Source: an uncultured Clostridia bacterium (GTDB lineage: Bacteria > Bacillota > Clostridia > Christensenellales > UBA1242). Taken from it: a stretch of 64,000 nt of DNA. The stretch spans positions 17,672-81,671 of the forward strand of contig CALVNR010000005.1 of the NCBI GenBank assembly GCA_944349905.1. The letters are read 5' to 3'. Each line of letters begins with the position of its first letter. The first letter of the stretch is position 1. The notes beneath the pieces were generated by a model. The model made no database searches. It was not told the origin of the DNA and worked only from the letters and a program-made list of their open reading frames with translations. Positions 1 through 64,000 of this stretch are shown one piece after another. Position numbers and translations under genes: made by a program.

Positions 1-354
1 AAAGTCTCTTACACGAGGAAGAGCTACAGCTGTAAGCTTATCAAAGAATTCATACATTCTTTCTCCTCTAAGAGTAACTTTCGCACCAATTTTTTGTCCT
101 TCTCTTAAAGCGAAGTTTGAAATTGATTTTTTTGCAGTTGTAACAACTGGCTTTTGACCAGAAATTACAGCAAGTTCTTCAACTGCGATGTTAAAGCTTT
201 TTGAGTTACCTTTAACTTCACCAAGTCCCATGTTAAGAACGATTTTAACAAGTTTTGGAACTTCGTTGATGTTCTTGTAACCAAATTCTTTAACAAGAGC
301 TGGAACAACTTCTTGCTTGTATTTAGTCAAAATTCTGTTTTCTTGTTTTTCCAT
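1..354 (-). CDS. rplE: 50S ribosomal protein L5, 3'-truncated by window edge
   Basis: This gene encodes ribosomal protein L5, which binds 5S rRNA and contacts the P-site tRNA in the central protuberance of the large subunit. The visible 118 residues start [16 protein letters not shown] and contain the L5 signatures [10 protein letters not shown] and a [11 protein letters not shown] stretch. The rest of the roughly 180-aa protein lies beyond base 1. The ATG at 354 follows an AGGAG Shine-Dalgarno site. It sits 9 nt after rplX in the usual L14-L24-L5 order of the spc cluster. Identification rests on family sequence and synteny and is very secure. Confidence 0.97.
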
Positions 355-363
355 ACTTAACTC

Positions 364-831
364 CTACTTAGTTTTCTTTGCAGTTTCCGACTTTTTTGTT
401 GTTTTTGTTGTAGAAGATTTTGTTGCTGTTTTCTTTTCAGCAGTTTTAACTTGACTTGCAACTTCTTCTTTCTTTACAACTTTTTTAGCTTCTTTTTTTG
501 CTTGCTTAACAAATTCTTTATCAAGAGAAGCGCCACATTTTTTGCAAACGCGCACTTTTTTGCCATCAATTTCTTTATGAGCAACTCTTGTAGCTTTATT
601 GCAAACTGGGCAAACTACCAAAACATTTGAAGCATCAATAGGAGCAGTTTTCTTTACAATTCCGCCTTTGTCTTGTTGAGACTTTGGTTTTTGATGTTTT
701 GTTACAATGTTTACATTGTCAACTAAAACTTTGTTTTTATCAGAGTAAACTGCATCAACTTTACCAGTTTTACCTTTGTCTTTTCCAGTGATAACTAAAA
801 CTGTATCACCCTTCTTAATTGTCATCTTCAT
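364..831 (-). CDS. rplX: 50S ribosomal protein L24 with zinc-type cysteines and a long basic tail
   Basis: L24 is an assembly-initiating protein of the large subunit that binds the 5' part of 23S rRNA. Residues 1-60 are a KOW domain (KKGDTVLVITGKDKGKTG). Cys74, Cys77, Cys96 and Cys99 form two CxxC pairs (CPVC and CKKC), the arrangement seen in zinc-binding L24 variants. The usual bacterial protein ends at about 105 residues. Here a tail of about 48 residues, rich in Lys, Thr, Ala and Glu, follows, giving 155 aa. The ATG at 831 has an AAGGAG site at good spacing. The gene is co-transcribed with rplN and rplE. The tail looks histone-H1-like in composition and has no recognisable domain. Confidence 0.96.
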   Translation of the reverse strand: MKMTIKKGDTVLVITGKDKGKTGKVDAVYSDKNKVLVDNVNIVTKHQKPKSQQDKGGIVKKTAPIDASNVLVVCPVCNKATRVAHKEIDGKKVRVCKKCGASLDKEFVKQAKKEAKKVVKKEEVASQVKTAEKKTATKSSTTKTTKKSETAKKTK

Positions 832-843
832 AGTTTGCTCCTT

Positions 844-1212
844 TTAAATTACGTCTGGGGCAAGAGAGATAATTTTCATATATCCTCTGTCACGCAATTC
901 TCTGGCGATTGGCCCAAACACACGAGTACCTTTTGGTTGTTTTTGGTTGTCAATAATAACAGCGGCATTTTCATCAAATCTGATGTGAGAACCGTCTGCT
1001 CTGCGAAGTCCTTTTGAAGTACGAACGATAACAGCCTTAACAACATCACCTTTTTTAACAGTTCCACCTGGAATAGCTTTTTTAACAGAAGCAACAATAA
1101 CATCACCAATGTTTCCACTTCTTCTAAAAGAGCCACCAAGTACTCTGATACACATGATTTCTTTTGCACCAGTGTTATCAGCAACTTTGAGTCTTGTTTG
1201 TGGTTGAATCAT
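844..1212 (-). CDS. rplN: 50S ribosomal protein L14
   Basis: L14 sits at the intersubunit face of the 50S particle, binds 23S rRNA and takes part in bridges to 16S rRNA. The 122-aa product begins [18 protein letters not shown] and carries the family pattern [15 protein letters not shown] and [22 protein letters not shown]. The length matches the family. The start follows AAGGAGG. It lies between rpsQ and rplX with 9-12 nt gaps, as in most bacteria. Confidence 0.98.
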
Positions 1213-1221
1213 ATTCCCTCC

Positions 1222-1485
1222 TTACTTCGCTTTTTCAACGATTTCAACAACTCTGAAATACTTATCTTTGCTAAGTGGACGAGTTTCCATAATTTTTACA
1301 ATATCGCCAACTCTGCATTCGTTAAGTTCATCGTGAGCTTTGAATGTTTTTGATTTTTGAACGACTTTTTTATAAATAGGGCTTTTAACTCTTGAAACAA
1401 TTTTTACAACAACAGTTTTGTCCATTTTGCCTGCGCTAACAACTTCGCCCTGTCTTGTTATTCTACGATTTCTATTTTGTTCCAT
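1222..1485 (-). CDS. rpsQ: 30S ribosomal protein S17
   Basis: S17 is a primary 16S rRNA-binding OB-fold protein of the small subunit body. The 87-aa product contains [17 protein letters not shown] and [17 protein letters not shown], typical of S17. A longer reading frame extends upstream into rpmC, but the ATG at 1485 is chosen because GGGAGG lies 5 nt upstream. The gene therefore overlaps the end of rpmC by 14 nt in another frame, which points to translational coupling. Confidence 0.97.
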
Positions 1486-1690
1486 GGTTTCCTCCCTGTT
1501 CGGCAATTTCTTTTTCTCTTATAACAGTTTTTACTCTTGCAATATCTTTTTTAATATTATGAATTGCCATTGGGTTTGCAAGAGATCTAGTAGCGTGAGA
1601 GAAACGAAGATTAAATAATTCAGAATTAAGTTCTTTAAGCTTAGCGTTTAACTCAGCAACTGTAAGAGTCTTGATATCATTAATTTTCAT
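1472..1690 (-). CDS. rpmC: 50S ribosomal protein L29
   Basis: L29 is a small helical protein at the polypeptide exit of the 50S subunit, next to L23. The 72-aa product starts [18 protein letters not shown] and has the conserved [17 protein letters not shown] segment and a basic C-terminal helix. It overlaps rplP upstream by 11 nt and rpsQ downstream by 14 nt, so these genes are probably translated in a coupled manner. Confidence 0.97.
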
Positions 1691-2117
1691 CTTTCACACC
1701 ACCTTTATCTTCTTCTTTCTTCACAAACTTAACTTTGCAAGGAAGTTTGTGTCCAGCAAGTCTAAGTGCTTCTTTTGCGATTTCTTCGCTAACTCCTTCA
1801 ATTTCAAATAAAACTCTTCCTGGTTTAACAACAGCAACCCAGAATTCAGGAGAACCTTTACCAGAACCCATACGAGTTTCAGCAGGTTTTTTAGTAACAG
1901 GTTTGTCAGGGAAAATCTTAATCCAAACTTTACCACCACGTTTAATGTATCTTGTCATAGCAATACGAGCAGCTTCAATTTGGTTAGACTTAATCCAGCA
2001 TGGTTCAGTAGCCATCATTCCATAAGTTCCATAACTTACAGTGTTACCTCTCATAGCTTTTCCTGTCATTCTACCTCTAAAAACTTTTCTTCTTTTTACT
2101 CTCTTAGGCATCAACAT
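1680..2117 (-). CDS. rplP: 50S ribosomal protein L16
   Basis: L16 lies near the peptidyl-transferase centre and supports A-site tRNA binding and late 50S assembly. The 145-aa product begins [17 protein letters not shown], the classic L16 start, and contains [24 protein letters not shown]. Its ATG overlaps the rpsC stop codon (TAATG), with GGAGG just upstream. Length matches the family. No anomaly seen. Confidence 0.98.
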
Positions 2118-2788
2118 TATTCTTGTCCTCCTTTTTTATCAGACGACTTGTTGCCAAGAATTTCACCTTTGTAAATCCAACATTTAACACCGATTTTACC
2201 AATCATTGTGTAAGCAGCTGTTTCACCATAGTCAATGTCTGCTCTAAGAGTATGAAGTGGAACAGAACCTCTAAATTGTTTTTCTGTTTGAGCTTTTTCG
2301 TTTGCTTTTAACAAAACGCCACTAACTTGAACTTTACAGCCCTTAGCTCCTGCTTTCATAACTCTTTCAATAGCTTGTTTTAATGCTCTTTTTGCAGCAA
2401 CTCTTTTTTCAATTTGTTGAGCAATGCTTTCTGCAACAAGTTGAGCATCAAGGTCAGGTTTTTTGATTTCCTTAACATTAACTACCAAAAGTTTTACTGG
2501 TCTGATTAATTTTGAAATTTCTTTTTTAATGTTTTCAATTCCTGCACCTTTAGTTCCAATTATCATACCAGGTTTAGCAGTGAAAACATTAACTACAAGT
2601 TTGCTTTCTGTTCTTTCAATTGTAACTTTTGAAATAGAGCAAGCTTTGTATTTTTTCATAATGAAGTTTTTAACATCTTGGTCTTCTTTCAAATTGATAG
2701 CAAAAGTTTTCTTATCTGCATACCAAGTTGAATTCCAATCTTTGTTAATTCCAACTCTAAGTCCTATTGGACTAACCTTTTGTCCCAT
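2117..2788 (-). CDS. rpsC: 30S ribosomal protein S3
   Basis: S3 lines the mRNA entry channel of the small subunit and helps unwind mRNA. The 223-aa product starts [18 protein letters not shown]. It has the KH-type [18 protein letters not shown] segment and the C-terminal domain [15 protein letters not shown]. The length is usual for the family. It is followed directly by rplP in a stop/start overlap. Confidence 0.98.
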
Positions 2789-2789
2789 T

Positions 2790-3182
2790 TTAGCCTCCTA
2801 CCACTTCATCAAGCACAATTGTGATATGTGAAGATTTTTTGAGAATTCTGTCTGCTCTTCCTCTTGCTCTATAAGCGATTCTTTTAAGAAGTGGACCGCT
2901 TGTAACATAAGCTTCGGCAACAAACAATGTTTCAACATTTTTTCCTTGATTGTTTTCAGCGTTTGCAATTGCACTTTTTAAAACATTCAAGCTTTCCTCA
3001 GCACCTTTGTCAGGCATATTTTCAAGGATAGCAACAGCTTCTTGCGCTTTTTTGCCACGAATAAGGTCAAGGACAATGCGAATCTTTGATGGACTCATTC
3101 TAATGTATTTTGCAACAGCAAAAGGTCTTTTATCTTTGTTTTCTGCACGCTTTTGCGCTTTTTGTCTAATTCTTGTAGCCAT
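2790..3182 (-). CDS. rplV: 50S ribosomal protein L22
   Basis: L22 has a long beta-hairpin that lines the nascent-peptide tunnel, where macrolide resistance changes can occur. Residues after about 24 carry AKYIRMSPSKIRIVLDLIRGK, and the tail has the tunnel-loop pattern GPLLKRIAYRARGRADRI. The N-terminus has about 20 extra basic residues (ATRIRQKAQKRAENKDK) compared with the shortest family members. It overlaps nothing and precedes rpsC by 1 nt. Confidence 0.97.
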   Translation of the reverse strand: MATRIRQKAQKRAENKDKRPFAVAKYIRMSPSKIRIVLDLIRGKKAQEAVAILENMPDKGAEESLNVLKSAIANAENNQGKNVETLFVAEAYVTSGPLLKRIAYRARGRADRILKKSSHITIVLDEVVGG

Positions 3183-3192
3183 TATTCACCTC

Positions 3193-3480
3193 TTATTTGC
3201 CCGCTTTTTTAGCGACTGCCGACTTTTTGATATGTCCCTTATAAGTTCTAGTTGGAGAGAATTCTCCAAGTTTATGTCCTACCATATCAGCAGTACAATA
3301 TACAGGGACATGTTTTTTACCATTGTGTACTGCAAATGTAAATCCTACAAAATCAGGATAAATTGTAGATGATCTTGACCAAGTTTTAATAGGTTTTTTA
3401 ACCCCAGACTCTTGCATTTGAGCCACTTTCTTTACCAAACTTGGATGAACATAAGGTTTTTTATAAGATGATTTGCTCAT
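3193..3480 (-). CDS. rpsS: 30S ribosomal protein S19
   Basis: S19 sits in the head of the 30S subunit and contacts S13 and the A-site finger. The 95-aa product has [24 protein letters not shown] and [12 protein letters not shown], both diagnostic. Start and length are standard. It lies between rplB and rplV. Confidence 0.98.
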
Positions 3481-3491
3481 AACATTCTCTC

Positions 3492-4319
3492 CTAATTTAT
3501 TCTCTTAACCATTAAGCGGTTAGAGCGATTTTTTCTCTTTCTAGTTTTATAACCAAGAGCAGGTTTACCCCAAGGAGTAACAGGTGAAGCCATACCAACA
3601 GGACTCTTACCTTCACCACCACCGTGCTTGTGGTCATTAGGGTTCATCGCAACACCACGAACTGATGGACGAACTCCCATGTGTCTTTTTCTTCCAGCTT
3701 TACCAAGAGAAACAAGTTCGTGGTCAAGATTACCAACTGTTCCGATAGTAGCTCTGCAAGTAAGAAGAACTTTTCTCATTTCACCAGAAGGAAGTCTTAA
3801 TGTAGCATACTTGCCTTCTTTTGCCATAAGTTGAACTTCACTTCCAGCACTTCTAGCAAGTTGTCCACCTTTTTTAGGTTGAAGTTCAATATTATGAACC
3901 ATTGTACCAACTGGAATAGAAGCAAGTGGAAGGTTATTTCCAACTTTAATATCAACATTTTCACCACTCATAACGATGTCGCCATCTTTAAGACCAAGTG
4001 GAGCAATAATGTATCTTTTTTCACCATCAGCATAGCTTAACAATGCAATGTAAGCCGTTCTGTTTGGGTCGTATTCAATTCCAACAACTTTTGCAGGAAT
4101 ATTGTCTTTATTTCTTTTAAAATCAATGATACGATATTTTTGTCTGTTTCCACCACCTTGGTGACGAACAGTAACTTTTCCTTGTGAATTTCTTCCAGCA
4201 TTTTTAACCTTTTTAGCAAGAAGAGATTTTTCAGGAGTTTTCTTTGTAATTTCTTCATAGGAAGAGGTTGTATAGAATCTTCTTCCAGCAGAAGTAGGTC
4301 TATGAATTTTGATTGCCAT
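3492..4319 (-). CDS. rplB: 50S ribosomal protein L2
   Basis: L2 is a primary 23S rRNA-binding protein needed for subunit association and peptidyl transfer. The 275-aa product begins [16 protein letters not shown] and contains [16 protein letters not shown]. The conserved C-terminal [21 protein letters not shown] includes the functionally important histidine. Length is normal. The gene is preceded by a strong GGAGG site. Confidence 0.98.
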
Positions 4320-4335
4320 TATAGTCTCCTCCTAA

Positions 4336-4638
4336 TTAGTTCAAACTGTCAAAGAACGCAATTGTTTTAGAATCTTTTGTAAGTGATACAATAGCTTTTT
4401 TGTAATCACTTGTTCTTCCTTCCGTTCTTCCAGATTTTGTATTTTGAAACTTTTTGTGTCCTTTAACATTGATTGTGTTTACTTTTTCAACTTTAACGCC
4501 AAAAAGTTCTTCGACTGCTTTTTTTATTTCAATTTTGCCAGCGTTTTTGTTTACAAGGAAAGTGTAAACTTTATTTTGGATGCCAGCAAAACTTTTCTCA
4601 GAGAGAATAGGTTTGATAATAATTTTTTGTGCTTCCAT
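4336..4638 (-). CDS. rplW: 50S ribosomal protein L23
   Basis: L23 surrounds the polypeptide exit tunnel and docks trigger factor and SRP. The 100-aa product contains [24 protein letters not shown] and the [17 protein letters not shown] stretch, typical of L23. Its ATG overlaps the last base of the rplD stop codon, so the two are likely translationally coupled. Confidence 0.97.
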
Positions 4639-5264
4639 TATTCTGCGTACGCCTCCTCAATAGATTTTATAGCTGACTGTGTCATAACGATGTTTTTGCT
4701 TGAAACAACATCGTAAGTGTTAAGTCTTGCAATTTCTTCAACATCAAGAGTTGGAATATTTGCACATGATTTAACAATATTGCTATCATTTTTGTCATTA
4801 ACAACAAGAGTATTGCCGTTAAATTTGAATGCATTTACAAATGCTTGTGCATTTTTAGTTTTAGCGCTATCAAAAGCGAAAGTATCAATGATTGTAACTT
4901 CGTTTTGTCTAATTTTTTGACTTAAAGCGCTAAGAAGAGCAAGTCTTTTCTTTTGTTTGTTAACTTTCTTAGAAAAGTCTCTTGGTTTTGGAGCAAATAC
5001 AACTCCACCACCAGTCCATTGTGGACCTTTTGTAGAACCTTGTCTTGCACGACCAGTTCCTTTTTGTCTCCAAGGTTTTTTAGCATGACCTCTTACTTCA
5101 CTTCTTGTAAGAGTAGATTTTGTACCTTGTCTTTGATTTGCATTATAAGCTACAACAACTTCATGAATAAGAGGTTCGTTGTATTCAACTGCGAAAAGGT
5201 CATCTGAAAGATTTACAGAGCCAACTTCCTCAGCCATCATATTATAAACTTTAACTTTTGCCAT
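4638..5264 (-). CDS. rplD: 50S ribosomal protein L4
   Basis: L4 lines the exit tunnel. In several bacteria it also represses the S10 operon by binding the mRNA leader. The 208-aa product contains [34 protein letters not shown], which holds the tunnel loop, and [19 protein letters not shown]. Size matches the family. Whether it autoregulates here is not shown, although a long leader exists upstream of rpsJ. Confidence 0.97.
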
Positions 5265-5275
5265 GACCTTCTCCT

Positions 5276-5914
5276 TTATTTACTAACCTTTTTTGCTTCT
5301 CTTATTGTAACGATTGAGCCCTTAGGACCAGGAACGCATCCTTTAACTAAAAGAATATTTCTTTCGCTATCAACCTTAACAATTTCAAGATTTTGCATTG
5401 TAACTCTTTCAACACCATAATGACCAGGCATGTGTTTGTTTTTAAACACTCTTGATGGAGTAGAGTTTGCACCCATAGAGCCGACTTCTCTATGAACAGG
5501 TCCAGTTCCGTGTGTCATTTTAAGTCTGTGAGCGTTCCATCTTTGGATAACACCTGTAAACCCACGACCTCTTGTAGTTCCGCTAACATCAACTTTATCT
5601 CCTTCTGCGAAGATGTCTGCTTTAATCTCTTGACCGAGATTATATTCACTACTGTTATCAAATTTAAGTTCTTTAACCAATCTGTAAGTTTCAACACCAG
5701 CTTTTTTGAAAGCTCCAGTTCTTGGTTTGTTTACTCTGTGTGCCTTTTGTTTGTCAAAAGCAACAACAACTGCACTGTAACCGTCTTTTTCATCGTTCTT
5801 AACTTGAACAACAGGGCAAGGACCAGCCTCAACAACTGTAACAGGGATTACAAGCCCATCTGGAGTGAAGACTTGTGTCATACCCAATTTTTTGCCAATA
5901 ATTGCTTTTTTCAT
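5276..5914 (-). CDS. rplC: 50S ribosomal protein L3
   Basis: L3 is an early-assembly 23S rRNA-binding protein whose central loop reaches the peptidyl-transferase centre. The 212-aa product begins MKKAIIGKKLGMTQVFTPDG and includes TTRGRGFTGVIQRW and THGTGPVHREVGSMGANS. All are typical of L3. It follows rpsJ by 18 nt with an SD site. Confidence 0.98.
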   Translation of the reverse strand: MKKAIIGKKLGMTQVFTPDGLVIPVTVVEAGPCPVVQVKNDEKDGYSAVVVAFDKQKAHRVNKPRTGAFKKAGVETYRLVKELKFDNSSEYNLGQEIKADIFAEGDKVDVSGTTRGRGFTGVIQRWNAHRLKMTHGTGPVHREVGSMGANSTPSRVFKNKHMPGHYGVERVTMQNLEIVKVDSERNILLVKGCVPGPKGSIVTIREAKKVSK

Positions 5915-5932
5915 AAAAATGTCTTCCTCCTA

Positions 5933-6241
5933 TTATAATTTGATTTTGATATCAACGCCAGCAGGCAAATCTATCTTCATTAGAGCGTCAACTGCTTTTG
6001 AAGATGGTGAATAGATATCAATAAGTCTTTTGTGAGTTCTTGACTCAAATTGTTCACGACTATCTTTGTCTTTGTGTGGTGAACGGATAACTGTAACCAC
6101 TTCTTTATCAGTAGGAAGTGGAATAGGGCCAGCGACTTTTGCACCAAACTTTTCAGCTGTATCAATTATTCTTTTGCAAGCTTCATCAATCAAAGCATGT
6201 TCAAAGGCCTTTAATTTAATTCTAATTACTTGTGTTGCCAT
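5933..6241 (-). CDS. rpsJ: 30S ribosomal protein S10 (NusE)
   Basis: S10 is part of the 30S head and also acts as NusE in transcription antitermination. The 102-aa product has [15 protein letters not shown] and the motif [26 protein letters not shown]. It is the first gene of the operon. The start is preceded by GGGAGG and by a long leader with its own promoter. Confidence 0.98.
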
Positions 6242-6465
6242 TAAATATATACCTCCCGTAATAGCATAACCAATCTAATCACTCGCGTTAAATGAACATT
6301 GTATATTGTGTTACACTTGCCCGCGTGTATCTCGCTGTGAGAGATTAAAAAATGTGATTTTAATTGGTCGCCCGCAGTCTTAAATTGCCGCGGACTTGTC
6401 CACATGAATTCTCTTTGATTGCCGGTAATCAAAGTAACCTCATGTTTCAACCCATAATTCACAGC
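6242..6465 (-). promoter_or_regulatory. Long structured leader of the S10 operon
   Basis: About 225 nt separate the inferred transcription start (near 6465) from the rpsJ ATG. The leader has unusually high GC for this genome and several inverted repeats. One is CTTTGATT/AATCAAAG around 6420-6441, and another is a GC-rich CCGCGG/CTGCGG pair near 6370-6395. S10-operon leaders are known L4-dependent regulatory sites in some bacteria, so autoregulation is a reasonable inference. The exact fold was not computed. Confidence 0.55.
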
Positions 6466-6471
6466 ATATGC

Positions 6472-6500
6472 ATTGTAACAAATATGGAATATTTTGTCAA
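6472..6500 (-). promoter_or_regulatory. Sigma-A-type promoter of the S10 operon
   Basis: On the minus strand, TTGACA (6495-6500) and TACAAT (6472-6477) are separated by exactly 17 nt. The TTGACA is consensus and the -10 has one mismatch. It lies just downstream of the recO terminator, so the ribosomal operon has its own start. Confidence 0.85.
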
Positions 6501-6536
6501 GCATTTTTTTAAAAAAATATTTAAGATTTTTACAAC

Positions 6537-6576
6537 AAAAAAACCGACGCAACTAATAAAAGCCACGTAGGTTTTA
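6537..6576 (-). terminator. Rho-independent terminator after recO
   Basis: Read on the minus strand, an AAACC-x-ACG / CGT-x-GGTTT stem with one mismatch and a loop of about 16 nt is followed by seven T residues. It is placed between the recO stop and the S10 promoter. Confidence 0.7.
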
Positions 6577-6678
6577 AATCTATCTATAAAAGTTTTTATG
6601 ATTGCATATATAATGAAAATATTTTTTATGTAAATATATGATATTAATAATAATAGTCATATTTTAAAATTTGAATTA

Positions 6679-7392
6679 TTAATTTATCTTTAATATTTTT
6701 AAACCAGCTCTCCACTCTAAGTTTAAAGCAAGTATTTTTAAAATTTCTTTTTCTGTGTTATTTACAAGACAAAGGGTTTTCAACTTATCATAATCACAAT
6801 CTTTTAATAATTGAAGAGATTTATAAGCTTCAAATCCAACTTTAAAAGAATTTTCAGTTTTGCAATTTGGACAGACAAAACTTCCTTTATTTAAATCAAA
6901 ATAAACTATTTTTAAAGTAGCATCACAAGATGAACATTTTTCAAAAACAAAAGAATATCCCATAATTTCCGTTATTTTCAATAAAAATTTATCAAAAACG
7001 TAATATTTTTTAACATTTTCATAACATATCGTTTTTAAAGCTTTCAAAAGTTCTATAAAAATAAAGCTATCACTTTGATCCGTCGCCACACTTTTAATTA
7101 AATCTAAAATCGCACAACCTTCATAAAACTTATCAATATCTTTTGTTAAATCATAAAAATTATCAATTATTTCTACCTGTGTTACAATGTTATTGCCCTT
7201 TGTGTTTTCAATTATAAACTCTCCAAAGCAAAAAGGCTCTTTTGCCATTTTTAGTTTTGCTTTACTATCCCTTACGCTTTTCATTGACACAGCAAGTCTA
7301 CCTTCTTCCAATGTGAATAAGTCAACAAGCTTATCCTTTTCTTTGTAATTAATATTACCTAAAACAATTGCTTTTGTTTTTATTGTAGCCAT
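6679..7392 (-). CDS. recO: DNA repair protein RecO
   Basis: RecO works with RecR and RecF to load RecA on SSB-coated single-stranded DNA during gap repair. The 237-aa product starts MATIKTKAIVLGNINYKEKDK, the N-terminal OB-fold typical of RecO. A zinc-finger-like CSSC (about residue 154) ... CPNC (about residue 175) pair lies in the C-terminal half, and the protein ends in the helical region. Length is normal. It follows a 52-aa gene by 3 nt and is probably co-transcribed with it. A terminator follows, so it does not read into the ribosomal operon. Sequence is divergent but the overall pattern is clear. Confidence 0.88.
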   Translation of the reverse strand: MATIKTKAIVLGNINYKEKDKLVDLFTLEEGRLAVSMKSVRDSKAKLKMAKEPFCFGEFIIENTKGNNIVTQVEIIDNFYDLTKDIDKFYEGCAILDLIKSVATDQSDSFIFIELLKALKTICYENVKKYYVFDKFLLKITEIMGYSFVFEKCSSCDATLKIVYFDLNKGSFVCPNCKTENSFKVGFEAYKSLQLLKDCDYDKLKTLCLVNNTEKEILKILALNLEWRAGLKILKIN

Positions 7393-7395
7393 AAA

Positions 7396-7554
7396 TTAAA
7401 ACTCTCTTTCTGTTTCAAATCTTTTTTCTAGAATATCAGCTTTACAAAGACTGTCAACGGAGTGTCTTAACAATTGCAAATCTCTCCCATCGCTTAATTC
7501 GTAAGCAAGCATGAATAAGTTTGCTTCATTTTTAAGTTTTCTTATTTTATCCAT
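7396..7554 (-). CDS. Small hypothetical protein (52 aa) upstream of recO
   Basis: This short gene starts at an ATG directly after a strong AGGAGG site and ends 3 nt before the recO ATG, so it is very likely translated and coupled to recO. The product begins MDKIRKLKNEANLFMLAYEL and is charged, mostly helical by composition, with one Cys. It has no signal peptide or membrane segment. Bacillus has a small gene (yqzL) at the same position, but I see no clear sequence match. Function unknown. Confidence 0.65.
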   Translation of the reverse strand: MDKIRKLKNEANLFMLAYELSDGRDLQLLRHSVDSLCKADILEKRFETEREF

Positions 7555-7595
7555 ATCCAGTCCTCCTTTACAATTCTAGTATGAGCAATTTAAAT

Positions 7596-7630
7596 AAAAA
7601 AAGCAAACAATTTTTGATGTTTGCTAAAAA
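7596..7630 (-). terminator. Terminator after the glycosyltransferase gene region
   Basis: A perfect 7-bp stem GCAAACA/TGTTTGC with an 8-nt loop is flanked by A runs on one side and T runs on the other strand. On the minus strand it is followed by seven T residues. It lies about 100 nt beyond the stop at 7733 and just before the small gene upstream of recO. Confidence 0.75.
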
Positions 7631-7732
7631 ATATTTATCTGTTTATTTTACTTTTTTTTTCAAAATTTAACAAAAAATGGTTGTTTTTTGCTTATTTTTC
7701 TTAATTTTTTCTATATTTTTTAAAATAAACAA

Positions 7733-8821
7733 TCAATCTTTTGTCTTTAATAATTTTTCAAATACAGTTTTATTTGACAGTAATCTATCGTTTTTTTCAT
7801 ATTTTAATGCTTCATTTATATTACTCAATGCCTTAGCATAATTTCCCAAATTATAATAACAAATAGAAAGATAGTCATAAGGCAACTCACCCCAGCACTT
7901 AGGGTCAGACATATAACTTAAATATCTTGAAGATATTTTCAACATTTGTTCAAAAAAGACAGATGCCATTAAATAATTACTTTTCTCATAATAAAACAGA
8001 CCAAGCTCAAAATATGGTTCTCTTATATAATCAGCTTCTAAAAGTGATTTTAACAAATATTCTTCTTCTTTTTCGTTCTCACCTTTCTGCTTATAACAAA
8101 AAGCAATAAACCGATAACTAGCACTTCTTTCATCTTTCCATGTGGCGTTGGGCATGTTTAAATGCTTATTTAATGTTTCTATCGCTTGATCATACTTACC
8201 ATGAAACATATATTCTCTACCCAAATAATGCATATTTCTATCATTTGTTGGATCTTCTTTTACAGAAATTTCTAAAAGTGGCAAATATGAACCTCTTGAT
8301 TTTGTATTGTCAGCTTTATGATATAGTCTAAGTTGTGGCAAATCTATCGTTTTGTAATAATCATTTGTTAATGGCATTAAAATTTCGTGAACAGGATTTA
8401 CCCACTTAAACATTTTATTTTTATGAATTTTATCTGCCATGAAAACTATTCCCTCACTTCCATCAGGATTAAAATTCCATGTATAACGATATCTAACCCT
8501 TCCAATATCATCTTGCCAATTTTCTTTTAAAATTTTTGCCCAACCTTTTTCAAAAAATTCATCCATGTCAACACATACACAAATTTCTGCATCATCTGGA
8601 ATAAACTCTAAATTATCGTTCCTTGCCACATCAAATCTAAAATTATTATATTTCTTTTGATATACAGAAACTCCCAATTCTTTAAGCCTTTCAACTGTTC
8701 CATCACTGCTTCCAGTATCTAGAACGCACATATAATCAGCTTCTTTTGCACTTTCAACCCAACGGTCTACAAATTTTATTTCATTTTTCGCTATAGTATA
8801 AATACAAATTTTCTTTTCCAT
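7733..8821 (-). CDS. Family 2 glycosyltransferase with C-terminal TPR repeats
   Basis: The N-terminal ~200 residues are a GT-A type family 2 glycosyltransferase. They start with the nucleotide-binding strand CIYTIAKNE, then DTGSSDGT (residues 35-42) and the metal-binding Asp pair in VDMDEFF (Asp85, Asp87). The C-terminal half has TPR-like helical pairs such as HYLGREYMFHGKYDQAIETL and SICYYNLGNYAKALSNINEAL. Such fusions usually glycosylate proteins or cell-surface sugars, but the acceptor is not predictable here. There is no SD site before the ATG. A weak TATTTT box lies six bases upstream. The gene is flanked by terminators. Confidence 0.82.
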   Translation of the reverse strand: MEKKICIYTIAKNEIKFVDRWVESAKEADYMCVLDTGSSDGTVERLKELGVSVYQKKYNNFRFDVARNDNLEFIPDDAEICVCVDMDEFFEKGWAKILKENWQDDIGRVRYRYTWNFNPDGSEGIVFMADKIHKNKMFKWVNPVHEILMPLTNDYYKTIDLPQLRLYHKADNTKSRGSYLPLLEISVKEDPTNDRNMHYLGREYMFHGKYDQAIETLNKHLNMPNATWKDERSASYRFIAFCYKQKGENEKEEEYLLKSLLEADYIREPYFELGLFYYEKSNYLMASVFFEQMLKISSRYLSYMSDPKCWGELPYDYLSICYYNLGNYAKALSNINEALKYEKNDRLLSNKTVFEKLLKTKD

Positions 8822-8868
8822 ATTAACAAAATATGTAAATATATTAAATTTTGTTAGTTATTTTATTA

Positions 8869-9387
8869 TTAATCTTTTCCTAATTTAATTTTTCCTTTAA
8901 AAATCATTTTAACAATAATCGCCCAAACTAGTACTAGTCCCGAATAAGCATATCCACCTCCAACAAAAAGCCAGTATCCTATTCCATTGTTTAATTCTAA
9001 ATTTTGATAATCAGAAGATAAAACAAATGAAGAAATGACTGATTCACAAATCATATGCATGGAAAATATGCAAATAAATATAAAAACTGCGTAAATAATA
9101 AGTTTGTTAACATGTTTTTTTAAATTTTCTTTTTTTACATTTAATACAATCAGAATAAAAAATACAAATGAAATTAATAAAGGAATCACACAAATTGCCC
9201 AACCAGACATTTCAGTAAAAGCAATTTCCCTTTGAAGACCGTCAATAATTGTTGCATTATAATTACAAAAATTAGGCATATACATTCCTATAATAATAGC
9301 AACCAACCCAAAAGGAATTAAAATAAATATAATTCCTGGCATGGTTTTTCCACTAATCAATTTTTTATAATTTATTTTATCATTCAT
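8869..9387 (-). CDS. Four-TM membrane protein of unknown function
   Basis: The product has 172 residues from the ATG at 9387, which follows AAAGGAGA; an upstream in-frame ATG lacks an SD site. Four hydrophobic segments are visible: about residues 17-36, 61-82, 94-118 and 142-165. The rest is short loops and a basic tail. I do not recognise the family. The gene is divergent from an XRE repressor. Its promoter contains a palindromic operator between the -35 and -10 boxes, so it is almost certainly the regulated target of that repressor. The pair looks like a small accessory regulatory module. Confidence 0.7.
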   Translation of the reverse strand: MNDKINYKKLISGKTMPGIIFILIPFGLVAIIIGMYMPNFCNYNATIIDGLQREIAFTEMSGWAICVIPLLISFVFFILIVLNVKKENLKKHVNKLIIYAVFIFICIFSMHMICESVISSFVLSSDYQNLELNNGIGYWLFVGGGYAYSGLVLVWAIIVKMIFKGKIKLGKD

Positions 9388-9408
9388 AAATATTCTCCTT
9401 TCGAGCAT

Positions 9409-9438
9409 ATTATATGTTAGGTAGCACCTAATTGTCAA
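9409..9438 (-). promoter_or_regulatory. Promoter of the membrane-protein gene, covered by an operator
   Basis: On the minus strand a consensus TTGACA (9433-9438) and TATAAT (9409-9414) are 18 nt apart. The spacer holds the perfect inverted repeat TTAGGT-AGC-ACCTAA (9417-9431), so a bound repressor would block RNA polymerase. Confidence 0.85.
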
Positions 9439-9459
9439 GTAAAGTTAGGTAAAAACTAA
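9417..9459. promoter_or_regulatory. Two operator sites for the adjacent XRE repressor
   Basis: Operator 1 (9417-9431) is TTAGGT-AGC-ACCTAA, a perfect 6-bp inverted repeat. Operator 2 (9445-9459) is TTAGGT-AAA-AACTAA, the same half-site with one mismatch in the other arm. Their centres are 28 bp apart. Operator 1 lies in the membrane-protein promoter, and operator 2 ends immediately before the -10 box of the XRE gene. Assignment to this repressor is inferred from position. Confidence 0.75.
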
Positions 9460-9471
9460 TATAATACAATT

Positions 9472-9684
9472 ATGAACTTTAAAGCAGAACAAATAACAAA
9501 AAATTTAAAAAGGGAAATTGAATTAAGTGGAAAAACAAAAAGTGAGATAGCAAAAGAGTTAGGTATTTCAAAACCTACACTATCTCAGTATCTTTCTGGC
9601 AAAATTTTTCCATCTTTAACCACGTTTGCAAGATTATGTGAAATTATAGACTGTTCTGCTGATGAAATTTTGGGATTAAAATAA
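9472..9684 (+). CDS. XRE-family helix-turn-helix repressor
   Basis: The 70-aa product is almost entirely a lambda-Cro/CI-type helix-turn-helix domain. The segment KSEIAKELGISKPTLSQYLSGK (residues about 23-44) is the HTH, with PSLTTFARLCEIIDCSADEIL following it. It should bind DNA as a dimer, consistent with the palindromic operators in front of it. No SD site precedes the ATG. A TATAAT box ends 6 nt upstream of it, so transcription would begin at the start codon, as for lambda cI from PRM. It probably represses the divergent membrane-protein gene and itself. Confidence 0.88.
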   Translation: MNFKAEQITKNLKREIELSGKTKSEIAKELGISKPTLSQYLSGKIFPSLTTFARLCEIIDCSADEILGLK

Positions 9685-9718
9685 ATTTTATATAAAAAAT
9701 ATCTCTTTTTTTGTACAA

Positions 9719-10078
9719 TTAAATATGTTTTGTTTCTCTTTCTAACCATTTAATAATAACATTTATAATATATTCACACTCATCATTAGTCAATATATGT
9801 GTTTTTTCTATGTGATGCCATTTGTATATACATTCTCTGCAACATGTTGCAGTTGCGTGCTGAGCAATAAAAACAGGATGACCTTTCATTGGAGTTTGCT
9901 TGCCATCATTAAATTTGGATATATCTTTTAAACGCTTCTCTACAAAATCATGAGCATGCGATTTTATTTTTTCCATGTCTTTTATAGAAATATAATTGAA
10001 ATCTTTCTCTTTTAAATGAAAAGAGCTTCTGAATTTTGAATTTTCCAGTTTATCTAAAATTCTATTAATATTATCCAT
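9719..10078 (-). CDS. DUF4186-family protein
   Basis: The 119-aa product matches my memory of the DUF4186 family, which has no established function. Conserved stretches are FRSSFHLKEKDFNYI, the central NDGKQTPMKGHPVFIAQHATATCCREC with its His and Cys residues, and the KWHHIEK segment. The HATATCCxxC cluster could bind a metal. There is no signal peptide. The ATG overlaps the stop of an 8-codon upstream frame that has the better SD site, so it may be translated by reinitiation. Family assignment is fairly confident; biochemical role unknown. Confidence 0.8.
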   Translation of the reverse strand: MDNINRILDKLENSKFRSSFHLKEKDFNYISIKDMEKIKSHAHDFVEKRLKDISKFNDGKQTPMKGHPVFIAQHATATCCRECIYKWHHIEKTHILTNDECEYIINVIIKWLERETKHI

Positions 10079-10094
10079 GTTTTAATAATAACAT
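10071..10094 (-). CDS. Possible 7-aa leader peptide (MLLLKHG) upstream of the DUF4186 gene
   Basis: An ATG directly after GAGGA opens a 7-codon frame whose TAA stop overlaps the first codons of the DUF4186 gene (ATGGATAA). It has three consecutive TTA leucine codons. The only good SD site in front of the DUF4186 gene belongs to this frame. This is suggestive of coupling but short enough to be chance. Confidence 0.3.
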   Translation of the reverse strand: MLLLKHG

Positions 10095-10241
10095 CTTTCC
10101 TCAAAAAATTATACCGATTTATAAAAATTAAATAAAAATACATTAAAGTACAAATTAAATTATTTTATTATTTAAAATAAAAAATGTAATAATAATAAAA
10201 AAAACAGCGAATATAAATCGCCATTTTTTCTAAAAAATTTT

Positions 10242-10318
10242 TGGTGCGACGCAAGGGATTCGAACCCCTGACCTTTCGTTCCGTAGACGAACGCTCTATC
10301 CAGCTGAGCTAGCATCGC
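10242..10318 (-). tRNA. tRNA-Arg (anticodon ACG)
   Basis: A complete cloverleaf is readable on the minus strand. The acceptor is GCGATGC/GCGTCGC with one G-U pair, the D arm has AGCTCAGCTGGATAGAGC, the anticodon stem TTCGT/ACGAA encloses CTACGGA, and the T arm has GGTTCGAATCC. The CCA end is encoded. ACG reads CGN arginine codons after deamination to inosine. Confidence 0.96.
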
Positions 10319-10372
10319 ATAACTAAATTCTTGCATATTATATCACAAAATGTTTAAACTTGCAAGTTATTT

Positions 10373-10406
10373 AAAAAAAAAGACAATAAAGTATTGTCTT
10401 TTTTTA
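10373..10406 (-). terminator. Terminator of the cardiolipin synthase gene
   Basis: A GACAATA/TATTGTC stem with a 3-nt AAG loop is flanked by A8 and T7 runs, so it can work on both strands. On the minus strand it overlaps the end of cls and precedes tRNA-Arg. Confidence 0.85.
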
Positions 10407-11858
10407 AAATAATGATGATAACAATCTCATTATTGCTTGCAATGATTTTGTTATCCATTTTTTATTTTTAAAAAATTGAACTGAAACTTGTTGCGAATTT
10501 TTTATATCTTCATTTAAAATCTGATAATATTGATTATTTATATCTTTCGAATAAATTATTACTGTGTCTTCAAAATTAAGCCCAAATGAACGATTGTCCA
10601 TATTGCAAGTTCCAATGCTCACTTTATTACTGTCAACAAGCAATGTTTTGCTATGCAAAAAACCATTATATAAATATATTTTAACTCCCATTTCTGCCAT
10701 TTCTTTTAAATAAGACAGTGTCGCCAAATAGACAGTCTTTTTATCCGGAATTGCAGGTACCATAATTCTTACATCAACTCCACTATTTACAGCAATTCTC
10801 AAAGCAGAAATAAAAACATCATCAGGTATAAAATAAGGAGTTTGTATATAGACTCGCTCATGAGCATCAGTAATCATTTTTATATACGTTTCTTTTATTT
10901 TTTGAACATAACTATCTGGACCAGAAGAAAGAACTTGAACAGTTGATTCACCTTTTATTGACGGACTAGGAAACAAACCTGCATCAATGTAAGACTGAGT
11001 AGTCTTGTTTTCTTTTGTTGTATAACGCCAGTCATCAATAAAAATATTTTGTAAAGCATACACCCCGCTACCTTTCATTCTTATATGAGTATCTCTCCAT
11101 GGGGTTAATTTTTTGTCCTTTCCCATGTGATCATCGCGAATGTTAACGCCTCCTGTATAACCTATTTTCCCATCAATAATAACGATCTTTCTATGATTTC
11201 TGTAATTTAATTTCAAATTAATAAGTCTTATGTGCATAAAAGGTGGAAAAAATTCTCCTACTTTACCACCAGATTTTTTTAGTTTTCTAAAAAATCGTCT
11301 TGGTGCTTTTCTTGAACCTACTGAATCGTAAATTAATTTTACATCAACACCTTCTTTTGCTTTTTGGCAAAGAATATTCATAATTTCTTTACCAATTTTG
11401 TCATTTGCAAAGATATAATATTCAATATTTATTGATTTTTTTGCAGACAACAAGTCTTGTTTCAAATCTTTTATTTTATCTAAACCATTTGTATATATTT
11501 TTATACTGTTTCCCGGTATTGGATAAGAGCCAAAATTATAACACAATGAAACAAGCTCTTTGTCATCTTTTAAAATTCCATCAATCTTTGCCTGCTCTAA
11601 AGTTTGAATGCCTTTTATATTTTTAATAATATCTTTTTCAGAAATTGATTTTTTTCTTATCATACGTCTAGTTCTAACACTTAAACCACTACCAAAGATT
11701 ATGTAAAGAACAAAACCTATAATAGGCAAAAAGGTCATAACTGTAAGCCAAGCAATAATAGTTTGTGGTTTTCTTTTTTCAAGAAAAACCATAAATATTA
11801 AAAGAAGAAAATTTATGCAACCAACACAAGTCATAAGTATAGTAAACCAATTAAGCAT
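10404..11858 (-). CDS. cls: Cardiolipin synthase (phospholipase D family)
   Basis: This membrane enzyme condenses two phosphatidylglycerol molecules into cardiolipin and glycerol. The 484-aa product has two N-terminal transmembrane segments (about residues 3-22 and 32-54). Two phospholipase-D HKD motifs follow: NHRKIVIIDGKIGYTGG near residue 222 and HSKTLLVDSNKVSIGTCN near residue 403. Length matches the Cls family. The ATG at 11858 follows AAGGAG. It is 24 nt downstream of the giant surface-protein gene on the same strand and could be co-transcribed, though cls has its own SD site and terminator. Confidence 0.95.
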   Translation of the reverse strand: MLNWFTILMTCVGCINFLLLIFMVFLEKRKPQTIIAWLTVMTFLPIIGFVLYIIFGSGLSVRTRRMIRKKSISEKDIIKNIKGIQTLEQAKIDGILKDDKELVSLCYNFGSYPIPGNSIKIYTNGLDKIKDLKQDLLSAKKSINIEYYIFANDKIGKEIMNILCQKAKEGVDVKLIYDSVGSRKAPRRFFRKLKKSGGKVGEFFPPFMHIRLINLKLNYRNHRKIVIIDGKIGYTGGVNIRDDHMGKDKKLTPWRDTHIRMKGSGVYALQNIFIDDWRYTTKENKTTQSYIDAGLFPSPSIKGESTVQVLSSGPDSYVQKIKETYIKMITDAHERVYIQTPYFIPDDVFISALRIAVNSGVDVRIMVPAIPDKKTVYLATLSYLKEMAEMGVKIYLYNGFLHSKTLLVDSNKVSIGTCNMDNRSFGLNFEDTVIIYSKDINNQYYQILNEDIKNSQQVSVQFFKNKKWITKSLQAIMRLLSSLF

Positions 11859-11882
11859 AAACTTCTCCTTTTAAATTTAAGA

Positions 11883-14800
11883 TTAAATTGTTTGTTTTAA
11901 AATTTTATAATAAACTATCACTGGTGTTAAGGTGTATGTTCCGTCTCCATTATCTTTTTCATAATAAGTTTTTGAAACATATCTAAATTCTTCATTTTTA
12001 CCCCAATCATTAATTGTTAAAGTTTCTTGCGAAATACTATTCCATATGATTGTTCCTAGCGTTATTCCAGTTTCATTTCCTACTATATCAGAAAGAGTCA
12101 AACTTATATTTAAAATATTAAGATTTTCTTCTTCTGAAACTTTAAGTAAATCAATATAAGAAATTTCTTTGACCATCTCTGCACCAGTTGAATTTTCAAT
12201 AGCAATTGAATTTACAATGTCACCATTTTCATCTTTTATGTTCAATGTGAAAGTGGTGTTTGCTGGAATAGTCAAACTGATTTTTCCAGCATTATCTATT
12301 AAATCAATTGTTTGAAAAATTTCAACATCTTCGTTTGTGATAACCAAACCTTCTTCATTTAGATATTTAATGGTTATAAATCTTCCATTATATCCACTTT
12401 CGCCTAAAAGAGCTTGATAAGTATATACTTTACTCTCTTCACTTGTTGTTGCGTTTTCTAATGTAATTGTATTTAAAAGGTTTTCTCCATCATATACAAC
12501 AATACTCTTTGTTCCAATTGGAACTGTTAATGTCGTTTCTGTAGATAAATCAGCTGATAAATTAATATTTTGATTAAATTGTCCATCACTAGAAACAATT
12601 TGTGAATTTGTAATAGTAAAATCTATACCTTCACTATTTCCTACTATATCTATCAATTCCAATGTTAGATTAGAAATGTTTGTTAAAATTTGATTTCCCA
12701 AAATTTCAGATATTGTAAGTTGCAACACTTTTTCTTCTCGTGAAGAATTTTCTAATCTCTTTTGGTTGATAGCAACATCTCCATTTTTTGATACTAATGT
12801 AGCACTAGTGTTTGCAGGTAGAGTTATATTTACAGTTGAATTTTCATATAACTCTTTTCCTGCTAAAACACCAATATCACTTAAAGCAAATTGTACGCCA
12901 CTCGTCTTTTCATAGACAGTTTGTTCTCCGAGTGCCAAAGAGATTATTGCCATTTTTTTCATTTGTGAAACATCATCAATTTGATTATATGTTCCATCTA
13001 TGCCACTAACCTTCTGATAAATTTCCACAGTTGCATAATGATTTTCATCAAATCCTTCTTTAAGTGTGATTGCACCTGTTTTGTTGTCTATTGTTGCAAG
13101 ACCAGTACCACCTGTTCCTGAATCTGATGTTATGACAAAATACAAGTTGTTTCCATTATAATTTGTAAAAGGTTTGCCTGAAGCAACAATTCCATTTTCT
13201 ACTTGTGAATATGTAATATTCTCAGCCCAAGTATAAACTGGTATTTCGCAATTGTATACCTTTGGCAAAGTATAATTGTAATCATCATAATGTGTTTCAA
13301 TAGATTTGAATGTTCCGGAAACATTAAATGTATGACTATAACGATATGATTTTTCACCCCAAGAAATTACATAGTATTGAGCTTCTTTGCTTGATGAGTT
13401 ATTGTCATATTTCAAGTCTCGGAAAGAAGAAACCCTTACTGCATCTTGTGTTATAGAAGCAATTGCAAATAGATCGCTTCCAACTTCTTGATTTCCATAA
13501 TAGAATGTTCCATATCCGCTAACATCTTTTATCTTAAATGTTCCACTTGTTAATACACTACCAAATTTTTCAGAAATTGAAATGTAATACAATTTTTCAT
13601 AATTATTTCCACCATTGTCAACTTCTACTAATCGTGCTTTTGCAAGTGTTATCGTTCCGTTTGTAGTATCTGAAAGACTAACATTTAATTCGTTTACTCC
13701 ATCAACATATTTGAAGTAACTAGTTACTTCTTTTCCATTATAAGAAATAGTAGCCTTTTCTGGTTTGCTGTCTATTACAATTGTATCACCAACTGCAAAG
13801 TTGCTTGTTAAATTAATCTCAGTTTGATTTTTGTATGAGTTTATATTTGAAACATCGTACAATGCAAATGTTTCATATTTCAAACCTTGAACTGCAACAG
13901 CCAAAGTATCATCATAAATTGTGTATCCCGTAATTTCATTATCTGTTGTCGCTGCTGTGCTATCTGTAACTTTAATGTAGTCAGCAATATTAAATGTCGT
14001 ATTATCTGAAATCTCAGTATATATTGGAGAAATTTGTGATGTTTTTGACAATGTTATTGTTTTTGACATCTCAAAATATTCAATATTTGAGCCTTCGCTA
14101 TCTTTGTTATATTTTAAAGAAACAACCATTGTCAATGTAACTGAGTTGCCAGCGCCATATATCCAAGTTTTGTCTGAATCAATTGTAGGTAAAGTTATTT
14201 TGCAGTCTGATGGTGTTTTGTAAATATTTTTAACATGCACTAAGTTACTGCTTGAAGATATACCATTGTCGCTTACGTAATTTCTTTCTCCAACATTAAC
14301 TCCGTTATAGTAATAAGTAATACTATCTATAGTAACATCTTTAAAGTTTGGAAGACTTAAATATTTTTCATCTTGATCTGCATTTGCTAGTAAGTATGTT
14401 GTGTTGTCAACTACATTTGGCTCGTATTTATTGTTAGCATTATCTATTCTGAAATATTTAGCATCACCTGCATAATCATTATCAAATCCCCACGCTTGTA
14501 AGTTTTGAATTTTTATTACTTGTTTACCAGCATCATTTCCACTAAATCCGTCTGGCTCAACTGTACTTGCATTTATATTTAATTTGGTTGTTGTTACATC
14601 CCCACTGGTTGAAGATTCCCCTGTGGCGACATTAAGCAATGTGTATTGCGCACCAAAGGCAACTTCTTCACCTTCTGTTAAATTAAGGTTATTGTTTGCA
14701 ATAGAAGGTTCAGAACCATCACTAGAAATAATTTCAAAGTATACATAGAACTTATAGCCATAGCCATCTTCTGCAACAAGTCTGTAATATTGTGTACCAA

Positions 14801-17800
14801 AATTTACAATTTTAACGCCCTGCAAAATTAAATCTGTGTTTGTTCCTTTATTCCATTTCCAAACATTAGAAGTTTTTGTCCAGTCATTTTGCTCTAAATT
14901 TTGACCAAAATTGAGTTTTGAAGTAACATTATTTTCTATATTGTAAGTTTTGTCTTCTATTGTAACTTTTTCTTCTAATGTATAGTTGAATGCACTTACT
15001 GAGCGCTCACTTGTTCTGTCATTTGCATGAATTACTGACAAATATGCCAACTCATTTGTTCCTGCAATAACTATATCTTCATAAATTTCGTTATTTTCGC
15101 TACTTATATTTTCTTCCTTAATTTGTAGTGATGAATTTATGTTTGAGATAAATTTACCTTCTTCTTTATAAGTAGTTTGAGTTGCACTACCATGATAAAT
15201 TTCATAATCGCTTACAACATACGCTCTCAATGCAAATGTTTTTTCAAAATTACCTATCTTGTATACCAAATTCAAATTTACGTAATTGCCATCATTTGAA
15301 GCACCATTTGCTGTTATTTCATAATCATAAACAATGTTTGTATTTAAGTTGCTAGTTTTTGCTGAAATCATCAAATATTTTAAATTATTTGATCCTACAA
15401 CATCATTATCACTAGAAGTAAGAGTGAAAGAAGCACCACTGCTTATCATTTCATCTTTTTGTATAAGTTCATTTGTAGATTTTCTAGTAATATTAAATGC
15501 TTCAACCATATTTTTTGGATCTTTTACTACAAAAGTTACACTTCCATTATTTTCTGCAAGATATGAAACTTGAATATCAATGTCGGCCATGTAAATATAA
15601 GTCTCTATAAATGATTTAGTTTCTTTATTGCTACCATTAGAGAATGTAAATTCAAATCCAGACAATGTTTGTTCTTGTCCTAATGAGTCGCTGTTTGCAT
15701 TTATTTCAAAATCCGTTAACTTTTCATCGCTTCCATAAGTTAAATCGTTTATATACTTGTCGTAAGCAATTTCTTTATCATAATAACTCAAAACAATTCT
15801 TGAAGTTAATATAGTAGAATCTGTCACAAAAAGAGAACTAAACTTGTCTTCACTAAGTTTGTTTGTTATCAAATAGTCAAATATTGCTTTAACTTTATTT
15901 TCAACAGCAGTTATCTTTGATTCTGCCAATTGATAGTTTGCATCGTTCCAAACATAAATGTTGTATTTTTCAATACTATCTAAATCTGTTAAGCCTAAAT
16001 CAAGATAAACAGTTTTTCCTTTGTTGTTGTCAATAAATGTAGATGAAAGGTTTAAAACATTTGAAATTTGTACATTTTCAGAATTTTCTTTTTCTTGCAA
16101 GAATACATAATAATCACCACTTGAAGCACCACTTGAAATTGTAGTTTTCAACATTCTGTTTTTTGCAAATAAGCCTTTTGCATTTGTCTTGTCAACATAA
16201 ATTGTTTCATATTCATTAGAACTTGCATTAGCATTGTTCGTCGCTTTGTTTATAGAAATACTAAATACAGAATCTAATATTTCAATATAATAATCTTTTA
16301 CAACATTATTATAAGAAATTGTAAGTGTTACTTTTCCAGCGCCACCACTTCCACGCTTAAATGTAATAGGGGCACCTGTTAAAACAATCTCACTATTTAA
16401 TTTTAAACTATTTCCATTTTGTTCTACAATAGCATTTTCCAAAGAACTAATTGTAACTCGTTTACTTTGAATTGTTATCCCATTTGTTTTTGAAGTATAA
16501 ATAATTTTATTACTATCAATATCTAATTTCGCATATTCAACTGAAACTCTTGATGCTGTTGCAAATACTGCTGATGAATTTAAGAAGTCTTGTTCAAAAT
16601 CAGTAAAAATTGTTTCATTTTCAATATATTCTTTTTTAAGCACTTCACTGTTTGGTTGTGGATAATTTGCTGTCAACTTCAAACTTGGTTCTATAATCAA
16701 AGTTACTACAATTACTTTTTCCGTATAAGTTGGTGATGCTCCATTTTCTAATGTTATTGCATAATTAGGTGTAGCTTTTATTGTAACATTGATACTTACA
16801 GTAGTTGTTGATGCTACTTGCAAAGTTTTAATTTTAAAACTACTTGCATCAGTTGCGCTCATACTTTCTTGTGCGATTGCATTTCCATATGTGCTATTTA
16901 TATTCCAAGAATAAGTTATATCTGAATAAATAGATTCCAACTCACCCAACAAAGTATTTTCAACTTCTTGTCCTGCAATAATATTGTTAATAGTTTGTTC
17001 TGAGCTTGGCGTTAAATTTGGCGTAATTTTAAAATCATTTATAGTGAAAGTATATTCTCTATTCTCTCCATTATCCATCCAAGTAACTTTAAATGTAATG
17101 TATCCTTGAACTTCAGTTAATACAGAAGCAAGTTGTAATTTGTTTCCACTAATTTGTATAAAGTCTTTTATGTCAGATTCAACAACTTCACAACTAAAAT
17201 TAGTTATTGTAGAGCTTTTGCTTGTTTTAATAGTAAAGATATCGCTCAAAGCAACATCTTGTCCACCTAGATGTTCTTTTATTCCTTCATTAAATTGTGC
17301 ATCTGCTTTAAATGTAAAGTTTATTGTAGCAATTTTGCCTGTTGGAGCGTAAAGCGTTCCTACAAATGAATAATCTTTGTCTAAATACTCTGGATATGTT
17401 ACTGCAAAATTATCTTCTACAAAATTGTTGCTGGAATTATAATTAAATGTAAATGTTAAAGTTTCATCAGTATTTTTTGCACTAATAGTTCCATCTTCAT
17501 TTGTTATAATATTCCATCCATCTTGATCATTAAGATTAAATTGCATTAAATTATATTGCGTTGTACCATCTCCATCTATTAAATAGAAAGAGATTCCATC
17601 TGTTCTGCTTTCACCTGTTGCACTGATAGTTGTTGTAGATGTAGATTGATTCCAATTGTTTATATTCCAATCGTACGTACCATTTTTATTCACTTCATCT
17701 TGATATTCATCACCTTTATACACTTCAACACTATAATTTCTTATATCGTTTAGTATAAATTTGTAAGAAATAACTCCACCAACAACTGAAAGTCGGTCAT

Positions 17801-20800
17801 TTTCTGTTCCACCACAATAATTTCTGATTACAACAAATTCAAGTTTATTGGTTGTGTTTAAATCATACTTGATAACAGTTTGTCCATTTTCTGTGGTGAT
17901 TGAATTAAATTGAATATATGTATTCCATTGCTCTGGTGTAGTCAAATTACCTTGAACTCCACTTACTTTTACATAACTGATTGTATCTTCAAAGACTAGA
18001 TCTGTTACATTTTCACCAGTTATATTAAATCTTTTTTCGCCATTTTTTAAAGTATCTTGACCAAAAACTTTGTCTAATTCTAAGGTGCGATTTCTTCCTG
18101 TTGCTATTTCTAAATATTCAGCGTCACCATTATATGGATAGTTAGGCTCCCCTACTTCCACATTAGAATTAACTTTGAATAGATAATTAAATGTTTTTTC
18201 TGCATTTGCAGTCTTTAAAGTTATAGATATGCCTAAATAACCATTTGAGTAATAACTTGAAAGATTGTTGATGTAAATATAATTGCTATCATAACCTTTA
18301 AACAAACTGCTTGGCAATGATATTATGCCTGTTGAACTTGAAATACTATTTTCATTTATAGTAACTGTACTTGCATTTTTTATATTTATAATATCACTTA
18401 TTGCTTGTTTTTCACCAGCTGAAATTAAATTATAAATTTGGCTGGTATACAATTCGTCTACAGACATCAATGAATATTTCAATGAGTAAACAGGATCTTT
18501 GTCCTTATAATTTACAAAAGTTGTTCCGATTTGAGAAATTATTGTTGGTACTGCGACATATACTTTTTTACCTTCAAAACTAAAATCTATATATGTATAA
18601 ATCTTATCATTTTCAAATCCTAGCAATAAATTATTTGTATTGTTAGTGTATGTTATTCCGCTGTCTATTTTGTAATACGAACTTAAGTTTATATTTGCTA
18701 CTTCATCGTTATACATAGGAGCAATTGTATAATTGTTATTATTAAATGAAATGGTATTATAAAAATATCTTTTGCCTTTTTCAAATACCAAATATGAGTA
18801 TTCGTTTGTTCCTGCAATCTGATGTGATGGGGTTAAAGCTTCACCTTCTGAGTCTGTATTAGCATTAAATGAATTTGCAAGATTGTTATAAAAACCATCT
18901 GGCAAAACTATATTAATAGTAAATGTAAATGTAGTGTTATCATCAGGGTTATTTGAATTTGTTACAGTTACATTTACAGTTTGAGCCAATTTGGACTGTC
19001 CATATCCAAATCTAATATTGTTTGCAATAACAAATCCATCGCTAGATTCTGTAAGATAATTTGTTGTTCCTACTGGCAAAGTGTAAGTAGAATTTATGTT
19101 GCTAGCTTCGCTTCCATCACTTTCTTTTATAGATGCAAAATTAGCTAAATTTATGTTCTCACTTTCAAAAACAGAAATTTCGTCTGTTAATTGATCCAAT
19201 TCTAAATTTCTTGAAATATTGAAAGTTATTTGATAACTAGTTGCATATTGATTTTCTGCTTCTGGTTGGAAAATAACGGTAAATGATTTTTCTTCATCTT
19301 TAACAAAATGATAAAATTTGATTTTTCCACCAGTTAATTCTCCAACGGCATCTGTTTTGTCTTCGCTTAAAATATACAAATTGCTATTTTCTTGAGGAAC
19401 AACATAGTATGTACCACTTGCATATCGTCCAGAAGTTAATGAAGTTGGGAAATTTTTTTCATTTGTTGTTCCATCTGTTGATTTTTTAGTATAAGTATAT
19501 GTAATAGAGCTGTTTATTGTCAATTCTTCATTTGCAAAACCTTCCATTCTATCGCTTGCACTCACAGAAGAATTTGCTTTGATAGTAAGATATAAAGTGA
19601 AGCTTACGGCTCCTGCAGAATCTTTGATTTCAAAAGTAATTATATGATCTTTATTAAAATTATTGTTTATGGTGAGTTTTGAAATTGAGTTTGATTCATC
19701 ATGTTCTACTGTTATAATATCTCCTAATACGGATTCATCATAAGTGTAGTGAAATTTATAAGAAACGTTTGTATATTCTTGATTTTCGGCTTCACCCACA
19801 TAGAACTTAATTAACTTGTTTAAATAAATTTCAGTTCCTTTCATTCCGTATTTTTCAACTGCGGCAGATGATGGCATAACATTTATTGATTCATTTGATG
19901 AAGAATATATCTCTTCATTAGGTGATGAATTGTTTGGATCATTGCTTTTGTCTATTGTTATCTTAGTAATCCCCTGTGTTGTGATGTCAAACAAAATGCC
20001 TTTTGTTGATTGAACATTTCCACTACATACAACCAATTTAACTGATCCGCTTTGTGTAAAACTATAATCTTGTTTGTCTTCTGAAATTGTTAAAACTTTA
20101 TTTTCTTCTATTTCATCACTATTCAAAGATTTAAAATACCAACTATTTTTTAAAGTTTCGCTGTTGCCATGTTGATCAATTACAACAACTGAATACAATT
20201 TTTTAAATTCGGCAACATCTGTAATTGGCACGTTTCCATTAACAGTAATAGTCTGATCAAAATCACCAAGATCATTTAAATCCATTTTTACCGTAACAGG
20301 ATAGTCAAATAAATTTTCGTTTTCACTTTCAAAATCAACAGTTGAAGCAGTTGGAGTATATAAAACTATTTTGCCACCTATTCCATAAACTTCTTTAAAG
20401 TCCCAATTTAAATTTTGATATTTAAGTCCTACACAAGCAATTTCTAATTCTTCTTGTGTTGTATAGTTTGGGTCAGCAGTAAGTTCAAAACTTAAAATTC
20501 CCTCATCTATAATGCGACTAGTGTCAATATTAAATTCTGTAAAATAATCTGTTATATCATATTTTGTTCTGTCTTCATCATTTACTATTTCATTTGAATA
20601 GATTTTTAGTTGTATTAATCTTTGACCAAATTCATCCAAAAGATTAAATTTATCATAAAAAACTTGACGGGAATCATCATTGACAGAAAACTCTATTTTT
20701 ATTTTTTGCTTTTGAGCATCTGTTTTTGTTGGAAGATATTTGGTCTCTGTTATCTCTACATAATTTGTATTTTCAGGAGTTTCAACATCTTTAACTGCAT

Positions 20801-22805
20801 ACAAAACTTTTGCTGAGTTAACCGAAGATGCATACAATGGTTTTGTTACAGTAATGTTTATAGGGTCATCAACCATTTGAGCGACAACAAACTTACCATC
20901 TTGATATTTTCCATCTTCTATTGTTGCAAAATATAATTTAAATTCGCCAGATTCATTTACTTTTAAAATATCGTTAAAAACTTCAATAGGAATCAAATAT
21001 TGACTATTTTCATAAATCCCTGCAAAACTTGTTAAAGCATTAGCTCCAAACAGCTTGACAGCTTCTGCTTTTGCCTCTTCTTCTGCCAATCCGTCAAAAT
21101 AAGCAAAATATTGTACAGTTTTAAAATAATTCTTTTCTGGGATAACTACTTTTCCAGATAAATCAATTTCAGCTGGTTTTGGTTTTGTGCTTGTTGCACT
21201 TTCGTAAATCAATTCACCTTCTATGTTGCTATTTGCAACCCCTTCTGCCCAAGCAATAGGTTCTTCAGTGTATTGTTGAGTTTCAAGATTGATAGTATAT
21301 AATATTGGGGTTTGATCAGAATCGCTAAATAAAGTATAATCGTCAACGCCTTCTTTTAACAAGCCAACGTTAATTTTAATTATTTGATTTATTTTTGTCT
21401 CGTCTGTCAACTCCAATTCCCAACATCCGAAATTTTTGTTTGTTTGATTTTCTTCAAAAACAGCTTTGTAATATGTGACACCATTAATTTCAACTTTTTC
21501 TACTTCCCCACCGTTTACTTTTATGAAAGCGTCTTCTTGGGTTGGATCAATATCGGTATCCCCTAATTTGAAACTTAAAACAACATTTTCAAGAACATTG
21601 TTTAATGTGTTTCCATTTTGAGAAGTAACTGTAACTCCCAAATATTCAGAATCTTCTTCTTGTTCATTTTTATTAATGAAAATATTTAATGGAATTCTAT
21701 CGTATAAAACAAACTTTTGATTTTGTTTTGAAACTGTAAACGATTTTATGTCTGCTTGAACAATATCAAATTTTGTAATATTGGTTAAAACAGCATCTGG
21801 ATTTTCTTGTCCAAAAGTTGAAAATTGCCTTATGTATTCATTATAGATGTTTGCAAAATTCGTCTCTTCATAGCCTTTATCTAAAACTGCTTGTTTTATT
21901 GTTTTATAAGTTTTTGAATCTTTTGCAGTAAAACTTTCTACAATCCCACCTGTAAACAAAGTACCTGCATAAAATTCAACAGATTCGCCACTTGTATATG
22001 ATGCTGAAACATTAGTGTCGTTTTGCACTCCTCCGAGTTGATAAAAAGATGTTTTTTCTTCTTCTTTATTACAAAAAACATATCTGCTTTCATAAGGATA
22101 GAATTCTGTTTTAGCATAGAAATATTCTTCTTCTACAACATTTACAACATCATTTGCATCTGCTTTTATTTCATCGCCATTGACATCTATTAAAATTGTT
22201 TCTGTCTTATAAACAGGTGTATCCACTGCAATTCTTAATGAAATAGTATAAGGAACACCACTATCTAATTTTGCAGTTGCTGTAACAACAGAAATACCAC
22301 CTGTTATCCAGTCTTGAATTGATTCGCCATTTGCAAATGTATAATTTTTAGTATTTGCAGTAACAGTAAATGGAACGCCTATTTCAACTGTTTGTGGAAT
22401 AGTTATAACACCGTTACTAATAGTACCTTTTTCATTGTCTGTTGTGATAGTTGTTCCATCAACATAATCTAATTCAAAATCGTTAAAAATAGAAGTGTAT
22501 GAAAAACCAAGGTTAACTTTTTTTGAAGTAATATCTTGAGTTGTAGATGTGATTGTAAGTTCAAATGTTTTGCTTGCAATTTCAAGAGTATTATTATCCG
22601 AATTGTAGTCTGGATTTTTTGACTGATCAAAAGATATATTGTTTGGCAAAATTTGGTCTTGTTTATTTAAACCACCACCTAAATATATTCCAAGAATAGC
22701 CATACCGACAATAAAAGCCAGTGATGAAATAATCACTGCTATTGTCTTTCCTACGCCCCATCTTTTTACATGAACTTTTTCTTTGTTTTTGTCTTTCTTT
22801 TTCAT
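11883..22805 (-). CDS. Giant membrane-anchored surface protein (3640 aa)
   Basis: The protein starts with a Lys-rich cytosolic stretch and one transmembrane segment (about residues 17-45) without an obvious cleavage site, so it is probably anchored by its N-terminus with the rest outside. The exterior of about 3590 residues is rich in Asn, Thr, Ser, Ile and Tyr, almost free of Cys, and made of beta-strand-like segments typical of Ig-like adhesin modules. Near the C-terminus (about 3320-3583) three related units of about 80 residues recur, with cores LPANTSATL, VPIGTKSIV and IPANTTFTL, each followed by an IxLEN-type strand; units 1 and 3 also share a DIVGN stretch. No LPXTG motif is visible. 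The ATG has AGGAG and a good promoter. Function is not known; adhesion or matrix is a guess. Confidence 0.7.
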   Translation of the reverse strand: MKKKDKNKEKVHVKRWGVGKTIAVIISSLAFIVGMAILGIYLGGGLNKQDQILPNNISFDQSKNPDYNSDNNTLEIASKTFELTITSTTQDITSKKVNLGFSYTSIFNDFELDYVDGTTITTDNEKGTISNGVITIPQTVEIGVPFTVTANTKNYTFANGESIQDWITGGISVVTATAKLDSGVPYTISLRIAVDTPVYKTETILIDVNGDEIKADANDVVNVVEEEYFYAKTEFYPYESRYVFCNKEEEKTSFYQLGGVQNDTNVSASYTSGESVEFYAGTLFTGGIVESFTAKDSKTYKTIKQAVLDKGYEETNFANIYNEYIRQFSTFGQENPDAVLTNITKFDIVQADIKSFTVSKQNQKFVLYDRIPLNIFINKNEQEEDSEYLGVTVTSQNGNTLNNVLENVVLSFKLGDTDIDPTQEDAFIKVNGGEVEKVEINGVTYYKAVFEENQTNKNFGCWELELTDETKINQIIKINVGLLKEGVDDYTLFSDSDQTPILYTINLETQQYTEEPIAWAEGVANSNIEGELIYESATSTKPKPAEIDLSGKVVIPEKNYFKTVQYFAYFDGLAEEEAKAEAVKLFGANALTSFAGIYENSQYLIPIEVFNDILKVNESGEFKLYFATIEDGKYQDGKFVVAQMVDDPINITVTKPLYASSVNSAKVLYAVKDVETPENTNYVEITETKYLPTKTDAQKQKIKIEFSVNDDSRQVFYDKFNLLDEFGQRLIQLKIYSNEIVNDEDRTKYDITDYFTEFNIDTSRIIDEGILSFELTADPNYTTQEELEIACVGLKYQNLNWDFKEVYGIGGKIVLYTPTASTVDFESENENLFDYPVTVKMDLNDLGDFDQTITVNGNVPITDVAEFKKLYSVVVIDQHGNSETLKNSWYFKSLNSDEIEENKVLTISEDKQDYSFTQSGSVKLVVCSGNVQSTKGILFDITTQGITKITIDKSNDPNNSSPNEEIYSSSNESINVMPSSAAVEKYGMKGTEIYLNKLIKFYVGEAENQEYTNVSYKFHYTYDESVLGDIITVEHDESNSISKLTINNNFNKDHIITFEIKDSAGAVSFTLYLTIKANSSVSASDRMEGFANEELTINSSITYTYTKKSTDGTTNEKNFPTSLTSGRYASGTYYVVPQENSNLYILSEDKTDAVGELTGGKIKFYHFVKDEEKSFTVIFQPEAENQYATSYQITFNISRNLELDQLTDEISVFESENINLANFASIKESDGSEASNINSTYTLPVGTTNYLTESSDGFVIANNIRFGYGQSKLAQTVNVTVTNSNNPDDNTTFTFTINIVLPDGFYNNLANSFNANTDSEGEALTPSHQIAGTNEYSYLVFEKGKRYFYNTISFNNNNYTIAPMYNDEVANINLSSYYKIDSGITYTNNTNNLLLGFENDKIYTYIDFSFEGKKVYVAVPTIISQIGTTFVNYKDKDPVYSLKYSLMSVDELYTSQIYNLISAGEKQAISDIINIKNASTVTINENSISSSTGIISLPSSLFKGYDSNYIYINNLSSYYSNGYLGISITLKTANAEKTFNYLFKVNSNVEVGEPNYPYNGDAEYLEIATGRNRTLELDKVFGQDTLKNGEKRFNITGENVTDLVFEDTISYVKVSGVQGNLTTPEQWNTYIQFNSITTENGQTVIKYDLNTTNKLEFVVIRNYCGGTENDRLSVVGGVISYKFILNDIRNYSVEVYKGDEYQDEVNKNGTYDWNINNWNQSTSTTTISATGESRTDGISFYLIDGDGTTQYNLMQFNLNDQDGWNIITNEDGTISAKNTDETLTFTFNYNSSNNFVEDNFAVTYPEYLDKDYSFVGTLYAPTGKIATINFTFKADAQFNEGIKEHLGGQDVALSDIFTIKTSKSSTITNFSCEVVESDIKDFIQISGNKLQLASVLTEVQGYITFKVTWMDNGENREYTFTINDFKITPNLTPSSEQTINNIIAGQEVENTLLGELESIYSDITYSWNINSTYGNAIAQESMSATDASSFKIKTLQVASTTTVSINVTIKATPNYAITLENGASPTYTEKVIVVTLIIEPSLKLTANYPQPNSEVLKKEYIENETIFTDFEQDFLNSSAVFATASRVSVEYAKLDIDSNKIIYTSKTNGITIQSKRVTISSLENAIVEQNGNSLKLNSEIVLTGAPITFKRGSGGAGKVTLTISYNNVVKDYYIEILDSVFSISINKATNNANASSNEYETIYVDKTNAKGLFAKNRMLKTTISSGASSGDYYVFLQEKENSENVQISNVLNLSSTFIDNNKGKTVYLDLGLTDLDSIEKYNIYVWNDANYQLAESKITAVENKVKAIFDYLITNKLSEDKFSSLFVTDSTILTSRIVLSYYDKEIAYDKYINDLTYGSDEKLTDFEINANSDSLGQEQTLSGFEFTFSNGSNKETKSFIETYIYMADIDIQVSYLAENNGSVTFVVKDPKNMVEAFNITRKSTNELIQKDEMISSGASFTLTSSDNDVVGSNNLKYLMISAKTSNLNTNIVYDYEITANGASNDGNYVNLNLVYKIGNFEKTFALRAYVVSDYEIYHGSATQTTYKEEGKFISNINSSLQIKEENISSENNEIYEDIVIAGTNELAYLSVIHANDRTSERSVSAFNYTLEEKVTIEDKTYNIENNVTSKLNFGQNLEQNDWTKTSNVWKWNKGTNTDLILQGVKIVNFGTQYYRLVAEDGYGYKFYVYFEIISSDGSEPSIANNNLNLTEGEEVAFGAQYTLLNVATGESSTSGDVTTTKLNINASTVEPDGFSGNDAGKQVIKIQNLQAWGFDNDYAGDAKYFRIDNANNKYEPNVVDNTTYLLANADQDEKYLSLPNFKDVTIDSITYYYNGVNVGERNYVSDNGISSSSNLVHVKNIYKTPSDCKITLPTIDSDKTWIYGAGNSVTLTMVVSLKYNKDSEGSNIEYFEMSKTITLSKTSQISPIYTEISDNTTFNIADYIKVTDSTAATTDNEITGYTIYDDTLAVAVQGLKYETFALYDVSNINSYKNQTEINLTSNFAVGDTIVIDSKPEKATISYNGKEVTSYFKYVDGVNELNVSLSDTTNGTITLAKARLVEVDNGGNNYEKLYYISISEKFGSVLTSGTFKIKDVSGYGTFYYGNQEVGSDLFAIASITQDAVRVSSFRDLKYDNNSSSKEAQYYVISWGEKSYRYSHTFNVSGTFKSIETHYDDYNYTLPKVYNCEIPVYTWAENITYSQVENGIVASGKPFTNYNGNNLYFVITSDSGTGGTGLATIDNKTGAITLKEGFDENHYATVEIYQKVSGIDGTYNQIDDVSQMKKMAIISLALGEQTVYEKTSGVQFALSDIGVLAGKELYENSTVNITLPANTSATLVSKNGDVAINQKRLENSSREEKVLQLTISEILGNQILTNISNLTLELIDIVGNSEGIDFTITNSQIVSSDGQFNQNINLSADLSTETTLTVPIGTKSIVVYDGENLLNTITLENATTSEESKVYTYQALLGESGYNGRFITIKYLNEEGLVITNEDVEIFQTIDLIDNAGKISLTIPANTTFTLNIKDENGDIVNSIAIENSTGAEMVKEISYIDLLKVSEEENLNILNISLTLSDIVGNETGITLGTIIWNSISQETLTINDWGKNEEFRYVSKTYYEKDNGDGTYTLTPVIVYYKILKQTI

Positions 22806-22837
22806 ACATTTCTCCTAAAAGATTTCAACTCAATTAC

Positions 22838-22866
22838 ATTATAAATTTTTAAAGAAAAAAAAGCAA
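22838..22866 (-). promoter_or_regulatory. Promoter of the 3640-aa surface-protein gene
   Basis: On the minus strand TTGCTT (22861-22866) and TATAAT (22838-22843) are 17 nt apart, about 33 nt upstream of the ATG. The leader holds an AGGAG site. Confidence 0.7.
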
Positions 22867-23190
22867 ACAAATTTTACCTTTTGTTAATTATATTATAAAT
22901 ATAAATAAAAAAAATATTTACTTTTTAAATGTCAAAAAATTAAATGTCAAAAAACTTGCAAAGTAATAAATTTTGAACTATTTTTTTCTTAAATTTTTAA
23001 AGGGAAATAATTATTTTTTTGTTTTATAAAATAATTTTAAATTTAAAAAAATATATTTTTTATTAAATTTTTGTATTTTTTTTGTTAATTATTATTATTT
23101 TTTTTATTTTTTATTATTTTTTTATTAATTTTTATAATATTTTGATTTTTATTTTTGATTTTTATTTTATTTTATACTTCACTGTTTTGA
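22867..23190. other. Extremely AT-rich intergenic region with phased T-tracts
   Basis: This stretch between two divergent genes has almost no G or C. T-tracts of 4-8 bases recur with centres near 23058, 23070, 23080, 23101, 23110, 23120, 23131 and 23141, roughly one DNA helical turn apart. No gene is visible. Such sequence is expected to be intrinsically curved. Confidence 0.5.
22925..22954 (+). repeat. 15-bp tandem repeat (two copies)
   Basis: TTAAATGTCAAAAAA occurs twice back to back in the intergenic region. It may be a simple duplication or a pair of binding sites; nothing else supports a role. Confidence 0.6.
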
Positions 23191-23219
23191 TTGACAAAGC
23201 AATAATGTTATATTATACT
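23191..23219 (+). promoter_or_regulatory. Promoter of the ABC-F gene
   Basis: TTGACA (23191-23196) and TATACT (23214-23219) are 17 nt apart, 35 nt before the ATG of the ABC-F gene. Confidence 0.85.
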
Positions 23220-23254
23220 TTTAAAGATTAAAATATTGATTATAGGAGAAAAAT

Positions 23255-24835
23255 ATGATTCAAGTTTCAAATGTTTCACTTGCTTTTGGTAGCAGAACTT
23301 TATACAAAGATGTTAACTTAAAATTTTCAAAAGGAAATTGCTATGGTATAATTGGCGCAAATGGTGCAGGCAAATCTACATTTTTAAAAATTTTAACTGG
23401 CGAATTAGAACCTAATACAGGTGAAGTAATTATTACGCCAGGAGAAAGAATGAGTGTCCTTGCTCAAAATCAAAACGCATATGATGACCAAACTATTTTA
23501 AATACCGTTTTGCTCGGTCATAAAAAACTAATGGAGATTCAAAAAGAAAAAGATGAATTATACGCAAAACCTGACTTTTCCGAAGAAGATGGCATAAGAG
23601 CAGGCGAACTTGAAACTCAATTTGCAGAACTCGGTGGTTGGGAAGCAGAAAGTGAAGCAAAATCTTTGCTTCAAAGTATTGGTCTTGATGAAAGTTATTA
23701 TGACAATATAATGGGAGATACCGACCCTAAAATCAAAGTAAAAGTACTGCTTGCACAGGCACTATTTGGCAATCCCGATATACTTGTTTTGGACGAACCA
23801 ACAAACAACTTAGACTTTAAAACAGTAAGATGGCTTGAAAACTTTTTGCTTGATTTTGAAAATACTGTTATTATAGTATCTCACAATAGACACTTTTTAA
23901 ATAAAGTGTGCACTCATATTTGCGATGTTGATTATGGCAAAATCAATATGTTCATAGGAAACTACGATTTCTGGTATGAGTCAAGCCAACTTATATTAAG
24001 ACAAATGAAAGACCAAAATAAAAAAGCAGAACAACGAGCAAAAGAGCTTAAAGATTTCATCGCAAGATTTGCTGCTAATGCTTCAAAATCAAAACAAGCA
24101 ACAAGCAGAAAGAAGGAACTTGAACGCCTTACTATTGAAGATATAAAACCATCTTCTAGAAAATATCCTTATATAAACTTTGAATTCACACAAGAAATTG
24201 GTAAAGAAGTTGTTAAAGTTGAAGGGTTAAGCAAAAAAGGAATGTTCAATAAACTAAACTTCAACATAGAAAAAGGACAAAAAGTAGTATTTTTTGCAAA
24301 AAATAGTCAAATTTTAACTACTTTATTCAATATTATTTTAGGAAAAGAAAAACAAGATAGTGGAAATGTATTTGTAGGTAAAACAATAAAACTTACATCT
24401 TTACCACAAAACAACAACGAATACTTTGACAATGTTCACCTTTCTCTTGTTGACTGGTTAAGACAATTCTCAAAAGACCAAAATGAAACTTACATCCGTT
24501 CTTGGCTAGGAAGAATGCTTTTTACAGGTGAAGAAAATATGAAAGAGGCTTGCGTGTTGTCTGGTGGTGAAAAAGTAAGATGTATGCTTGCAAAAATGAT
24601 GCTGGAACAAGGAAATACAATTATACTTGATGAACCTACAAACCACTTAGACCTTGAAAGTATAACAGCATTAAATAAAGGCATGCAAAATTTTAAAGGA
24701 ACTTTACTTTTCTCAACACACGACCAAGAAATCATTGAAACGGTTGCCGATAGAATAATAGAAATAATTGATGAAGACCATTATATTGATTACACAGGAA
24801 CATTTGAAGAATACACTCAAAAATATAACAAATAA
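23255..24835 (+). CDS. ABC-F family ATPase (YbiT/YkpA-like)
   Basis: ABC-F proteins are soluble twin-cassette ATPases that act on ribosomes, as translation factors or antibiotic-protection proteins. The 526-aa product has Walker A GANGAGKST (34-42) and Walker B LVLDEPTNNLD in cassette 1. A charged linker (about 240-300, KDQNKKAEQRAKELKDF) follows, and cassette 2 has LSGGEKVR and IILDEPTNHLD. Cassette 1 lacks a normal LSGGQ (DPKIKVKVLLAQALFG), and cassette 2 has a degenerate Walker A (FFAKNSQILTT). As I recall, both features are usual in the YbiT/YkpA subgroup. It stands alone with its own promoter and terminator. A housekeeping role is more likely than resistance, because no resistance context is present. 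Confidence 0.9.
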   Translation: MIQVSNVSLAFGSRTLYKDVNLKFSKGNCYGIIGANGAGKSTFLKILTGELEPNTGEVIITPGERMSVLAQNQNAYDDQTILNTVLLGHKKLMEIQKEKDELYAKPDFSEEDGIRAGELETQFAELGGWEAESEAKSLLQSIGLDESYYDNIMGDTDPKIKVKVLLAQALFGNPDILVLDEPTNNLDFKTVRWLENFLLDFENTVIIVSHNRHFLNKVCTHICDVDYGKINMFIGNYDFWYESSQLILRQMKDQNKKAEQRAKELKDFIARFAANASKSKQATSRKKELERLTIEDIKPSSRKYPYINFEFTQEIGKEVVKVEGLSKKGMFNKLNFNIEKGQKVVFFAKNSQILTTLFNIILGKEKQDSGNVFVGKTIKLTSLPQNNNEYFDNVHLSLVDWLRQFSKDQNETYIRSWLGRMLFTGEENMKEACVLSGGEKVRCMLAKMMLEQGNTIILDEPTNHLDLESITALNKGMQNFKGTLLFSTHDQEIIETVADRIIEIIDEDHYIDYTGTFEEYTQKYNK

Positions 24836-24865
24836 AAATAAAAAGGCATAAGCCTTTTTATTTTT
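24835..24865. terminator. Bidirectional terminator between convergent genes
   Basis: A perfect 13-bp stem AAAATAAAAAGGC/GCCTTTTTATTTT with a 4-nt loop serves the ABC-F gene on the plus strand and overlaps the end of the gene on the minus strand. Confidence 0.88.
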
Positions 24866-25328
24866 GATATTCATCATAAAAGTTATCTTCTTTATATTCT
24901 CCAAAAATTGCATATTCTTCTAGTTTTTCATTTAATATTTTTATAAACTCTGCATTTACTCTTTCTTTAAAAATATCTAGATTACTCGCAGGTTTAAAAA
25001 GTTTTTCTATTACTACAAATGCTTTATGACAGATAGGATTGTTCATATTATTACTCAAAACTTTGCAATACTCTGCATCTTTATGAAGATAAATATAATA
25101 ATCCCCTCTTTTTGAACTTTTTAATTTTGCAAAAACACCATGGCAAAAATAATCATAATTTAATTTATCAAATGGATGTGGAAAATTTTTATCGTTACGT
25201 AAAAATAATTTACCCCAAAAAAGATTTTCTGTACTGATACCTTTGTGCAGAAAGTTTGCAACTTTTTTTAAGCATCCTGCTAGATCCATCTTTGTTTGTA
25301 GAAATAAGACGTTATTCTTTACTCCCAT
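24858..25328 (-). CDS. Hypothetical protein, probably leaderless (156 aa)
   Basis: The reading frame extends further upstream, but the ATG at 25328 is preferred. An extended -10 box (TGCTATAAT) ends six bases before it, with TTGCAT at 17-nt spacing, so transcription should start on the ATG itself. The product (MGVKNNVLFLQTKMDLAG...) is soluble and has five cysteines (CLKK, FCHG, YCKV, ICHK among them) plus aromatic residues. Its C-terminal end is acidic. It has no signal peptide or transmembrane segment. I do not recognise a family. It is divergent from the gene starting at 25494. Confidence 0.55.
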   Translation of the reverse strand: MGVKNNVLFLQTKMDLAGCLKKVANFLHKGISTENLFWGKLFLRNDKNFPHPFDKLNYDYFCHGVFAKLKSSKRGDYYIYLHKDAEYCKVLSNNMNNPICHKAFVVIEKLFKPASNLDIFKERVNAEFIKILNEKLEEYAIFGEYKEDNFYDEYQK

Positions 25329-25334
25329 ACATAA

Positions 25335-25363
25335 ATTATAGCATAAATCAAAAAAAAATGCAA
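25335..25363 (-). promoter_or_regulatory. Promoter giving a leaderless transcript
   Basis: TTGCAT (25358-25363), a 17-nt spacer and TATAAT (25335-25340) with an extended TG, read on the minus strand. Only six bases separate the -10 from the ATG. Confidence 0.7.
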
Positions 25364-25443
25364 ATTTGTTATTTTTGTAAAACGTAAAATGTTGTTGATA
25401 AAAAATCAAAACAATATTTTTTTCGTTTTTTTCAACTTTTCTA

Positions 25444-25472
25444 TTTACAACAACCATTTCTTATGATATATT
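25444..25472 (+). promoter_or_regulatory. Promoter of the gene at 25494
   Basis: TTTACA (25444-25449) and TATATT (25467-25472) are 17 nt apart, followed by AAAGGAG and the ATG. Confidence 0.6.
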
Positions 25473-25493
25473 ATATTGGCAAAAGGAGAAAAA

Positions 25494-26252
25494 ATGTATC
25501 ATTACAATTTTGACGAAAGTTTTTTAATAAGAAAAAATAATCTTACCAAAGAAGAAATGCTAGAAGCTATTAACAAACTTCTTGGTTTGATAAACAAACA
25601 AACTGGCGAATATGCAATAAATCAACATTTGATTTGGAGAAGATATGATAGTTGGGAAGATATAAAAAAAGGAATGTTTAACAACGGTTTATATGTAAGA
25701 ACTGTCGGTCTAGCTTCAACTTCTATAATAACAGGCAATACAAAAAATATTACTCCAACAGATGTTTTATCTTACAGTTATGCAACAAGAGTTAATTCTG
25801 GAAAAACAAATGCTGGTTTTGTTATTCCTCTTTCATTTACAGATGAAAAGGGAAGAAAAATAAATCTTGCATTGGACAAAGAACATGCCGTAATTCCTTG
25901 GGACGAAGGCAAAATGTGTTCAATTTTAGATTTCATTTTATTAAATAAAAGTTATTTAAGCAATACATACACACTATTTATATTTGAGATTAATCCAAAT
26001 GAAAATATTTATAATTATAGAATAAACAAAAAAGCTTTTCCTTTTTTATCTGATGAAGAAAAACAAAAACATTTTTATGAATTATCAAAATTGGTAAAAA
26101 ACATATTGGTTAAAAAATATAAAGTATTAACCGAAGAAGAATATGATAACGCAAAAGATATAAATCCCTATATTGAACAATTGATTGCAGATGAATATGA
26201 AAAGGTAAAGGATACACTATTTTCAGATCCTATTTATTGGGAAGAACCTTAA
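25494..26252 (+). CDS. Hypothetical protein (252 aa)
   Basis: The ATG at 25494 is chosen because AAAGGAG lies 6 nt upstream; an in-frame TTG further up would cover that site. The product is soluble with no membrane segment. It has a helical start (KNNLTKEEMLEAINKLLGLI), a central beta-rich part (VRTVGLASTSIITGNTKNI, GFVIPLSFTDEKGRKINLAL) and a C-terminal helical acidic part ending WEEP. I cannot place it in a family. The neighbours give no clue beyond the divergent hypothetical gene. It is followed by its own terminator. Confidence 0.65.
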   Translation: MYHYNFDESFLIRKNNLTKEEMLEAINKLLGLINKQTGEYAINQHLIWRRYDSWEDIKKGMFNNGLYVRTVGLASTSIITGNTKNITPTDVLSYSYATRVNSGKTNAGFVIPLSFTDEKGRKINLALDKEHAVIPWDEGKMCSILDFILLNKSYLSNTYTLFIFEINPNENIYNYRINKKAFPFLSDEEKQKHFYELSKLVKNILVKKYKVLTEEEYDNAKDINPYIEQLIADEYEKVKDTLFSDPIYWEEP

Positions 26253-26281
26253 AAACATATAGATTACGCTATATGTTTTTT
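26251..26281 (+). terminator. Terminator of the gene at 25494
   Basis: An AAACATATAG/CTATATGTTT stem with a 6-nt loop is followed by T6. Confidence 0.85.
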
Positions 26282-26337
26282 GTTTCTAAATAAACAATTT
26301 GATAAATTATTCATAAAATGCAGTGTAAGGAGATTTT

Positions 26338-27504
26338 ATGTTTAATTTAAAATTATGTTGCAACAATAATTTTCTTAATAGATATAATTCTCAGTGGAGA
26401 TATTATAACAACTCAACTGGGTCAATCGGTCCTACTGGGCCTTTAGGACCTGCCGGCCCACAAGGTGAAAGAGGATTGCAGGGACCAACTGGACCAACTG
26501 GACCAACCGGTTCTACTGGCGCAACCGGCCCTACTGGGCCGACAGGTTTACAAGGAGAACAAGGAGTTACTGGACCTACTGGTCCTACAGGAGCCACTGG
26601 GCCTTCTGGACGAGATGGTGGACCAACTGGGCCTACGGGGCCTACTGGTCCAACAGGTCCAACTGGGGCAAATGGTATAACTGGTCCTACTGGACCTGCG
26701 GGAATTTCTGGTCCTACGGGGCCTACGGGACAAAATGGGGCTGTCGGGCCTACCGGAGCAATTGGTGCAACTGGCCCTACGGGTCCCGCAAACTTTACAA
26801 GTGTAAATCCTTATCAACTATATGTAAGAAGTGGGACAATTGGTGGAACAGGAGCTCAAAATAACCCATTGCCTGCAATTGAAGATGCGTTGGATATAAT
26901 TCAAAATGGCGGTTTTATTTATGTGGAAGATGGTTTTTACCCAGTAAGTGAAACTATAACTTTATCTAAAAACAATATTACTATAAAAGGATTACCTAAT
27001 TCCGTAATTTATTTAACTGCCAGTGTCCCTGCCCTTTTAATAACAGGAAATGGAAATGTTGTTGAAGGTTTAACTTTTACAAGCGACAATCCTTATCCTG
27101 TTGAATTTATTCAAGTAGGTGGAAATAACAATAAAATATCTCAAAATATTATTTATGGCCCTGTTCAGGCAGGCTCGTCGGATACATGGATTGTTAATAG
27201 AGGTATAGTTATACAAAATAGCATCACAAATACATGGATGGATGACAATATTATTTATTCCTTAAGACAATGCGGTTATTTAAATCCAAACTCAACAGGT
27301 TATGCTACACACAATGTTTGCTTTAACACGCGGGGTTGGGTTGTAGACCAAGCATTTTTTCAATTTTCAGGAAACTCGTGGGGAAGTCCAGCAAATGCAG
27401 TTGATATTGCACTACTTTCAGGAACAACATCTGGCGTTCCATATGATTCTATTTCGCAGTTACAATCAAATAATGCTAATGCAAATATTAGTGATCAAAG
27501 ATAA
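26338..27504 (+). CDS. Collagen-like protein with C-terminal beta-helix domain
   Basis: Residues about 27-152 are Gly-X-Y triplets, mostly GPT, as in bacterial collagen-like proteins such as the Bacillus exosporium filament protein BclA. Residues about 155-388 look like a right-handed parallel beta-helix, with stretches such as [36 protein letters not shown] and [14 protein letters not shown]. The short N-terminus ([12 protein letters not shown]) has a Cys pair and no signal peptide, like several exosporium proteins that are made in the mother cell. One extra Gly (GRDGGPT) breaks the triplet register. GC content is far higher in the repeat than in the surroundings, because of Gly/Pro codons. 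A spore- or cell-surface filament is an inference. SD AAGGAG and a strong terminator are present. Confidence 0.85.
26426..26791 (+). repeat. Gly-Pro-Thr triplet-coding repeat
   Basis: About 40 copies of a 9-bp-like unit (GGT/GGA-CCT/CCA-ACT/ACG and variants) encode the collagen-like rod. Synonymous codons vary between copies, so the repeat is an old array rather than a recent slippage product. Confidence 0.85.
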
Positions 27505-27532
27505 AAAAACTTTGCATATGCAAAGTTTTTTT
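27504..27532 (+). terminator. Terminator of the collagen-like gene
   Basis: A self-complementary CTTTGCATATGCAAAG stem flanked by A7 and T7 runs lies between the collagen-like gene and convergent rnhB. Confidence 0.85.
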
Positions 27533-27534
27533 AT

Positions 27535-28128
27535 CTATCTTTTATTTATAAAATTTTTTATAAACGTTTTGCGATGGACTGGACAAAATCCATATTTCTT
27601 TAAATTTTCAATATGCTCTTTGGTGCCATAGCCCTTATGCTTTCCAAAATTATATTGAGGATATTGTTTGTCAATTTTTTGCATTAAATTATCTCTATAA
27701 ACTTTTGCAAGTATTGATGCACATGCAATATTATAACTTAAACTATCGCCTTTTATGATATTTTCTTGTGGAATTTCTGTTTCAATTTTTACAGCATCAA
27801 TCAAAACTATATCAGGTTTGATAGAGAGATTTAACAAAGCTTTTTGCATTCCCTTTTTTGTTGCATTTAAAATATTTATTTCATCTATAACTTTTTCGTC
27901 TATCTCAACTATTGAAAAACTTATAGCATTTTCTAAAATTTTTTCATATAAATATTCTCTTTTCTTTGCTGATAATTTTTTACTATCATTTATTCCTTCA
28001 ATAATTTTTTCTCGTTCAAGTGGCATTACAACACAAGCACAAACAACTGGTCCTGCCAAAGGTCCGCGCCCAGCTTCATCAATACCTGCAATAATTTTTT
28101 TGTTAAATTTTCTTTCATAATCAAGCAT
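27535..28128 (-). CDS. rnhB: Ribonuclease HII
   Basis: RNase HII cuts the RNA strand of RNA-DNA hybrids and removes single ribonucleotides misincorporated in DNA. The 197-aa product carries AGIDEAGRGPLAGPV (residues 14-28) with catalytic Asp17 and Glu18, then VLIDAVKI with Asp111, KGDSLSYNIACASILAKVYRD with a further Asp near 146, and NFGKHKGYGT. All catalytic carboxylates are present and the length is normal. It is preceded by the terminator of the neighbouring gene. Confidence 0.96.
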   Translation of the reverse strand: MLDYERKFNKKIIAGIDEAGRGPLAGPVVCACVVMPLEREKIIEGINDSKKLSAKKREYLYEKILENAISFSIVEIDEKVIDEINILNATKKGMQKALLNLSIKPDIVLIDAVKIETEIPQENIIKGDSLSYNIACASILAKVYRDNLMQKIDKQYPQYNFGKHKGYGTKEHIENLKKYGFCPVHRKTFIKNFINKR

Positions 28129-28152
28129 AAAATTTTACCTTTATTTTATTAT

Positions 28153-28183
28153 AAAAAAGTTGGTAATATTTGCCAACTTTTTT
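28153..28183 (-). terminator. Terminator after the SecB-like gene
   Basis: An AAAAAGTTGG/CCAACTTTTT-type stem with a loop of about 10 nt and T tails lies just past the stop at 28193 and before rnhB. Confidence 0.8.
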
Positions 28184-28192
28184 ATCTTTTTT

Positions 28193-28588
28193 TTATTGTG
28201 GAAATTGTACAACAGGAGCAGTAATCATTGCGCCAATTGGTGAATGCAATGTCAATTGTGAGATTACGCAAGAAATTGTACTAGCAAGAACTCTTGAAAT
28301 TTGACTGTTCTTGAAAAAATCAACAGCATCATCGAGCTTATCAAATTCTTCTGTATTAATCAAAACTTCAATTCCGATAGAAACTTTTATTGAAAAAATA
28401 GTTTTTGGTTCAGGTTCAACATTTCTTTGCAAAATTACCTTAACAGCATCAGCACGCAATCTTTCAACTTTCATTTCGTCCCAAACTCTCATATTTATTT
28501 TATCATTTGGTTGAGGTTCTCTTTCTCTATTATATTCAATTTTCTCAATAATTGGTTTATAATTCATATTTCTAATTACATTTGCCAT
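28193..28588 (-). CDS. SecB-like protein, tentative
   Basis: The 131-aa product is soluble. Its beta-strand-rich middle (KTIFSIKVSIGIEVLI) is followed by a C-terminal helix and PIGAMITAPVVQFPQ. The order of strands plus the tail ISQLTLHSPIGAMITAPVV resembles the SecB-type chaperone fold (helix followed by a Pro-rich 'PP/PV' end), but identity is weak. If right, it would hold unfolded exported proteins, which would suit a genome with giant secreted proteins. Otherwise it is a hypothetical protein. The ATG has AAGGAG. Followed by a terminator. Confidence 0.45.
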   Translation of the reverse strand: MANVIRNMNYKPIIEKIEYNREREPQPNDKINMRVWDEMKVERLRADAVKVILQRNVEPEPKTIFSIKVSIGIEVLINTEEFDKLDDAVDFFKNSQISRVLASTISCVISQLTLHSPIGAMITAPVVQFPQ

Positions 28589-28652
28589 AATTTTCTCCTT
28601 TCTTAGATTAATATACCATAAAAGAAAAAATTATACAAACAATATTAACCAT

Positions 28653-29039
28653 TTAAGCAAGTCCAGCATCTTTTTTTCGCATTTCAAAAGCTATTTTGTC
28701 TGCTATGATTGCTATAAGTTCACTATTTGTAGGCTTGTAATCATTTTTATAAACTACTGCATTATAAAAATTATTTATTTCTAAGAGTCCCCCATTATTG
28801 TAAGCAAGTTCAATGGAAAACCTTATACACCTTTCAACATCTCTACTTTTTACTCCATAAAAACTTGCAATATCTGGATACAACTTTTTTGTAATCTTTT
28901 GCAAATATGTATGATCATCAATTGTCAATAAAATAGCTTTACGCAAATATTCAAAACCTAGTTTGTCGGGAGTAATCCCCATATTAATTAATAATTTTGT
29001 GCAAAGTTCAAATTTATCAAAATTTATTTTATTCGTCAT
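28653..29039 (-). CDS. Orphan Spo0A-type C-terminal DNA-binding domain protein
   Basis: The 128-aa product aligns in order with the C-terminal effector domain of Spo0A, the sporulation master regulator. It has helix LGFEYLRKAILLTIDD, then KLYPDIASFYGVKSRDVERCIRFSIELAY, which contains the recognition helix (residues 65-77), and YKPTNSELIAIIADKI. In Spo0A this domain follows a receiver domain of about 120 residues, and no receiver is encoded here or upstream. The ATG at 29039 has AAAGGAA and only 7 residues precede the domain. It may be an unphosphorylatable Spo0A relative binding 0A-boxes. The precise targets are unknown. Confidence 0.85.
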   Translation of the reverse strand: MTNKINFDKFELCTKLLINMGITPDKLGFEYLRKAILLTIDDHTYLQKITKKLYPDIASFYGVKSRDVERCIRFSIELAYNNGGLLEINNFYNAVVYKNDYKPTNSELIAIIADKIAFEMRKKDAGLA

Positions 29040-29140
29040 ATCAAATTCCTTTTCAATTTATAATATAGCATAAGAGCATTTTTTCTCCAAACATTTTTTA
29101 CAAAATATTATATTTTTTTACATAATTTTACAAAAATAAT

Positions 29141-29170
29141 AAAAAGCATATTTTTTTAATATGCTTTTTA
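29141..29170 (-). terminator. Terminator after the trmN6-like gene
   Basis: An AAAAAGCATAT/ATATGCTTTTT stem with a T-rich loop overlaps the stop of the gene ending at 29168. On the minus strand it ends the holB-ricT-trmN6 unit. Confidence 0.75.
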
Positions 29171-29872
29171 AAAATACTTAGTATGTAAAGTTTCTAAATA
29201 TTTGCCATTGTTGTCATTAACTGTTAAATTTGGCAAAATTTTTAAACCCTTTTTGCCATTTTTTACTGCTTCAATTACGCAAAGTTTTATTTGGTGTTTA
29301 TCGTTTTGTGTAAAAAACATCCTTTTAGGTTGCAATTTATTTTGATGCAAACACACCAATATTTCACACAATCTTTCTGGTAAGTAAACCAAATAAAATC
29401 TACCTTTATCTTTTAATATTTTGCTTACACATTCACATAGTTTGCTTGGTGGCAATTTTTCATCATGTCTTGCTATATTTTTTACAATATTACTATTCCC
29501 AACCGAACTATTCATAAAAGGTGGATTTGAAAACACAACATCAGTTTTTGCTTTTTCAATATATTTTTCAAAATCAGAAATATCATCATTTATGATTTTG
29601 ATTCTATCTTCAAGTTGATTTAACTTTATATTTTTTTCAGCCAAAACACTCATTTCTTTTTGTATTTCAAATGCTGTTATTTTTTCAACTTCTGTTTTAC
29701 CTGTTAAAAGAATGCTTATTACCCCACTACCACAACCTATTTCAACAGCATTTTCATTTTTCTTTATATTTATAAAGTTGGCAAGCACTACTGAATCAGA
29801 GGTAAAAGTATATAACAAGTCATCTTGTATTATTTTTAGACCTTTATATTGCAAATCTTCAACTCTTTCCAA
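29168..29872 (-). CDS. tRNA1(Val) adenine-N6 methyltransferase-like protein (TrmN6/YabB family)
   Basis: This is a class I SAM-dependent methyltransferase. VEIGCGSGVISILL (residues 43-56) is the SAM-binding motif and SNPPF (115-119) is the N6-adenine methyltransferase motif. The opening TFTSDSVVLANF is typical of the TrmN6 group, which methylates A37 of tRNA-Val. The start is a TTG at 29872 with GGAG 8 nt upstream; the nearby ATG is in another frame that stops after a few codons. Gene order holB-ricT-this gene is the same as yaaS/holB-yaaT-yabB in Bacillus, which supports the family. Confidence 0.85.
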   Translation of the reverse strand: MERVEDLQYKGLKIIQDDLLYTFTSDSVVLANFINIKKNENAVEIGCGSGVISILLTGKTEVEKITAFEIQKEMSVLAEKNIKLNQLEDRIKIINDDISDFEKYIEKAKTDVVFSNPPFMNSSVGNSNIVKNIARHDEKLPPSKLCECVSKILKDKGRFYLVYLPERLCEILVCLHQNKLQPKRMFFTQNDKHQIKLCVIEAVKNGKKGLKILPNLTVNDNNGKYLETLHTKYF

Positions 29873-29886
29873 AAATTTTCTCCATT

Positions 29887-30693
29887 TTAAAAATTAATTT
29901 CTTCAATATTATAAACCTTAATTTCAGTTGTTTGTTCATTTTGAAACTTTACAGAAACCTTTTTCTTTATTAAATCTAAATACACAACTCTTCCACTACC
30001 ATTTGGAGTTTCAACAATTGAATTTATTTTTGGCATCTGTTTAAGCGTTTCTACATAATATTCATTTTCATACGCCAAACAACACAAAAGTTTTCCACAA
30101 AGTCCACTTATGTTATTTGGGTTTAAGCTCAAAGATTGATTTTTCGCCATTTTTATACTTACATGCTCATTACATTTGATACCTTGACTACAACAAGTTT
30201 GCTTGCCACAAACACCCAAACCACCCATAAGTCTAGTTGCATCTCGTGGACCAATTTGCCTTAATTCAATTTTTGTTTTATATTTTTCCGCCAATTTTTT
30301 GACAAGTTCACGAAAATCAACCCTATTTTCTGATGTAAAGTTTATAGTTAATTTTGTATTATTGTAATTACTTTCAACAGAAACAACTTTCATGTCAATA
30401 TCTTCATTTTGAACCATCTGTTTTATTTCAGGGAGTAACATTTGCGCTTTTTGCTGGTTTTCTTCTGCACTTTCAATTTCCTGTTTGCTTGCAACTTTTA
30501 AAACATTTTTCAATGGTTCTTGCAATTGTTCAATTTCTATTAAATGTTTTTCAGAGACAATTTCAACAATATCCTTCCCTTTTTCTGTGTCAACAATTAC
30601 TTTGTCACCCTTTTTTAATTCTAAGCCGTTTGGTGAAAAATAATATTCTTGAACACCTTTATAAAACCTTGCCCCTACTACTTCTATTTGCAT
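29887..30693 (-). CDS. ricT: RicT (YaaT), PSP1-domain regulator of RNA processing
   Basis: RicT forms the Fe-S containing RicAFT (Y-) complex that directs RNase Y-dependent mRNA maturation and affects sporulation, competence and biofilm formation in Bacillus. The 268-aa product has the PSP1 domain, with RQIGPRDATRLMGGLGVCGKQTCC, a FTSENRVDFRELVKKLA region, and further cysteines (IKCNEHV, GLCGKLLCCL). The Cys set fits the known Fe-S ligands. It overlaps the end of holB by 10 nt, so translation is probably coupled. The start has GGAGG. Confidence 0.93.
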   Translation of the reverse strand: MQIEVVGARFYKGVQEYYFSPNGLELKKGDKVIVDTEKGKDIVEIVSEKHLIEIEQLQEPLKNVLKVASKQEIESAEENQQKAQMLLPEIKQMVQNEDIDMKVVSVESNYNNTKLTINFTSENRVDFRELVKKLAEKYKTKIELRQIGPRDATRLMGGLGVCGKQTCCSQGIKCNEHVSIKMAKNQSLSLNPNNISGLCGKLLCCLAYENEYYVETLKQMPKINSIVETPNGSGRVVYLDLIKKKVSVKFQNEQTTEIKVYNIEEINF

Positions 30694-31634
30694 AAAAATT
30701 TAACCTCCAATATATTAAGCAACATATTCTCTAATGCCAAAACATAATTTGAATTATAAAACATTTCTTTTTGAAATTTATTAATAACTTCAACAATCTT
30801 ACATAATGCCCTTACTGTGTAATTGCTACTTGAATCAACTAGTTCGTTTTGAAAATTTTTTAATTTTAAACTTTCAAGTTTATTGACTTTTATTTTTAAT
30901 AAATCTTCTATAACTATTTGCATAATTTCCAGTAAAAGTTCTTTTTCAGTTGCAAATTCTTGTATTTTTTTTGAGTACTCCAAAACTTGATTGCTTTTAA
31001 GCATTTTTGTAAAAACATTTACTGCCAAAGTTACCATTTCTTGTAAATCATTTTTTTTACTTAAATCAACGGCTTTACCAAGTTGTCCATCACATAAAGA
31101 AACAACAAGATTACAATTTGGTGATACCTCTATAATTTTTTTTATTTGCTCATCTGGAAGTTTTGCAAGTTCTATTTTTTGACATCTTGATTTTATTGTT
31201 GGCAAAACCAAGTTTTGATTTGTGCAAGTTGATATTATGTAAACTTCACTAGAAGGTTCTTCCAATGTTTTAAGTAATTTATTTTGAGCGCTCTCCATTG
31301 AACTATCTATATTTTTTATTATAAAAATTTTTTTGTTTGCAAAGACAGGTTTTACAAAACTTTCTGCAACTATTTCTTGACTATCTGCAACCAAAAGTTT
31401 CTCCTTTTTAGGAAAATATAAAACATCAGGATGAGATTCAAACATGATTTTTTGATAATTCAAACTATTTTTATCAATCTTTTTGTCTAAAATTAAACAA
31501 GAAAGCAACTTCGCAAACAACATGGAATATTTTTCATCTTTACTGATAAGCAAAATAGAATGCGAAATCGCATTTGCATTTTTTAAAAAAAAATTAAAAT
31601 CTTCACTATTTTCAATTGAATTAAAAATATCCAT
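30684..31634 (-). CDS. holB: DNA polymerase III delta' subunit
   Basis: Delta' is the non-ATPase arm of the clamp loader that places the beta clamp on DNA. The 316-aa product shows the AAA+ layout: DSQEIVAESFVKP, IFIIKNIDSSMESAQNKLLKTLEEPSSEV and IISTCTNQNLVLPTIKSRCQKI. A Walker A motif is missing (ISHSILLISKDEKYSM), as is usual for delta', and the zinc cysteines of the DnaX-type finger are absent. There is no SD site; a TGATAAAAT box ends six bases before the ATG. First gene of holB-ricT-trmN6. Confidence 0.88.
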   Translation of the reverse strand: MDIFNSIENSEDFNFFLKNANAISHSILLISKDEKYSMLFAKLLSCLILDKKIDKNSLNYQKIMFESHPDVLYFPKKEKLLVADSQEIVAESFVKPVFANKKIFIIKNIDSSMESAQNKLLKTLEEPSSEVYIISTCTNQNLVLPTIKSRCQKIELAKLPDEQIKKIIEVSPNCNLVVSLCDGQLGKAVDLSKKNDLQEMVTLAVNVFTKMLKSNQVLEYSKKIQEFATEKELLLEIMQIVIEDLLKIKVNKLESLKLKNFQNELVDSSSNYTVRALCKIVEVINKFQKEMFYNSNYVLALENMLLNILEVKFLCK

Positions 31635-31640
31635 GCTTTT

Positions 31641-31649
31641 ATTTTATCA
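31641..31649 (-). promoter_or_regulatory. Extended -10 box of holB, leaderless arrangement
   Basis: On the minus strand TG-A-TAAAAT lies so that exactly six bases separate TAAAAT from the holB ATG. The -35 region is weak (TTCATT-like at 17 nt). Confidence 0.5.
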
Positions 31650-31705
31650 CAAAAATTTATTGAAATGAAATAATTTTAAATCATTAAGTAAAATTTTATG
31701 TAATA

Positions 31706-31729
31706 AAAAATAGGAAAAATCCTATTTTT
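31706..31729 (-). terminator. Terminator of the uppP-ATPase unit
   Basis: An AAAAATAGGA/TCCTATTTTT stem with an AAAA loop overlaps the stop of the P-type ATPase gene on the minus strand. Confidence 0.8.
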
Positions 31730-34346
31730 CTTTTTTTGCAATTATTTTCTTTTCTATGAATTTGTAAATCTCGCTTATTGCAAGCATTGCAAAGCATAAC
31801 ATCAAAATAATCATCCATGCCTCAAAAGACAACTTTTCTAATCCAAATATTGCTCTAAGCGGAGTAAAGGCAAAAAGTCCAATAAGCAAAAAGCAAAAAC
31901 TTACAGCAATTATGAAAAATTTATTTTTAAACGGTTTTGATTTATAAAATGGTGTAACCGTTCGCATAGAAGCAAGATAAAACATCTGTATCATGTTTAG
32001 CGTATAAAAAGCCATCGTTGTTGCTGTAAATTGTCCCCAAATATACAAACCTAAAATATATGAAAGGACTACAAATAATGTTTGCACCAAACCCAATACG
32101 ACAATTGAAACTCCATTTCCATCAGAAAACAAACTTTTTTTAGAATCTCTCGGTGGGTGATTCATTAAATCTTTTTCGGGTTGCTCCACACCCAATGCAA
32201 CAGCTGGCAACGAGTCTGTAATCAAGTTGACAAATAATATTTGCACTGGCATTAAAAAAACATACTGCGGGAAAAATATTGTAACAAAAAATAATGATAA
32301 AAGCTCTGCCATGTTTGCAGAAAACAAAAATTTTACCGTCTTTTGAATATTTTGATAAATTTTTCTTCCTTCTTCAACAGCAAGCACAATGGTGGCAAAG
32401 TTATCATCTGTAATAATTATATCTGCTACTTCCTTTGCAACATCTGTGCCTGCTTTTCCCATGCCTATACCAATATTTGCCTTTTTCAAACTTGGTGCGT
32501 CATTAACTCCATCGCCCGTCATTGCAACAACATGGCCTTTTTTCTTTAAAGCTTCAACAATTCTAACTTTGTTCTGTGGACTAACCCTAGCAAAAACGCT
32601 AATACCATTTATTCTTTTTTCTAAGTTATCATCGCTCAAATTGTCAAGCTCTACACCACTCAAAACTTCACTCTCTTTGGAAGCAAGACCAATTTCTTTG
32701 GCAATAGCAAAAGCTGTATCTTTGTGGTCACCTGTAATCATAATTGCACGCATTCCGGCTTTTTTGCATTTTTTAACAGCTCCGAAAATTTCTTTTCTAG
32801 GAGGGTCTATCATACCAACCATACCGACAAAAATCAAATCATTTTCTTCAAAATTTTGATTTTTCAAATCTTTATAAGCAAAAGCTATGACTCTTAACGC
32901 CTTTTGCGACATTTCGCGGTTTGCTTTTTCTATTTTTGCTAACCATTTAGCATCCAAACCAACAATTGTGTTGTTGATAAAAATATATTTGCATTTTTTT
33001 ATCAAACAGTCAACAGCTCCTTTTGTGACCATTATTTCCTCTTGCCCGTTTTTACAAGCTACCGACATCAGTTTTCTATTGCTATCAAATGATATTTCTT
33101 TTTTTCGTGGATAATACTTGTCAATTTCATTTTTGAAAATTTTTTGTTTTGCGCAAAAATTTGACAATGCAACTTCTGTTGGGTCCCCGATATATTCCCC
33201 TTTTGAATAAGTTGTGTCATTGCACATCAACATATATTTACACAAATTTTTAAAATTTTGATTGTCTTCAAACTTTTTTTCTTGTAAATGCTCATCAAAA
33301 TACAAACTTGTTACAGTCATTTTGTTTTGTGTTATTGTGCCAGTTTTATCAGAACAAATCACATCACAACATCCCAAAGTCTCAACTGCATGCATTCTTT
33401 TAACAACAGCCTTTTGTTTGGCAAGCCTTGCAATACCCATACTCATGATTATTGTTATAACTGCTGGCATACTTTCTGGTATTGCTGCAACTGCTATGGC
33501 GACAGCTGTTAAAAATGCATCCATTATATTTGCTGGCGATATGCATATTTCAATAACAAAAGTAATAAAAGCTACAATTAAAACTAAAAATGTTAAGACT
33601 TTTGCGACATCTTTTATGCTCTTTTGAAGTGGAGTAAGTTCTTTTCCGTTTTCTTTGATACCTTTGGCAATTTTCCCAAATTCAGTAGACATACCTAGTG
33701 CTACCACAACAGCCTTTCCACGACCACAAGTTACGTTTGTTCCTTTAAAAGCCATGTTTTTCATATCAGAAATTGACACATCTTTATTTGCAACAAAATT
33801 GCAATCTTTATAAACAGGCAAGCTTTCTCCTGTCAAAGATGACTCATCAACCTTTAAATCAAACCCTTCTATAATCCTACAATCAGCAGGCAAAATTATT
33901 CCTGCTTCTAATAAAATCACGTCCCCTATAACTAATTCATTTGATGAAACTTTTTTTAGTTCTCCATCACGATAAACAAAGACTTCTTGTTCTGTTAGTT
34001 TCTTTAACGCATTTAAAGATTTTTCTGCTTTGTATTCCTGCACAACACCAAAAACAGCATTCATAACAACAATAGCAAGTATAACTACTCCATCAATAAT
34101 CTCTTCATGTGTATTTTGCATTACACCAATTATAATTGAAACTATTGATGCTAATAACAAAATAATTATCATTAAATCAAAAAACTGTGCAAAAAATTTA
34201 TTTACGATTCCGTGTTTTTCATCATAAAAATCTTCCTTTAATATGTTTTTTTCTCGCATAGAAACTTGATTTTCGCTAAGTCCAGAAAAAGAAGTTTTTG
34301 TCTCGTACAAAGTTTGTTGTATGTTCATTTTGTAAAACTCTTTCAT
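31722..34346 (-). CDS. P2-type cation-translocating ATPase (Ca2+/Mn2+ pump like)
   Basis: The 874-aa pump shows the P-type ATPase order. It has an N-terminal cation-ATPase domain (ETKTSFSGLSENQVSMREK), TM1-2, the actuator TGES near residue 170, and a TM segment with PESMPAVITIIMSM. The phosphorylation motif CSDKTGTITQNKMT follows near residue 333, then KGAVDCL, MITGDHKDTAFAIA, the hinge TGDGVNDAPSLKKA and six C-terminal TMs. PESMP and the NLITD segment match the SERCA/PMR1-like P2A group, so export of Ca2+ or Mn2+ is likely, though the ion cannot be fixed. The ATG follows AAGGAG 9 nt after uppP, suggesting co-transcription. Confidence 0.93.
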   Translation of the reverse strand: MKEFYKMNIQQTLYETKTSFSGLSENQVSMREKNILKEDFYDEKHGIVNKFFAQFFDLMIIILLLASIVSIIIGVMQNTHEEIIDGVVILAIVVMNAVFGVVQEYKAEKSLNALKKLTEQEVFVYRDGELKKVSSNELVIGDVILLEAGIILPADCRIIEGFDLKVDESSLTGESLPVYKDCNFVANKDVSISDMKNMAFKGTNVTCGRGKAVVVALGMSTEFGKIAKGIKENGKELTPLQKSIKDVAKVLTFLVLIVAFITFVIEICISPANIMDAFLTAVAIAVAAIPESMPAVITIIMSMGIARLAKQKAVVKRMHAVETLGCCDVICSDKTGTITQNKMTVTSLYFDEHLQEKKFEDNQNFKNLCKYMLMCNDTTYSKGEYIGDPTEVALSNFCAKQKIFKNEIDKYYPRKKEISFDSNRKLMSVACKNGQEEIMVTKGAVDCLIKKCKYIFINNTIVGLDAKWLAKIEKANREMSQKALRVIAFAYKDLKNQNFEENDLIFVGMVGMIDPPRKEIFGAVKKCKKAGMRAIMITGDHKDTAFAIAKEIGLASKESEVLSGVELDNLSDDNLEKRINGISVFARVSPQNKVRIVEALKKKGHVVAMTGDGVNDAPSLKKANIGIGMGKAGTDVAKEVADIIITDDNFATIVLAVEEGRKIYQNIQKTVKFLFSANMAELLSLFFVTIFFPQYVFLMPVQILFVNLITDSLPAVALGVEQPEKDLMNHPPRDSKKSLFSDGNGVSIVVLGLVQTLFVVLSYILGLYIWGQFTATTMAFYTLNMIQMFYLASMRTVTPFYKSKPFKNKFFIIAVSFCFLLIGLFAFTPLRAIFGLEKLSFEAWMIILMLCFAMLAISEIYKFIEKKIIAKKEK

Positions 34347-34355
34347 AATACTCCT

Positions 34356-35120
34356 TTATAGCAACACCACAGTCAAGATAGCAATAAAAACCAGATATAA
34401 ACTAAAATATTTTAAATTAGATTTATTTGTAAGATTTATCATAAGTTTTATAGAGAATATGCCGACCAAAAAAGCTACAACAAATGATAAAATCAAACCT
34501 ATCCACGATACATTTAACGAATAATTACTTTTTGAAATTTTAAAAATTTCCATTATTAAAGAAAGAAATATAATAGGTATACTCATCAAAAAGGAAAAGC
34601 TTGCGCACTCTTTTTTATTTGTTTTTGCAAAAAGACCTGCACTTATTGTTGCCCCTGAACGAGATATGCCTGGGAAAATTGCAATACCTTGAATAAACCC
34701 CATCCACAACGCAGTTTTGTAATTTATTGTATTGTTTGAATAAGGGTATTTTTCTTTTCTTCTTTCAGCAAACAAAAGCATAATAGCAGTAATTAAAAAA
34801 GATATAGCTAAAAATTTTCCTTCAAACGCATTTTCAATAAAGGGCATAAAAAGCAAAGCTATCAAGCATGTAGGAATTGTAGCCAAAATCAAATTCATTG
34901 TTTGTTCCGAAAAGGGATGTTTTATCATATAAAATATTTCTTTTCTAAAAACAATACATACTGACAATAATGTAGCTACATGCAAAATAATTGACACAAA
35001 CAAAGTTTCTTCAATATTAAATAATTTTCCAAACAAAACCAAATGCCCACTTGATGAAATTGGCAGAAATTCTGTTAACCCTTGGGCAAGTCCCAAAAAT
35101 ATTAGAGCTATAATTTCCAA
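34356..35120 (-). CDS. uppP: Undecaprenyl-diphosphatase (UppP/BacA)
   Basis: This membrane enzyme dephosphorylates undecaprenyl diphosphate so that the lipid carrier can be recycled for peptidoglycan synthesis; it can confer bacitracin tolerance. The 254-aa product has the two family signatures, EFLPISSSGHLVLFG (residues about 17-31) and PGISRSGATISAGLFAKT near residue 155, and about eight hydrophobic segments. The start is a TTG at 35120 with AAGGAG at 9-nt spacing. It lies 9 nt before the P-type ATPase gene and is probably the promoter-proximal partner. Confidence 0.95.
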   Translation of the reverse strand: MEIIALIFLGLAQGLTEFLPISSSGHLVLFGKLFNIEETLFVSIILHVATLLSVCIVFRKEIFYMIKHPFSEQTMNLILATIPTCLIALLFMPFIENAFEGKFLAISFLITAIMLLFAERRKEKYPYSNNTINYKTALWMGFIQGIAIFPGISRSGATISAGLFAKTNKKECASFSFLMSIPIIFLSLIMEIFKISKSNYSLNVSWIGLILSFVVAFLVGIFSIKLMINLTNKSNLKYFSLYLVFIAILTVVLL

Positions 35121-35167
35121 ATTGCAAAACTCCTTCCTTTTATAAAAATAGTCCTGTTGTAATATAC

Positions 35168-35205
35168 AAAAAAAGACATGCTTTTATGACAAGCATGTCT
35201 TTTTT
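35168..35205. terminator. Bidirectional terminator upstream of uppP / after the type I membrane protein gene
   Basis: An AGACATGCTT/AAGCATGTCT stem with a 7-nt loop, flanked by A7 and T6, separates the two units. It serves the gene ending at 35216 on the minus strand. Confidence 0.85.
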
Positions 35206-35215
35206 ATAATGATTT

Positions 35216-36094
35216 TTATATATTTTTTTTACCTCTTTTTTGAATTGCAAATATTATTAATCCAATTCCAACAATTGCTACACCAATGCAAATAATTGTT
35301 AGGTACCACCATTGAGTGTTTGGTTGATAATAATAAATACTCATTTGATTGTCAGTTTGATAATTTTGCAAATCCCTTTCCCAAACATGATGATAAAGTC
35401 CTAATTGACTTAGATATGAATAATCTGCATTAGAGTGTATTTTTGATGATGAAACGGCGTATTCATAAATTAATTTTGGCGAGTAAATATCTTCCAAATT
35501 ACTTGAAAAATTAATATCATTGCCAGCATTTAAATACATATTTACAAAATATTGTCCATAAGTTGTATCCGTTGTAACATTTTGCGAAAACATTATTTTG
35601 CCACTAGATTCAACTTTTGAAACAAACTCGTTTTCATTATATCCAGGATTTTGATTTTCTTCGCCACTTGATGGATGATAATAATTCCATGCTTCTCTTG
35701 AAGTAAATTTTATTTGAAAGCCTATTATCTCACTATCTATTTCTCCTGTTTGAGTAAATTCAATACCTCCACCAGAACCAATTATAAAATTCTCATCGGG
35801 TTTTGATAAATAAATTGACGAATAATAAGCAAGCAAATAGTTTTTATAACTATCAAGAGATGTAGCAATTGATTTTTTAAATAAAACAACTTCTTGTTGC
35901 GTTGCGCCTTTTTCAATTAAAAATTGTGAATTTACAGAAATATAAAAGCCTTGCAAAACGCTTCCGTCTGAATACGAAAGCGTTTGAACTTTTATAAATT
36001 GTGTAGTTTCAGCTGCACTTGTATTACTTTTTATTCCAAACAATGTTAAAACTGGAAATAAAAGCACAATCAAAATTATTAAAAATTTTTTCAT
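35216..36094 (-). CDS. Type I membrane surface protein (292 aa), partner of the giant lipoprotein
   Basis: The ATG at 36094 is chosen because it starts a proper signal peptide (MKKFLIILIVLLFPVLTLFG, with likely cleavage near SNTSAAE); the longer frame runs into the preceding gene from a TTG. The exterior of about 240 residues has alternating polar and aromatic segments. A C-terminal TM (WWYLTIICIGVAIVGIGLII) and a basic tail (QKRGKKNI) give a single-pass anchor with the N-terminus outside. It lies 31 nt after the giant lipoprotein gene and shares its terminator, so both are probably one transcript. No family recognised. A possible anchor or partner for the lipoprotein. Confidence 0.7.
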   Translation of the reverse strand: MKKFLIILIVLLFPVLTLFGIKSNTSAAETTQFIKVQTLSYSDGSVLQGFYISVNSQFLIEKGATQQEVVLFKKSIATSLDSYKNYLLAYYSSIYLSKPDENFIIGSGGGIEFTQTGEIDSEIIGFQIKFTSREAWNYYHPSSGEENQNPGYNENEFVSKVESSGKIMFSQNVTTDTTYGQYFVNMYLNAGNDINFSSNLEDIYSPKLIYEYAVSSSKIHSNADYSYLSQLGLYHHVWERDLQNYQTDNQMSIYYYQPNTQWWYLTIICIGVAIVGIGLIIFAIQKRGKKNI

Positions 36095-36125
36095 AAAATA
36101 AGTTATTCCTATAATTAAATTAAAA

Positions 36126-39100
36126 TTACAATTTTTCAAGAGTTACACTATAAATTTTGTCTGTTTCACTGCCTGTTACAATGATTTTTAAATTGTATTG
36201 AGCATTATAAGTAAACACTTGATTGTTTTCTAATGTGGAAATTTTTGTAATTGTAAGTCCTGTAATAAAGCTTGAACCATTTGAATAGCCATAAACAGCA
36301 CTATTGCTTAACTTGTCTACACTTCCATTTGAAGAAGATGTTATGATTCCGCTATCTGAAGATTCAAAAATGTTGCCTATTTTGCCAAACTGTTGCCAGA
36401 AAATTATACCACTAGAATTATTGGTAGAAGTCAAAGATGTAGTTATCTTTCCATTGTTGAAAACATAATCTATCTGGCTATTTACATTTCTTACGACAAT
36501 GCCTGCAATTGAAACATCATAAGAATAATTCCCTAATATATTTATGATTCCGTTGTTGCCACTTGCATATATATATGAATTATTATTTTCATAAACAAGT
36601 CCACCAACATAGACCATAGTAAGGTCTTTTGAAACCGTTATTTGAATATCTCCATTGTTTACACAACCTATCAATCTTCCTTTGCTTTCATTTATGATAG
36701 CAACAGAACCATAAATTAATGTAACTGATTTTTGTGGAAGTTCTGCAATAATATCAGCATTGATTTGACAATCTTGAATTATACCTGAATTTAATGTTAC
36801 CAAACCTGACAATGCAATTGATGACAAATTGTCAAAAGTGCCAAGACTTACACTATTTACATTGATGTTTTGTATAGTACCAAAATTTTGATATGCCAAA
36901 CCACTAACAAAAGTTGTTTCCAAATTTTGTATATTGCTATCATTAAATGATAGATGAATATTTATATTTTTTATTAAAGCATTCTGCTCAATTGACCCAA
37001 ACAAACTAAGTGCTTTGTTCATGTTCAATTTTGCAGTAGTTTTGCCTAGTGTTAAATCTTTATCTACAATTATGCTGTTTTCTTGTTCTATTTCTGAACT
37101 AGATGGAGAAATAGACAATTCAATTGTGTTGCCATTTCCATCTAATTCTCCATAAAACTTATTAATTACAAATTGGTTAAACACATTGCTTTCAAGATTA
37201 ATTGTATTTGCCAACTTAAAGTAAACTTTGTTTGATGCACTATCTCTGATTGCAATATTTTTAAATTCTTGCGAATTTGTGATAATGTATGGATCTGATT
37301 GCGTTCCACTACCACTGTCAAAAAGTTTATATTCTATTGATTCAATTTGCCCTGCAAATGTAAACATACAAATAGAATTGTTTAAATTTTCATCTATCGT
37401 AAATCCTTTTTCTCTTGCATAAAGGTTTGCTTGCAAAATTTTCCCCATTTTGTTTGGTTGATAAAAATAAGTTCTTTTCCCTTCGCTACTTACAAATTCT
37501 TCAACATAATTTTCTTCAATTGAGCCATCTTCGTATTTTAGTGAAACAAAATATTGATAATCCTTTTCTTGTTCATTAACAGACCATTGAAGTTTGTATT
37601 GCTGTTGATTATACGCAAACGAATTTTCTTCTATTAAGTTGTCGCCGTCAAAAAAGCTTACTATAAATTCTTCGCTTGTTAAATATTTTCCCGAGCTTGA
37701 AACTGGTTTGACTACAAACTTAAATGTATTGTTTAAATAATCACTATCCAAATTTGTAATAATTTGATTTTCACTGGTCAAAGTCGTTTTGTATTCTTCT
37801 TTCCAGCTTTCTTCTTCTTTTGTCATTTTATAAATATCAATTTGATATACATTGTTTTGGAAATTGAAAATATTGCTTTCAAAATAATTTTCAAAAGATA
37901 AAATATTTTTATAAACACCATCTGTATTTTCAATCATCAAATTAAAATCTTGTTCTTGAAGTTGCTTTAATTTAAACAAACTAGTTGTTGTAATTTTATC
38001 AGATTTGATTGTTGTGTCGCTGTAAGAATAGATTTCAAGGCTAAATGCCTTACCGTTTGCATATTCATTGTTTACTATTGAAATGAAATAAACTTTTGTA
38101 GATGTGTTGCCTTCTTCTTTTATTATTCCGTTATTATCTACTATATAATCTATTCCTTCAACTAAGTCTATCCTATTTGAGTTTGAGTCTATCAATTTTA
38201 TGTCAAAACTAAAATTATCATCATCTTTTCTTAAAATAGCAATTTTTCCATCATAAACTTGATTTTGATTATAAAATTCTGGTGCTTGCTGTTTTGTTAG
38301 GCCAACCCTAGAAGTAGGACTTGAATATAAGGCAAACTTATCGTCTACAAATTGAATAGCATTTGAAATATCTATAAAGCCACCTTCAAGCAGTTCTGCC
38401 CCACTATCGGCACTCTTTCCTACATAGGCATAAATATTGAAATTAAATCCAAAATCATTTCCTTGTGAGAAATGAGTTTTCACATTTGCTGTATCAAAAT
38501 AATTATTCTTTGTCCAGAATGTTTCAATTGTCTTGATGTTGTCAATGTTGCCATCATCATAACACTCAACTTCTACTTTATAAACTATTTCAGCATTTTC
38601 AATTTCAGTTACTTCAACTTCTTGCCATGTAATATTTCCTTTATTTAATTTTAAATCTGTTATATTTGGCAATTTTCTTAATGAAATCTGTTCCTTGTTT
38701 GAAGAAATTATCAACTGTTCTCCAAAATTAAGTATCTTTTCAAAATATGGTAAATTGCTTCCACTATTATCATAATCATCAATATTTATACTGTCTATTG
38801 TTTTAGATACAAAATAAACATCTGTTATTTCAGGCAATTGTTCTAGCGTTTCATGATTATAAGCAAGTTGACCTAAATTGCCAGTTTCGTCGTTAAAATA
38901 ATCGTTTTCAGATTTTGTGTAACCGTCCAATGAAGAAACCATAAATTTGAAAGGTCCATAATTGCTATCTTCTGCTTGTGCAGTAACTAACAACTGATTA
39001 TTTTCAGTACTTAAAATAGGTGTATTAAGCTTGTATAAATTTAAAATTCCATAAGACACACTAGGCAATTTCATTGTTTTTGTCGCTTGATTGAGTTGCC

Positions 39101-42100
39101 CCATAACATTGAAAATTACATACTCGTATTCGCCGTAATCTTTCAAGATATCATTTAAAATTACTTTACCATAGTCATCGGTTTCAACTATTTTAATTTC
39201 TTCTGAAACAGATGTCCCAACTGCATATTTTCGTTTGTATTTTACTAAAATATCACTTCCTACTTCATTGCTTGAAGTTGTTATTGTTACAAATCCATCT
39301 ACAACAGATATGTTTTTACTTTCCAAATTTAAGAAAACTAAATTTAATTTTGAATTTTTTCCAAAACATGAATTTGCTCCACCATTTGCGTAAACATACA
39401 CATTATATTCGTATGCTTTGTCTATCAGGTAAACTCCGTCAAGAATATAATCTCCAAGTGCAGTAAAGTTTATAGTGAAAGAATTTTCGTTGCCTTCTAT
39501 AACTCCGTTCAACATTTGTCCATTATATTCAATAGTCCAATTTGAAACATTGCTTATATCAAACTTATACAAACTGCTTTCGCCGTTTTCTGTTTTTGCT
39601 CTAAAATTCATTGTATAACTTGTTGCTTTGACCATAGAAGCGAAATCGTCCACTGTATTGACACAATTGTAAGTCGCTTGATAAAGTTCTTCGCCTGTTT
39701 CAGAATCATAAGAATTTCCAATAGTCATTGTTGGAGCGCTTGCAACATAAATAAGCAAGGATTTAGAAGGGTCTGAATCCACAAAACTGCTTTCTGGATT
39801 TGAAGTTGTTTGAATAGTGCTTACATTGTAATATCCACTTGGAATTTGTTGTCCAAAATCATCAAACAAAATTTCACCATCAGTTATTCCGAATGAAGAT
39901 TTTTCAATTAATTTTGCAAATGATTTTAGAGCTTCAAAATTCATAGTGTTGTCTGTTCCGTCATTTTCTTCAATATAATTTTGAAGTTGTGTAATAAAAT
40001 CTATGCTGTTTACAGAGAATTTTGGCAATAAATTCATTGCATTTACCGTAGAATAATAAACTTTGCCATTTTCGTTTGAACCATTTGAATCAGTTGCAAC
40101 AAACTTTAACTTTATAGTTTGCTGGTTGACTGTTCCACTTTGGAAATCATAAATATCTTTAAAACCGTCTGCTCCAATAGAAGCAAGATTATTTGCTAAA
40201 TTTTCTCCTGTTACTGATGTGTCAAATACACTTACAAAATCAATAGTTTTGTCTAATTGTCCATTATTACTTAAATCAAACACAATTTTTCCACTATCAA
40301 GCGATAGCGATTTTGATACTCCATATTTGTAGAATGACAAAGCATTTTCTAATGTAGATGATGCAAGAATATCTTTATTATCAGAAACAGCTTGAATTGT
40401 AATGAAATTATCACCACTTGAAAGTTTTAAAGTAGTTAAATCAAGTTTATTACTTGAAGATGTAATATATTGTTTTTGAATTTCATTGTCCTTTGCCCAA
40501 ATGGTAATATAGTATACACTTGGGAAGAAATTATTTGGCAACCACTCTTCTTCTGGCTTTTGCCAAGTCCAGTATAACACGTTTTGATATATTCTAACAT
40601 TTAATGTGGACATTGCATCTTCTATAACATTATTTAATTTTACAATTTCAAAAACTTTGGTATCAAACAAAGTATAAACATCAGCTTCTTTCGCAACTCT
40701 TGCAACTTCCAAAGAATATACACCATGTCCTAATTCATTAAACAAGTCATTAATAGAGAAGGCAAAACATTTGTAAACTTTTGCTTGTTGCTCTTCTTCG
40801 CTATAAGAAGGCTGCGACAAAAGGAATTTGTTTGTATTTCCATCCCAATATCCAATTATTGAATTATCATCACTTAATTTAATATTTTTATTCGCAACTA
40901 TTTCGTTTAAATGGTTTTTGATAACAAACCTGAATCCAACTGTTGTCAATCCATCATTTTCTGTATCCAAAGTTTTAAATATAACAAAATCTTTATTTAA
41001 TGCTTCTCTTTGTCTTAAAACACTGTCAATCTTTTCAACAGCAAAACCAAATTTAAAGTCAACAAAATCAGAATTGATATAACCTCTTTCTCTATTTGCA
41101 ATGCTTAATGTATAATTTCCTGCTTGTTTAAAATTGAAAATATTTGCAAGTTGGTCAAGAGAATATTCATACTTAAACGCATTTCCTTCTACCATTGTAG
41201 GATAAAATTGAATTTCTTCTCCGCCGTCTTTCTTTATTATAAATTCAATATTATTTTCTTCGCCAACAAAACTTGCACTAGCAAGATTAAAATACATTTG
41301 ACCATCATTAAAAATTTCAATGCTTTCTACTTTTGCCAATTTTGAATTAAAAATTGCATATGTAGAAAGATTTGATAAAACATTTAAATTTGAATCAACA
41401 ACTAAAAGTTCAATTGTAATGTTTCCACTTTTTGAAGATAACAATTCTTGTAAATCTATTTCTGTTTGTAATGGTGAGTATTGCTGATAAATTACTTCAG
41501 AACCAATTGTCAATTTCAAAAGCAAACTATTTGTTGCAATTTCGCCATAGGTTACAGTTAATAAACCATGATTATCAACAACTGCATTTTCAATATTGCT
41601 ATTGCGTGTAATTGAATATTCTTTTACATCTGAACTTATAAGATTTTGTTTATTAACTTTTAAATAAATTTTGTTTTCACCTTCCAACTCAAACAAGCTG
41701 TTGTTTATAAATATAGTATAATAATTGTCTTCAAGAGTTAAATTACAACCAATATAAGCTCCCGTAAGAGTTAAACCTTCAAATGAATAATCTGAATCGT
41801 TAATAACAATATCAAAAGAAATGTCGCCATCCCAAATATTTTCAAATTTTAAAGCAATTTGACTATCTTTGTATTGAGTCAATTTGTCAGATGAACCTGA
41901 AAGAACAATTGAAACTTGTGCTTGATTGACGCTTGCCATTTTATTAACTTGCAAATTAGTTTGCTCAATTTCACCATAATAAATAGTTTGAGAAATCAAT
42001 GAACTAAAATCGGCAAGTTGAGAATAAATTGAAATATTTATTTTATTGTCAGAATTAAAACTTGTATTTACTAAACTTTCCAGCTCTGAAAGCAAAATTT

Positions 42101-45100
42101 CTGTTTTTGTGTAATTGTTAATTGCAAACATAGTATCGTTTGCTTGAATGGAAATTTTATAAGAAACAATACCTAATTCTTCTTGCCATTGTTGATATGG
42201 GCTCGTCCAAGATATTTTGTCATTTGCTATTTTCGCATCAAGTGATTTGTTTTTTATGTTTGTTAAATTAATTTCAAATTTATCTGAATTTAAATAGTAT
42301 ATTTGCTCAGTAGTGTTGTTTTTTGCTACAAACTGAATACTTAATTTATAACTTTCTTCCAAATAGTTTGACAAGTCAATATAAATTTTGCTTTGTCCTG
42401 TCATGTAATTAATTTCTTCATCGTTTACTAGCACTTTTTCAATTCGTCCAATTTGTGCATTGTCGCTTAAATTTAACACAGCAACCCAAGAAGAATTTTC
42501 GTTTTTAGAAATAACTACATTATCAACAGTCTTGATTTTTCCAATAGTAATTATGTTTGAATTAGTAGAATTCAAGTATTTTGGATTTTTTGCAACAACT
42601 TTGAACTCTGCATTTTCTACTGTCAGATTTGTGTCTTCTATTATACTTGAAAGATTTATGCTTGTTCCAGAATAATTTTCCTTTACAACAACATTGTTTT
42701 TATAAATATCGTAAACGGTATTTTCTCCTACCGAATTCCAACTTAAAATATCTTGTGTGCCATTTGCATCAAAAGAAAGTATTGGCGCTGACATTTCCTC
42801 TACAAATATTTGTGTTGCCCCACCTGTTGTGGTTGCTGGTAAAGATTGCAAAATCAAATTATTCTCGCTTAAAAATTTAGGTTCTGTGTATGCCCAAACT
42901 TTAACACCCAATTTGCTTGCTTGTCTAAATTCATTATAAAATTCGGCATTTGTAATAAATTCATTAATCTTTTCTTGCAAATCAAATTCCTGTTCTAATG
43001 AATTTGTAAAGAAATTAATAGTTCTATTACCACTTTCTACAAACAATTCTATTTCCACAAAATAGTTTTCAATGTTTTGCAATTCCAAGTTACTGTATGA
43101 AATAGTTCCGTTTTGATAATTAAATCCAGTTGGAGAAGCCAACCTTTGAACTGTAAACTCCTTAGGACTACTATCCAAATAATAATTGTTTCCTTCTTTG
43201 TCTTTTGCAATTGCAACCACTTTCATTTGAAAATATTCTGGACGATTGATTATGTTATAACTACCTTGATTGTCTGTATTAACCTTTTCCCCATTAATAT
43301 AAATCTCATAATGGTCTACACAATCTTCTTGGTTTTGTGGAATAATATTTTCTTCAATCTTTTTGCCCTTCTCACCTTCTACTCCAAACAATGTATTAGA
43401 ATATACTTCATCAACATTTATAGTTGGTTTTGCAATTCTTGTAATGTTAATTGTTGCAGGCTCAGAATCAGGGTGTAAGTTGTTGTCAAAATAACTACCC
43501 GCCTTTGCAACTACTTCTAACACATAAGTTTTTTCTTGGTCAAAAGTTTCAAACTCGCTACTGCCAGATTTAATTAATGTTCTTGTAAATTCTCCTGTAT
43601 AACCTTCTGCATTTTTATCTACCTTAAAGCCATCAACTTCAACACCGTCTATTATTATTGAAATATAACCTGCATATTCAACATCTTTAATTTTAATTTT
43701 GTATACAACATTATTTTGTTCATTTATTTCTAACAATTCAATTTCTGGCGTGCTTATTTGCTCTTCAACAAAAAATTGATCTACCAAAATTTCTTGTTCA
43801 TCTACGAAATTACTATCTAAGTATAAATTCTCGTTTGTAGATAATGAAACAATTTCTATTTTATAATAACCAAAAGGCAACTTTTCATTTAACATCAGAT
43901 TGCTTGTTGTTGCAGATGTAAATTCTTTTTCGTTTAAATAGTTTTCGTCAGTTTTATAAATGGTGTATTTATATTCTACTTCTCCTTCTACTGCTTGCCA
44001 ACGATATTGTCCATTTTCGCTTTCTGTACTTTGAACAGCGTCTAAGATTGTAAGAGTTTTATAGCCAAATGAATTAATACTATCGCCATTATTTCTAAAA
44101 CACTCTATTTTTATTTGATTTTGTTTATTTTCTCTTGATAAATAATTTTTTAAATTTTTAAAACTTAATGTTGTGTAATTTTCTCCTATTTGAATTGAAA
44201 CATCAGAAACAAGATTATCGTTTATATATACATTAAATGAATTAGCAAATTCTACATTTTTAAAAATTAATTGAGAGTCTGTGTTTTGTTCATCAGCAAA
44301 TTGATGCGTAATATCACTTATTTGTGAAAGTTTATAAATATTGTAAACAAAAGGTTTTGAAGTTAAAACATTATTTGATGAATTGTCATCTATTGTGTAT
44401 GATTTTACTCCACTTGAAGAACTACTATCGCTTACTGGCAAAGCATAAACTTCAATAGTATTTTCACCTTCAATAAAAATCTCAGGCAATGTAAATGTAT
44501 ATCCATCTTTTATATTGTGAACAATTTCATAGCTTCCAACTTTTACTAGATAAGATTCCACATATTCATCATAATCTTCTTCAAATTTTATTTCTACGAT
44601 TTGTCCTTCAACAGTTATTGTTGGATTAGGCATAGACAATTTGGCAAATTTAATAGATTGACTGGCATTGCTGTTTAAATAATATTGCCCATCTTTCTCT
44701 CCGCCTAAAACTTGAACTGATATGTTGTAAATTCCATTTTCAAGTTCATTTAAAAATTCTTCTTGATTTGCTTGAATTATTTTTTGTCCACTTACACCAT
44801 TATTGTCAGAATAATGAACAATATATCCATTAGCTTGCTGGCTATCGTTTATATATAAATAGCCATCTACTCCATCAAACATAAAATCTGCGCTTGCTAT
44901 ATCATGTTTTACTAAAATATATGGAGTAGAAAGTTCTATTTTTTCATTATTAACATCATACGCAATTATATTAAGATTTATTTGCCCACTTGCAAATCTT
45001 CCAAAATCATATGTAAAAGAAGAAGTTTTCAATTTATCTTTGTTTATTTTATACCCATCAATAAAAATATCGTAGACTGCATCTTCAATTTCGTCCCAGG

Positions 45101-45764
45101 AAATAGTAGTTTCCAAACCTTGGTATTCTTCTGGAACATCAACATACAATCTAGAAATTGTGCTCATGTAATCATATACAACGGTAACACTTTGGGTTGC
45201 TTGGGATTGAGTTATGTAATTTGTTTCATCATCAAGAGCAATAATTTGAACTTTGTATCTGCCATACCCAAAACCATACTCAGCAAAATCAAGTTTGTTT
45301 TCATCTACAATAAATTGTCTATTGTCGTCTATTTTTACTATATACTCTTTGGCGTTTACAACTTTACCATCAACAATAGCAGAACTTTCTTGCCATTGTA
45401 AAACACCTTGCTTTGAAATCTTTATTATGTTAGGAGTTGAAAAAACATAATTTACAATTACTTGTGTTTGTGCAAGTGTTGTGTCATTGTAATTTGCAAA
45501 AACAAAAGTTGTTCCGCTTTCTTTTGCAATGTAGTTGTCCCCTTCTTTATGTAAAATGTTTGGATTTGAAAATGATATTTCTATATCTTGAAAGTCTACT
45601 CCTGTCAAACTAAGTTTTGATTTTATGTTGATTTGCTCTCCAATATCTAAAACTATTTTTTCTTGTGAAAATTTTCCATAGATAGAAGCTGGCTCACTAC
45701 ATGATGATAAAGTAAGCACAGAACAAAATGCAAACATAATAAAGAGTAAAACTTTTTTTAACAT
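36126..45764 (-). CDS. Giant surface lipoprotein (3212 aa)
   Basis: The N-terminus is a clear lipoprotein signal (MLKKVLLFIMFAFCSVLTLSSC) with Cys22 as the lipidated residue. Residues about 50-2750 are a long chain of beta-sandwich-like units that resemble Fn3/Ig modules. They recur with patterns such as ISWDEIEDAVYDIFIDG, YKISIQAND and LSWNSVGENTVYDIYKNN. The C-terminal ~400 residues begin with GSGTQSDPYIITNSQEFKNI near residue 2817, a module shared with the GLUG-like protein encoded at 53879. They then carry many short Gly/Asn beta-helix strands (GLVTLNSGIIQD, GGLVYENNNSYI). It is anchored to the outer face of the cytoplasmic membrane. A good GAGGGG SD site is present. Adhesion or matrix function is inferred only. 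Confidence 0.75.
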   Translation of the reverse strand: MLKKVLLFIMFAFCSVLTLSSCSEPASIYGKFSQEKIVLDIGEQINIKSKLSLTGVDFQDIEISFSNPNILHKEGDNYIAKESGTTFVFANYNDTTLAQTQVIVNYVFSTPNIIKISKQGVLQWQESSAIVDGKVVNAKEYIVKIDDNRQFIVDENKLDFAEYGFGYGRYKVQIIALDDETNYITQSQATQSVTVVYDYMSTISRLYVDVPEEYQGLETTISWDEIEDAVYDIFIDGYKINKDKLKTSSFTYDFGRFASGQINLNIIAYDVNNEKIELSTPYILVKHDIASADFMFDGVDGYLYINDSQQANGYIVHYSDNNGVSGQKIIQANQEEFLNELENGIYNISVQVLGGEKDGQYYLNSNASQSIKFAKLSMPNPTITVEGQIVEIKFEEDYDEYVESYLVKVGSYEIVHNIKDGYTFTLPEIFIEGENTIEVYALPVSDSSSSSGVKSYTIDDNSSNNVLTSKPFVYNIYKLSQISDITHQFADEQNTDSQLIFKNVEFANSFNVYINDNLVSDVSIQIGENYTTLSFKNLKNYLSRENKQNQIKIECFRNNGDSINSFGYKTLTILDAVQSTESENGQYRWQAVEGEVEYKYTIYKTDENYLNEKEFTSATTSNLMLNEKLPFGYYKIEIVSLSTNENLYLDSNFVDEQEILVDQFFVEEQISTPEIELLEINEQNNVVYKIKIKDVEYAGYISIIIDGVEVDGFKVDKNAEGYTGEFTRTLIKSGSSEFETFDQEKTYVLEVVAKAGSYFDNNLHPDSEPATINITRIAKPTINVDEVYSNTLFGVEGEKGKKIEENIIPQNQEDCVDHYEIYINGEKVNTDNQGSYNIINRPEYFQMKVVAIAKDKEGNNYYLDSSPKEFTVQRLASPTGFNYQNGTISYSNLELQNIENYFVEIELFVESGNRTINFFTNSLEQEFDLQEKINEFITNAEFYNEFRQASKLGVKVWAYTEPKFLSENNLILQSLPATTTGGATQIFVEEMSAPILSFDANGTQDILSWNSVGENTVYDIYKNNVVVKENYSGTSINLSSIIEDTNLTVENAEFKVVAKNPKYLNSTNSNIITIGKIKTVDNVVISKNENSSWVAVLNLSDNAQIGRIEKVLVNDEEINYMTGQSKIYIDLSNYLEESYKLSIQFVAKNNTTEQIYYLNSDKFEINLTNIKNKSLDAKIANDKISWTSPYQQWQEELGIVSYKISIQANDTMFAINNYTKTEILLSELESLVNTSFNSDNKINISIYSQLADFSSLISQTIYYGEIEQTNLQVNKMASVNQAQVSIVLSGSSDKLTQYKDSQIALKFENIWDGDISFDIVINDSDYSFEGLTLTGAYIGCNLTLEDNYYTIFINNSLFELEGENKIYLKVNKQNLISSDVKEYSITRNSNIENAVVDNHGLLTVTYGEIATNSLLLKLTIGSEVIYQQYSPLQTEIDLQELLSSKSGNITIELLVVDSNLNVLSNLSTYAIFNSKLAKVESIEIFNDGQMYFNLASASFVGEENNIEFIIKKDGGEEIQFYPTMVEGNAFKYEYSLDQLANIFNFKQAGNYTLSIANRERGYINSDFVDFKFGFAVEKIDSVLRQREALNKDFVIFKTLDTENDGLTTVGFRFVIKNHLNEIVANKNIKLSDDNSIIGYWDGNTNKFLLSQPSYSEEEQQAKVYKCFAFSINDLFNELGHGVYSLEVARVAKEADVYTLFDTKVFEIVKLNNVIEDAMSTLNVRIYQNVLYWTWQKPEEEWLPNNFFPSVYYITIWAKDNEIQKQYITSSSNKLDLTTLKLSSGDNFITIQAVSDNKDILASSTLENALSFYKYGVSKSLSLDSGKIVFDLSNNGQLDKTIDFVSVFDTSVTGENLANNLASIGADGFKDIYDFQSGTVNQQTIKLKFVATDSNGSNENGKVYYSTVNAMNLLPKFSVNSIDFITQLQNYIEENDGTDNTMNFEALKSFAKLIEKSSFGITDGEILFDDFGQQIPSGYYNVSTIQTTSNPESSFVDSDPSKSLLIYVASAPTMTIGNSYDSETGEELYQATYNCVNTVDDFASMVKATSYTMNFRAKTENGESSLYKFDISNVSNWTIEYNGQMLNGVIEGNENSFTINFTALGDYILDGVYLIDKAYEYNVYVYANGGANSCFGKNSKLNLVFLNLESKNISVVDGFVTITTSSNEVGSDILVKYKRKYAVGTSVSEEIKIVETDDYGKVILNDILKDYGEYEYVIFNVMGQLNQATKTMKLPSVSYGILNLYKLNTPILSTENNQLLVTAQAEDSNYGPFKFMVSSLDGYTKSENDYFNDETGNLGQLAYNHETLEQLPEITDVYFVSKTIDSINIDDYDNSGSNLPYFEKILNFGEQLIISSNKEQISLRKLPNITDLKLNKGNITWQEVEVTEIENAEIVYKVEVECYDDGNIDNIKTIETFWTKNNYFDTANVKTHFSQGNDFGFNFNIYAYVGKSADSGAELLEGGFIDISNAIQFVDDKFALYSSPTSRVGLTKQQAPEFYNQNQVYDGKIAILRKDDDNFSFDIKLIDSNSNRIDLVEGIDYIVDNNGIIKEEGNTSTKVYFISIVNNEYANGKAFSLEIYSYSDTTIKSDKITTTSLFKLKQLQEQDFNLMIENTDGVYKNILSFENYFESNIFNFQNNVYQIDIYKMTKEEESWKEEYKTTLTSENQIITNLDSDYLNNTFKFVVKPVSSSGKYLTSEEFIVSFFDGDNLIEENSFAYNQQQYKLQWSVNEQEKDYQYFVSLKYEDGSIEENYVEEFVSSEGKRTYFYQPNKMGKILQANLYAREKGFTIDENLNNSICMFTFAGQIESIEYKLFDSGSGTQSDPYIITNSQEFKNIAIRDSASNKVYFKLANTINLESNVFNQFVINKFYGELDGNGNTIELSISPSSSEIEQENSIIVDKDLTLGKTTAKLNMNKALSLFGSIEQNALIKNINIHLSFNDSNIQNLETTFVSGLAYQNFGTIQNINVNSVSLGTFDNLSSIALSGLVTLNSGIIQDCQINADIIAELPQKSVTLIYGSVAIINESKGRLIGCVNNGDIQITVSKDLTMVYVGGLVYENNNSYIYASGNNGIINILGNYSYDVSIAGIVVRNVNSQIDYVFNNGKITTSLTSTNNSSGIIFWQQFGKIGNIFESSDSGIITSSSNGSVDKLSNSAVYGYSNGSSFITGLTITKISTLENNQVFTYNAQYNLKIIVTGSETDKIYSVTLEKL

Positions 45765-45888
45765 AACCCCTCAAAATTAAATAATTATATTATTTAATAT
45801 TTACATATTATCACTTTTTACAACTAAAAAGCAAATGATTATTAAATTTTTAAAAATGTATTTTAAAGCAATATCTTTTTGAGTTATG

Positions 45889-45985
45889 AAAAATACTAAA
45901 AAATATTTAAAAAATATTTAAAAAATACTAAAAAATATTAAAATTAATTAAAAATTAATTAAAAATTAATTGAAAATATTGAAAT
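45889..45985. repeat. Phased A-tracts upstream of the giant lipoprotein gene
   Basis: Ten A-tracts of 3-6 bases have centres near 45891, 45900, 45911, 45922, 45932, 45941, 45952, 45963, 45974 and 45983. The mean spacing is about 10.2 bp, one helical turn. Tandem units of 10-11 bp (AAAAATATTTA, AAAAATTAATT) make up the stretch. Such phasing predicts strong intrinsic curvature. It lies 125-220 bp upstream of the lipoprotein ATG. No gene is visible in 45780-46057. Confidence 0.7.
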
Positions 45986-46057
45986 ATTTTATCAAGATAT
46001 TTATTAAAATATTGAAATTATTTATTTCCCTTTAAATATGGGAAGCATAGCAATTAA

Positions 46058-46873
46058 TTATAAATTAAAATTTGGATATTTTATAAATTCTTTATTGTTT
46101 AAATATTTTAATTTTTCATTAAAATTATTAAATTTTAAATAATAACAGTGTAATTTTTGGTATTTTTCTTTTAATTTTTTATTATCAATATTTTTTCCAT
46201 ATTTTCCATCTCCAACAATAGGAAAACCTAAATATGATAAATGCGCTCTTATTTGGTGTGTTTTACCTGTAAGCAACTGACACTCTACCAAACTTGTTTG
46301 TCCGTTTGTAGAAATAGTTTTAAATTTTGATTTTATCAAAACTGAACCTTTTACTCTGTTTGAAAATATTTCAACTTTACTTTTTTTGCTATCTTTTTTT
46401 AAGAAAGCACTATACGCGCAGTCTTGAAACTTTGGATTTCCAACAACTATACAAAGATACTTTTTTATGATACTATGATTTTTAAAAGCTTGCAAAAGTT
46501 CTTTTTCGCTCTGCTTATTTTTAGCAAATATAACAAGTCCTGTTGTATTTCTATCAAGTCTATGAACAGCAATTGCTCCCATTTTTTTAGCTAGTCCCTC
46601 TTCACCTTCTATTTCAATTCCTTGCTTTTTGTTTACTATTACAACATTTTCATCTTGATATACAATTTCTTCTTCAATATCACTTTTAGGATTATAATAT
46701 ACTTCAATTTGATTTTCGCCGTCAACATTAACATTCTGACAAACTCTTTTTCCATTTATTTTTACATCTTTATTTCTTAATATCTTGTTTGCTTCATTAT
46801 ATGAAAAACCCTTGTTAAGCAAAATATTTAACAATTTATCACTTTTCTGACTGACAAAACTCATTTTTTCCAT
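46058..46873 (-). CDS. RluA-family pseudouridine synthase with S4 domain
   Basis: The enzyme converts uridine to pseudouridine in rRNA or tRNA. The N-terminal S4-type RNA-binding domain (KLLNILLNKGFSYNEANKIL, VKINGKRV) is followed by the catalytic core. The HRLDRNTTG motif holds the catalytic Asp107, and the downstream CQLLTGKTHQIRAHL and GFPIVGDGKYG motifs are typical of the family. The 271-aa length fits RluC/RluD-type enzymes; the substrate site cannot be told from sequence. The ATG lacks an SD site and has TAATAT six bases upstream. Divergent from yabP. Confidence 0.93.
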   Translation of the reverse strand: MEKMSFVSQKSDKLLNILLNKGFSYNEANKILRNKDVKINGKRVCQNVNVDGENQIEVYYNPKSDIEEEIVYQDENVVIVNKKQGIEIEGEEGLAKKMGAIAVHRLDRNTTGLVIFAKNKQSEKELLQAFKNHSIIKKYLCIVVGNPKFQDCAYSAFLKKDSKKSKVEIFSNRVKGSVLIKSKFKTISTNGQTSLVECQLLTGKTHQIRAHLSYLGFPIVGDGKYGKNIDNKKLKEKYQKLHCYYLKFNNFNEKLKYLNNKEFIKYPNFNL

Positions 46874-46879
46874 AGTTTG

Positions 46880-46885
46880 ATATTA
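46880..46885 (-). promoter_or_regulatory. -10 box six bases before the pseudouridine synthase ATG
   Basis: TAATAT read on the minus strand, with six bases to the ATG and no SD site. The -35 at 17 nt (TAGCAA) is weak, so this is a tentative promoter. Confidence 0.4.
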
Positions 46886-46967
46886 CAACAAATAACAAAA
46901 AATTGCTAGCATTTTTTTGTTATATTGAAAATAAAATATTGATAAGATTGATATAAAGGAGATTTAT

Positions 46968-47222
46968 ATGAATGAATCAATATTACTAGAAAATTATGAA
47001 AAAGTTGAAATTAAAGGTGCTAAGAAGGTTGTGTCCGCAACAGCAACCCAAGCAGTAATTGAAACCGAAACAAAAACAATCATTCTTTGTGGAAACAATT
47101 TAGAAGTTACAAAATTAGACCTTGAAAACAACATTGTAAGTCTGTCTGGGACAATTACAGCATTAAAATTTAATTTGGCTAGCGGTAAAAAACCTTCTCT
47201 TTTAAAAAGAATATTTAAATAA
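46968..47222 (+). CDS. yabP: Sporulation protein YabP (YabP/YqfC family)
   Basis: YabP is a small coat/cortex-stage protein of unknown mechanism, required for sporulation in Bacillus. The 84-aa product matches the family layout: an opening beta-strand (ESILLENYEKVEIKGAKKVVS), then ETKTIILCGNNLEVTKLDLENNIVSLSGTI and a basic C-terminal end LKRIFK. It is preceded by AAAGGAG and followed by yabQ and divIC, exactly the Bacillus yabP-yabQ-divIC order, which supports the assignment. Confidence 0.88.
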   Translation: MNESILLENYEKVEIKGAKKVVSATATQAVIETETKTIILCGNNLEVTKLDLENNIVSLSGTITALKFNLASGKKPSLLKRIFK

Positions 47223-47232
47223 TAGGTAGAAA

Positions 47233-47583
47233 ATGTTATATTCTTCTTTGACCCAACCACAAGTATTTATTGTAATGCTATGTATCGGAGTAATATGTGG
47301 TTTGATATTATCTATGTCCAAATATTTTGGAAAAAAGCTTGGCAAACACAATATCATAAAACAAATCAACTATTTAATATATATAGTTGCTAGTTTTTTA
47401 TTGTTTATAGCAACTAATTTACTTTCAAATTATGGTCAATTTAGATTTTATGTTTTCTTTTCAACTATAATTGGAATAATAATTGAACAAATATTTTTTG
47501 AAAAAATATGGACATTATTATATAAAAAGTGTTATAATTTGAGAGATGGAAGAAAAAAACATAAAAAAGAAAAAAATAAATAA
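47233..47583 (+). CDS. yabQ: Spore cortex biosynthesis protein YabQ
   Basis: YabQ is a membrane protein needed for spore cortex formation. The 116-aa product begins with a hydrophobic stretch (QPQVFIVMLCIGVICGLIL). Two or three further TM segments are visible (INYLIYIVASFLLFIATNL, FYVFFSTIIGIIIEQIF), and the tail is very basic (GRKKHKKEKNK). Sequence is divergent, but gene position directly after yabP and before divIC, plus size and topology, support the call. It overlaps divIC by 38 nt in another frame. Confidence 0.75.
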   Translation: MLYSSLTQPQVFIVMLCIGVICGLILSMSKYFGKKLGKHNIIKQINYLIYIVASFLLFIATNLLSNYGQFRFYVFFSTIIGIIIEQIFFEKIWTLLYKKCYNLRDGRKKHKKEKNK

Positions 47584-47731
47584 ATCTTTTTGGCTTTACC
47601 TTGGCATTGCCATTTTGTTTGCCATTGTTGTGATTACAAGCATTGTAATAAATTATCAATCTAAAAAGTTAAAAGATCTGCAAGATGCAAATGAATCTAT
47701 ACCAAAAACAGAAATTGTAAAAATTTTATAA
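47546..47731 (+). CDS. divIC: Short DivIC/FtsL-like septum protein (61 aa)
   Basis: DivIC is a bitopic divisome protein that partners FtsL and DivIB at the septum. The product has a basic cytosolic start (EEKNIKKKKINKSF), one TM segment (FWLYLGIAILFAIVVITSIVI) and a short extracellular helical piece (NYQSKKLKDLQDANESIP). Typical DivIC proteins are about 100-130 aa with a coiled coil outside, so this one is short. No frame continues past the stop. Position after yabP-yabQ supports the name, but a reduced or degenerate version is possible. Confidence 0.65.
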   Translation: MEEKNIKKKKINKSFWLYLGIAILFAIVVITSIVINYQSKKLKDLQDANESIPKTEIVKIL

Positions 47732-47749
47732 TTTTTTTTAAAATTTTTG

Positions 47750-47778
47750 TTGACTTTATTGTTTAAATTTGATATTAT
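47750..47778 (+). promoter_or_regulatory. Promoter of the tRNA-Asn transcript
   Basis: TTGACT (47750-47755) and TATTAT (47773-47778) are 17 nt apart. The start would be near 47785, about 210 nt before the tRNA-Asn body, so the duplicated 5' tRNA copy at 47863 lies inside the leader. Confidence 0.75.
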
Positions 47779-47862
47779 AGCAATGCAATCAAAAATGATT
47801 GTCAAGTGTTTGAATAAATCAAGCACTTGTTCCATCCCTCTTCTTTGTTAAAAATTTATGTC

Positions 47863-47889
47863 ATATGCCCCAATAGCTCAGTGGTGGAG
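47863..47889 (+). pseudogene. Partial duplicate of the tRNA-Asn 5' portion
   Basis: Twenty-seven bases are identical to 47991-48017 (the four bases before tRNA-Asn plus its acceptor and D arm up to GTGGTGGAG). After that the sequence diverges, so this copy cannot fold into a tRNA. It lies 128 bp upstream of the real tRNA. Confidence 0.75.
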
Positions 47890-47960
47890 TGCGGGTGGCT
47901 GGACGCCAAGAACTTGAAAAGTTCTGCGTATGGAGCGCAAGCGGAATTAAACCGATAGAA

Positions 47961-47977
47961 GGTTAACTGCCGAGCGC
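47961..47977 (-). repeat. Inverted copy of the tRNA-Asn anticodon arm
   Basis: GGTTAACTGCCGAGCGC is the reverse complement of bases 48017-48033 of tRNA-Asn with 16 of 17 matches. In the leader RNA it could pair with the anticodon arm of the downstream tRNA. Confidence 0.7.
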
Positions 47978-47994
47978 AAGCAAAAACTTAATAT

Positions 47995-48069
47995 GCCCCA
48001 ATAGCTCAGTGGTGGAGCGCTCGGCTGTTAACCGATAGGTCGTAGGTTCGAATCCTACTTGGGGCGCCA
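47995..48069 (+). tRNA. tRNA-Asn (anticodon GTT)
   Basis: The acceptor GCCCCAA/TTGGGGC, D arm TAGCTCAGTGGTGGAGC, anticodon stem-loop TCGG-CTGTTAA-CCGA, T arm GTAGG-TTCGAAT-CCTAC and encoded CCA all fit. The anticodon GTT reads Asn. It is followed by a terminator. Confidence 0.95.
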
Positions 48070-48101
48070 AAAAAAGTGTATCAACATGATACACTTTTTT
48101 T
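48070..48101. terminator. Bidirectional terminator after tRNA-Asn
   Basis: An AAAAAAGTGTATC/GATACACTTTTTT stem with a 5-nt loop. On the minus strand it contains the last codons and the stop of the radical SAM gene. Confidence 0.85.
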
Positions 48102-49010
48102 CTTATAATATTTTCCTTGCCATATGTCATTGTCTAGCAAATATTTTTCTATACCATTTATTATCCACTTCTTGTGTTTATTCCACTCTGGCGCTACAAG
48201 GTACTCTTTTGGCGCGTCTCCACTAAGTCTATGGATAACTATATCTTGCCTCAAACTTGCAATTATAAAACCTACATTTTCTATATATTCCTCTAATTTT
48301 AATGGTATGTATGAACCATTTAAATAAAGCTCATTAAGCTTTGTATTTTCTACTATATATGTTGAATGAATTTTTATTCCTTGCACCTTATGTAAATTGA
48401 TAAAATTAATTGTGTTTTTAATGTCTTTTTTATTTTCATTTGGAAGACCAACCATAATATGCACAACAACAGGAATATTGTATTTGTTTAAAATTTCAAC
48501 AGCCTTTGTAAAAACATCGTTTTTGTAACCGCGGTTTATTAATAAAGCAATGTTTTCATTTACAGTTTGCAAACCAAGTTCCACATAAACAAAATACTTT
48601 TCTGTATAACTTTTTAATAATTTTGCTATTTCTTCATTTATGCAATCTGGTCTTGTAGCTATTGCCAATCCTACAATTTTTTCACTAACAAAAGCACTGT
48701 CATATTTCTTTTTCAAATTTTCCACATTGTCATACGTGTTTGAAAAATTTTGAAAATAAACAATAAATTTATTCGCCCTTTGACCTCTATAACTTGAAAG
48801 ATGATTTAATACTTGTTGTTTAACATCATGAATTTTTATGTGCTCACCACTTCCCCTTTCGCTACAAAAAATACAACCACCTTTCCCGCAAGTTCCATCT
48901 CTATTAGGACAAGAAAAGCCAGCATCAACGCAAATTTTTAAAACTCTTTCTCCAAACTTGTCTTTCAGCCATTTGTTTAGATGTAAATATCTTTCTTTTT
49001 TCTCTATCAT
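48081..49010 (-). CDS. Radical SAM protein, YhcC/TIGR01212-like
   Basis: Radical SAM enzymes cleave S-adenosylmethionine with a [4Fe-4S] cluster. The 309-aa product has cysteines at 27, 34, 41, 46 and 49 (DAGFSCPNRDGTCGKGGCIFC). This is the long-spaced arrangement of the YhcC group, whose function is unassigned. Further family stretches are FIVYFQNFSNTYDNV, GLAIATRPDCI and VELGLQTVNENI. Its last codons and TGA stop lie in the terminator hairpin, giving a KKKSVSC tail. It lies downstream of the Crp/Fnr gene on the same strand. Confidence 0.88.
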   Translation of the reverse strand: MIEKKERYLHLNKWLKDKFGERVLKICVDAGFSCPNRDGTCGKGGCIFCSERGSGEHIKIHDVKQQVLNHLSSYRGQRANKFIVYFQNFSNTYDNVENLKKKYDSAFVSEKIVGLAIATRPDCINEEIAKLLKSYTEKYFVYVELGLQTVNENIALLINRGYKNDVFTKAVEILNKYNIPVVVHIMVGLPNENKKDIKNTINFINLHKVQGIKIHSTYIVENTKLNELYLNGSYIPLKLEEYIENVGFIIASLRQDIVIHRLSGDAPKEYLVAPEWNKHKKWIINGIEKYLLDNDIWQGKYYKKKSVSC

Positions 49011-49028
49011 GATTTACTTTAAAAAAAA

Positions 49029-49694
49029 TTATTTTGTTTGTTTTATATGATATCTCTTTTTCTCAAAATCTATTATACCATCTTTTTTTAGTTTTCCAAG
49101 CACCGTAGACAAAGCGCTTCTTTCAACAGACAAGTAATTTGCAAGCTCTGTTTTATTAAAAGGAATATCAAAGTAAGGACTTTGAGCCAATTTGCTTTGA
49201 GATTGGAGATATGACAAAACCTTTTCCTTTATGCCTTTTTGTGATAAATGTTTTATTTTGTCAATAAGCATTAAATTCCTAGATGAAATGTAATTTATAA
49301 TTCTTTTAAGCAATATATTGTGGTGTTTGCAATTGTTTTGGCAGGGAAAAATAAATTTTGTTTTATCAAAAAATGCCACTGTACTTTTTTCGCAAGATAT
49401 CAAACTATTAATAAATATAGTTCTTTCAGCATAAGTTTCTTCAAGTCCAAAAAAATCACCTGCTTTTAGATTTAAAATAATAGATTGATTGTCAAATATA
49501 TCTACGTGTTCTACATTTGCCTCTCCCTTTAAAATCAAAGCAATCTTTTCTATTGGTTGATTTTGTTGCAAAATAGGCTGATTTTTTTCAAAATCTTTCA
49601 TCTCAAAACAAAAACAATTAAGCATTGAATACAATTCTTTTTCTCCAAAGCCTTTGAAAATAGGATTTTTTTTGAGTTCTTTTAAAATTTCCAT
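49029..49694 (-). CDS. Crp/Fnr-family transcription regulator
   Basis: The 221-aa product has an N-terminal cyclic-nucleotide-type beta-roll (IFKGFGEKELYSML, ALILKGEANVEHVDIF, LKAGDFFGLEE) and a C-terminal winged helix (FNKTELANYLSVERSALSTVLGKLKKDGII). Cysteines in the LNCFCF and PCQNNCKHH stretches could support redox or Fe-S sensing, but no FNR-type N-terminal Cys cluster is present. The ATG at 49694 is preferred because GGGGG lies 6 nt upstream; an upstream in-frame ATG overlaps the operator. It is divergent from nrdD with an 18-bp palindrome between them, so it probably controls nrdDG and itself. Confidence 0.85.
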   Translation of the reverse strand: MEILKELKKNPIFKGFGEKELYSMLNCFCFEMKDFEKNQPILQQNQPIEKIALILKGEANVEHVDIFDNQSIILNLKAGDFFGLEETYAERTIFINSLISCEKSTVAFFDKTKFIFPCQNNCKHHNILLKRIINYISSRNLMLIDKIKHLSQKGIKEKVLSYLQSQSKLAQSPYFDIPFNKTELANYLSVERSALSTVLGKLKKDGIIDFEKKRYHIKQTK

Positions 49695-49706
49695 TTTTGC
49701 CCCCAA

Positions 49707-49724
49707 ATGTTGCAAAAACAACAT
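49707..49724. promoter_or_regulatory. Palindromic Crp/Fnr-type operator in front of nrdD
   Basis: ATGTTG-CAAAAA-CAACAT is a perfect 6-bp inverted repeat. Its centre (49715.5) is about 41.5 bp upstream of the start predicted from the nrdD -10 box, the position used by class II Crp/Fnr activators. On the other strand it covers the upstream ATG of the regulator gene. Confidence 0.65.
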
Positions 49725-49744
49725 ATTATCTACAAAAAGTATAG

Positions 49745-49750
49745 TATAAT
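49745..49750 (+). promoter_or_regulatory. -10 box of the nrdDG operon
   Basis: A consensus TATAAT with no good -35 at 17 nt (CATATT at 49722-49727). This fits an activator-dependent promoter. The leader to the ATG at 49818 is about 60 nt and contains GGGAGG. Confidence 0.6.
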
Positions 49751-49817
49751 TGTTATTGTAAAGTCAATTAGATTTAATAAAAATCTAATCTTTATGAAAA
49801 GGAAGGGAGGACGACAA

Positions 49818-51983
49818 ATGAAGATTATTAAAAGAAATGGACAAGAAATGACTTTTGATGAAAACAAAATAAAAAACGCCATTTCTAAGGCCAACAACTC
49901 TGTTGATGAAAACCAAATAAAATTGACTGAGAATCAAATTGAAAAGATTGTAAAAGAAGTTACAGAAAAATGCAAAACTTTTTCTAGATCAGTAGGTGTC
50001 GAAGAAATTCAGGACCTTGTTGAAATGGAAATAATGGCAAATGGTGCTTACGAAGTTGCAAAAAATTATATTACATATAGATATAAGAGACAACTTGCAA
50101 GACAAATCAACAGCACTGACAAGAAAATCTTTGCTCTTATTGATGGAGAAAATGAAGTAATAAAGCAAGAAAATAGCAATAAAAACCCTACTATAAATAG
50201 CGTACAAAGAGATTATATGGCTGGTGAAGTAAGCAAAGACCTTACAAAGAGATTTTTATTGCCAGAGCATGTTTGGAAAGCTCACGAAGAAGGCCTCATA
50301 CACTTCCATGATGCTGATTATTTTGCACAAAGAATGCATAATTGCGACCTTGTAAACCTTGAAGACATGTTGCAAAACGGCACAGTTATTTCAAATGTCC
50401 TAATAGAAAAGCCTCATTCTTTTTCAACTGCTTGTAATATTGCAACACAAATTGTTGCACAAGTTGCATCAAGTCAATATGGTGGTCAAAGTATAAGCCT
50501 TGCTCACCTTGCACCTTTTGTTGATGTAAGCAGACAAAAAATAAGAAAAGATGTGATAAAAGAACTTGAAGAAATTGGCACAGAACCAAATCCTGAACTT
50601 GTTGACAAATTGACAGAAAAAAGAGTAAGAGCTGAAATTGATAAAGGTGTTCAAACTATACAATATCAAGTAATAACTCTTATGACAACAAACGGCCAAG
50701 CTCCTTTCGTAACAGAATTTTTGTATTTAGGCGAAGCTAAAAATCAAAGAGAAAAAGATGACCTTGCTCTTATTATAGAAGAGACTTTAAAACAGCGTTA
50801 TAATGGTGTAAAAAATGAAAAAGGTGTTTCCGTTACACCAGCATTTCCAAAAATCATCTATGTTCTTGAAGAAGACAATATCCACCCTGACAGCAAATAT
50901 TATTATTTAACAGAACTTGCTGCAAAATGTACAGCAAAAAGACTTGTTCCTGATTATATTTCAGAAAAAAAGATGAAAGAACTTAAAGAAGGCAACTGCT
51001 TCCCTGTAATGGGTTGCCGTAGTGCACTTTCTCCTTGGAAAGATGAAAATGGAAATTATAAATTTTATGGCAGGTTTAACCAAGGTGTTGTAACTATAAA
51101 TCTTGTTGATGTTGCTTTATCTAGTGGCAAAGATATGGATAAATTTTGGAAGATATTTGACGAAAGACTTGCATTGTGTTTCGATGGACTTATGGCAAGA
51201 CACAACCGTTTGAAGGGAACTCTTTCAGATGTTGCTCCAATTCTTTGGCAACATGGCGCAATATCAAGATTGAAACCGGGTGAAAAAATTGACAAACTCT
51301 TGTTTGGGGGCTACTCAACAATTTCATTAGGATATGCTGGACTATATGAATGCGTTAAGTATATGACTGGAAAATCTCATACAGACCCAGAAGCAACACC
51401 TTTTGCATTGCAAGTTATGAAGTATATGAACGATGCATGTGAAAAATGGAAAAAAGAAACAAATATAGGATTTAGTACATATGGCACTCCTCTTGAAAGC
51501 ACGACTTACAAGTTTGCAAAATGCTTACAAAAAAGATTTGGCATAATTGAAGGAGTAACAGATAAAAACTACATAACAAATTCTTATCATGTCCATGTTT
51601 GCGAGCAAATAAATGCATTTGACAAGCTTAAATTTGAAAGTCAATTCCAAGCTTTATCATCAGGAGGTGCAATCAGCTATGTAGAAGTTCCAAACATGCA
51701 AGACAATATAGAAGCAGTACTGCAAGTTATAAAATTTATATACGACAATATAATGTATGCAGAGCTTAACACAAAATCTGATTATTGCCAAGTATGTGGT
51801 TATGATGGTGAGATTCAGATTGTTGAAGATAAAGATGGCAAATTGATTTGGGAATGCCCAAATTGCAAAAACCGTGACCAAACAAAAATGAACGTGGCTC
51901 GTAGAACATGTGGATATATAGGAAGTCAATTCTGGAATCAAGGAAGAACACAAGAAATAAGGGACAGAGTATTACACTTGTAA
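49818..51983 (+). CDS. nrdD: Anaerobic ribonucleoside-triphosphate reductase, class III
   Basis: NrdD reduces ribonucleotides to deoxyribonucleotides without oxygen using a glycyl radical. The ATG at 49818 is chosen over a longer frame because GGGAGG sits 7 nt upstream. The 721-aa product has an N-terminal ATP-cone (residues 1-90, IKRNGQEMTFDENKIKNAI) and the catalytic barrel with HNCDLVNLEDML and GCRSALSPW. The zinc-type CQVCG ... CPNC pair follows. The C-terminal RTCGYIGSQFW carries the radical glycine near residue 699. Followed after 10 nt by nrdG, its activase. Strict anaerobiosis is implied. Confidence 0.96.
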   Translation: MKIIKRNGQEMTFDENKIKNAISKANNSVDENQIKLTENQIEKIVKEVTEKCKTFSRSVGVEEIQDLVEMEIMANGAYEVAKNYITYRYKRQLARQINSTDKKIFALIDGENEVIKQENSNKNPTINSVQRDYMAGEVSKDLTKRFLLPEHVWKAHEEGLIHFHDADYFAQRMHNCDLVNLEDMLQNGTVISNVLIEKPHSFSTACNIATQIVAQVASSQYGGQSISLAHLAPFVDVSRQKIRKDVIKELEEIGTEPNPELVDKLTEKRVRAEIDKGVQTIQYQVITLMTTNGQAPFVTEFLYLGEAKNQREKDDLALIIEETLKQRYNGVKNEKGVSVTPAFPKIIYVLEEDNIHPDSKYYYLTELAAKCTAKRLVPDYISEKKMKELKEGNCFPVMGCRSALSPWKDENGNYKFYGRFNQGVVTINLVDVALSSGKDMDKFWKIFDERLALCFDGLMARHNRLKGTLSDVAPILWQHGAISRLKPGEKIDKLLFGGYSTISLGYAGLYECVKYMTGKSHTDPEATPFALQVMKYMNDACEKWKKETNIGFSTYGTPLESTTYKFAKCLQKRFGIIEGVTDKNYITNSYHVHVCEQINAFDKLKFESQFQALSSGGAISYVEVPNMQDNIEAVLQVIKFIYDNIMYAELNTKSDYCQVCGYDGEIQIVEDKDGKLIWECPNCKNRDQTKMNVARRTCGYIGSQFWNQGRTQEIRDRVLHL

Positions 51984-51993
51984 GGTAAGTTAT

Positions 51994-52530
51994 ATGTTTT
52001 ACGGAAATATTAAATATAACGACATTGCAAATGGCGAAGGAGTAAGAACAAGTTTGTTTGTAAGTGGATGCACTCATCATTGCAAAAACTGTTTTAATCC
52101 TGAAACATGGGATTTTCGCTATGGAAACGAATTCACTCAAACCACAATAGACAATATACTAGAATCTTTGAAATATCCTCATATAAATGGTTTAACATTA
52201 TTGGGTGGAGAACCTATGGAACTTGCAAATCAAAAAGCTTTACTCCCCCTAGTTAAACAAGTAAAAGAAAAATATCCAGAAAAAACAATTTGGTGCTATA
52301 CAGGTTATTTATTTGATAAAGATTTACAAAAAGATGGGAAAGTTTATGCCGACTGGACAAATGAACTTTTAAAATATATTGATGTTTTAGTTGATGGTGA
52401 GTTTGTTGAAGAATTAAAGGATATAACTTTAAGATTTAAAGGGTCTGCAAATCAAAGAATAATTGATGTTCAAAAAAGTTTGGAAACAGGTAATATAGTT
52501 TTAAGCCCATACAATAAAAAAAGAAAATAA
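51994..52530 (+). CDS. nrdG: Anaerobic ribonucleotide reductase activating protein
   Basis: NrdG is a radical SAM enzyme that installs the glycyl radical on NrdD. The 178-aa product has CTHHCKNC (Cys26, Cys30, Cys33), the CX3CX2C cluster motif, and LTLLGGEPMELANQ in the SAM-binding region. The length fits the family. It is separated from nrdD by 10 nt, with AAGG close to the ATG, and the operon ends in a strong terminator. Confidence 0.95.
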   Translation: MFYGNIKYNDIANGEGVRTSLFVSGCTHHCKNCFNPETWDFRYGNEFTQTTIDNILESLKYPHINGLTLLGGEPMELANQKALLPLVKQVKEKYPEKTIWCYTGYLFDKDLQKDGKVYADWTNELLKYIDVLVDGEFVEELKDITLRFKGSANQRIIDVQKSLETGNIVLSPYNKKRK

Positions 52531-52561
52531 AAAAGATTTGACAAGAGTCAAATCTTTTTTT
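52528..52561 (+). terminator. Terminator of nrdDG
   Basis: An AAAAGATTTGAC/GTCAAATCTTTT stem with an AAGA loop and T run starts right after the nrdG stop. Confidence 0.88.
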
Positions 52562-52585
52562 GCGCTCCAAAATTTTTTCTGTATT

Positions 52586-53869
52586 CTAAAAGTCAATAAA
52601 TGTTGATAAAATCGCACCTGCATATAACCTTATCATATAGTCATTTGGGTGGTTTGTATAATTTGCCGAAATATCTAAATATTGATATCTTCTGTCGTTT
52701 GTGTTATTTGCTTGTTTTTTTGATAAAATCCCAACCGAAATTTCATACATATTTACAAATGTGCAACCAGATTGAGAGCCCATGTCACCAATTAAATTAA
52801 ATTTATTTGCTAGATCTGCAAGTAAAGGCATATATTCTGCATGAGGACCAAAGAACGTAGATTTTGGATTTGCAGTGAAAGAGCCTAACAAAATATAATC
52901 AGCGTTTGGCGAAAATGCTCGCAAATGATTTAATATAGTAGAAATATTTGATTTAAAAATATTCCCATTTAATTGTAGTGATGCATCATTCATTCCAAAA
53001 CCGATAATAATCAAGTCAAAACCTGTTTTGTTAAATGTATTATTGTATAATTGTTCAACTCCATAAGAACTTGCTTGTCCACCCTCACTTTCGTTAACTA
53101 TGGTAACTTTTGAATTATCACCATTGTAATATTTTTCTACTAAATAATTTTTAATAAGTTCAAACCATGTTGGAAGATATGGAGCAAATCCCATCATAGA
53201 CGATGCACTTGCCCCAACGCTTATACTATCGCCAAAAATTAAAATTTTTACAGGCTCTTTGTTATTTAATTTTTTTAATAAGTTAGGGTAGTTTTCAGGT
53301 TGAAATGAAGGAACTTCAAAACCTAAATCTTGACTGCTATCATATGTATAAGTAACAATTAAATGATTTGTTCTTGTCAATGCATTTTCTGCAATAACAT
53401 GATTACCAGAGTTTGTTCCACCGCCATCATTATAAGTAGAATTTATAAGACCTTCTTGATATTGCGAAGGAACATTTTTGTTATCAAGCCACTCATCTTG
53501 AACATAAGGCATTCCGTTGTTGTAAGCAAATGATATTTTATTCCCTTCAACTGAATATTGACTTGATGAATAAGTGATTTCACCAGAATAATTTTTAACA
53601 GAAACAATTGTTTTAGGAGTGTAAGCCAAATAGCATATTGCCTCGTTTGAAGATCCATATCTAATAGGCATAACAATTTCATCATATACAGTTATTTCGC
53701 CATTGTTTTCGTTTTTCCAATAAGGAGTAACAGTTTGTGCAAGAGTGAGATTTTCATTCCAATTTTTGGCATAAGCAGGAATTAAAACCGAGCACAAAAC
53801 TATTCCTACCACAAATATGATAATAGGAAATGAAATCAAAATTAAATTTTTAATTGACTTTGTTTTCAT
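52586..53869 (-). CDS. Membrane-tethered SGNH/GDSL hydrolase
   Basis: The 427-aa product has one N-terminal membrane segment (about residues 9-33). An exported beta-rich domain (about 40-200) follows, then an SGNH-hydrolase domain with GDSISVG near residue 213 (catalytic Ser), GFGMNDASL (block III Asn region) and NHPNDYM near the C-terminus with the catalytic Asp/His. Enzymes with this layout deacetylate or deacylate surface polysaccharides; the substrate here is not known. The ATG has GGAG. It follows the 1931-aa GLUG-like gene by 9 nt and probably belongs to the same transcript, which hints at processing of a surface matrix. Confidence 0.85.
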   Translation of the reverse strand: MKTKSIKNLILISFPIIIFVVGIVLCSVLIPAYAKNWNENLTLAQTVTPYWKNENNGEITVYDEIVMPIRYGSSNEAICYLAYTPKTIVSVKNYSGEITYSSSQYSVEGNKISFAYNNGMPYVQDEWLDNKNVPSQYQEGLINSTYNDGGGTNSGNHVIAENALTRTNHLIVTYTYDSSQDLGFEVPSFQPENYPNLLKKLNNKEPVKILIFGDSISVGASASSMMGFAPYLPTWFELIKNYLVEKYYNGDNSKVTIVNESEGGQASSYGVEQLYNNTFNKTGFDLIIIGFGMNDASLQLNGNIFKSNISTILNHLRAFSPNADYILLGSFTANPKSTFFGPHAEYMPLLADLANKFNLIGDMGSQSGCTFVNMYEISVGILSKKQANNTNDRRYQYLDISANYTNHPNDYMIRLYAGAILSTFIDF

Positions 53870-53878
53870 TTTTTCTCC

Positions 53879-56800
53879 TTATGCAACAAGCACCCATTCG
53901 TATGTTTGCAATCCTGACGCCGTATTATAACTATCAGTAACTTTTGTGCCTGTTAAATTGTTTACTACGCTTGCAGAAGAGGTATTTAAAGTAATTTCCC
54001 TATAAAGATTGTTGCTTAAATTTCCTTTTCCGCTTAATTGACCATAAAATTGTCCAATTCCTCCACCTGATTTAACGGTTAAAGCAACTTTTGTTATTCT
54101 ATTTTCTGCTACAGAAATCATGTCTGAAATCTGTCCTGCAATTACACCTACATATAGAGATGTTAAATTTGTTAAACTGTTTGACCACATAGAGTTTACT
54201 GTGCAGTTTTGTATTGTAGAACTAGAAGTATTTCCTGCAATAAGACCTAAAGCAAGGGAAGTCTCCAAAGAGTTAGATATATCTGCATTAACTCCTATAA
54301 CAGTTGCATTTTGCAATATTCCTGAAACTCCACCACCATTTTCAACACCATTTAATAAAAGATTGTTTATATAACAACTTGTAACCTTTATTCCATTTGC
54401 GCTGCCAACAAATCCTCCAGCGTTTGCTCCACTTAAATTATTTAGCGATGAATTTGACAATATAATATTTCCACTTTGCATACTGCCAACAATTCCGCCA
54501 ACATTAACTCCACTTAATATGTTTTCAATAGTTTCTGTGTTTCCAAAATCTGAATTTGATGATTTGCCCGCGACAGCACCACCTTCTTGTGCTGTAATTT
54601 GATTCGATCTGACCAAAACATTTACAAAATTGTCTCCTGATGAATTGCCAATAATTCCACCAGCAATATTATTTGATATTAATGAAAGGTTTAAAATTTC
54701 TATATTGTTAAATGAATTACTTTGTCCGTCTGCAACAAGCCCCCCAGCATAATCTCCGCCTGAAATAACTCCGCCTGAAATGACAATATTCTCAAAGGTG
54801 CAGTTTTGTGCATTTCCAACCAATGCGCTTGCCATTGCAGAAGTTGTTTGAATTTTTGGGGAGACTATATTTAAATTTTTAAATGTTGCATTTGTAGCAT
54901 AATTAAAAATACCATAACTATTATTTTGAGATAAAGAAATATTTGAAATTGAGAAGCCATTTCCATCAAAAACTCCTGCAAAAGTAGTTGTGCTGTCAAA
55001 CATCCCTTCCCAGCTTTCTTCGCTTAAATCTATATCTTTCATAAGTCTAAAATAAGTCGTTTCTTGACTTCGTGAAAGGGTGTAACTTTCAATATCTTTT
55101 AATGTTTCTGCATCGAAAACTAAATATGGGTCATTTTCTGTTCCGCTTCCCATTATTACTTCTGTTATTTCTCCAGCATTTGCAACATTTCTTAAAATTG
55201 GATAACTATATTCGCTCATTCCCCAAACTGAAATAAAGTCAAAACCAGCAAAATTAGAAGCAGATAGAAATTGATCTGTTGATAATAAAACTATTTGATT
55301 GGAAGCTTCTCCATTATAAACAGTCCTAAAGTTGTTTATATTCCATACATAATTGTAACTTAAACTGTTTGATTGACTCTTCCCTATAAAAGAACCTAAA
55401 TTGCTAAGACTTATTGAAGAACCAATATTCCCATGCATAAAAGATAATGTTATTGAAGAAAACTCGTCAACATTTCCTGCAAAACCACCTATCGAGCTAT
55501 CAATCGCATTGTTGTAATTTGAAGTTGTATAAGTTGTTGTAAATGAATTTGAAATATTTGAGTTTTCAACGCTGCCAACAAAACCACCAAGATTGTTTTG
55601 CCCGTTCAGATTTCCACTACTATAGCATTCTTCAATATTTGAACCATTAATTACTCTACCTGCAAACCCACCTGCAAAATAACCGTTTTGCTCAAAAGAA
55701 GCAGTAATGTTAACATTTGAATAACTATTTGAAATAGATGACTGATCTAATAAGCCCACTATTCCACCAACTGTTCCTTTGCAAATTATGTATCCATTTT
55801 CAACAAAACAATTTGTAATTATAGAAGAGATTGCCTCTCCTACAAGCACTCCTATATTTTCAGTTGATGATGTGCTTATTTCAAATACAGAAAGGCCCAG
55901 ATTTTTAATTTCTGCGTTGTCTATTGTTTTAAATAAACCAATATTTCCAGAACTTGAATTTATAACGAAATTGTAAATTTCTTTATTGTTTCCGTCAAAT
56001 GAACCTTTAAAATTGTTTATCGCCGTCAATTCTTGTTTTCTCAAATCCAAATCTTTTCCAAGTTTGAAGTATGTATTGTCTCCTTCTCCAGCAAAGTTGT
56101 CTAATCTTACAAATTGCTCATAAGAATTTATTACATACGGATTTTGCTCGCTACCATTTCCACTATCAAACCATTTATTAGAATTTAATGAAACGTTAGA
56201 ATTTGATTGACTTATTTCGAACGAAATTTCTTCAATATTATTTAAAGTATTTACGCTTTGACCATATCTAAATATTTTTGCAGTATATTGTCCGTAAACT
56301 AAATTTGTAAATTCAACACCACCAAATAAACCTGCCGTCTTTGTTTGAACAAGAGCGCCGTCTTTAAACAATTGAACAGTTGCCCCACCATCTGTGTTTA
56401 ATTTAAAAATCCCTTGTGCAGTAACTGTAGAAGAATTTTTGGTTGGAACAGGAATATTCCAAGTTCCGTCCATTTGCCAAATATTATCAAAATCAAATCC
56501 AGCATAACTAGATTGTTGATGCATTTGGGCAGATGAAAGTTCTACGGCTCCAGCAGACTTATCTGATTGCCCACTTAAGCAATAATTGTTCATCCAATTA
56601 TTATTAGCGCCTCTTCCAAAGCTTCTTCTTTTTGAATTAGTAAATCCCCCATCTTTATTTAGAGTTAATATTACATTTGAATAACAGTTTTTTATTATTG
56701 CATTGGCTGATGAATTATAACCTACAAATCCTCCATTTGTATCTAAGTCTGCAGAAATTGTCCAGATGGTTCTCTCAATCCACAATGAACCATAAGCGAA

Positions 56801-59674
56801 AGAATTTTCAATAAATGCATCATTCCTTGTTTCTCCCACAAAACCACCTATATGAGTCCATCCCCAAATTAAAACATTGTTCTCTCCTCCGCTAATGTTT
56901 TCGTTGACTGCATAACAACAATTAATTTGACCGCCATTCATTAACCCGATAAAACCGCCATTTGGAGTCCCCGCATCATTTCCATCACATTTAGCATTAC
57001 TATTAATTACGGCGCAATTTTCTATAATACCCCCAATTTGAGAATTTAAATTAGTTAAGCAACCTACAAAGCCTCCTACATAATTTGTCCCCTCTATAAT
57101 ACAATTAAGAACATTAACTCTTCTAATAATACTACCTATGTTCACTGCACCTGCTAGAGCCCCGCTATTACCAGAGTCGTTTGTATTTCTAAAATTAGAG
57201 TCTAGTAGAACAAAATCCAAAATTTTAGCATTACCCTCTATGGTTGAGAATAGTCCTAAGTTATCAAAACTTCCACTTGTAAAGTTTACATTTGAAATTG
57301 TATGCCCTGCACCATTAAATTCGCCACTAAAAGAATCTTTTTGGATATATGTATAACCATTGCAATCAATGTCGCTAGCAAGAATATATTTCCCATCACC
57401 AGAATAATAAATTGAATTATATGCATTTGTAGCAACCCCGATGAACATTTCAGGATTTTCCACAATATTGTAGCCATCGACAGTCATTTTCATTGCCCTT
57501 GAGTGTGTTTTTTCTGCATAGTTACCAATTATTTGAATAAATTGATAGTTGTTGCCATCTTCACAAACACGGCTTCTATCTATCATCCAGATCTGTCCTT
57601 GAGAATTAAAAATATCTAAAATATTTTGCCCATTGTATTGAGTTACGCCTGCAAGCTGATTTACATTTATTGTGCTATATCCTGTTCCCTGTGCGGAACC
57701 ACTTGTAGACAATCCCTCAACATAAAAAACATTGTTTAAGTTGCCAGATATAACCCCAGAAATTCCAAAATCAGCCTTGCCAAGATTGAAAGTAAAACTT
57801 GTTGAACCTGAATCATTACATGAAATTCCACAAGCCCAGTAAACATTGCCTCCTGCAGAAAGTGTAGCTTCTATATCTCCATAATTAAAACAATGATTAA
57901 TTTGATTGGCAGTCACACATGTTATTCCTCCGGCTTGCCCGCCTTTAATGTATCCTGCATTGTAACATTTTTCAATAACCCCATTGTTGTTGGCTGATAT
58001 CCCGCCTACAAATGAAGTCGCTGTCGTAGGCCCAACTTCACCATTATAATAAACCTCAATCTTTCCCAAATTAGCCGATAAGGAAATTGTTCCATTGTTA
58101 GAAGAAACCAAACCTCCTATGTTAGAAGAACTGCTAGCGAACTGACTTTCAAGCAAACGGAAATCAATATCGCTGTAATTATCACAATTAATAATTTTAC
58201 CATTATTTGCTGCGACGATCGTGCCTAAATCAAAATTCATAGTTGTGGTCAATACATATTCATTATTTCTAAAACTTATGTTTTCGATATTACCACCGTT
58301 GCCGAGTTCAATGATAAACCCAACTTTTGTCAAACCTGAATTTATTTTAAAATCGCTAATTTTTAACCTTTTAGCACTTTTACTTTCTCCAACATAAGAA
58401 CCATTGAATGCTTGAACTGTAGAATTTATATAGCCTATTGGATCAAAATTACCTTCGGCATTGCCATTTGTATCAACGCCTATAAAGGAAATATCTGTAT
58501 TTTGCATATAAAAATCACTTAAACCAAAATTTAAAGTTTTATTACTATTAATAGAAAAAGTTTTTCCAATTAATGACAATGCCTGTGGCGAAGAAATTAT
58601 ATAAGGATCGTTTGCAGTTCCTTCTCCGTCTATCCTTAAAGATTGATCATGAGGATTAAGCCAAATTTGTGGATTAAGATAAGAAGAAGAAAAGTCATAG
58701 TAAAAAGCAGGCATTTCCGTCGCTGTTGAGTTGATAAACTCATTAACATAATAATTTTGTCCATTTACACTTATTTTTTGCTGTCCTTTTATTTGTTCTT
58801 CGGTTGCTAAAACAATTTGCGTTGTGTCATTAGCCCCGCTTTTTACTCCGACTGAAACATTATTTAAATAAACAGCATTTTCAACAGTGCCGTTGTTTTG
58901 GTAAGCAATACCTGCTCCGCTTGATGTTATATTACCTGAATTATAAACTCGAGAGATTATCCCATTGTTTATACTAGCAATGCCAGCAGACAAACTGCCT
59001 AACACTTGCCCGTTGTTATAACAATCCTCAATTATTCCATCATTTTGTCCTACAAGCCCTGCAGAATTAGAACCATTTACCACGCTGTCATTAAAACAAT
59101 ATTTAATTTCTCCAGCACTTGTTCCTGCAATAGCCCCAACTATATTTTTCCCTTTAATCTCAGTGCTAGAAATAGAGAGATTGTAAACTTTTCCACTTTC
59201 ACTTATATATGAAAACAATCCCACACTGCTTTCTGAAGAGTCAATATACATTCCTGAGATAGTGTAACCATTCCCATCATACATTCCCGCAAGTGGGTTT
59301 GTTTGTGAACCTATTGCCTCAAAATTACCACTCATTGCATTGTTAAAGTCAAACAAAGATAAATTTATATCATTTACTTGCAAAAAGTTATTTGGTTTTG
59401 ATAAATCAAAATCTCCATTTTCATCTTTTTGATATAGAAAATAACGCACATAATTTAAATCTTCTGCATTTGAAACAAGATAAGGATTGCTCTCTGAGCC
59501 ATCTCCGCCAGAAAAAGGGACTCCATTTATTGTTACATTTGACCCTACATTAGCGCTTTGTTTTAAAAGAGCAGAAACTTGCAATAACAAACCCAGCCCG
59601 GCAAAACACATAACTGCCGAAACTATAAGCCAAACTATCAAAAATATTAAACTTTTTTTAGTTTGCAATTGCAT
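53879..59674 (-). CDS. Giant exported GLUG-like beta-helix protein (1931 aa)
   Basis: The ATG at 59674 is preferred (GGAGG three bases upstream); a slightly longer frame has no SD site. A signal region LIFLIVWLIVSAVMCFAGLGL is followed by a junction VSALLKQSANVGSNVTI that resembles those of the two neighbouring TasA-like proteins. The mature protein contains four 'DPY' modules near residues 50, 350, 1171 and 1506 (pattern GxGxExxPYxV/I). It also has dozens of short repeats of the GLUG type (GGISANNNGVIEKCYNAGYIKGG, GGFVGSVENSNIS), as in beta-helical surface proteins. No membrane anchor is seen at the C-terminus. It probably forms an extracellular rod; partner SipW lies downstream at 61238. 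Confidence 0.78.
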   Translation of the reverse strand: MQLQTKKSLIFLIVWLIVSAVMCFAGLGLLLQVSALLKQSANVGSNVTINGVPFSGGDGSESNPYLVSNAEDLNYVRYFLYQKDENGDFDLSKPNNFLQVNDINLSLFDFNNAMSGNFEAIGSQTNPLAGMYDGNGYTISGMYIDSSESSVGLFSYISESGKVYNLSISSTEIKGKNIVGAIAGTSAGEIKYCFNDSVVNGSNSAGLVGQNDGIIEDCYNNGQVLGSLSAGIASINNGIISRVYNSGNITSSGAGIAYQNNGTVENAVYLNNVSVGVKSGANDTTQIVLATEEQIKGQQKISVNGQNYYVNEFINSTATEMPAFYYDFSSSYLNPQIWLNPHDQSLRIDGEGTANDPYIISSPQALSLIGKTFSINSNKTLNFGLSDFYMQNTDISFIGVDTNGNAEGNFDPIGYINSTVQAFNGSYVGESKSAKRLKISDFKINSGLTKVGFIIELGNGGNIENISFRNNEYVLTTTMNFDLGTIVAANNGKIINCDNYSDIDFRLLESQFASSSSNIGGLVSSNNGTISLSANLGKIEVYYNGEVGPTTATSFVGGISANNNGVIEKCYNAGYIKGGQAGGITCVTANQINHCFNYGDIEATLSAGGNVYWACGISCNDSGSTSFTFNLGKADFGISGVISGNLNNVFYVEGLSTSGSAQGTGYSTINVNQLAGVTQYNGQNILDIFNSQGQIWMIDRSRVCEDGNNYQFIQIIGNYAEKTHSRAMKMTVDGYNIVENPEMFIGVATNAYNSIYYSGDGKYILASDIDCNGYTYIQKDSFSGEFNGAGHTISNVNFTSGSFDNLGLFSTIEGNAKILDFVLLDSNFRNTNDSGNSGALAGAVNIGSIIRRVNVLNCIIEGTNYVGGFVGCLTNLNSQIGGIIENCAVINSNAKCDGNDAGTPNGGFIGLMNGGQINCCYAVNENISGGENNVLIWGWTHIGGFVGETRNDAFIENSFAYGSLWIERTIWTISADLDTNGGFVGYNSSANAIIKNCYSNVILTLNKDGGFTNSKRRSFGRGANNNWMNNYCLSGQSDKSAGAVELSSAQMHQQSSYAGFDFDNIWQMDGTWNIPVPTKNSSTVTAQGIFKLNTDGGATVQLFKDGALVQTKTAGLFGGVEFTNLVYGQYTAKIFRYGQSVNTLNNIEEISFEISQSNSNVSLNSNKWFDSGNGSEQNPYVINSYEQFVRLDNFAGEGDNTYFKLGKDLDLRKQELTAINNFKGSFDGNNKEIYNFVINSSSGNIGLFKTIDNAEIKNLGLSVFEISTSSTENIGVLVGEAISSIITNCFVENGYIICKGTVGGIVGLLDQSSISNSYSNVNITASFEQNGYFAGGFAGRVINGSNIEECYSSGNLNGQNNLGGFVGSVENSNISNSFTTTYTTSNYNNAIDSSIGGFAGNVDEFSSITLSFMHGNIGSSISLSNLGSFIGKSQSNSLSYNYVWNINNFRTVYNGEASNQIVLLSTDQFLSASNFAGFDFISVWGMSEYSYPILRNVANAGEITEVIMGSGTENDPYLVFDAETLKDIESYTLSRSQETTYFRLMKDIDLSEESWEGMFDSTTTFAGVFDGNGFSISNISLSQNNSYGIFNYATNATFKNLNIVSPKIQTTSAMASALVGNAQNCTFENIVISGGVISGGDYAGGLVADGQSNSFNNIEILNLSLISNNIAGGIIGNSSGDNFVNVLVRSNQITAQEGGAVAGKSSNSDFGNTETIENILSGVNVGGIVGSMQSGNIILSNSSLNNLSGANAGGFVGSANGIKVTSCYINNLLLNGVENGGGVSGILQNATVIGVNADISNSLETSLALGLIAGNTSSSTIQNCTVNSMWSNSLTNLTSLYVGVIAGQISDMISVAENRITKVALTVKSGGGIGQFYGQLSGKGNLSNNLYREITLNTSSASVVNNLTGTKVTDSYNTASGLQTYEWVLVA

Positions 59675-60296
59675 TAACCTCCACTGACAGATAAAAGTCA
59701 TGAGCTTTAGTATCTATAAGTTGATCAAACTCAATTCCATCTTTTATTGTGATAACTAAATATTTAGAAATACTTTCACCTGTTGAAAGAGTTCCAAAAT
59801 TGTCGCATTCACTTAAAGAAAAATTTAAACTTTGATTTTCCAAATATTTATATTCCATTTGTGATGAAATAATAAATTGCTCACTTAAATTATTTAGTAA
59901 ATTGAAAGAGTAACTTATATCAACTGTAGATTGATTTTCAATTTCAATTTTTAATAAAAAATATCTATAACTATTTATTCCTCCAAAAACTGGTTGATTT
60001 AAAAAATTTCCTTCCTTAAAATCTTCATCTCGATTCTTCTCAAAAACCAAGGTCATGCTTGGTTCATCGGCTAGTTGTTGATAAGTAGTATTATCATTGG
60101 GACCTAAATACTCATAAATTTTTACAATTGATTTAGCTTGCCCTTTGTCAGTCACGATGATTTGATTATTAATTTGCAATGTTTGTGTAAGTAAAGAATA
60201 AACTACAACACCAAAAAAACATGCCATAATTGTCAAAGAAATAGCAAGTGCAGTAATTTTTAATTTTAAATTTTTAACACCAGTCCTATTTTCCAT
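59658..60296 (-). CDS. SipW-class exported protein, TasA-like paralogue 1 (212 aa)
   Basis: The product has a short basic start (ENRTGVKNLKLK), a hydrophobic segment (ITALAISLTIMACFFGVVVY) and the junction SLLTQTLQINNQIIVTDKG. It continues with beta-rich exported sequence (ISYSFNLLNNLSEQF, ISKYLVITIKDG). The stretch LTQTLxINNxI....GQxKxxVxxxEYL is shared with the 221-aa protein encoded at 60487, so they are paralogues. Such signal-junction patterns are typical of substrates of SipW-type signal peptidases (TasA/camelysin-like). It has a consensus promoter whose start lies only 7 nt from the ATG, with no SD site. It overlaps the giant gene's start by 17 nt. Confidence 0.72.
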   Translation of the reverse strand: MENRTGVKNLKLKITALAISLTIMACFFGVVVYSLLTQTLQINNQIIVTDKGQAKSIVKIYEYLGPNDNTTYQQLADEPSMTLVFEKNRDEDFKEGNFLNQPVFGGINSYRYFLLKIEIENQSTVDISYSFNLLNNLSEQFIISSQMEYKYLENQSLNFSLSECDNFGTLSTGESISKYLVITIKDGIEFDQLIDTKAHDFYLSVEVNAIAN

Positions 60297-60309
60297 AATT
60301 CTAATGATT

Positions 60310-60338
60310 ATTATATATAATTATTAAGTATTTATCAA
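60310..60338 (-). promoter_or_regulatory. Promoter of TasA-like paralogue 1
   Basis: TTGATA (60333-60338) and TATAAT (60310-60315) on the minus strand are 17 nt apart. The predicted start near 60303 leaves a 5' leader of only about 7 nt. Confidence 0.75.
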
Positions 60339-60436
60339 CTTTTTTGAAAAAAATTTGATAAAAAAATTAAAATATTGTTATAAAGTATGCATAAAATAAA
60401 AAATTTGAAAAATAATAAAAAAGTATAAAATTTGTT

Positions 60437-60464
60437 TTGAAAAATAAACTTTGTATGCTATATT
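60437..60464 (+). promoter_or_regulatory. Promoter of TasA-like paralogue 2
   Basis: TTGAAA (60437-60442), a 16-nt spacer and an extended -10 TGCTATATT (60456-60464) precede AAAGGAG and the ATG at 60487. Confidence 0.7.
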
Positions 60465-60486
60465 TATCAAAGAAAAGGAGAAAAAA

Positions 60487-61152
60487 ATGGATAAAGAAAA
60501 ACAAAAATCAATGAAAGTTAAAATCATGTCACTTGTTGCCAGCATAGTTATATGTTTCTTGTTGATTGGTGTTTCAGTTTATGCTGCTTTAACTCAAACA
60601 TTAACAATTAACAACAACATCACTATCACAACATCAGGACAAACAAAGGTTGCTGTTACAGTTTCTGAATACTTAAACAAAGCAAAGACTGCTGTTTCAG
60701 ACTCACCTGCATCAATATCTGATTGGGTTCAACTAATTAATAAAGCAGATTCAACAAACAGTGTTTCTATGAATAATGACACAGAAGTTGGTGGAGAAAT
60801 TAAAAATAAATTAAGTCCCATCAATTTTGATTTGCAAACAGGCGTAAACTACTATGCTTACAAATTCACATTCACTGACAACTCTGATTTAGGCGATAGC
60901 TTAAAAAGCTATGCTCACATTACTGCAACAGAAGTTTCAAACAGTCAACTTGATATTTATTATGGAGAAACTTTAATGGCTGGTATGACAAAAGCAAGTA
61001 GCACTGCTATTAACGACATTACAATTGAGCTAGAAAATGGCACTGGAAAAGATTTCTACATCATTGTAGCTTCAAATGCTGCTCTTAAAGATTTGGAAGA
61101 AATGGCTTCAACTCCATTTAACATTACAATTACTATTGACCAAGAAGCATAA
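60487..61152 (+). CDS. SipW-class exported protein, TasA-like paralogue 2 (221 aa)
   Basis: The ATG at 60487 follows AAAGGAG. The product has a basic start, a hydrophobic segment (IMSLVASIVICFLLIGVSVY) and the junction AALTQTLTINNNITITTSG. After that comes about 170 residues of Thr/Ser/Asn-rich beta-strand sequence with no Cys. Its N-terminal junction matches that of the 212-aa neighbour almost position by position, so the two form a paralogous pair. The signal peptide ends VYA, which suits cleavage by the SipW-type enzyme encoded 86 nt downstream. A fibre-forming matrix protein is a reasonable inference. Confidence 0.78.
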   Translation: MDKEKQKSMKVKIMSLVASIVICFLLIGVSVYAALTQTLTINNNITITTSGQTKVAVTVSEYLNKAKTAVSDSPASISDWVQLINKADSTNSVSMNNDTEVGGEIKNKLSPINFDLQTGVNYYAYKFTFTDNSDLGDSLKSYAHITATEVSNSQLDIYYGETLMAGMTKASSTAINDITIELENGTGKDFYIIVASNAALKDLEEMASTPFNITITIDQEA

Positions 61153-61176
61153 TAAAACAAAAATATTTTAAAAATA

Positions 61177-61201
61177 AAAGGCTATTAAATAGCCTTTTTT
61201 T
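61177..61201 (+). terminator. Terminator of TasA-like paralogue 2
   Basis: An AAAAGGCTATT/ATAGCCTTTT stem with a tiny loop and T run separates the gene from sipW. Confidence 0.8.
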
Positions 61202-61225
61202 CTTTGTAAAAACTTCTTAATTGAT

Positions 61226-61231
61226 TATAAT
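61226..61231 (+). promoter_or_regulatory. -10 box of sipW, leaderless arrangement
   Basis: TATAAT ends six bases before the ATG at 61238. TTTGTA at 17-nt spacing may be the -35. No SD site is present. Confidence 0.6.
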
Positions 61232-61237
61232 AAAACT

Positions 61238-61975
61238 ATGAGTAATATAGAAACAAAAATAAAAGCACAGAGAGTCACAAAAATATTAAATATAATTTTT
61301 AATATTATTTTTGTTCCATTTATCATATTTGCATCAATATTTACTCTTTCAGTTGTATTTTCAAAAATCAACACTGGTGTGCCTTCTGTTTTTGGATATA
61401 CTCAAATCCAAGTTGTTTCAGGTTCAATGGTAAGTGCAGGTTTTAATGTTGGTGACAAATGTTTTGTTAAATCTACAAATCCTGACGAATTGCAAAAAGG
61501 AGATTATATTGCGTTTTTTCAATTTGCTGATCCTGACTGCTCTTCTCATGCGCAGGTTACCATCAAAAACAGACCTGATGCAAAACCTGATACCTCTAGA
61601 ATAGTTTTCCATGAAATAATAGATATTACAACAGATATGAATGGTGAGAAATGGTTTACAACAAAAGGACCTGACAATGCAGAACCTGATGCTATTGAAA
61701 TACATGAGAGATATGTTGTAGGAAGGTATGTTGAAGAAGAGAACTTTTGGACTAAGTTAATAACTTTCATAACTTCTACTTGGGGCGTTGTTGTACTAGT
61801 AGTTCTTCCTTGCACATTAATTATAGGTGTAGACACATATCAGTTGATTGTAACATCTTATGAATATTCCACAATGAAAAAAGAAACAACTGAGGAAAGC
61901 ATTTTAAACAATATGGTTGAAGAAAACATAACAACAGCAAAAAAACGGGAAAAGAAAACAAAAAAGCAAAACTAG
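61238..61975 (+). CDS. sipW: SipW-type (ER-like) signal peptidase I
   Basis: Signal peptidases of this group cut selected exported proteins such as TasA. The 245-aa product has an N-terminal TM (about residues 17-41) and QVVSGSMVSAGFNVGD with catalytic Ser63. IVFHEI carries His125 in the place of Lys, as in SipW/archaeal/ER-type enzymes, and WFTTKGPDNAEPD forms the conserved acidic box. A C-terminal TM (WGVVVLVVLPCTLIIGV) is followed by a Lys-rich tail. Length and dyad fit SipW. Located beside two SipW-class substrates. No SD site; probably leaderless. Confidence 0.9.
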   Translation: MSNIETKIKAQRVTKILNIIFNIIFVPFIIFASIFTLSVVFSKINTGVPSVFGYTQIQVVSGSMVSAGFNVGDKCFVKSTNPDELQKGDYIAFFQFADPDCSSHAQVTIKNRPDAKPDTSRIVFHEIIDITTDMNGEKWFTTKGPDNAEPDAIEIHERYVVGRYVEEENFWTKLITFITSTWGVVVLVVLPCTLIIGVDTYQLIVTSYEYSTMKKETTEESILNNMVEENITTAKKREKKTKKQN

Positions 61976-61991
61976 AAATGTTTTGCTTTTT
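61961..61991. terminator. Bidirectional terminator between sipW and the ADP-ribosylglycohydrolase gene
   Basis: An AAAAAGCAAAAC/GTTTTGCTTTTT stem with a 7-nt loop overlaps the sipW stop and lies 6 bases from the stop of the convergent gene. Confidence 0.85.
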
Positions 61992-61996
61992 ATTTT

Positions 61997-62794
61997 TTAA
62001 TTTTTCACTTCATCAATATTTTTATCAATCTCACTATAACATCTATTCAAAATGTCAACAAACTCAACCGGAAGTTTCTGTAATGCTTGCTCTTTTAACT
62101 TTTCATCAATACCATACATCGCCTCCGCCATACTTCCAACAATACAAGCATTTGTATCAGTATCACCTCCAAAAGAGATTGCTTTTTTTATACTATCTTC
62201 AAAACTTTTTGCTTTAAATAATGAAAATAAACATAAATCTATAGTTGTAGCACATGTATAATTAAACTTTTTAACAACAGGCTTTTTTATTTTTAAATTT
62301 AATTTTGTTACAATTTCTTTTTTAGTTAATCCTTGTCTTGCATAAAAAATTATTGATGCGACTATTTGTGCACATTTTATTGCTTCTTCTGAATTATGTG
62401 AAGGTATAGTTGCAAGATATGCATTGTTTAAAACTTCTTTTTCTGAATTAAAAAGATAACCAACAGGAGAAATTCTCATCATTGCACCATTTTCAGAGCT
62501 GTATCCTTCAAAATTACCTTTTGCCCACTTCAAAAAACTGGGAGAAAACATTTTTTCAAAATATGGCTTCAAGTTGCTTGTCAAATTCTCATAATTTAAA
62601 GCGTACTCTTTCAATTTTTCTTCATATTTACAATTATTTAAAATTGCATCTGCAATAGCAATAGTCAATATTGTATCATCACTAAAAAAAGAATTATTTT
62701 CAATAATATTTTTTATTTTAATTTTTTTTACAAATTTTGTCTGATTAAATTCATATATTGAACCAGCCAAATCCCCAATAATAGCTCCTAACAT
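61997..62794 (-). CDS. ADP-ribosylglycohydrolase (DraG family)
   Basis: Members of this family hydrolyse ADP-ribose from proteins or small molecules with two Mg2+ ions. The 265-aa product has the metal ligands in SDDT (Ser38-Thr41) near the start and GGDTDTNACIVG (residues 209-220) near the end, plus the family opening GAIIGDLAGSIYEF. All key acidic residues are present and the length is normal. Substrate unknown. The ATG follows GGGGG. It is convergent with sipW. Confidence 0.92.
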   Translation of the reverse strand: MLGAIIGDLAGSIYEFNQTKFVKKIKIKNIIENNSFFSDDTILTIAIADAILNNCKYEEKLKEYALNYENLTSNLKPYFEKMFSPSFLKWAKGNFEGYSSENGAMMRISPVGYLFNSEKEVLNNAYLATIPSHNSEEAIKCAQIVASIIFYARQGLTKKEIVTKLNLKIKKPVVKKFNYTCATTIDLCLFSLFKAKSFEDSIKKAISFGGDTDTNACIVGSMAEAMYGIDEKLKEQALQKLPVEFVDILNRCYSEIDKNIDEVKN

Positions 62795-62861
62795 TTTTTC
62801 CCCCTATGATTTAATTGCTTACGATCAGAAAATCTTATATCTATTCATCAAAACATTTGTC

Positions 62862-63494
62862 TTAGTTTTTATAAATTTCATTGTTTTCTTCCAATCTTTT
62901 AATAAAAGCTGAAACTTTACTAGCCAACTGTTTATGTCCATACAATGTTAAATGTTCTCCATCTTCACCTATATTTAAATCTATACCAGAAATAAAAAAT
63001 AAACCATGCTTTTTTGTAGCTTCTTCTAAAAGTTTATTCAATTGCAATGTTTTTTCATTTGCTCCTTTGTAATATTTTTTTGTGATAATGGTATTTTCAA
63101 TAATTTGTGGTGGACTAATTATAATAACTTGAGAGTTTGTTATTTTTTTTATTTCTAAAACTAATTTTATAATATTATTTGCTATTTTTATTGAAGAGTC
63201 ATTATATTCACTCTTGCAGTCATTTGTTCCCAATTGAATAATTACAATATCTAAATTTTTATATTTTTTTAAATCATCATGTATTGTCAAAAATGCATTT
63301 CTATTTTCAAGCCATTTATTTTCGTGCGCTACACATCTTCCGCACAATCCATCTATATACAAATTGTGCTTTATTAAACTATACCACCAGCAATCATGCT
63401 TATCATATTGCATAGGAATAGCGTTTTTTGAATAACCATTTATATTTGGAATATATCCCCAAGTATTAGAATCTCCATAACATAATATGTTCAT
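62862..63494 (-). CDS. SGNH/GDSL hydrolase (small, cytosolic type)
   Basis: The ATG at 63494 follows GGGGAG; a longer frame has no SD site. The 210-aa product has GDSNTWGY (catalytic Ser9), a block II-like GRCVAHENKW stretch, LGTNDCKSEY with the block III Asn, and DGEHLTLYGHKQLA with the Asp/His of block V. It is a typical lysophospholipase/esterase-like SGNH enzyme. No signal peptide is present, so it works inside the cell. Substrate cannot be told. The gene lies between DraG and tRNA-Ser on the same strand. Confidence 0.9.
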   Translation of the reverse strand: MNILCYGDSNTWGYIPNINGYSKNAIPMQYDKHDCWWYSLIKHNLYIDGLCGRCVAHENKWLENRNAFLTIHDDLKKYKNLDIVIIQLGTNDCKSEYNDSSIKIANNIIKLVLEIKKITNSQVIIISPPQIIENTIITKKYYKGANEKTLQLNKLLEEATKKHGLFFISGIDLNIGEDGEHLTLYGHKQLASKVSAFIKRLEENNEIYKN

Positions 63495-63548
63495 ATATTT
63501 CACTCCCCCCCCAAAATAATTATCGCACAATTTATTATACAAAAAAAA

Positions 63549-63576
63549 TTGATAAAAACAAAAATATTTTTATCAA
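63549..63576 (-). terminator. Terminator of tRNA-Ser
   Basis: A perfect 10-bp stem TTGATAAAAA/TTTTTATCAA with an 8-nt loop and A/T tails lies 7 bases from the 3' end of tRNA-Ser. Confidence 0.8.
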
Positions 63577-63583
63577 TTTAACC

Positions 63584-63674
63584 TGGCGGGAAGAGAGGGA
63601 TTCGAACCCTCGCGCCGGTTGCCCGACCTACAGCCTTAGCAGGGCCGCCTCTTCGACCTCTTGAGTATCTCCCC
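63584..63674 (-). tRNA. tRNA-Ser (anticodon GCT)
   Basis: A class II tRNA with a long variable arm is readable on the minus strand. The acceptor is GGGGAGA/TCTTCCC with one G-U pair, the anticodon loop is CTGCTAA, the variable arm is GGTCGGGCAACCGGCGC-like, and the T arm is GAGGG-TTCGAAT-CCCTC. The CCA is encoded. GCT reads Ser AGY codons. Confidence 0.94.
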
Positions 63675-63788
63675 AAACATCGTGATTAAAATATAGCATA
63701 TTATTGACTTTTTGTCAATAAATTTAGCTATTAAATCAAAAAGAATTATAAAATTTAAAATATAAAAACAATATTTTTTCAAAAATAG

Positions 63789-63817
63789 TTGACAACAACT
63801 AAAAAAATGATTATAAT
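63789..63817 (+). promoter_or_regulatory. Consensus promoter of the tRNA-Ile transcript
   Basis: TTGACA (63789-63794) and TATAAT (63812-63817) with a 17-nt spacer. The start would be near 63824, before both tRNA-Ile copies. Confidence 0.88.
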
Positions 63818-63858
63818 GACTTTGCAACATATGAAAAAATATGTCGTAATTTATATAT

Positions 63859-63898
63859 AGAGATGTAGCTCAGCCGGTTAGAGCACCACCCTGATAAG
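63859..63898 (+). pseudogene. Partial duplicate of the tRNA-Ile 5' half
   Basis: Forty bases from the acceptor 5' strand through the anticodon loop are identical to 63961-64000; with the four preceding bases the repeat is 44 bases. Beyond it the sequence runs into unrelated DNA with an AACGAG/CTCGTT hairpin and no T arm, so this copy cannot be a tRNA. The second copy begins 102 bp later. Confidence 0.75.
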
Positions 63899-63960
63899 GT
63901 GTATTTGACCACTTTGAGCAAGCCAACGAGAGTTGCTAAACTCGTTAAAACAAACCATAT

Positions 63961-64000
63961 AGAGATGTAGCTCAGCCGGTTAGAGCACCACCCTGATAAG
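63961..64000 (+). tRNA. tRNA-Ile (anticodon GAT), cut by window edge
   Basis: The acceptor 5' strand AGAGATG, D arm TAGCTCAGCCGGTTAGAGC and the anticodon arm with loop CTGATAA are visible. The 3' half lies beyond base 64000, so the acceptor pairing cannot be checked. It is assumed to be the functional copy because the preceding one lacks a 3' half. Confidence 0.75.

Follow-up and report, generated by a model that had tools for sequence, protein, structure and literature searches.

The window, by which the whole stretch of 64,000 nucleotides from an uncultured Clostridia bacterium with a small genome is meant, contains at 52586-61975 two divergent gene units, sgnh-giant-tlpB on the minus strand and tlpA-sipW on the plus strand, which probably, though by no means certainly, constitute a sortase-independent TasA/SipW-type surface-fibre locus extended by a giant repeat protein. 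A first-pass annotation had described a SipW-type peptidase beside two small proteins, a giant of 1931 aa and an SGNH hydrolase. All of them are present as described, and this observation is confirmed. Its interpretation is partly supported, and the joint processing by SipW is something that we infer. The span given for the system, 53879..61975, takes in the giant, tlpB, tlpA and sipW but omits the SGNH gene at 52586-53869. The features of the locus are listed below, with a slash at the cleavage point predicted by analogy.

52529..52560, minus strand: terminator-like hairpin downstream of sgnh, which would fit a tlpB-giant-sgnh transcript
52586..53869, minus strand: SGNH/GDSL hydrolase gene, 427 aa (PF13472 at 39.1 bits, cut-off 32.9)
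53879..59674, minus strand: giant GLUG/beta-helix-type protein, predicted to be secreted, 1931 aa (PF05342, 3n6z profile match)
59558..59578, minus strand: junction of the giant, VSA/LLKQ, residues 33-39
59658..60296, minus strand: TlpB, putative small SipW-type substrate, 212 aa, own clade
60183..60203, minus strand: junction of TlpB, VYS/LLTQ, residues 32-38
60297..60486, no strand assigned: divergent intergenic region with promoter-like matches
60487..61152, plus strand: TlpA, putative small SipW-type substrate and candidate main fibre subunit, 221 aa
60577..60597, plus strand: junction of TlpA, VYA/ALTQ, residues 31-37
61176..61198, plus strand: terminator-like hairpin between tlpA and sipW
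61238..61975, plus strand: SipW-like ER-type signal peptidase, 245 aa, Ser63/His125
61961..61991, no strand assigned: two-way terminator-like hairpin at the sipW end

The open reading frame of the giant runs to 1940 aa from the first ATG (53879-59701) and to 1931 aa from the start at 59674, which is preferred because of the GGAGG three bases upstream and the 17-base overlap with tlpB. The best start of TlpA is the ATG at 60487, preceded by AAAGGAG. The best promoter-like match lies at 60338-60310 on the minus strand, with others at 60344-60373 and 60437-60464 on the plus strand. Since the numbers of promoter-like matches (50 in the region, 48.8 in shuffles) and of terminator-like hairpins (5 observed, 4.4 expected) are about those of shuffled sequence, these sites indicate placement only and are no evidence. 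The intergenic region has a mean column identity of 44% in an alignment of seven loci, in which no clear common operator was seen.

The peptidase belongs to the ER-type group, with a Ser-His dyad, no Lys and an S26 core. The two residues named in the first-pass annotation, Ser63 and His125, are invariant in all 11 aligned SipW proteins. It scores 65 bits with TIGR02228, above the cut-off of 51.85, and 63.5 bits with the SipW equivalog NF046067, below the cut-off of 190; judged from its sequence, it is a distant SipW relative and not the Bacillus equivalog. The SipW profile also weakly matches SEC11A (E 0.0026) and finds a match in 34 of 112 genomes of the genus. In the SipW tree, seven of nine inner forks were left open, and no history could be given for the two SipW copies.

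The central question is whether the giant is exported together with the small proteins, and its N-terminus seems to bear the same export tag. The three junctions occur as quoted in the first-pass annotation, and their similarity goes beyond chance. A profile built from 11 small-protein N-termini, with no giant included, found the N-terminus of the giant at E 9.2e-5 in a search of the complete 1.03-Mb genome, in which the next non-member followed at E 0.19. Orthologues of the giant were found in five loci besides the window. When the 14-residue junction was shuffled, the true score was reached in 0 of 300 shuffles for five of the six giants and in 3 of 300 for that of the contig-cut locus L054 (CALWPE010000092); shuffling of the residues before the junction reached it in 1-6 of 300 for five giants and in 35 of 300 for L054. 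Because shuffling either part lowers the profile match, both the junction and the preceding segment count. A chance likeness of the junctions was rejected on the whole-genome profile E-value and the junction shuffles. The pattern [VAT][YWFS][ASG]...Q is present in each of the 19 small proteins and in all six giants, a count that alone is no proof of the A/S/G and Q positions, which the pattern used to locate the junction requires; when the 19 small proteins are aligned, its V and Q do not vary. Five of the six giants score at least 13.3 bits, a value attained by 15 of 306 control N-termini, all from proteins of 185-228 aa and 14 of them in sipW clusters; these controls were drawn from the window and the fetched loci, which include many sipW loci, and the whole-genome profile test is the fairer one. 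Strong hydrophobic residues occupy Q+4, +8 and +10 at 54 of 57 positions in the small proteins and 14 of 18 in the giants, the counts at Q+3, +7 and +9 being 6 of 57 and 1 of 18; this comparison is suggestive only, since it is post hoc and two of the six giants have nearly the same sequence there.

The most serious alternative, which we regard as unlikely, is that the giant is matured without SipW by the one Ser-Lys SPase I encoded in the same genome. It gains from the P2 residue, which is Ser in four of the six giants and in none of the 19 small proteins, and from so-called type-2 giants (InlB-B-repeat type, in G021 and G078), which occupy the same kind of locus and have different signal peptides. 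It also gains from TIGR04088, the SipW-class signal peptide model with which the first-pass annotation proposed to compare the three N-termini, since the giant is not listed among its matches and a further search found TlpA alone; TlpA reaches 13.8 or 16 bits, below the cut-off of 19, and at E<=0.1 the model matches three of the 19 small proteins. However, the junction supplies much of the profile match of the giant, as the shuffles indicate, it is kept in all six giant N-termini, that of the window included, despite an identity of only about 40-49% between full-length giants and the one in the window, and no non-Tlp match elsewhere in the genome is better than the E 0.19 given above.

The description of the small proteins as paralogous and TasA-like holds only in part. 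Both are encoded beside sipW, in the window as well as in the related loci, but they share only about 24% identity, fall into separate clades of the tree, and show no TasA homology in the family and PDB sequence searches made. PF12389 (TasA/camelysin) has no match in the own genome and is not listed at E<=0.1 for any of the 19 small proteins; Pfam and NCBIfam gave scattered weak matches and nothing more for these 19, and no PDB sequence matched the small proteins up to E 10. The AF2 model of TlpA (pLDDT 89.5) has a helix at residues 3-35 and a strand at 38-49, right after the junction, the rest being beta-rich. In the Foldseek list for this model, self-complemented FimA pilins stand on top and the PDB matches are weak; TasA is not among the fold matches listed, a result with which a TasA-type fold remains compatible. 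Homology of TlpA and TlpB to TasA is therefore not detectable in the searches made, and a matrix or fibre role is proposed by analogy. If there were no fibre at all, then the Tlp proteins would be monomers, secreted or located at the surface, with the giant as a further cargo of a dedicated secretion route. This would agree with the lack of any TasA, camelysin or pilin family match at cut-off, and the fold matches may reflect only a common arrangement; nevertheless, the sipW linkage, the strand after the predicted cut and the FimA pilins on top of the list fit a strand-passing subunit, and we consider the absence of a fibre quite improbable.

The first-pass annotation called for a search for linkage in related genomes, which yielded three further complete loci, two cut by contig ends and one deletion relic; this check came out in favour of the annotation, as did the conservation of the junction in six of six giant N-termini. 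Besides the window, the locus is complete in G026, G083 and L055 (CALWRL010000005), the last with its giant split into two ORFs. The contig-cut loci are L051 (G101), in which the tail of sgnh stands at the end of a different contig, next to the gene that it also adjoins in the window, and L054. In the relic, G033, sgnh is intact, and next to it C-terminal fragments of sipW and of the giant adjoin each other. The TlpB clade comprises six members (support 100/99), and tlpB lies directly upstream of the giant in six of six loci, overlapping it in five and abutting it in the sixth. Among the 112 genus genomes, TlpB was found at E<1e-90 in the four that carry the locus, and the SGNH protein in these four and in G033. 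That the genes for the giant and the SGNH protein came to lie beside a tlp-sipW cassette by chance was considered, given that most genomes of the genus with a SipW match have neither TlpB nor SGNH and that the stretches fetched around the four closest SGNH homologues outside the genus contain no sipW, Tlp or giant match, but it is very improbable and was rejected, as linkage, order and orientation are kept in further loci despite the divergence of giants and SGNH proteins (the latter 59-66% identical to that of the window) and, in the 112 genomes, TlpB was seen only together with the giant.

The GLUG-like beta-helix nature claimed for the giant is borne out by PF05342 (35.4 bits, cut-off 27.7; 46.7 in the G083 orthologue) and by profile matches to 3n6z and other IgA1-protease chains (best E 2.2e-15); PF07581 (GLUG) reaches 15.7 bits in the window, with a cut-off of 20.5, and 31.6 in the G083 orthologue. 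No M26 catalytic-domain model is listed for it. The repeats match 36 genomes among 61 relatives searched, with a near-full-length match only in G026. The SGNH protein has an N-terminal hydrophobic helix, a beta-rich accessory domain at about 50-180 and an SGNH domain at about 205-427. S215, N294 and H407 are invariant in five of five orthologues and correspond to the Ser/Asn/His blocks of SGNH hydrolases. Its model (pLDDT 73) gives fold matches to 4xvh, 6hfz and 2wao, including CE2 and CEX enzymes, with a low TM of 0.27-0.39. The proposed membrane tether, predicted from the hydrophobic helix, is doubtful: the N-terminus is poorly conserved and, of the four closest homologues outside the genus, three resemble lipoproteins; no lipobox is present in the window protein. 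As these three are lipoprotein-like and no sipW occurs in the fetched surroundings of any of the four, the enzyme was probably recruited to the locus, to judge from sequence comparison.

In the proposed mechanism, SipW would cut TlpA, TlpB and the giant after V-x-[A/S/G] and ahead of x-x-x-Q (A-x-G in one giant), which would free a mature N-terminal beta-strand. In Bacillus subtilis, the donor strand of TasA starts at the SipW cut, according to the portion of the source available (PMC9674648). TlpA subunits may then form a polymer in the manner of TasA, each inserting this strand into its neighbour, and TlpB, always co-encoded with the giant, could be its adaptor or nucleator in a TapA-like role. 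The giant would join the fibre end or remain at the surface as a ligand-binding beta-helix rod. The SGNH enzyme, whose family has members in glycan-use loci, might de-esterify nearby surface, matrix or host polysaccharide. No sortase match (PF04203) was found in the own genome, which is 98% complete. A more speculative extension, which we hold as doubtful, is that the giant is held on a TasA-type fibre by its own donor-like strand entering the TlpB or TlpA groove, so that the rod would be displayed sortase-free and the loci would act as a modular platform for exchangeable giants, GLUG type here and InlB-B-repeat type in G021 and G078. The donor-like strand is suggested by the Q+4/+8/+10 hydrophobic spacing that the giant shares with the small subunits. 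The SipW substrates described in the available parts of the cited literature (TasA, TapA, CalY, CapP, BsaA) are small. If the proposal is correct, then SipW export would extend to a conserved substrate of about 1,900 residues, which would offer a clue to the way in which very large surface proteins are displayed by bacteria that lack sortase and have genomes near 1 Mb. The set is compact, consisting of a peptidase, two small subunits, the giant and an enzyme, and a natural loss (G033) and exchanges (the type-2 loci) accompany it.

In the open-licence literature, no paper was found for SipW with GLUG, for SipW with uncultured and gut, or for TIGR04088, and TasA with GLUG returned nothing on the subject by title. 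Among the closest known systems is tapA-sipW-tasA of B. subtilis (PMC9674648, PMC10151520). As far as the accessible sections of these papers describe it, it shares with the window, on our reading of the latter, a dedicated SipW, overlapping genes, a beta-sandwich protein as the major subunit, whose N-terminal strand lies at the SipW cut, and a co-encoded minor SipW substrate; however, it has no giant and no esterase, and the window genes form two divergent units. The Clostridium perfringens sipW-bsaABCRSD operon (PMC7395162), in the part of the report available, likewise joins sipW to the gene of a secreted protein that forms fibres and to those of the putative secreted BsaB, BsaC and BsaD, and its polymerisation needs no sortase, as in our reading of the window. 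It contains two-component genes, which the window locus does not, and that part mentions no giant GLUG or SGNH protein. The repeats of the giant resemble the N-terminal beta-helix/GLUG region of IgA1-protease (M26), but the giant has no M26 catalytic match and bears a SipW-type signal segment. The two-domain CE2 and CEX carbohydrate esterases may share with the modelled SGNH protein, at a low TM, the combination of a beta-rich N-terminal domain and an SGNH domain. In Bacillus cereus TasA-CalY-CapP (PMC13082335), as the available text presents it, three SipW-processed proteins, one of them a chaperone-like assembly factor, form a sortase-independent system; CapP is small there, with residue numbers up to 279 mentioned, and is no giant repeat protein.

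The studied locus (window 52586-61975) lies in a genome of 1.03 Mb (12 contigs, completeness 98%) and consists of two divergent units, encoding a SipW-type signal peptidase (245 aa), two small proteins with a SipW-type signal (given the working names TlpA and TlpB), a GLUG-type protein of 1931 aa (the giant), and an SGNH/GDSL hydrolase of 427 aa (SGNH).

Genes of the locus
52586-53869, minus strand: sgnh, in one unit with tlpB and giant
53879-59674, minus strand: giant; its start (59674) is preceded by GGAGG and overlaps tlpB by 17 bases
59658-60296, minus strand: tlpB, first gene of the minus-strand unit (tlpB, giant, sgnh)
60487-61152, plus strand: tlpA, in one unit with sipW
61238-61975, plus strand: sipW, in one unit with tlpA

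Terminator-like hairpins occur 3' of sgnh, in the tlpA/sipW gap, and at the end of sipW; their count in the region (5 versus 4.4 expected) shows no excess over chance. In the adjoining stretch (61997-63542, minus strand) lie a gene of ADP-ribosylglycohydrolase type and another small GDSL hydrolase. Elsewhere in the window, a 3640-aa ORF (11883-22805, minus strand), with a weak SPP1_Dit match as its sole match, adjoins a phospholipase-D-family gene, and a 3212-aa ORF (36126-45764, minus strand) gave no Pfam match at E<=0.01.

The linkage of sipW, the two paralogues, and the GLUG and SGNH genes, proposed in the first-pass annotation, was searched for in relatives. The SipW profile matched 34 of 112 genus genomes, partially in some, and close matches (E<=1.1e-90) were found at nine loci in eight of them. 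All five genes are complete and in the same order in the window's own genome (G000), G026, and G083, with one extra Tlp in G026; they are also all present in the named record CALWRL010000005 (L055), with the giant divided over two ORFs and one Tlp added. In G101, one contig holds sipW, tlpA, tlpB, and the start of the giant, at which it ends; the sgnh tail stands at the end of another contig, adjoining the same neighbour gene as in the window. The locus is likewise interrupted by a contig end in CALWPE010000092 (L054), the G097 contig measures 4 kb, just one Tlp lies near SipW in G074, and the arrangement in G021 and G078 differs. In five of six loci, tlpB shares an overlap of 4-17 bases with the giant gene; in L055 the two genes abut. 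TlpB forms a single clade (n=6, support 100/99) in a tree built from 19 small proteins, and its genes lie directly upstream of the giant in 6/6 cases. TlpB (E<1e-90) was found in exactly the four locus-bearing genomes of the 112, the following genus match being at 3e-24. When 61 relatives were searched with the giant, its repeats matched 36 genomes, with a near-full-length match in G026 only. SGNH was found in five of the 112 genomes, namely G033 and the four that carry the locus. In G033 (L050:8141-9263), a C-terminal fragment of SipW abuts, on the opposite strand, a piece from the C-terminal part of the giant, next to an intact sgnh. This remnant looks like a single deletion across the locus, which suggests that the genes were once neighbours in G033 as well.

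A hydrophobic helix followed by a similar junction is present in TlpA (VYA|ALTQ), TlpB (VYS|LLTQ), and the giant (VSA|LLKQ), the bar marking the SipW cut predicted by analogy with TasA, with whose site these junctions are presumed to align. The TasA site is handled poorly by the P-type peptidase LepB, according to one study (PMC10269814). All 19 small-protein junctions read V, then Y/W/F, then A/S, with Q at a fixed place; the giants of six loci have VSALLKQ (twice), VSSALTQ, VSSSLTQ, VFSALQQ, and AFGLLRQ. A profile of 11 small-protein N-termini, from which giants were excluded, matched in the window's whole genome TlpA, TlpB, and a Tlp of contig 3 (all three profile members) and the giant (E 9.2e-5), the following match reaching only 0.19. 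The junction noticed earlier in TlpA, TlpB, and the giant is borne out. Speaking against a SipW-class signal, the curated model TIGR04088 gave TlpA 13.8-16 bits, under the cut-off of 19, and the giant was not among its matches. With a profile of 19 small proteins, tested against 306 other N-termini, five of six giants scored 13.3-18.3 bits and the L054 giant weakly (7.4 bits). At least 13.3 bits was reached by 15 of the 306 controls, all proteins of 185-228 aa; 14 belong to sipW clusters, the remaining one (L054:13060-13695) lies some 8 kb away from sipW, and these controls may be SipW substrates in their own right. After shuffling of the 14 junction residues, the true score was reached in 0/300 shuffles for five giants and 3/300 for L054; shuffling of the pre-junction part gave 1, 2, 2, 3, and 6 of 300, and 35/300 for L054.

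The peptidase assignment stands: Ser63 and His125 are invariant in 11/11 aligned proteins, and SipW scores 65 bits against TIGR02228 (cut-off 51.85) and 63.5 bits, under the cut-off of 190, against the Bacillus SipW equivalog model. A four-SipW profile matched SEC11A/SEC11C, subunits of the signal peptidase complex, weakly (best E 0.0026). The genome encodes one further signal peptidase I, with the P-type Ser and Lys in its sequence; no sortase match was found in the genome. A second sipW-tlp pair (contig 3, L048:6147-7586) has one Tlp gene convergent with sipW, and its SipW, 39% identical to that of the window, is nearest by path length in the tree to the L055 SipW. The genus also has SipW-like proteins at greater distance (L006, L009, L011, L089, and others; open frames of about 400-645 aa), which carry long insertions or extensions and often adjoin one or two genes for small secreted proteins.

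The giant matches PF05342 above cut-off, and a three-sequence profile of it matches IgA1-protease structures (3n6z, E 2.2e-15; best stretches at residues 1135-1453), in the part of those proteins that forms a beta-helix; no M26 catalytic model was among the models matched. Full-length orthologues are 40-49% identical to the window giant. At about 23 residues and 0.48 nm per turn, a continuous helix of the giant would by estimate be near 40 nm long. At a similar position, G021 and G078 encode a different large protein with InlB-B and Listeria-Bacteroides repeats.

The sipW loci with a different large protein
L046:2034-9994 (G021 or G078): InlB-B-repeat protein of 1486 aa and two small proteins
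L085:2632-9764 (the other of the two): InlB-B-repeat protein of 1483 aa and two small proteins

Of the two additional small proteins, at least one per locus has a SipW-like junction. The sipW cassette thus has different large partners in different species. The InlB-B-repeat protein has a different signal (VYA|DW or TLA|DW), and Trp at P2' might still mark a SipW site, since an aromatic P2' hinders LepB (PMC10269814).

The catalytic blocks of SGNH are intact in 5/5 orthologues, and the N-terminus of the window protein could either serve as an anchor or be removed as a signal. CE2 and mannan (CEX) esterases are among the fold matches of SGNH, at low TM and with a query model of pLDDT 73. Among 396 order genomes, 31 gave a match, three of them in the genus. 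In the stretches retrieved around the four closest kin outside the genus (G410, G280, G375, and G188), no match to the window SipW, TlpA, TlpB, or giant was found at E 1e-3; the same search did give matches on two control loci. Three of these four have lipoprotein-like starts. One of the four adjoins a beta-galactosidase gene; of three loci that are more distant, two lie near a rhamnosidase or sugar-binding proteins. Glycan use is therefore the probable source from which SGNH was recruited. The homologues outside the genus (L115-L121) include several with lipoprotein-like starts and some near rhamnosidase, sugar-binding, or beta-galactosidase genes.

The earlier observation is right and is strengthened by the analysis; linkage and signal are supported, and cleavage, a fibre, and kinship with TasA are putative. 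SipW and GLUG were not found together in the open-licence literature searched for both terms. SipW substrates beyond the fibre subunit are already known: CapP of B. cereus is described as one (PMC13082335), and BsaB, BsaC, and BsaD of C. perfringens are putative secreted proteins (PMC7395162). Compared with these systems, the novelty lies in a conserved giant that carries a SipW-type signal, together with the small partner dedicated to it.
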